Positions 1 to 22,572 of a stretch of DNA of 22,572 bases are shown piece after piece (position 1 is the stretch's first letter; every line of letters begins with the position of its first letter). The notes under the pieces are model-generated. The model was not told the origin of the DNA and did no database searches. It saw nothing but the letters and a program-made list of their open reading frames with translations. Source of the stretch: Baffinella frigidus (Eukaryota > Cryptophyceae > Cryptomonadales > Baffinellaceae). The stretch is from the NCBI GenBank assembly GCA_026770585.1, contig MU647487.1, positions 26,797 to 49,368 of the forward strand, given 5' to 3'. Both the position numbers and the translations under genes were made by a program.

Positions 1-24
1 GGGGGGGGGGGGGGGGGGGGGGGG
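1..24. repeat. Poly-G run at window edge
   Basis: An uninterrupted run of 24 G opens the window. A C run of similar length occurs at 18007-18034 and shorter ones near 7588 and 7620. They may be real homopolymers or assembly-edge artefacts; nothing functional is inferred. Confidence 0.6.
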
Positions 25-183
25 TCGCCGCGGCGCACGCTGATACGTGGTTGCTCGGGTCGCGCGTTGAGCCGGACTCTGGGCCGTCTTCGAGACTCGC
101 GTCGCACCGAAGTGGTGGAACGCTTCTGCATGGGCAGGGGGGGGGCGTCGAGGGTTCGCTCCGCGCACAGGTTACGAGCCGCC

Positions 184-650
184 CCTCCTCCCCAATTTGC
201 TGACACGTAGGTTGCGAGCCCCCCCCACCCTCTCTTCAGTTAGCGGAAACGTTGCGCGATGAAGAGGAGCACACACAGGCAATCTCTCTCTGCCAGTGCG
301 CCAGCGTTGCACCCAGTCATGCCTGTCACCACCCTCACGCTCCCCGCATCCGGTATGCCTCCCTGCCCACACCCCCCTTCCCAATAAGCGGAAACGTTGC
401 ACGATGAAGAGGAGCACACACAGAGAATCTCTCTCCCTGCCACAGCTCTGGACGCGTTGAACATGTTTCCGGTGCCCCCCCCTGCCTGGTGTAGTCCCCG
501 CCCCGGTGCGAAACCTGCCCGGTTTGGTCATTTGGTGGGCAACCTTAGAGTGGCGCTGGAAATGGTGCCGGTGCTACCCCTGCCCGGTTTCCTGTCTGGT
601 GTAGTCCCCGCCCCGGCGCGAAACCTCCCCAGGTGGTCAAGAGCTGCATG
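184..650. repeat. Degenerate direct repeats, non-coding
   Basis: Two diverged direct copies lie at about 238-298 and 384-445 (shared core GCGGAAACGTTG, then GATGAAGAGGAGCACACACAG). A second pair lies at about 484-520 and 595-630 (TGGTGTAGTCCCCGCCCCGG followed by GCGAAACCT). The segment 313-375, which contains CCGCATCCGGTATGCCTCCC, recurs at about 3535-3600 in the same orientation, so part of this region is dispersed. Long open frames on either strand are GC-driven and carry no recognisable domain. I see no supported gene from 25 to about 2600. Confidence 0.6.
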
Positions 651-701
651 AGTAGCGCCGATAACTGTTTTTGGTTGTCTTCTCGTCCCGATGCACAACC
701 T

Positions 702-950
702 GTGTGGGTGGTCAAATGCTGCATGGGGGTGCGAAACCTGTCTATTGCAAAGCCACAGGGGAAGTTTCAATTTCTCTGGACACGACACTATTGTTGCCTT
801 TTGACGATTTTTGGTCACGTCCTTGGGGCAGAAATTGCCTTTTGAGGAGAAAATGGCTCAAAAGTATAGGACACCAGAGTGTCCGCTACTTTTTGAAACT
901 TCCCCTGTGGCTTTTCAATAGGTGCGGGTGGTCAAATGTTGCACGGGGGA
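702..950. mobile_element. MITE-like inverted-repeat element with flanking direct repeats
   Basis: Inverted arms of 27 bp at 744-770 and 893-919 (reading ATTGCAAAGCCACAGGGG, with one or two mismatches) enclose about 120 bp with no coding capacity. The element sits between direct repeats at about 702-727 and 921-947 (GGTGGTCAAATG, then TGCA). A weaker third copy of that flank is near 632. The arrangement fits a non-autonomous TIR element, but the flanking repeat is longer than a typical target-site duplication, so the element may instead lie inside a tandem duplication. Confidence 0.7.
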
Positions 951-1017
951 CCCCCGGCAGGTCGGTCTCGAGCGGAACCGCCTCCTCCCCGTGCGGTTCC
1001 CGGGCGACCAAGAGTGG

Positions 1018-1475
1018 CTCGAGGCGCCAGGGGGGCATAACTCGCCAGGGGGGCGTAACTCGCCAGGGGGGCATAGCCGGCTGGAGTCGCCAGGGGGACG
1101 CAACTGGCTGGAGGCGTCCGGTGTGTCCTCCTGCCCACGTCTCATCTCACAGAATGGATTTAAAAAATGCTTTTCTGCCAATGAAATTTACTACACAAAT
1201 ATTTGACTATTACCCATATGATCCAGTTGTGTAGTATTTTTTGTTGACAGAAAGGCTTTTTGCAATACATTCACTGAGATTAAGTCCGGGAACGTGCTCA
1301 ATTTCAAAGGCCAATGGCATGCGTATGTTGCCTGTTTAATTCAACCATGTTTCAACTAAAAAGAAACGTAATACGGCGCAGGGGGGCATAACTCGCCAGG
1401 GGGGCGCAACTGGCTGGACGCGCCAGGGGGTCACAACTCGCTGGAATTATCAGGGGGGTTCAACAGGCTGGAGTC
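1018..1475. repeat. CGCCAGGGGGGC minisatellite in two blocks
   Basis: Units of about 18 bp, roughly AACTCGCCAGGGGGGC plus RT, repeat at 1018-1112 and again at about 1378-1475. The AT-richer stretch between them (1140-1370) has no feature I can name. The repeat produces PPW-rich frames on the minus strand, which I read as an artefact. Confidence 0.6.
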
Positions 1476-1539
1476 GTCTGGGGGGCACGCGTCTCCATAC
1501 CGCGGGAAGCTGGAGGCGGCGGCGACGACTTCCACGTGG

Positions 1540-2345
1540 CAGCTGCTCCACGCGTCAGGCGAGCGTTGCTTCCGTACGCTCCCAGGGATCAGTCTGATGC
1601 AATCCAGGGCTGAACGCTTCGCAAGAGAACTCCCCGCACTTCCCCAGACTCCGTCAGTGGATAACATCAAGGCTGGAGCTTCAGCCAAGGGCCTAGGGTG
1701 ATGCGGTTCCTGCATGCTAATCTCTGGGAGCACACGGGTGTCCGGTGCCTGCCACGTGGCAGCTGCTCCATGCGTCCGGCGAGCGTCCTAGCTCTGCCTA
1801 CGTTTTATGACCCAGCTCTGCCTCAGTTTTATTCTGGAGTCCTAGCTCTGCCTGAGTTTTATTCTGGTTTTCTAGTCGCCCTGTTGCTGCCCGGGATATG
1901 TTTCCCCGCTGAAACCATCCCTTCATGAAACTATCCCTTCTGCTGAAACTCTTCCGCCATGCGTCAGGCGAGAGTTGCTCGCAACCACCAGCCACCCGAA
2001 GTGAACCAGATCATGTTGGGGCTGATGATTGTTTTTCACCAGGGCATACACTCTCAGGGTTTCGTTTTGAGTGCCACAGACAGGTTGTCGCTCTTGCTGC
2101 TGCCGGGACTGTGCTCCCCCCACTGAACCTCTCCCTCCATGCGGCAGGCGAGAGTTTCTTGCAACCACCAGCCACCCGAAGTGAACCACATCGCTGCTGC
2201 CCTGACTGTGGTTCTCGCTCTTGCTGCTGTCCGGACTGTGCTCCCCCGCTGAAACCATCTCTCCATGAAACTATCCCTTCAGCTGAAACTATCCCGCCAT
2301 GCGGCAGGCCTCGAGGAGGAGAGTCCGCCTGCGGGTGATCGCCAG
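1540..2345. repeat. Diverged tandem duplication
   Basis: A unit of about 180-220 bp is repeated. GCAACCACCAGCCACCCGAA and its GTGAACCA extension occur at about 1980-2010 and 2161-2190. The ATGAAACTATCCCTTC motif occurs at 1925 and 2265. GGCAGCTGCTCCA with the following CGTC block occurs at 1538 and 1756. CTAGCTCTGCCT, a motif shared with the splice-associated elements at 7545, 13111 and 18750, occurs twice between 1789 and 1855, with a partial copy between. Frames are open on both strands but nothing is recognisable. Confidence 0.55.
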
Positions 2346-2373
2346 GGGGCGCGCGGGCATGTACGCCCTTCTC

Positions 2374-2531
2374 CCACCAACCCTCCAAGTTGGATCAAAT
2401 CATCGATTTTCGACTTGAGATTTACCCTTGCAGAGACCCTAGATCCGGGGTCTCTGCAGGGGTAAATCAAGGGTAAATCTACAATCTACAATCTAAAATC
2501 GACGATTTGGTCCAACTGTGAGGGTTGGTGG
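2374..2531. mobile_element. Palindromic MITE, CAAATCGTCGATTTT family
   Basis: The element is almost entirely self-complementary. The outer arms read CCACCAACCCTC and end in a CAAATCRTCGATTTT inner arm, mirrored at 2495-2531. The centre holds a second palindrome (GCAGAGACCC / GGGTCTCTGC) flanked by GATTTACCCTT and its complement. The same inner arm recurs at 20745-20876, and the outer arm resembles the ends of the element at 2879-3050. No coding capacity. Confidence 0.75.
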
Positions 2532-2619
2532 TCCATGCACCCTGCGCCCCGCACCCTCACCCCTGACCTATCCACAATCAACCCTCAACCCTCAACCCTC
2601 AACCCTCCACCCTGTGCAG

Positions 2620-2679
2620 GATGCTGTTCGCATGGGGGGGGCGGGTGGGTCGCTGCCTGAGGACCATGCATCGATGCCG
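2620..2679 (+). CDS. Candidate internal exon, unknown protein
   Basis: A 60-nt island follows a heptamer array that ends CACCCTGTGCAG and is followed by a plausible donor (CCG|GTGCGTGC). In phase 0 it encodes DAVRMGGAGGSLPEDHASMP. One alternative frame is also open, and no homology or neighbouring exon fixes the frame, so this rests on splice-site context alone. The heptamers are C-rich on the plus strand, consistent with plus-strand transcription. Confidence 0.3.
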
Positions 2680-2811
2680 GTGCGTGCTTACCTCCTAAAT
2701 AATTGTGAAGCCTATTTTCGTGTAAATCTCTTCTATCATGCGGCTGACGTCAATGAGCGCGAATCAGGTGGGGTCCAAGATGGCGACGACCGAGGACTTG
2801 GCGTCGCGTCC

Positions 2812-3240
2812 GGCATACAGCCCCCAGCGCCCGCATCCTCCTGAGCATCCCGGTAACGACTGAATCCTGACACACACACCACTAGCCCTTGGAAGTGGCT
2901 CAAATGGTGGTCTGGAACATTTTCAGTGTACCTTGACAGACACCCCAAATCTGGGGTGTCTGCGACTTAAGTGGACACATTTGGTACCAAAACTCACCTT
3001 TTGAAAAATAGGTCCAGAGCACTATTTGAGCACCCTCGGAGGGCTGGTGGCCTGAGCTTCGCCATGACTACATCCTGACACACACCCGGCGTTCGCCCAG
3101 AGCGCCCGCATCCCGTTGAATATCCCGGCAAGGACTCTGTGGGAACCACTGTCGACCGGACATGTCGATAGCAGGGTGATGGCGAAAGTCAGATGTGTTT
3201 CAGGATTCAGTCTTTACCAAGCGCCCGCATCCCGCTGAGG
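2812..3240 (+). repeat. Three copies of a GCGCCCGCATCC segment
   Basis: GCGCCCGCATCC followed by a short variable stretch and ATCCCGG occurs at about 2827, 3099 and 3220. Two copies end CCCG|GTAAC and one ends CCCG|GCAAG. They may be degenerate duplicated exons with GT and GC donors, or simply a tandem repeat. CATCCTGACACACAC-type sequence is also repeated near copies one and two. No frame is strongly supported. Confidence 0.4.
2879..3050. mobile_element. Inverted-repeat element (MITE-like)
   Basis: The ends read CCACTAGCCCTT and, on the opposite strand, CCACCAGCCCTC, each followed within about 15 bp by GCTCAAAT and then CTGGA. Inside is a perfect short hairpin, CAGACACCCC..GGGGTGTCTG (about 2938-2962). 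The outer arms resemble those of the element at 2374-2531, so the two may belong to one superfamily. No coding capacity. Confidence 0.6.
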
Positions 3241-3249
3241 ATCCCGGTA

Positions 3250-3475
3250 ACCTGAACCCTAAACCCTGAACCCTAAACCCTGAACCCTGAACCCTGAACC
3301 CTGAACCCTGAACCCTTAACTCTAAACCCTAAATCCTGAACCCTGAACCCTAAACCCTTAACCCTGAACCCTAACCCCTAAACCCTAAACCCTAACCTTG
3401 AACCCCAACCCCCAAACCCCACACCCTAAACTCTAAACCCTAAACCCCAAACCCTAAATCCTATACTCTGATGAG
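3250..3475 (+). repeat. Degenerate CCCTAAA/CCCTGAA heptamer array
   Basis: About 225 bp of 7-bp units, mostly CCTGAAC and CCTAAAC with point variants, C-rich on the plus strand. By comparison with resolved introns elsewhere in the window it is probably intronic or intergenic remnant, but no exon pair flanking it could be proven. Confidence 0.8.
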
Positions 3476-3786
3476 TGACCCATAAGTCAATGAGCCTAAC
3501 GACGAGCCTTCGCAGGACACGCGCCATCTTCTCACCCAGCCGTGCCCGTCACCGCCCGCAATCTCTCCCCGCATCCGGTATGCCTCCCTGCCCACATCCC
3601 ACTTAGCAGCCACCGGTGTCTTCGCCCGCCGGATTTCCGGGGAGCATTTCAAGCCCCCTTGCCCTGAGATGAAAAGCGTAATTTTCGTCGCCAGAAAAAT
3701 ACTATTTTTAATCGTTTTCGCAGCTGAAAATCATTCTTAACCCCGCACCCCAAACCCTGGACCCTGGACCCTCCCCCCAAACAGTC

Positions 3787-4330
3787 AACGGCCCTCTCCA
3801 CACTCATCCCGCCTGTCCACGCACCCTTTCCTCTTCTTTATTACGTTCGGGTCTTCTACATTACTTTCGGGCCTTCTTTTTATTTCTCTCGAGAGCCTTA
3901 CGTCGCATCCCTCCCCCCAAACAGGCAACGGCGCTCTCCACAACGCGCTCCAAACGCGGAACCCTGAGCACTCAACACTAAACACTCAACACTAAATACT
4001 AAACACTCAACACTGAACACTAAACACTAAACACTCAACACTCAACACAAAACACTAAACACTAAACACTAAACACTAAACACTAAACACTCAACACTAA
4101 ACACTAAACAAACACTCAACGGCAGACGACGGCGCTCTCCACAACGCGATCCGCTCAGCCTCCCCAGCGCACCCTGGACCCTGACCCATCCCCCCAAACA
4201 GTCGACGATCCCGCCTGTCCAATATGAGTCCTTACACCTCCTATGCTGTCCTCCCAGGCAACGGCGCTCTCGACAGCGCGATCAGCACGCTCGGCCTCCC
4301 CGGCACCCGCCGCCCCGCGCCCCCGCAGGC
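3787..4330 (+). repeat. Four copies of an ACGGCGCTCTCSACA exon-like motif
   Basis: Copies begin at about 3787, 3927, 4128 and 4260. In one frame all read TALST, and the differences in that stretch are mostly at third positions, which suggests former or present coding sequence. The fourth copy (about 4258-4329) is preceded by CTCCCAG and followed by CCGCAG|GCAAGACC, compatible with a GC..AG intron, though the frame is unsettled. A fragment of its 3' part recurs at about 4452-4486. Between copies lie heptamer arrays. Confidence 0.4.
3966..4110 (+). repeat. CACTAAA/CACTCAA heptamer array
   Basis: A local block in which the common CCCTAAA unit is replaced by CACTAAA and CACTCAA while the 7-bp period is kept. 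It shows that variants spread locally within a block, as expected for slippage or unequal exchange. The same variant occurs inside the propeller intron at 14626-14727. Confidence 0.85.
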
Positions 4331-4550
4331 AAGACCACCCCTAAACCCCAAACCCAAAGACCACCCTTCAACCCTAAACCCAACGACTATTCTTCAACCA
4401 CAAACCAACACCACCCCTAAACCCTGAACCCGGAACCTTGAAACCCGGAACCTCCCCGGCGCCCGCCGCTCCGCGACCAAGACCGCCCCTAAACCATAAA
4501 CCCTGAACCCTGGACCCTGTACACTGAACACTGAGCATTGAACACCCCCG
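4330..4550 (+). repeat. Degenerate heptamer array upstream of duplicated exons
   Basis: CCCTAAAC/CCCTGAAC-type units with interruptions. The array ends at AACACCCCCGCAG, the candidate acceptor of the first duplicated exon at 4554, so it is probably the preceding intron. Confidence 0.6.
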
Positions 4551-4553
4551 CAG

Positions 4554-4708
4554 GCCCTCGGTGACGCAGAGCTCGGCCGGGAGCATCGCCAGCCTCCTCA
4601 GCGCGCCCACCTACCTCTCCCCCACCGCCAGGTCACGCGACCCCGGGAGGAGAGAGAGCAAGAGGCAGGGAGATAGAGAGGGGGAGCGAGAGAGAGAGAG
4701 AGAGAGAT

Positions 4709-4779
<71 letters not shown>

Positions 4780-5112
4780 CAGAGACAGAGACACTCCCGC
4801 AGGCCATCGGTGACGCAGAGCTCGGCCGGGAGCATCGCCAGCCTCCTCGGCGCGCCCATCTACCTCTCCCCCACCGCCAGGTGATGTGACCCCGGGAGGA
4901 GAGAGAGCAAGAGACAGTGAGACAGAGAGGGGTAGAGAGAGAGAGAGAGATAAAGAGAGAGAGAGAAAGAGTGCGCCCACCTACCTCTCCCCCACTGCCA
5001 GGTGAGGTGACCCCGGGGGGAGAGAGAGCAAGAGACAGAGAGATAGAGAGGGATAGCGAAAGAGAGAGATAGAGAGAGAAAGAGCGCCCACCCGCCTCTC
5101 GCCCACTGTCAG
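4554..5112 (+). CDS. Four tandem phase-symmetric exons, unknown protein
   Basis: Two 78-nt exons (4554-4631 and 4803-4880) and two 30-nt copies of their 3' part (4972-5001 and 5083-5112). Each begins with one nucleotide of a split codon and ends with two (AG|GT), so all can be joined or skipped without shifting the frame. The long copies encode PSVTQSSAGSIASLLSAPTY followed by LSPTA, the second with two substitutions (S to G, T to I). The short copies encode APTYLSPTA and APTRLSPTV. The introns start alike (GTSANGYGACCCCGGG, then GGAGAGAGAGCAAGAG) and run into GA-rich and GACA microsatellites with almost no pyrimidine tract. The family is not recognised. Exon status is inferred from splice sites, equal phases and preserved length. 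Confidence 0.5.
4683..4790. repeat. GA and GACA microsatellite
   Basis: (GA)n followed by about 17 GACA units, inside the candidate intron between the first two duplicated exons. The later introns of the set hold only GA-rich sequence, so the GACA expansion is private to this intron. Confidence 0.9.
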
Positions 5113-5169
5113 GTCTCGCCAACCCTCAGCACCCTCAGTGGGGGAGAGCACCCCGTGTGGTTGCGCGCG

Positions 5170-5720
5170 CGTTTTAGTTGGTCGTGCGGCAGGCTACGTA
5201 GTTGGTCGTGCGGCAGGCTACTGCCGTAGGGTACTACTGTGTGCAACGCAGTATGGTGATTTCCACCCTGTTGTGCGTGTCATCCGGCAGGCTGATTGAA
5301 GGTGTATGGGTTTGATGGGACAGGATGATGGGTCTTGTAAACGCTTGGTGGTTGAACATGTGTGTGTTGGATGGGGCAGGCTGGTGGAGCGGGTGAACGG
5401 GCGGCTCCCAACACACGCTGCAGATCCCTGCCGTAGACTGTGTGTATCGATGGGGCAGGTTGATGGTGTGTGCGTGTCATTCGGCAGGCTGGCATTCGGC
5501 AGGCTTGAAGGGTGTGTGTGTTTGTTGGGGCGGGCTGGTGGGTGTGTTTGATGGAGCCGGTTGATGGGCCTGATAAACGCTTGGCGGTTGAAGGCGAATG
5601 TGGTTCACCGCGTCGTGACTGAAGGCGGTGTCTCTAGTGTACGCGGCGTGACTGAAGGGGTGTATGGAAGGGGCAGGCTGGTGGAGCGGGCGAACTCGCG
5701 GCTCGCAACTCACGGGATGC
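5170..5720. repeat. GGCAGGCTGGT-type degenerate tandem repeats
   Basis: The 24-25-bp unit AGTTGGTCGTGCGGCAGGCT occurs twice near 5177-5220. A longer unit is duplicated: GGGGCAGGCTGGTGGAGCGG at about 5376 and 5669, and TAAACGCTTGG with GGTTGAA at about 5338 and 5573. Minus-strand frames give repeated HQPAPS motifs that follow from the repeat. I see no supported gene between 5113 and 5826. Confidence 0.55.
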
Positions 5721-5826
5721 TCCGCACTTCCGAGGTTGATCGCTCACCACAGGTTCCGAGCCCCCCCATATACCACTCAGGTTACGAGGCCCCAGCACTG
5801 TTGACTCTTGACGGATCATAGCGCAG

Positions 5827-6854
5827 GTTTTCGTGGTGGCAAGGCCTGTAAAGTCGCTCGTTTCTGGTACAAATTACGGGCGTGGTGTGCAGGTGGCGCG
5901 GCGAGGGCAGTCTGTTGCGGGGAACGCCGCGGCGGAGGGTCACCATCCCCGACAGGTTTGCTCCCTCTTGCTCTCTCACGCTTACTCTTTCACTCGCTCT
6001 CACTCTCTCACTCTTACTCTCTCACGCTCGCACGCTCACACTCTCGCACTCTCACACTCTTATCCTCGCTCTCGCACACATCCGCATCGTACACACGTGC
6101 CGCGGGAGGCCAAGCGTTACAAACAAACGCGGAGTTTTGAACGCTCGTGCGGGGGGGGTGCAGGCAGAGGCCTCTGCTGGGGAGGCGCGCTCGGTCGACG
6201 GGTGGGATGCACGCTCCGTGGATTGGGATTGGGACCATCAGGAGGACCCCCCGCCGCAGGAACGTGCGCACTCTCCCCTCATCGCATCAAAGCATCGTGC
6301 ATCGCCCGGGAAGGACCAGCGAACGCAGCGGCCCACAAAGGAGCAACAGCGGACGCAGCGGGAGCCGCCGCGCATGGCTGGAGGGCGATCTGTGGATCGG
6401 GATCGGGGGCAGGAGTACCCACCGCAGGACCAGCAGCTGCAGCGGACGCGGCGTCCAGCAATCAGCGGGCTGTTTGTTGCGGAGAACGCCGTCCAGCAAT
6501 ACGCTGAGCCTCCGCTGACGGCTGGGGGGCCGCGCGGGGGGCAGAGCGTCGTCGTGTGGGTCGAGGGGCTGCAGGTAGTGGCCGAAACCTTAAACCCTGA
6601 ACCCTGACTTAAACCTTAAACTTTAAACCCTAAACCCCAGCCCATAACCCCCAACCCCTAAACCCTAAACCCTGCCCCACACCCTGAACCGTAGTGCCTG
6701 ATCCCTAACCCCTGATCCCAGGACCCTCAACCCTAAACCCTCAACCCTCAACCCTAAATCCTGAACCCTACCCGAAACCAATCCTGAACCCTACCCTAAA
6801 CCCGGGCTGCAGGTTGTGGATGATGGGGAGCTGTTCGACGACTCCATGTGTTGA
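5827..6854 (+). CDS. 3' exons of an unrecognised Arg/Gln/Pro-rich protein
   Basis: Exons 5827-5955, 6164-6574 and 6813-6854 are all phase 0 and join into one open frame ending in TGA at 6852-6854. The first has acceptor GCGCAG and donor CGACAG|GTTTGC; part of it could be a separate short intron (GTAAAG..GTGCAG). The second follows GGGGTGCAG, encodes 137 residues and ends GGGCTGCAG|GTAGTG. The last encodes VVDDGELFDDSMC. The long exon is Arg/Gln/Pro-rich with an imperfect internal repeat (RSVDWDWDHQEDPPPQ versus RSVDRDRGQEYPPQ). A VAENA/VAGNA motif recurs between exons one and two. Intron one is a CT-rich tract and intron two a heptamer array. The 5' end is not found, and no domain is recognised. 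The frame joining supports the last two exons best. Confidence 0.6.
5956..6163 (+). other. Intron with CTCTCAC/CACTCT repeats
   Basis: GT at 5956 and CAG at 6161-6163 bound a tract of CTCACACTCT-like units (about 5965-6075), a long pyrimidine-rich stretch on the sense strand. Reading through it produces a Ser/Leu/Thr-rich open frame that I regard as spurious. Confidence 0.5.
6575..6812 (+). other. Heptamer-array intron
   Basis: Begins GTAGTGGCC, passes through degenerate CCTAAAC/CCTGAAC units and ends CCGGGCTGCAG. Removing it joins phase-0 exons and leads to a short C-terminal exon with a natural stop. The C-rich strand is the sense strand. Confidence 0.6.
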
Positions 6855-6862
6855 GTGTCGCG

Positions 6863-6968
6863 TACAGGGGTACCTCGCGCATAAGAAACCGTCCCCCCAC
6901 TAGGACCACCATGTCCTCCTGTTGGGTCCTAGGGGGGGGCGGTTTCTTATGAGCGAGGTACCCCTGTA
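6863..6968. mobile_element. MITE copy A, TACAGGGGTACCTCGC ends
   Basis: Near-perfect foldback: TACAGGGGTACCTCGC followed by ATAAGAAACCG, mirrored at 6942-6968, with a CTAGGACC/GGTCCTAG inner arm. It begins eight bases after the stop codon at 6852-6854. Related copies lie at 9030-9136 and 14085-14207. No transposase is present, so it is non-autonomous. Confidence 0.85.
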
Positions 6969-6994
6969 CTGTTTTCTCCAGCACTCTGGAGAGA

Positions 6995-7057
6995 AAGTCA
7001 CTCCGGCTATGCCTACGTCTGGGGATGAACCCCACTTAGGCATAGCCGGCGTGACTT
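6995..7057. repeat. 21-bp inverted repeat (hairpin)
   Basis: AAGTCACTCCGGCTATGCCTA (6995-7015) is mirrored at 7037-7057 with one mismatch around a 21-nt loop. It lies in the presumed 3' flank of the gene ending at 6854. It could be a very short foldback element. Confidence 0.75.
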
Positions 7058-7221
7058 CACCCTCAGAAGCAATGGATTCAACGTCTGTCGAGGCGGGCGT
7101 ATCCCCGGATAGTCATCTCACGTGTGGGTGCACCGGGGGGGGGGGGGCGTGCGCTGTAGATGCACAGTGTGTGTGGGTGCGCGGTTGTCCAACGCAGTCG
7201 GCAACGTGCGCGTATGTGTTC

Positions 7222-7227
7222 AATAAA
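7222..7227 (+). promoter_or_regulatory. Possible polyadenylation signal
   Basis: AATAAA in a locally AT-richer context (TTCAATAAATATCAAG), 368 bases after the stop codon at 6854. Whether this lineage uses AATAAA is not known from the sequence. Confidence 0.25.
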
Positions 7228-7270
7228 TATCAAGTGAATCTACGAAGCCTTTCTTCGTCCTTCTGCCTAC

Positions 7271-7395
7271 ACAGCGGGCTACGAAGGGATTCGGCAATAA
7301 TCCATATGCGATAAGGCATACGACGCTACGGTGGGCAACCCGTGGGGACATTGGGGGGTTCCTACGGATCACAGGGTAATTCCTTCGAAGAATTA
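7271..7395. mobile_element. Dispersed element with CTACGAAGGGATT ends
   Basis: GGGCTACGAAGGGATT at about 7272 is mirrored imperfectly by AATTCCTTCGAAG near 7379-7391. The interior (GGCAACCCGTGGGGACATTG, then GGGGTTCCTACGGATC) is shared with about 20650-20690, where GGCTACGAAGGGATTAT appears on the opposite strand near 20717-20733. Non-coding. Confidence 0.55.
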
Positions 7396-7457
7396 TGTCC
7401 AACGGTGTGGAAATTGTGGAAATGTGAACCAACACCGGGCATGATTCGGCCTGGGAG

Positions 7458-7813
7458 GAAATTAAAAGGCACGCTAGGGAGGTTCAGCAGTCAGAGGACA
7501 CGAAGCCCTCCTCTGCAGATGATGTGTTGCAAATGTTCTCGCAGGTGCTAGCTCTGCCCCACTTAGACTTGAGCTCCCCATAACCCCCCCCCCCCCCCCC
7601 CATTTGACAGGGGAATTTTGACCCCCCCCCCAGGAAATTCCCCTGTGAAATTTTGGGGGGGGGGGGAAATTTATGGGGAGCCCAAATCTAAGTAGGACAG
7701 AGGTAGGGTAAACTTGCGCACAGCCGTGGCCGGGGCGCCCGAGCGAGCATACTCCTCCCCATTTGCACCCGCTCCCCCAACACCTTCCTCGGTGGATTCA
7801 AGCTGCTGCACCG
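7458..7813 (+). CDS. Two exons of an unknown protein split by a TIR element
   Basis: Exon one ends at 7544 (TTCTCGCAG|GTGCTA) and encodes EIKRHAREVQQSEDTKPSSA, then DDVLQMFSQ. Its 5' edge is uncertain; 7458, after CTGGGAG, is one choice, and an in-frame stop at 7425 bars extension much further. Exon two, 7707-7813, follows AGAGGTAG in phase 0, encodes ASILLPICTRSPNTFLGGFK within 35 codons and exits in phase 2 at CACCG|GTGAAA. The joined frame has no stop. An alternative acceptor at the CGCACAG a few bases downstream also gives open frames. No domain is recognised. The next exon, if any, would lie in or beyond the heptamer lake. Confidence 0.45.
7545..7706 (+). mobile_element. TIR element coinciding with an intron (introner-like)
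   Basis: The 162-bp segment starts GTGCTAGCTCTGCCCCACTT and ends, as reverse complement, CTACCTCTGTCCTACTT, with arms of about 36 bp continuing through GCTCCCCATAA. The inner part has C and G runs and CAGGGGAATTTT/AAATTCCCCTG arms. Donor GT and acceptor AG fall at the outer edges of the element, so the TIRs carry the splice sites. The CTAGCTCTGCC terminus is shared with the repeat at 13111 and the intron at 18597-18808. Confidence 0.65.
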
Positions 7814-8221
7814 GTGAAAAGCGCCCCAACCGTAAACCCTCACCCTAAACGGTAAACGCTAAACCCTGAATCCTAAACCCTCAACGCTGAACCCTGGAAC
7901 CTAAACCCTGAACCCTGAACCATAAACCAGAAACCCCAAAGCCTAAAGCCTAAACCCTAAACCGACGAACTCTAAACCCCAAACCCCAAACCCTAAACCC
8001 TACACCCTAAACCCGAAACCCTAAACCCTAAACCCTGAACCCTAAACCCTTAACCCTAAACCCTAAACCCTAAACCTTAAACCCTAAACCCTAAACCCTA
8101 AACCCCAAACCCTAAACCCCAAACCCTGAACCATACACCCCAAACACTAAACCACAAACCCCAAACCATAAACGTTGAACCAAACCTAAACGTCAACTCT
8201 CCAACTTTTTCAACAGTTTTA

Positions 8222-8300
8222 TTTGACTGTTTATGTTCATAAACTTAAGGATTGTTTATGTTCATAAACTTAAGGTTTATATTCATAAACTTAAGGACCT
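8222..8300. repeat. Three tandem units of TTTATGTTCATAAACTTAAGG
   Basis: Three copies of about 25-30 bp, each containing the near-palindrome TTTATGTTCATAAA; the third is shorter and reads TTTATATTCATAAA. An AT-rich island in the heptamer lake; function unknown. Confidence 0.8.
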
Positions 8301-8315
8301 GAAACATGGTCTTTC

Positions 8316-8465
8316 TAGGAAGCATGGCTTTTCTGCTGGACAAGTTTCGGTGTCCGCCTAGGTTGGGAACGCGAAAAACCTAAAGGACCTAAAAATTCTG
8401 CAAGATAAGTTCCGGTGTACGCCTTTGGTGGGAGTTGAAAGAACCTGAAGGACCTAAAGGATTTT
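8316..8465. mobile_element. Two tandem copies of introner family I
   Basis: Two adjacent copies (about 8316-8388 and 8396-8462) share GTTYCGGTGTMCGCC, then a GGGAnnnGAAARAACCTRAAGG block and GACCTAAA. The same sequence occurs at 16318-16404 and 18405-18507, in each case at or inside an intron of the minus-strand gene. All copies have the same plus-strand orientation. Here they lie in non-coding sequence. Confidence 0.7.
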
Positions 8466-8769
8466 TCGACCCTCAAACTCAAACCTTGAACCTTAAACCC
8501 TAAACCCTGAACCCTAAACCCCACCCCCCAGACCCCAAGCCCTAAAACAAAAACATGATAAACCTTCAAACCTACACCGAACAACCTGAACTCAAAACCA
8601 TAAACCCTAAACCCTACACACTAAACCTTGAACCCACACCCGCAAACCCTAAGCCCTGAACCCTAAACCCTGAAAACTAAACCCCAAACCCTGAAAACTA
8701 AAACCTAAATTCTAAATCTTCAAGCCTCGAGTCTCAACTCTAAACCCTGGACCCTAAACCCTACCGCTG

Positions 8770-9000
8770 CCGAGCGAGGACGTGATTCAATTTGAAAATA
8801 TTTTCAAAACTTTTACCTGAATCCTAAGGGAAATTGATTTTTAAAATAAAAAGGCCGGCACCAGAATTCCGGTCCCAGCTTTTGAATGAAGCTCCAGTTG
8901 CCTCCATAGCGGGCCATGAACTATTGACAAAGAAACGTAAAACGTAAAACGTGAACCCCCAAACCCCAAACCTTAAACCCTAAACCCTAAACTCAGCCGC
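8770..9000. other. Unassigned island
   Basis: AT-richer sequence (8780-8935) with no frame, motif or similarity to other parts of the window that I can identify, followed by AAACGTAAAACGT units and a short heptamer block. Confidence 0.4.
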
Positions 9001-9029
9001 GCACACACAGAAATCTGAGAGAGAGGAGC

Positions 9030-9136
9030 TACAGGGGTACCTCGCTCATAAGAACCGCCCACCCCCCTAGGACCCTACAGCATGGTCCTATGGCGACCTA
9101 GGGTGGTGGGCGTTTCTTATGTGCGAGGTACCCCTA
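9030..9136. mobile_element. MITE copy B, TACAGGGGTACCTCGC ends
   Basis: Same foldback as at 6863-6968: TACAGGGGTACCTCGCTCAT, then AAGAACCGCCC, an inner CCTAGGACC arm, and a mirrored end GTGCGAGGTACCCCTA. It is embedded in the heptamer lake. Confidence 0.85.
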
Positions 9137-9139
9137 TGC

Positions 9140-10018
9140 AGGGCGTATCGAGAGGTAGAGCAGTAGAGCGGTTTGATGACGCATCAGTTGACCACGGAAA
9201 AGAATGAAACAATGCCAATAGTTGAAGATGCTGATACCAACGTTCGCCATTCTGACGTTGTGAACCATAAACCCTGAGACCTGCATCCAAAAGGCCCACG
9301 CACTCTCATGGAATTTTGGCTGCTGCAAACAAGCACCTGGAAGGGCATTTTCTTGCAGGAAGGCCTGAAAGATCAAACGGCTCCAATCACAGGCCTTGGT
9401 CGACTCAAATCTGAGAAAATGGCTCCACCAACTCCCTGAGGATCAGGTTAGGGACGGTCCGTCCCATTCGGATCCCCTTAGCAGATCCATAGGCAACTGT
9501 ATAGGACGGTCGGACTTGGAGCCATTTGCATGTTCGTGGTACAAACTTGGTTCAGGGATTTGCAAGGTGGCGCGGTTGAACCTAACTTTGGATTTTGCCC
9601 CACCTTCCCGATGCCCGATTTGAAAAAGTGAACCGAGCAGCACCCAAACTCGGACCACGGCACTGTGTTTGTAAACAAGCCCCTGCGAGGCCATTTCCTT
9701 GCAGGGAGACCTGAAAGATCGAACGGCTCCAATTCCAGACCGCTCTTCGTTTTAAAACGTTTTAATTGCCTCAAATCTGAGGAAATGGTCCCGTTCAGAT
9801 CCCCTGGGCAGATCCTTTCTACGGAAGTGCGTATCGATCAAAAACCAGGCGCACAACCTCTTTTTGGAAAACTTCAGGTTATGAAAGCCTGTCTTATGAA
9901 CAAACCTGTGCTCTTTCTGCGACGACACGATCAACTCTGCGAACGCAAAAAGAGCGCCGCAGCCTCCTGCTTCTCTGAACCCCAGGAGATTGTTGAGATA
10001 AGGGAAGAATCAGGGCCC
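9140..10018. repeat. Non-heptamer island with a 350-bp-spaced direct repeat
   Basis: About 9325-9490 and 9672-9815 are diverged direct copies. Shared blocks include GGCATTTTCTTGCAGG/GGCCATTTCCTTGCAGG, CCTGAAAGATC followed by AACGGCTCCAAT, CTCAAATCTGAG with AAATGG, and GATCC. Overlapping frames of 60-118 codons on both strands show no domain and are interrupted, so no gene is called. It could be the eroded remains of a larger element. Confidence 0.55.
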
Positions 10019-13000
10019 TGAACCCTGACCCCTAAACTGTAAACCGTAAACCCTGAAACCTTGACCCTGAACCCTGCCCTCTGAACCCTGAACCCTCGTC
10101 CCTTCACCTGGAACCCTAAACCCTAAGCTCTTATCATTGAACCATAAACCCTGGCCCCCAAAGCCTAAACCCTGAACCCTAAACATTAAATCCCAAACCC
10201 TAAACCCTCCACCCTGAACCCTAGACCCTTACACCCCAAACCCTGAACACTGAACCCTAAACCCTCAAACCTGAACCATCAACCCTGAACTCTAAACCCT
10301 GAACCCAAAACCGCCAACCCTGAACCCTAACCCCGAAATCCTCAACCCTAAAACCTAAACCATAAACCCTAAACCCTCAACCCTCAACCTTAAACCATAA
10401 ACCATGAAGCCTAAACCCTAAACCCTAAACCCTGAACCCTAAACCCTAAAACCCAAACCATAAACCCTCAGCCCTAAATCTTGAACGCTAAACGCTAAAC
10501 CCTAAACCCTGAACCCTGAACCCTGAACCATCAACCCTAAACCATAAGCCCGAAACTTGAAACCCAAAACCCTACACACTGAATCCAGAACCCCATGCCG
10601 TGAACCCTCAACCCCACACCCTAAACCCTGCATACCAATCCCTTCACACTCAACCCTAAAATCACAACCCCAACCCCTAACCCCTAACTCCTTAACCATA
10701 AACCCTGAACCCTGAAACCTAAACCCTAAACCCTAAACCATAAACCCTAAACCCTAAACCCCAAACCCTAAACCCTAAACTCTAAACCCTAAACGGTGAA
10801 CCCTGAACCCTCAAAGCCTAAACCCTTAACCTTAAACCTTGAACCCTAAACCCCAAACCCTAACTTTTGACCCTAAACCCCAATCCTCTCCTAAACCCTG
10901 AACTCTAAACCATGAACCCTAAACCCTTAACCCTGAACCCTGAAAAAAATCCCAGAACCCTAAACCCTAAACCACGAACCCTGAACTTTGAAAACCTGAA
11001 CCCTTAACTTAAACCTTGATACATGAATCCTAGTCCCAAACCTTGAACCATGAACCCTAACCCCCTTAACCCTGAACCCTAAACCATGAACTCTACACAC
11101 TAAATCCCGAACCCTAAACTCCAAATTCTTAACCCTGAACCCTGAACCCTAAACCGTTAACTCTAAACTCTAAACCCTCAACCCTAATCCCTAAACCCTT
11201 AACGGTAAACCGTAAACCGTAAACCCTAACCCTACACCCTAAACCCTCAAACCTTATCCCTAAATCCTAAACCTGAAACCCTGAACCATAAACCCTGAAA
11301 ACTAATCCCTTGAACCGAAACCCTGAACCCTGAACACTGAACCTTGAAACCCGAACCCCAATTCTTATACCTTGAACCCCTAAACCCTAAACCCTAAACC
11401 CTAAACCCTAAACCCTGAACCCTAAACCATAAAACATAAACCCTAAACCCTAAACCCTAACCAAACCCTAAACCTTCAACGACAAAAAATACACCTCAAA
11501 TCGTAAACCCTAACCACTGAGTTCCGATGATTGTATTAGATGGTACATTCTGCCCAATATATATTGGCTCCAACATATATGAGCCATATATTGGCTCCAG
11601 TGTTCACAAAAGCCCCACACCGTGAACCGTCAAACCTAAACCCTAAACCCTAAACACAAATCCCAACCCCCTAAAACCGAAACCCTGAACCTTCAACGCT
11701 AGACCGTAAACCCTGAACCCGAAACCCTAAACTTGAAACCTGAACCCTGATCCCTGAACCCTGAACCATGAACCCTAAGCCCCACACCCTCACCTCTATA
11801 CCATAAACCATGACTATGAAACCTGAACCCCAAACCCCAAATCCAAACCCCTTAACTTTGAAAACTGAACCCAAAACACTGACACCCTAAACCCTAGACC
11901 CTCAACTCCAATCCCCAAACCCTCAACTCTCAACCCTAAGCCCTAAACCGTCAACCTTAAAACCTATACCCTAAACCTTAAAAACACGAACCATAAACCA
12001 TGAACCATACGCCCTAAACCCGACACTTTACACCCTACACCCTACATCCTAACCCTCAACCCTAATCCCTCCCTAAAACCCTCAACACCAACCCCTCAAC
12101 TGTAGACCCTTAACCTTCAACCTTCAACCTAAACCAAAACCCCTTAACCCTTGACCCCTAAACCCAACCCTCCACCCCTGACCCCCAACCCCTAACCCCT
12201 AACCCCCAACTCCTAACCCCTGACCCCGAACCCCTAGCCCCTAGCCCCTAACCCCTTAACCCCAACCCCTACAACCGAAACGCTAGTCCTTGGACCCTGA
12301 ACCCTGAACCAAGAACCCTGAACCCTGCACCCTGAGCCCTGAACCCCGAAGCCCGAACTCTCACCCCCAACGCCTGAACCGGAAACCATACACCATAACT
12401 TTTAAAGCCCAAGTCCATACGCCTAAAGCCTCAAGTGTAAAACGTAAAACCATAAAGCGTAACCCCTCAACTCGATACCTTCCTAAATCCTTAATCCCGA
12501 ACCCTGCCCCTCAACCCTGAAGCCGTCTGCCTTCTGCCTTCACACAGCTGAGGGGGTGAGTTGCTCTGAACTCTAAACCCCTCAGCCTCTGCAGATCTGA
12601 GAAATTGAATTGCCTTGAACCTTAAACCAGAACCCTTAACCGCGAACCCCAAACAATGAACCCCTGAACCCTAACCCCCAAACCCCAATTCCCAAGCCCC
12701 CAATTCTGCAGCCTAAACCCCCAAACCCAAACTTGTGACTCCGGAACCCCAAACTTCAAACCCCAACCCCTAAACCCTAAAACCCAACCCCAAACTCCAT
12801 TGCCACTACAATGCTGAGTGGAGGCTGACGAAAACCCCTAAACCCTACACCTTGCACCCTCAACCCTAAACCCTAATCCCCCAACCCCCAATCCTTCATC
12901 CTATACCCTCAAAACCCAAACCCTAATCCCCAAACCCCAAACCCCGCACCTTAAACCCTTTAACCGAAGTGTACCACACCCTACCCCCCGAAGGTGCCAG

Positions 13001-13080
13001 AGCTCGTGTGAAACCCCGAACCCTGAACCCCCAAACCCCGACCCCAAACCCTAAACGGTACGTGTCCTTAATGACGAGTA

Positions 13081-13250
13081 ACCCCTGCAGCGCGACAGTG
13101 CTCCCAACACCTAGCTCTGCCTCACACGGGTTGGCCGACTTTTTTTAAGTTGTCATGCTGGGGTTTCGGGGCAAATCTGTCAACTTTGGAGTAGGGACGA
13201 GCTCGGCCTTACCAAATCGAGACCGAACAGACTGAGATAGCGCTAGAACA
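13081..13250. mobile_element. Dispersed element, introner family II copy
   Basis: CTAGCTCTGCCTC at 13111, an AAGTTGTCATGCTGGG block at about 13147-13162, TGTCAACTTTGGAG near 13178, and ACCAAATCG with CCG near 13210-13225. The same ordered blocks, in the same sense relative to the intron, make up much of the intron 18808-18597 on the minus strand. Just upstream, CCCTGCAG followed by RDSAPNT and a stop could be a terminal exon, but nothing confirms it. Confidence 0.65.
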
Positions 13251-13512
13251 CTGCTGATGAGTGTCATATATGTCTGCCGAGGCAGGCCTATCCCCAGGCA
13301 GTGCTCATAGGGCCCTACTGTAGGCATGTGGAAATACACGCTCCTGGACACGGACTCGTCCGTGACAGAAATCAACTATCACAGCCAGACCGACCAATCC
13401 TCCTGAGGGGTTACATGTAGGGTGGCGCTTTCGTTATTTCGAGGCAATCCCGTATGCGAACGGACCCTGCAGACGCTAACCCCAAACCCTACACCCTACA
13501 CCCTACACCCCA
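13250..13512. other. Unassigned stretch
   Basis: Contains GGGCCCTACTGTAGG (about 13310), also found in the intronic element near 14987, and a short block of CCCTACA heptamers at 13485-13510. A minus-strand 76-codon frame runs through the element above and is judged spurious. Confidence 0.4.
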
Positions 13513-13880
13513 AGACACAGCCTCGGTGGGGGTGCATACATAGACTACATGTAAAACGTCTCCCCTTGGAGGCGTTTCCAAGGCGCCTCCTAAAGAGACC
13601 TCCTGAGCGAGAGACGGCGTTGTGTGCGCGCAGCCCTCCATCTCAACGATTCCCGGTACAGACAGAATGGAATTTAGGCCCTGTATATGTACATAATGGC
13701 TCAAATGCCGCCCTGATTTTGAGATAAATTTTCTCAAGGGACCCGATGAGTTCCATAATGAGAGAGAGGGGCCCCTGTAGTAGCTGACGCACGGATGGCG
13801 GTTCGGGCACTCGACTAGATACATGTAGACCTTTATTAGTGCCAACACGGCCGCCATGCACACACACCGAGGCTGTGTCT
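13513..13880. mobile_element. Inverted-repeat element of about 370 bp
   Basis: AGACACAGCCTCGGTG followed by GGGGTGCAT at 13513-13537 is mirrored at 13854-13880. The interior has frames on both strands but no domain. TTTATT at 13832-13837 (AATAAA on the minus strand) lies about 410 bases beyond the propeller stop codon and could serve as its polyadenylation signal. Confidence 0.6.
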
Positions 13881-13913
13881 GAGTAGGGACGACGAGAGAG
13901 GCCATGTGCACTC

Positions 13914-14045
13914 TACATCCCTTACGTGGCAAGTAGGCGCATCCCTTACGTGGCGAGTAGGCGCATACGCTCCTACCTAGGCCTATGTATATGTGGGGGC
14001 CTACGCCCCTATGCGGGTCCAATATGACCCACTGGCAACTTAAGA
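13914..14045. mobile_element. Inverted-repeat element with a 24-bp tandem duplication
   Basis: ATCCCTTACGTGGC followed by RAGTAGGCGC occurs twice in tandem (about 13917 and 13942). The right end (about 14014-14050), on the opposite strand, reads CATCTCTTAAGTTGCCAGTG. The consensus end CATCCCTTAAGTG matches the perfect TIR of the element at 14929-15030. Confidence 0.5.
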
Positions 14046-14084
14046 GATGAATGTGTACGCAGGACCTTCAGGTCGTGCGCACTC

Positions 14085-14207
14085 TACAGGGGTACCTCGC
14101 TCCTAAGAAAGCGCCCCCCCCCCTAGGGACCACCACAGGGCCCCAGAAATAGGGTTACAGTAGGGTCCTGGGGGGGGGCGTTTTCATATGAACGAGGTAC
14201 CCCTGTA
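14085..14207. mobile_element. MITE copy C, TACAGGGGTACCTCGC ends
   Basis: TACAGGGGTACCTCGCTCCT at the left is mirrored by AACGAGGTACCCCTGTA at the right, with CCTAGGGACC/GGTCCTG inner sequence. It ends 41 bases from the stop codon of the propeller gene (14249, minus strand), on its 3' side. Confidence 0.85.
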
Positions 14208-14248
14208 GTCGGTCGCAGGAATTCTCTCACTCGTTGTCGTCAAAGGAC

Positions 14249-17200
14249 CTAGGCGATGGCCACGAGAAGCAAGGCCCCTTCGCGCGTCCCCACCACGGCC
14301 CGCGCCGCGTCGAGGAGCACGGGGCTCGACGTCGCGTTCCCTGCTTGAGGGTGTAGGTTTTAGGGTTTAGGTTTTAGGGTAAAGGGACAGGGGTCAGGGT
14401 TCAGAGATTAGGGTGTAGGGTTTAGAGTTTAGGGTTTAGGGTTTAGGGTTGAGGGTTTAGGGTTTAGGGTTAAGAGATGAGGGTTTAGGGTTTAGGGGTC
14501 AGGGGTCAGGGTTTCGGGTTTAGGGATTAGGGTTTCGGGTTTCGGGTTTCGGGTTTAGAGTAGATGACCGAGCACCGCCTCGCGGAGAGTCGCCCCAGAC
14601 GTAGCATTCACGAGCAGAAGGCGCCCTAGGGTTCAGGGTTTAGGGTTCAGGGTTGAGTGTTTAGTGTTTAGTGTTTAGTGTTTGGAGTGGAGGGTTTAGG
14701 GTCAAGGGTTGAGGGTGTAGGGTTGACCGTCGCGCGTGGCGTAGTAGAGGGCGGCTCGGTCTGGCGTTGCGGGCGGGCGCAGGGCCGCCTCGAACGTCGC
14801 CGTGCCGTCCTCCCGCGACACCGTGGCCTAGAGTTTCGGGTCTCGGGTTTGGGGTTTGGGGTTTTGGGTTTCGTGTTTTGGGTTTCGTGTTTGGGTTTTT
14901 GGGGTTTAGGGTTTGGGGTTTATTGTTGATCCCTTAAGTGACCATGCCTCCAAATTTGGGGGCCTGAGGTCCTAGGCAGGTCCTAGGGCCCTACTGTAGG
15001 GCGTATGAGCCTACTGGGCACTTAAGGGATGGTGTATGGTTTGGGATTTTTAGGGTTTAGGGTTTAGTGTTGAGGGTTTAGGGTTTAGGGTGAACCTGTT
15101 CCGCTGTCCAGACCACGTGGCCGTCTGCGGTATCGAGCGCGCACGGGTGGTCCCTACCGTTCCGGGTTTAGGGTTTAGGGTTTAGGGTTTAGAGTTCAGG
15201 GTTTGGGATTTCGGGTTTCGGGTGTAGGGTTTAGTTTTCAGGGTTTCGGGTTTGGGGTTTACCCGCAGCGCGTGACGAGGAGAGCGCCGTCGGGCGAGAG
15301 GTTGGCGTGGGCAAATTCAGGCAAGCTGTGCACTGCGCCGGCGGTGCGCCACATCACGCTCCCGTCCGCAGCGCTCAACGCCGCCACCCTGCCGCTGTAC
15401 TCGTGCAGGAAAATCGTTGCTTCGTCGTGGCTGAGCGTCGGCCCCTGGCGAATGGGTGTGATCCCCCACGGCTGGACCTTCCATTTCTGGGAGAACGTGT
15501 GCGCGTCGAAGGAGTAGATGTATCCCCACTCGCTCGTGAGATAGATGGTGCCCCCGTCCGCGGAGATCGCCGGAGGCCGCGAGTGCATCCCTCCGGTCTG
15601 TGTCAGGCACCACAGCTCCGCCCCCGTCGACGCGTCGAGGTTGCACACGTGCTTCCCACTGAAGGAATCAGGGTCCCGGGTGATCACCACCCAGACCGTG
15701 GTGTCATCGGCGCTCGGCATTGCAGACGTCGCCTGCGCGCGAGTAGCGTAGCGCCAGAGCTCTGCGCCGGTGCTCGTGTTGAAGGCAACAAGGGCCTTCG
15801 GTTCGCTTCCGATGTAGAGACGCGTCCCGTCATGACTCAGCGCGAATGCTTGCAGCGCCGCCCGCTGAAACTGGTCCGCGCCTCCGCTCGGGTGTTGGAA
15901 GGGGAAGAGCACTTTGCCGGATTCCACGTCGACGGCGAACATGCCCTGCGCACGTAGGACGTGGAGTTAGAATCCATCCTGCAAATGCTCGTATGAGCGG
16001 CGGACACGGGGTACAGTAGTGGCACAATGCGTAGCATGTGTGGCGCGGACGCTGGTTGTTTGGAAACAAATTATCACCCTCTCTCTGCCCTGCACACGGG
16101 GTACAGTAAATAGCAAAATACGTGAGGCATGTGCGGTGCTGGCGCTCATAGTTTAGCACTGAATTACCAATATCTGTCTGCCCTGCGCACAGATTGAGAG
16201 GGCGTATGTCAGCACGAGGGGCGTTCTGGCGTGGTACACACCTGGGCGAGGACCCACGACGGATGGGGGTGCACGGACATGCTCACGCGTTGGTGTGGTT
16301 CCTTTTTGCGTGGGGAAAGGAAGCATGGCTTTCCCGCAGAACACGTTCCAGTGGCCGCCTATATCGGGAGCTCGAAGAACCTAACGGGCCTAGAGGGATG
16401 GCACCTTGGCGCAGGGCACGTAGACGACGTCGGCGCCTGGCGACTTGAGCAGCTGCCCAACCGAAGTCCCCGCGCACTCGTCGATAGTGATGCGCCGCAG
16501 GAGTGAGCCCCACCCCGCGTCCTGATCGTCGATTATGGATTGGGGTTCAGAGTTCAGGGTTCAGGGTTCAGGGTTCAGAGATTAGGGAGAGATCAGGGAT
16601 TAGGGATTAGGGAATAGGGATTAGGGAATAGGGATACGAGATGAGGGATTAGGGATGCGGGATTGGGATTCAGGGTTTAGGGTGCAGGGAAAGGGATTAG
16701 ACCGCGGCGACAGGCGTGGCGGAGTTGACGAGCCGCAGGTGCGAGTCTGGGCCCCACGGCACGAAGACACCCGCCGCCTGAGAAGGGAGGGCGCCAGGGT
16801 GAGAGTGGCGAGAGATTGCGGGCAAGAGTGCGAGGGAGTGCGGGTGAGAGTGAGGCCACTTAGCCACCGTGGCCACTTATGGCGACACGTGGACCGTTCT
16901 TAGGTGGACCGCTCTTAGAGGGAGAAAAAACGCGCGTTTCTCAGGGACCGCAACAGGGCCACTTTGTGTTCCCTTCCGTGCGGGCCGTGTACCTCTAGGA
17001 CCTCAACGCCAAAGAACGTTCTTTCGCCTGTGTTGACGACTGTTCGGGTTCCGGGTTTCGGGTTTCGGGTTCTGAAAACCGATGAGTGTTCCAGGGTTCA
17101 GAGTGGAGGGTGGAGGGTTGAGGATGGGCGGGCTCGTTCCTTCAGGCTCGTAGACTATTGCATCACTCAACTCAAGACTTAAGAGCCTTTCTAAGACCTG

Positions 17201-17572
17201 GATCGAGAGTAAAAAAGAAATAAAAAAGATGGTGGGTGGCGCACACCTCATCGAAGACGAAGCAGAAGAAGGAACTGGTCCCGTTGGCGCACGCGTGCCG
17301 GTCCTCGCACACCCACACCTGATTTCGGTCGCATTCTTGCGTCACGAACCAGAGGAGAGGAGGGTGGGGAGTGTGTGCGTATCGCGAAGGGGTGTTCGCA
17401 TCTCGCGCACGTGTGGGGACACCCACCCCTGATCTGCGCATCCACTTAGCTGGGGCCGGTGACTTTGGGAAATGGGCCCAAAGTTGATTCTCACCCGGGG
17501 GACACGTCAAAGATCAGCAATGTGTAGAGTAATCTGACTCGGAAATCCCGGGGGGGAGGGCAACGGTGGCTG
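14249..17572 (-). CDS. PQQ-type beta-propeller protein, multi-exon
   Basis: Well-supported exons in transcript order: 16777-16703, 16521-16405, 15945-15263, 15153-15096, 14827-14728, 14625-14569 and 14340-14249, ending in TAG. Their phases are consistent at every junction. The joined protein shows the blade signature (strand, turn, xLyalDxxtGxxlW) about eight times: VYVPCAK/GMFAVDVESGKVLF, VAFNTSTGAELWRY, VCNLDASTGAELWCL, IYSFDAHTFSQKWKV, VAALSAADGSVMWRT, CALDTADGHVVWTA, LLLVNATSGATL and VVGTREGALLLV. This matches PQQ/BamB-like and quinoprotein-type propellers, which act as binding platforms or as PQQ enzymes; no dehydrogenase active site was identified. Weaker upstream exons are 17572-17495 (FRVRLLYTLLIFDVSPG), 17318-17247 (Cys-rich, ends FCFVFDE), 17197-17167 and 17027-16993. 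The last three chain in phase; the first does not connect cleanly. It may continue the Cys-rich gene upstream. Confidence 0.85.
14341..14568 (-). other. Heptamer-array intron of the propeller gene
   Basis: On the sense strand, GTCATCTACTCTAAACCC through 7-bp units to CCTCAAGCAG. The length is 228 bp; between GT and AG there are 224 bases, equal to 32 x 7, although one unit has lost a base and the end has gained one. No non-heptamer sequence of note. Splicing joins CTCG to GGAACGCG in phase 1. Confidence 0.85.
14626..14727 (-). other. Intron that is exactly GT + 14 heptamers + AG
   Basis: Sense strand: GT, then CAACCCT, ACACCCT, CAACCCT, TGACCCT, AAACCCT, CCACTCC, four AAACACT units, CAACCCT, GAACCCT, AAACCCT, GAACCCT, then AG. 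This is 2 + 98 + 2 = 102 bases with no remainder. Flanking codons join as GAC G|GG CGC (phase 1), restoring ATRDG/RLLLVN, a canonical propeller turn. Confidence 0.9.
14828..15095 (-). other. Intron: heptamers plus an inserted TIR element
   Basis: Sense strand begins GTTCACCCTAAACCC and ends AACTCTAG. Between heptamer blocks sits the element 14929-15030. Joins CAG|GCC in phase 0. Confidence 0.8.
14929..15030. mobile_element. 102-bp MITE inside a propeller intron
   Basis: Perfect 12-bp ends: ATCCCTTAAGTG at 14929-14940 and CACTTAAGGGAT at 15019-15030. The interior has CCAAATTTGG and CCCTACTGTAGGG palindromes. Heptamers continue on both sides, so it inserted into an existing array. Confidence 0.8.
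15154..15262 (-). other. Intron that is exactly GT + 15 heptamers + AG
   Basis: Sense strand: GT, then units AAACCCC, AAACCCG, AAACCCT, GAAAACT, AAACCCT, ACACCCG, AAACCCG, AAATCCC, AAACCCT, GAACTCT, three AAACCCT, AAACCCG, GAACGGT, then AG: 2 + 105 + 2 = 109. Flanking exons join as TGC GG|G GAC, giving LLVTRCG/DHPCALDTADG across a propeller turn. Confidence 0.9.
15999..16190. repeat. Direct duplication of about 90 bp
   Basis: Two diverged copies, each starting ACACGGGGTACAGTA and continuing GCA(A)AATrCGT, GCATGTGyGG and GCTGG, and ending in a CTGCCCTGC block (about 16002-16088 and 16095-16188). Lies inside the 459-bp intron. Confidence 0.65.
16318..16404 (-). mobile_element. Introner family I copy at the 5' end of an intron
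   Basis: Sense strand after the donor: GTGCCATCCCTCTAGGCCCG, then TTAGGTTCTTCGAGCTCCCG, TAGGCGGCCAC, GCGGGAAAGCC. It aligns block by block with the intron 18507-18405 and with the two copies at 8316-8465. Confidence 0.75.
16522..16702 (-). other. Heptamer-rich intron with ATCCCTA variants
   Basis: Sense strand GTCTAATCCCTTTCCC to AATCGACGATCAG, mostly CCCTAAT/CCCTGAA-type units. It joins two phase-0 exons (GCCGCG|GACGCG). The donor is weak (GTCTAA). Confidence 0.65.
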
Positions 17573-17679
17573 CTAGGTGGCAAGGGCCACGAATGAGAGG
17601 AAAGAGAAGAGAGAGTGCACTGGTGGGGAAGGTTAGTCTGGTTACGCGTCCGCCTCTGTGCGCGCCCCCAGCCCGCTTG

Positions 17680-17945
17680 TACAACTGTACACCTAACTAT
17701 ACACCTCTACACCTGTACACCTGTACACAGGTGCAACTGTACACCTGTACACCTGTGCAACTAACTGTACACACACCTGCACACCAACTGTACACCGTTA
17801 CACCTGTACACCTACCTGTAAAACCACCGCTAAAACTCTACAACTACCACCACAACAGTACAACTACCAGTACACCTGTACACCTGCACAACTGTACGAC
17901 TATAAAACTACCAGTACAACTCTACAATGCAACTCTACACCTACC
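17680..17945. repeat. TACACCTG/TACAACTG minisatellite
   Basis: Irregular units of TACACCTG and related TACAACTA. It lies between the Cys-rich exons and the first propeller-side exons and may be intronic on the minus strand. A long plus-strand frame runs through it and is judged spurious. Confidence 0.8.
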
Positions 17946-18006
17946 ACAGCAACAGCACCTCAAAGCGCGGCGCCTCAGTGAGATCCCCAAGCCCCCCCCT
18001 CCTGAA

Positions 18007-18034
18007 CCCCCCCCCCCCCCCCCCCCCCCCCCCC
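18007..18034. repeat. Poly-C run
   Basis: 28 consecutive C. On the minus strand it would encode poly-Gly directly after the last convincing residues of the Cys-rich protein, so the exon probably ends before or near it, or the run is a sequencing or assembly artefact. Confidence 0.8.
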
Positions 18035-18035
18035 G

Positions 18036-19296
18036 CAATGAGCCCATCCCAATCCGTCCCAATCGCACAGCCCGCCACGGAGGGGTCAGCGCCCCACCGG
18101 ACGTGGGGGCCCCAGGTGTAGAGGGAGGGTTCGTCTTCTACGGCAGTGATCTGCACGGCGGCGCAGTTGGTGCTCCCCTCCGCGGAGTCAGCGCCCGCGG
18201 GACACACCGTGCAGCCGTACGGGGACGCGACCTCGCCCGTGCCCCTGCCCGTCGAGGAGTAGGTCCCTGCGGGGCAGTGGCGCAGCCCGCAGTTGTCGCA
18301 GTTGCCCGCATCAACGCGGTACCCGTTGTAGTATCCGTAGAGGTAGCAGTTTCCTTTCCAGCCAGTGCAGTAGCCGCCGCCCGCGGAGGAGCACACGCCG
18401 CAACCTGCACCGCAAAAGGCGAGATGCTTGAAACACACCGCGATTATCCTGCGGGAAGGGTTGGTGTCCGCCTATGGCGGGAGCTCGGAAAACCTAATGA
18501 GCCTCACCGATGTGGTAAGAGGTGCCGCAGCTGCCCGAGACGTCCGAGGCGCTGGCGCGGCAACCCTCGTATTTGCAGTCATCGTGCGACGTACACCTGG
18601 GGGGGCGCGAGGGGCAGCTCAGAACACGATCAGTCTACTTGGGCGGAGCAATTTGGTGAGACAAGGCTCTTTCCCGCTCCAAAGTTGACGGGTTTGTACC
18701 ACGCACCCAGCATGTCAACTTGAGAATACGCAGCCACGACAACAGAGGCAGAGCTACGACTGGGAAGTGAGCGTGGGCATTCTGAGCATTCTGAGCGGGA
18801 GGGCTTACCTCTGGAGATTGAGGATCGCGTCGGGAGCCGGCGTGGCGGATTCTTCCAGCGGCGGTGGGGAGGTCGTCTGAAAGGTGCAGTTCACGCTGCC
18901 CTCCACCGAGTCACCCCCCGCGGGACACACTGTGCAGCCGTACGGGGACGCGACCTCGCCCGTGCCCTTGCCCGTCGAGGAGTAGGTCCCCGCAGGGCAG
19001 TGGCGCATCCCGCAGTTGTCGCAGTTGCCCGCGTCGACGCGAGACGACCCATACGACCCATACAGGTAGCAGTTTCCTTTCCAGCCAGTGCAGTAGCCGC
19101 CGCCCGCGGAGGAGCACACGCCGCATGCTTTGTGGTTGGTGGTGCCGCAGCTGCCCGAGACGTCCGAGGCGCTGGCGCGGCACCCCTCATACTTGCAGTC
19201 ATCGTGCGTCTCACACTGCTGCAGATTCAATGCCGACACCTCGCCGAGGGCGAGGACGAAGAGGCAGGCGACGAGCACCACGCAGCGCGGCGTCAT
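18036..19296 (-). CDS. Secreted Cys-rich protein with two ephrin-receptor-like repeats
   Basis: Exons 19296-18809, 18596-18508 and 18404-about 18036. The start is placed at the ATG at 19296 because MTPRCVVLVACLFVLALGEV is a good signal peptide; a longer open frame upstream has no such logic. The mature part carries two copies of one module: HDDCKYEGCRASASDVSGSC, ACGVCSSAGGGYCTGWKGNC, DAGNCDNCGMRHCPAGTYSS, then SPYGCTVCPAGGDS. The last part fits the ephrin-receptor-like/GCC2-GCC3 Cys-rich family, typically extracellular. Copy one is intron-free; copy two is split by an intron. Phases agree at both junctions (AG|G, then G|GT). After copy two comes AVQITAVEDEPSLYTWGPHV and GCAIGTDWDG, not recognised. 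The 3' end is unresolved because of the poly-C run; it may be the N-terminus of the propeller protein downstream. Confidence 0.85.
18405..18507 (-). mobile_element. Introner family I as a complete intron
   Basis: 103 bp, donor CATCG|GTGAGG and acceptor TTGCGGTGCAG|GTTGC. The interior TTAGGTTTTCCGAGCTCCCG, TAGGCGGACACC and CCCGCAGGA matches the copies at 16318 and 8316. It interrupts repeat two between SCGTSYHI and GCGVCSS; the equivalent point of repeat one (SCGTTNHK, ACGVCSS) has no intron. This indicates gain in one copy or loss in the other. Confidence 0.85.
18597..18808 (-). mobile_element. Intron largely made of introner family II
   Basis: 212 bp, donor CCAGAG|GTAAGC and acceptor CCCCCCCAG|GTGTAC. 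Sense-strand blocks TAGCTCTGCCTC, AAGTTGACATGCTGGG, CGTCAACTTTGGAG and ACCAAATTG recur in order at 13111-13235. CAACTT arms within it are inverted. It separates the two Cys-rich repeats. Confidence 0.8.
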
Positions 19297-20271
19297 CTCG
19301 ACGGAGGTGTGGTGTGTTGCCACAAGTACCTGCATTTCGCCACTGGTTATGAGCATCTTGGTGTGCGGGCTGAGCTGGCAGGGGCCCTCGCTATGAGCCT
19401 GGTGTGCGGGTTGACGGGGCAGAGACGAGGCGTGGACCTGTGGGCCAGGTGGGTGGGCGGGCAGGGAAAAGGTGGGCGGGCGGGCAGGGGGAACCAGGCA
19501 ATGACCACGTGTGCTTCGAGCGCGGGCGTGGAGGCGGGGCACGGGGGCTGCACCTTCTCTGGTTTTGGGAGCGAATTCGCTCCCAAAATTCGCTCCCAAA
19601 ACCAGAGAAGGTGCAAAAGCTTTGGAAAGGTTTGGTTTTTAGTCAATTACTTGCGAACAGAAAAAAAAATATTTTTTGGGCAGGCGCTTGTCAGGTTATT
19701 CAAAAGTCAACTCTTCATTGAAAAAGCCTGAATAAAGCTCAAAAGTTGAGGTTCCTTCCTGTTTTGTCACTTATACACACTGAACTTGTACACAATAACC
19801 CTTTAACGGCTTCTCAGGTCTAAGGTTGTTTGACCATTTTGGAGGGCGATAACCTGTTTTTATAACAACACTCAATCTTTGGAGGACAAACCAGGGGCGA
19901 CCTTTCACGTCTTAAAACATAGATCCCCTTGCTTAAAAGTCGATCGGAAGAACCGAGAGGTACACGGTTTGGGCCTGCCCGCCACCCCCGCAGCCCTCGC
20001 CGGGCGAGAACCCGCGTCCCGCCCCCCTGCAGGTAGGACATGGCTGGCTGCGGGGCCTGGGGAGTGCGTTGCAGGAGGTGTGCTCCTATGGAGAGTGCTT
20101 TACAATCTGTCACAATCCTTCCTTTCCATGTGCGGGGGCAGCGGGCTTCGCTGAAAGCACCCTGGAAACTGAGCTGCTCGCCACTGCTCGCCACAGGTCG
20201 GGTGGTTGGCGGGCTGAGAGAAGAGAGACGGAGCGCAGCCCCCGGGTGGGATCGGGGGGGACAGCACGGAC
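19297..20271. promoter_or_regulatory. Divergent intergenic region between two secreted-protein genes
   Basis: Separates the ATG at 19296 (minus) from the ATG at 20272 (plus), so it should hold both promoters and 5' leaders. It contains the hairpin at 19549-19615 and an AT-rich part (19620-19960), which is the most AT-rich extended stretch nearby. No TATA box or defined motif could be assigned. Overlapping frames here are not supported. Confidence 0.5.
19549..19615. repeat. Perfect 29-bp inverted repeat (hairpin)
   Basis: Arms TGCACCTTCTCTGGTTTTGG, then GAGCGAATT (29 bp without mismatch), around the 9-nt spacer CGCTCCCAA, which itself repeats part of the arm. It lies about 250 bp upstream of the Cys-rich start. 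It could be a recent foldback insertion or a structured regulatory element. Confidence 0.9.
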
Positions 20272-21097
20272 ATGGCGCGCTCCACAAGCAACGTTGCGGC
20301 AGCTCGGCTGGCCCTGATCCTACTTCTCCTGTGCCTCGTCTCGCCCGTTTCTGCGGCGGTCAGCTACCCGCCCCACACCCTCCACCACACAACCTACACC
20401 GGAACTCCCAAACCCTCCCTCCCGCCGCTCCCGTTTCCCCGACCCTGCTGGGAGTGCACATGCGGTATCCCGACCCCGACCCTGCGGGGCATGCACACGT
20501 GAAGTTTCCCTGCCCCCCCCCGCCCCTCTTGCGACCCGCTGGCCAGCGATCGTCGGAAGCATTGTGTTTGCAGCCCACCAACCCACACAGCGGACTTGGA
20601 AGGGATTTTGAATAACCCCTAAGCGATGAGACGTTGGACCCTACAGTAGGCAATCCGTAGGGACATAGGGGGGATCCTACGGATAAAGTAACGGAAACTC
20701 GGGCTCTCAGTGCCCGATAATCCCTTCGTAGCCCTCTGTGTGGCCTCACGGGCTGAGCAAATCGATGATTTTCCATTTTCCATTTTCAGGGCAAACTGGC
20801 TCCACGAACGCCTGAATCTGGTGGGCTCCCAGGCAAATACGTGGCCTCAAAATCGACGATTTGCTCCGCCCGTGAGCGGTGAGGGTAAGTGGTCGTGTTT
20901 GAACCTGGCGCGGGAGGGGGTTGGGTGCTGTCGTGCTGCTTCGGGGCTGATGTGCTTTGTATTGCACTCACATCTCCTCCTTACTCCTGCCTCGCCACAG
21001 AAGAGACAGGCGACACTCTGACGGGCAGGGCCCCGGACGGTGCAAAACTTTTCTGTCTGTCTCTCTGTCTGTCTGTCTGTCTCTCTGTCTCTGTCTG

Positions 21098-21171
<74 letters not shown>

Positions 21172-21983
21172 GTATACATATATATATTATAGATGTATAT
21201 ATATGCTCACCCGGAGTTCCCTGCAGGTGCAAAGTGTGGCGTTCGCGGCAACGGGCCCGCTCGAGTGGTTCATCACCTGGGTGGAGGAGGTAAACCCTAC
21301 ACCCTCAACCATGAACCCTAAACCCCCAAACTTCAACTCCAAATTCCAAACCCAGACCCCCAAGTCAACAGGCCCGCTTGAATGGTTGATCTCCTGGGTG
21401 GAGGAGGTAAACCCTACACCCTCAAAACCCTCAACCCTCAACCCTCAACCCCAACCCCTTGCCCAAACCCATAAACCCGAAACAATTAAGCCCAGACCCT
21501 AAACCCTAAACCCCAAACCCCAAACCCTAGACCCTAAACCCCAAACCCTTAACCCTTAACCAGGATGGGGTGAAGCAGACATACACTCTCGCGATCCGCG
21601 ACATCCCAGCGAGGACGTAAACCCTACACCCCACACCCTCAACCCTGACCTCCAAACCCTCAACCCTCAACCCCAAACCCTCAACCCTAAACCCTCAACC
21701 CTGAGCCCTGAATCCTAAACCCTACTTGATTCCTGATACCTCAGACCAATTGCTCCAGTTGATTCTAACACCTCTGAAAACCTCACACGTACACCCCACA
21801 CCCCAACCCCTAAACCCCAAACCCTCAACCCCAAACCCTCAACCCTCAACCCCAAGCCCTCAACCCTAAACGCTGAACTCTAAACCCTAAACCCTAAACC
21901 CTGAACCCCAAATCCGTAACCTTACTCCCTCAACCAGGTCGTGGATCAAATCAGACATCCCCGCGGGACAGTTCTCGTTCGCG
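20272..21983 (+). CDS. Secreted protein with FN3-like segment, 3' end outside window
   Basis: First exon 20272-20358 encodes MARSTSNVAAARLALILLLL then CLVSPVSAA, a clear signal peptide, with donor GCGGCG|GTCAGC. Downstream exons are 21227-21289 (acceptor CCTGCAG), 21564-21616 and 21938-21983, with an alternative or duplicate exon at 21365-21406. Exons 21227, 21564 and 21938 chain in phase (0, 0, 2) and read GPLEWFITWVEE / DGVKQTYTLAIRDIPAR / TSWIKSDIPAGQFSFA. The spacing of Trp/Tyr and the YTLxIRD and IPAGxFxF patterns suggest an FN3-like beta-sandwich; this is an impression, not a firm family call. A possible exon at 21001-21039 (ETGDTLTGRAPDG) does not join exon 21227 in the favoured frame. 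Exons between 20358 and 21227 are unresolved, so linkage of the signal peptide to the FN3-like part is inferred from strand and order. Confidence 0.65.
20622..20735. mobile_element. Second copy of the CTACGAAGGGATT element
   Basis: GGCAATCCGTAGGGACATAG, then GGGGATCCTACGGAT, matches 7334-7378. The right end GATAATCCCTTCGTAGCC is the complement of the 7272 end. It lies in the presumed first intron of the plus-strand gene. Confidence 0.55.
20745..20876. mobile_element. MITE, CAAATCGTCGATTTT family
   Basis: CTCACGGGCTGAGCAAATCG, then ATGATTTT, at the left is mirrored by AAAATCGACGATTTGCTCCG, then CCCGTGAG, at the right (two mismatches). It shares the inner arm with the element at 2374-2531. Confidence 0.8.
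21050..21200. repeat. CTGT/CT/TA compound microsatellite
   Basis: (CTGT)n, (CT)n and (TA)n in succession, just upstream of exon 21227. On the sense strand it supplies a long pyrimidine tract followed by a TA-rich stretch before the acceptor CCTGCAG. Confidence 0.9.
21290..21937 (+). other. Three heptamer-array introns
   Basis: Introns 21290-21364, 21407-21563 and 21617-21937 all start GTAAACCCTACACCC; the fourth, at 21984, starts GTAAATCCTACACCC. In each, the first heptamer follows the exon immediately. The first is GT + 10 heptamers + AAG, and the second is close to 7n with indels. The third holds a non-heptamer island at about 21722-21790. Acceptors are CCCCAAG (or AACAG), TTAACCAG and CTCAACCAG. 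Confidence 0.75.
21365..21406 (+). CDS. Duplicated exon, possible mutually exclusive alternative
   Basis: 42 nt encoding STGPLEWLISWVEE, a copy of the 3' part of exon 21227-21289 (TGPLEWFITWVEE). Of five differences in the shared 39 nt, four are at third codon positions, and the two amino-acid changes are conservative (F/L, T/S). With the AAG acceptor at 21364 it is in frame; with the CAG acceptor seven bases downstream, inclusion after exon 21289 would reach TGA within six codons. Confidence 0.55.
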
Positions 21984-22572
21984 GTAAATCCTACACCCTC
22001 AACCCTACACCCTACACCCTACACCCTACACCCTACACCCTACACCCTACACCCTACATCCTACACCCTACACCCTACACCCTACACCCTACACCCTCAA
22101 CCCTACACCCTACACCCTACACCCTACACCCTACACCCTACACCCTACACCCTACATCCTACACCCTACACCCTGCACCGTAAACCCTACGCCCCACACC
22201 CTCAACCCTACACCCTCCACCCTCAACTCTAAACCCTAAACCCCAAAACCTAAAACCATCAACCCTACACCCAACACCGAACAACCCACACCCTGCACCA
22301 TAAACCCTAAACCCCAACCCTACACCCTTAACCCTACACTCTACACCCTACACCCCACACCCTCAACCCTACAACCTAAACCCCGAACCCTACACCATCA
22401 ACCCTCAACGATACACCCTACACCTTAAATACCAAACCTTAAACCATCAACCCTACACCCTACATCCTACACCCTACACCCTACACACTAAACCCTAAAC
22501 CCTGAATCCTAAACCCCAAATCCTAAACCATAAACCCTAAACCCTACACCCTACACCCTACACCCTACACCC
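21984..22572 (+). repeat. CCCTACA-dominated heptamer array to window end
   Basis: Begins as the intron GTAAATCCTACACCC. About 22000-22180 is almost pure CCCTACA, the most homogeneous block of the window, implying recent local expansion. It then mixes with CCCTCAA and CCCTAAA. No further exon is visible before the window ends. Confidence 0.8.

Follow-up and report, generated by a model that had tools for sequence, protein, structure and literature searches.

Degenerate arrays of the telomere-like heptamer CCCTAAA form most of several predicted GT-AG introns in Baffinella frigidus, and they probably work as introns, since the unit contains neither GT nor AG when it is read in the sense orientation. 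These arrays were studied in a stretch of 22,572 nucleotides of contig MU647487.1 (positions 26,797-49,368), referred to here as the window, and in other readable parts of the assembly. The participation of telomere-like arrays as nearly whole introns is supported, judging from the predicted exons and the proteins that they encode, in two genes: T484DRAFT_1919940 (P0001), located in the window, and a PLAA/Doa1-like gene located on contig C68.

Array Introns in T484DRAFT_1919940

The gene T484DRAFT_1919940 (P0001, 695 aa), found at 14249..19296 of the minus strand, encodes cysteine-rich N-terminal repeats and a C-terminal PQQ/BamB-type propeller. The public model of P0001 mapped exactly onto this strand, from 19296 to 14252, using the splice junctions proposed in an initial annotation of the window, and a 400-aa spliced protein was 100% identical to T484DRAFT_1919940 over 99% of the spliced length. 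Between 16777 and 14252, the model presented six exon junctions, which corresponded to the three of the initial annotation and three more.

Arrays were called with a seven-phase heptamer HMM that was learned from the window, starting from CCCTAAA, and whose consensus was CCCTAAA. In five of the six P0001 introns, a degenerate CCCTAAA array accounted for 64-98% of the intron length. These introns, all on the minus strand, were i1 (16522..16702; 181 nt, array coverage of 0.87), i3 (15154..15262; 109 nt, coverage of 0.94), i4 (14828..15095; 268 nt, coverage of 0.64), i5 (14626..14727; 102 nt, coverage of 0.98), and i6 (14341..14568; 228 nt, coverage of 0.95). The remaining one, an ordinary intron of 459 nt (15946..16404, minus strand), provided an array-free control. 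The lag-7 identity of i1, i3, i5, and i6 ranged from 0.68 to 0.77, well beyond chance: of the 1000 dinucleotide shuffles made for each intron, the highest value was 0.44-0.52. Within P0001, every HMM array whose length reached 30 nt was found on the coding strand.

The claim that i5 and i3 divide into GT, 14 or 15 heptamers, respectively, and AG was confirmed, with zero leftover bases in both introns. In i3, the first base of the array was the T of the donor GT, and the interior of i5 contained no GT and no AG. The description of i6 as heptamer from end to end stood for its overall length (GT, 224 bases, and AG), but the HMM array (14561-14345) omitted the first seven and the last four bases and included one phase slip. 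The arrays of i4 and i5 ended one base short of the intron end. The array of i4 was split by a 102-nt element (14929-15030) with 12-nt inverted ends (ATCCCTTAAGTG...), and a similar sequence was observed at 13916-14065. Since this element sits inside the array, the array is probably the older of the two.

It had also been proposed that splicing restores an open PQQ-type propeller, and this was borne out by the protein comparison. The spliced exons formed one open frame, a PQQ_2 profile matched P0001 residues 507-669, running across the array junctions, and PQQ-propeller homologs of 19-26% identity aligned through the junctions 594/595, 613/614, 647/648, and 666/667. The three different phases attributed to the introns were found within the whole gene, but the three introns originally cited presented phases 2, 1, and 1, and phase 0 was that of the remaining three. 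With any of the five P0001 arrays retained, translation would reach a stop in frame between codons 2 and 9. The AlphaFold model of P0001, which had a mean pLDDT of 47.6 and several ten-residue blocks of the propeller at 70-88, was left out of the evidence. According to the deposited model and to the coherence of the propeller, the array introns of P0001 are predicted to be GT-AG introns.

Some additional features were found around this gene. At 18508-18596, the sequence looks by eye like the beginning of the first cysteine-rich repeat; the P0001 model leaves this segment out and may have missed an exon there. Upstream of the P0001 start, at 19549-19615, two 29-nt arms form a perfect inverted repeat. 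Contig C17 (1018885-1020118) carries a paralog with 90-91% identity to N-terminal P0001 sequence, covering P0001 residues 1-292, and no propeller match was found for it at an E-value of 1e-8. This paralog was considered as an empty-site comparison for the array introns and rejected, since the duplication is limited to the N-terminal part of P0001 and, therefore, does not cover the array intron sites.

Array Introns in a PLAA/Doa1-like Gene

The PLAA/Doa1-like gene of contig C68 harbored four complete array introns of 459, 409, 143, and 206 nt, all in the sense orientation and alongside ordinary introns, as well as the start of a fifth one, which ran into N. Away from the array introns, the edges of the exons were assigned in part by eye. 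The predicted spliced peptide gave a single continuous match to Protein DOA1 (3odt), comprising residues 5-299 (E-value of 1.8e-45) and extending over three array junctions; other WD40 proteins outscored Protein DOA1 in this comparison. The fourth array junction was spanned by the PFU domain (331-370), which scored 29.9 bits against a cut-off of 26.2.

These comparisons bear on the possibility that gaps or misassemblies were taken for arrays, or annotation errors for introns. Repeats are indeed hard to assemble, but two conserved proteins were restored by splicing, the public P0001 model agreed with the array introns, and each of the five arrays of this gene, if kept, met an in-frame stop by codon 9. 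An artefact is extremely improbable.

Predicted Array Introns in Other Genes of the Window

Array introns were also predicted in two other genes of the window, both on the plus strand. In the second gene, they were placed at 21290..21364, where the acceptor at 21364 keeps the frame open and that at 21371 does not, at 21407..21563 (157 nt), and at 21617..21937 (321 nt), followed by the start of another one (21984..22572) that extends past the window edge. In the third gene, a single array intron of 238 nt was predicted at 6575..6812. Protein searches with these genes returned no match for one of them and, for the other, only the window's own ORF, read into the array. The region 21227-22572 presented tandem copies of an exon plus an array intron within the predicted gene, with a 117-nt period over 21249-21471. 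At 4598-5125, exon-like segments recurred every ~121 nt with GA/GACA-rich repeats between them, and this region is perhaps a further instance of repeat-filled introns.

Of the ten array introns in the window, six had an array whose first base, as placed by the HMM, was the T of the donor GT. Moreover, the start GT(A/C)AA(C/T)CCTACACC was common to five of the ten, four of them in P0001 and one in a different gene. This shared start counts against our account, in that it is not accounted for by arrays drifting at random and apart from one another, and it hints at copying, in which case the introns would be copies of a heptamer-carrying, introner-like mobile element. Such an origin is nevertheless unlikely. 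The introns have the heptamer in common along their length. Visual inspection revealed neither a common 3′ end nor a terminal inverted repeat or a target duplication at them, and an inverted-repeat search of 6700-22572 detected none framing a whole array intron, with the pair found in i4 framing the inserted element only. Since four of the five introns with the shared start are found in one gene with repeated exons, tandem duplication would be enough to account for the similarity.

Sequence Properties of the Arrays and Proposed Splicing Mechanism

The array is a simple repeat with the traits of an intron body, namely, a unit that lacks both GT and AG, weak RNA folding, and stops in all frames. 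The opposite orientation, TTTAGGG, contains both dinucleotides. Altogether, 13 complete array introns were counted, of which five belonged to P0001, four to PLAA, and four were predicted in the two other window genes. Inside them, GT and AG occurred 0.46 and 1.13 times per 100 nt, respectively; four ordinary introns had 5.86 and 5.08, and reversal of the arrays gave 13.68 and 10.79. The acceptor was the sole AG in i1, i3, i5, and P4; at least one inner AG was present in nine of the 13 introns, and a further AG or GT able to compete was found in seven. The minimum free energy per nt of the array introns ranged from 0 to -0.07 (-0.19 for i4 with its insert); the values of four ordinary introns were -0.27 to -0.31, and those of three exons were -0.44 to -0.50. 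In a canonical array, a TAA occurs in every frame each 21 nt. Branch-site-like YTNAY motifs were found within the last 60 nt of five of the 13 array introns, versus three of the four ordinary ones, and the canonical unit yields CTAAA rather than YTNAY. The scarcity of YTNAY in array introns is a point against ease of splicing.

In the proposed mechanism, the sense array would act as a signal-free intron body, the edges of which supply the splice sites. Since the sense unit lacks GT and AG, most of the splice sites available to the spliceosome would be those at the array edges. A sense array located in an exon would be removed once a G precedes TAAACC, generating the donor GTAAAC, and once an AG follows, which could be provided either by the TAG derived from CCCTAA or by a CAG after AAACC. 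Since a retained array would stop translation in any frame, only spliced copies would survive, and a reversed array, full of false splice sites, would be lost. By this testable route, the insertion of the repeat in a coding sequence would be harmless one way round and harmful the other.

Intron Length and the 7n+4 Rule

The initial annotation had put forward, as an intron class, the rule of GT, an integer number of heptamers, and AG, which corresponds to lengths of 7n+4. This rule did not hold as such. Lengths of 7n+4 were found in four of the 13 complete array introns (P = 0.10 against 1/7), which were three of P0001 and P1 of PLAA. Considering the two protein-supported genes, the fraction was four of nine (P = 0.029), in which three of the four were the introns picked by the initial annotation; since they had been picked in this way, the count does not establish an exact class. 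Outside these three introns, one of ten presented such a length, and the array-free 459-nt intron of P0001 is also 7n+4.

A simple arithmetic relates these lengths to the phase of the array at each splice site. The unit holds a single T, and a donor that borrows it is G|TAAACC. When this donor is combined with the acceptor TA|G, one of the two preferred acceptor phases, and no slip occurs, the length is 7n+4. The same donor combined with the commoner acceptor phase, AAACC|AG, results in 7n+2, and a slip breaks both. A class set by the exact 7n+4 length, for which register with both splice sites would itself be required, is consistent with the three P0001 introns and PLAA P1, as well as with the phase preference found genome-wide at both array edges (see below). 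The counts of four of 13 overall and one of ten outside the original picks, the 7n+2 lengths yielded by the commonest acceptor phase, and the slips present in many arrays argue against it and make such a class very unlikely.

Genome-wide Register at the Array Edges

Pattern counts, which do not rely on gene models, were extended to the whole assembly, of 382,457,362 bases in 1,364 contigs. Its readable portion is partial: among 20 sampled 10-kb stretches, 17 were all N, two were about half N, and one was whole. The exact 25-mer of the array occurred 20,138 + 18,847 times (overlaps included), versus 1 + 2 for the reversed pattern. The edge tallies described below comprised the first 100 listed places of each search, which were ordered by contig and not random.

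On the donor side, AGN preceded TAAACCCTAAACCC in 175 places, and among the 100 listed, N (counted by eye) was G in 47, C, which is the array's own base, in 39, A in nine, and T in five. Thus, G preceded the array T in 47 of the 61 non-C places among the 100 listed of 175, compared with an expectation of 0.41 from non-array DNA (P = 1.5e-8). AGGT was found 0-6 nt from an array start in 460 places, versus 92 for the comparison tetramer GATG, a control that covers the donor side alone; the non-array background for these tetramers was 409:299. The most frequent gap between AGGT and the array, which corresponds to the phase of GTAAACCC, was of 3 nt and occurred in 30 of the 100 listed of 460 (P = 4.6e-5 versus 1/7); gaps of 0-2 nt occurred in 12 of them.

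On the acceptor side, AGG was found 0-6 nt after CCCTAAACCCT in 2,971 places. In the 100 listed of these, the gap was of 5 nt (the AAACC|AG phase) in 50 and of 0 (CCCT|AG) in 14, and the distribution differed from an even spread (chi-square P = 5e-22). The base that preceded AG at the array ends was C in 67, T in 23, A in seven, and G in three of the 100 listed of 2,971. At 3′ splice sites, the base before AG usually follows this order, C > T > A > G. When the same edges were tallied in 65 kb of readable DNA, the numbers were too small or unclear (AG-N-TAAAC: G 2, C 4; AAACC-N-GG: A 7, G 7, C 5, T 2). These results indicated that the claimed register with the splice sites does not hold as an exact rule and persists as a softer genome-wide phase preference for donor-like and acceptor-like sites. 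Among the 31 arrays in readable loci outside the window, those of PLAA, the one gene identified there, were counted as introns.

Origin of the Arrays

We infer, less surely, that the arrays would have arrived by insertion of telomere-type repeats, for example, during break repair, and that the array would be an intron from birth. While lacking GT and AG, the repeat could contribute a near-donor, G|TAAACC, and a near-acceptor, TA|G, from its own sequence. If break insertion as observed in mammals happens in B. frigidus, splicing could remove a sense array as soon as it lands in an exon. It is tentatively proposed that the addition of telomere repeats at exon breaks in the CCCTAAA sense would make complete introns and that this would have happened hundreds of times genome-wide.

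Expansion inside old introns may also be considered, in which telomere-like repeats would have overgrown ordinary introns, leaving little beyond the splice dinucleotides. This is a possible origin, held with low confidence. P0001 and PLAA hold ordinary introns too, and a few non-array bases are retained beside the splice site in i1, i6, and several donors (GTGGAC, GTCATC, GTAGTG), as would be expected from expansion. However, the arrays start at the donor T in six window introns and end one base early in i4 and i5 with no remnant of an older flank, and the genome-wide phase preference would need selection afterwards. Arrays that reach the splice sites without an old flank, as found for six donors and for the acceptors of i4 and i5, speak for insertion.

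Concerning the source of the repeat, a clean telomere was not found at the four readable contig ends among eight, and TTTAGGG was not seen there as the telomere of B. frigidus. The last 250 bases of contig C1 comprised a coding-like sequence followed by a degenerate array, with no clean telomere. Three scans of viral contigs gave no match, including the exact 21-mer GTAAACCCTACACCCTCAACC, which was sought in viral contigs only.

Comparison with Known Systems

The source of new introns is a long-standing question, in which simple repeats were set aside by a broad introner survey that removed low-complexity families by design (PMC9860276). In mammals, telomere-type repeats are reported to enter chromosomes at double-strand breaks, in many cases together with nucleotides in register at the break, and, among human interstitial telomeric sequences, 31% are found in introns and none in exons, the intron share being that expected by chance; the study called for tests of how they affect splicing (PMC7215372). 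The arrays of B. frigidus resemble these sequences in being telomere-like arrays placed within chromosomes, which in mammals occurs in one step. However, mammalian arrays sit in existing introns (PMC7215372), whereas in B. frigidus the array fills almost the entire predicted intron and reaches the splice sites.

Introners are also repeated sequences that compose introns from splice site to splice site (PMC9860276, PMC7789003). Transposon hallmarks were not seen for the array introns of B. frigidus. In its available portion, the main text of the introner survey makes no mention of cryptophytes, Baffinella, or telomeres (PMC9860276). A review of intron gain names break repair and transposons among the routes, and telomeres are unmentioned in the available part of its text (PMC3443670). 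In break-repair intron gain, DNA added at a break turns into an intron, as proposed here, but five unambiguous events are tabled for that route, whereas the filler in B. frigidus would be one repeat in many genes (PMC3443670).

Two other systems share part of these features. Plant telo boxes are AAACCCTA motifs found in genes, for which addition by telomerase was proposed, but they are single motifs enriched at gene 5′ ends and not whole introns (PMC3022908). The chlorarachniophyte Amorphochlora harbors lineage-specific introns, half of them with (AT)n repeats and nine at AG|GN sites, but they involve another repeat in another lineage, whose telomere is TAACCC (PMC12730881). Among the matches listed in searches of the open-access literature, telomere-repeat introns were undescribed, and no open-access paper paired Baffinella with introns. 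Array introns may be overlooked or wrongly placed when genes are predicted in genomes of this kind.

Besides the arrays, long inverted arms (TACAGGGGTACCTCG...) characterize a family of palindromic elements observed in the window at 6862-6969, 9033-9135, and 14084-14208. Two of these elements stand just beyond predicted gene ends.
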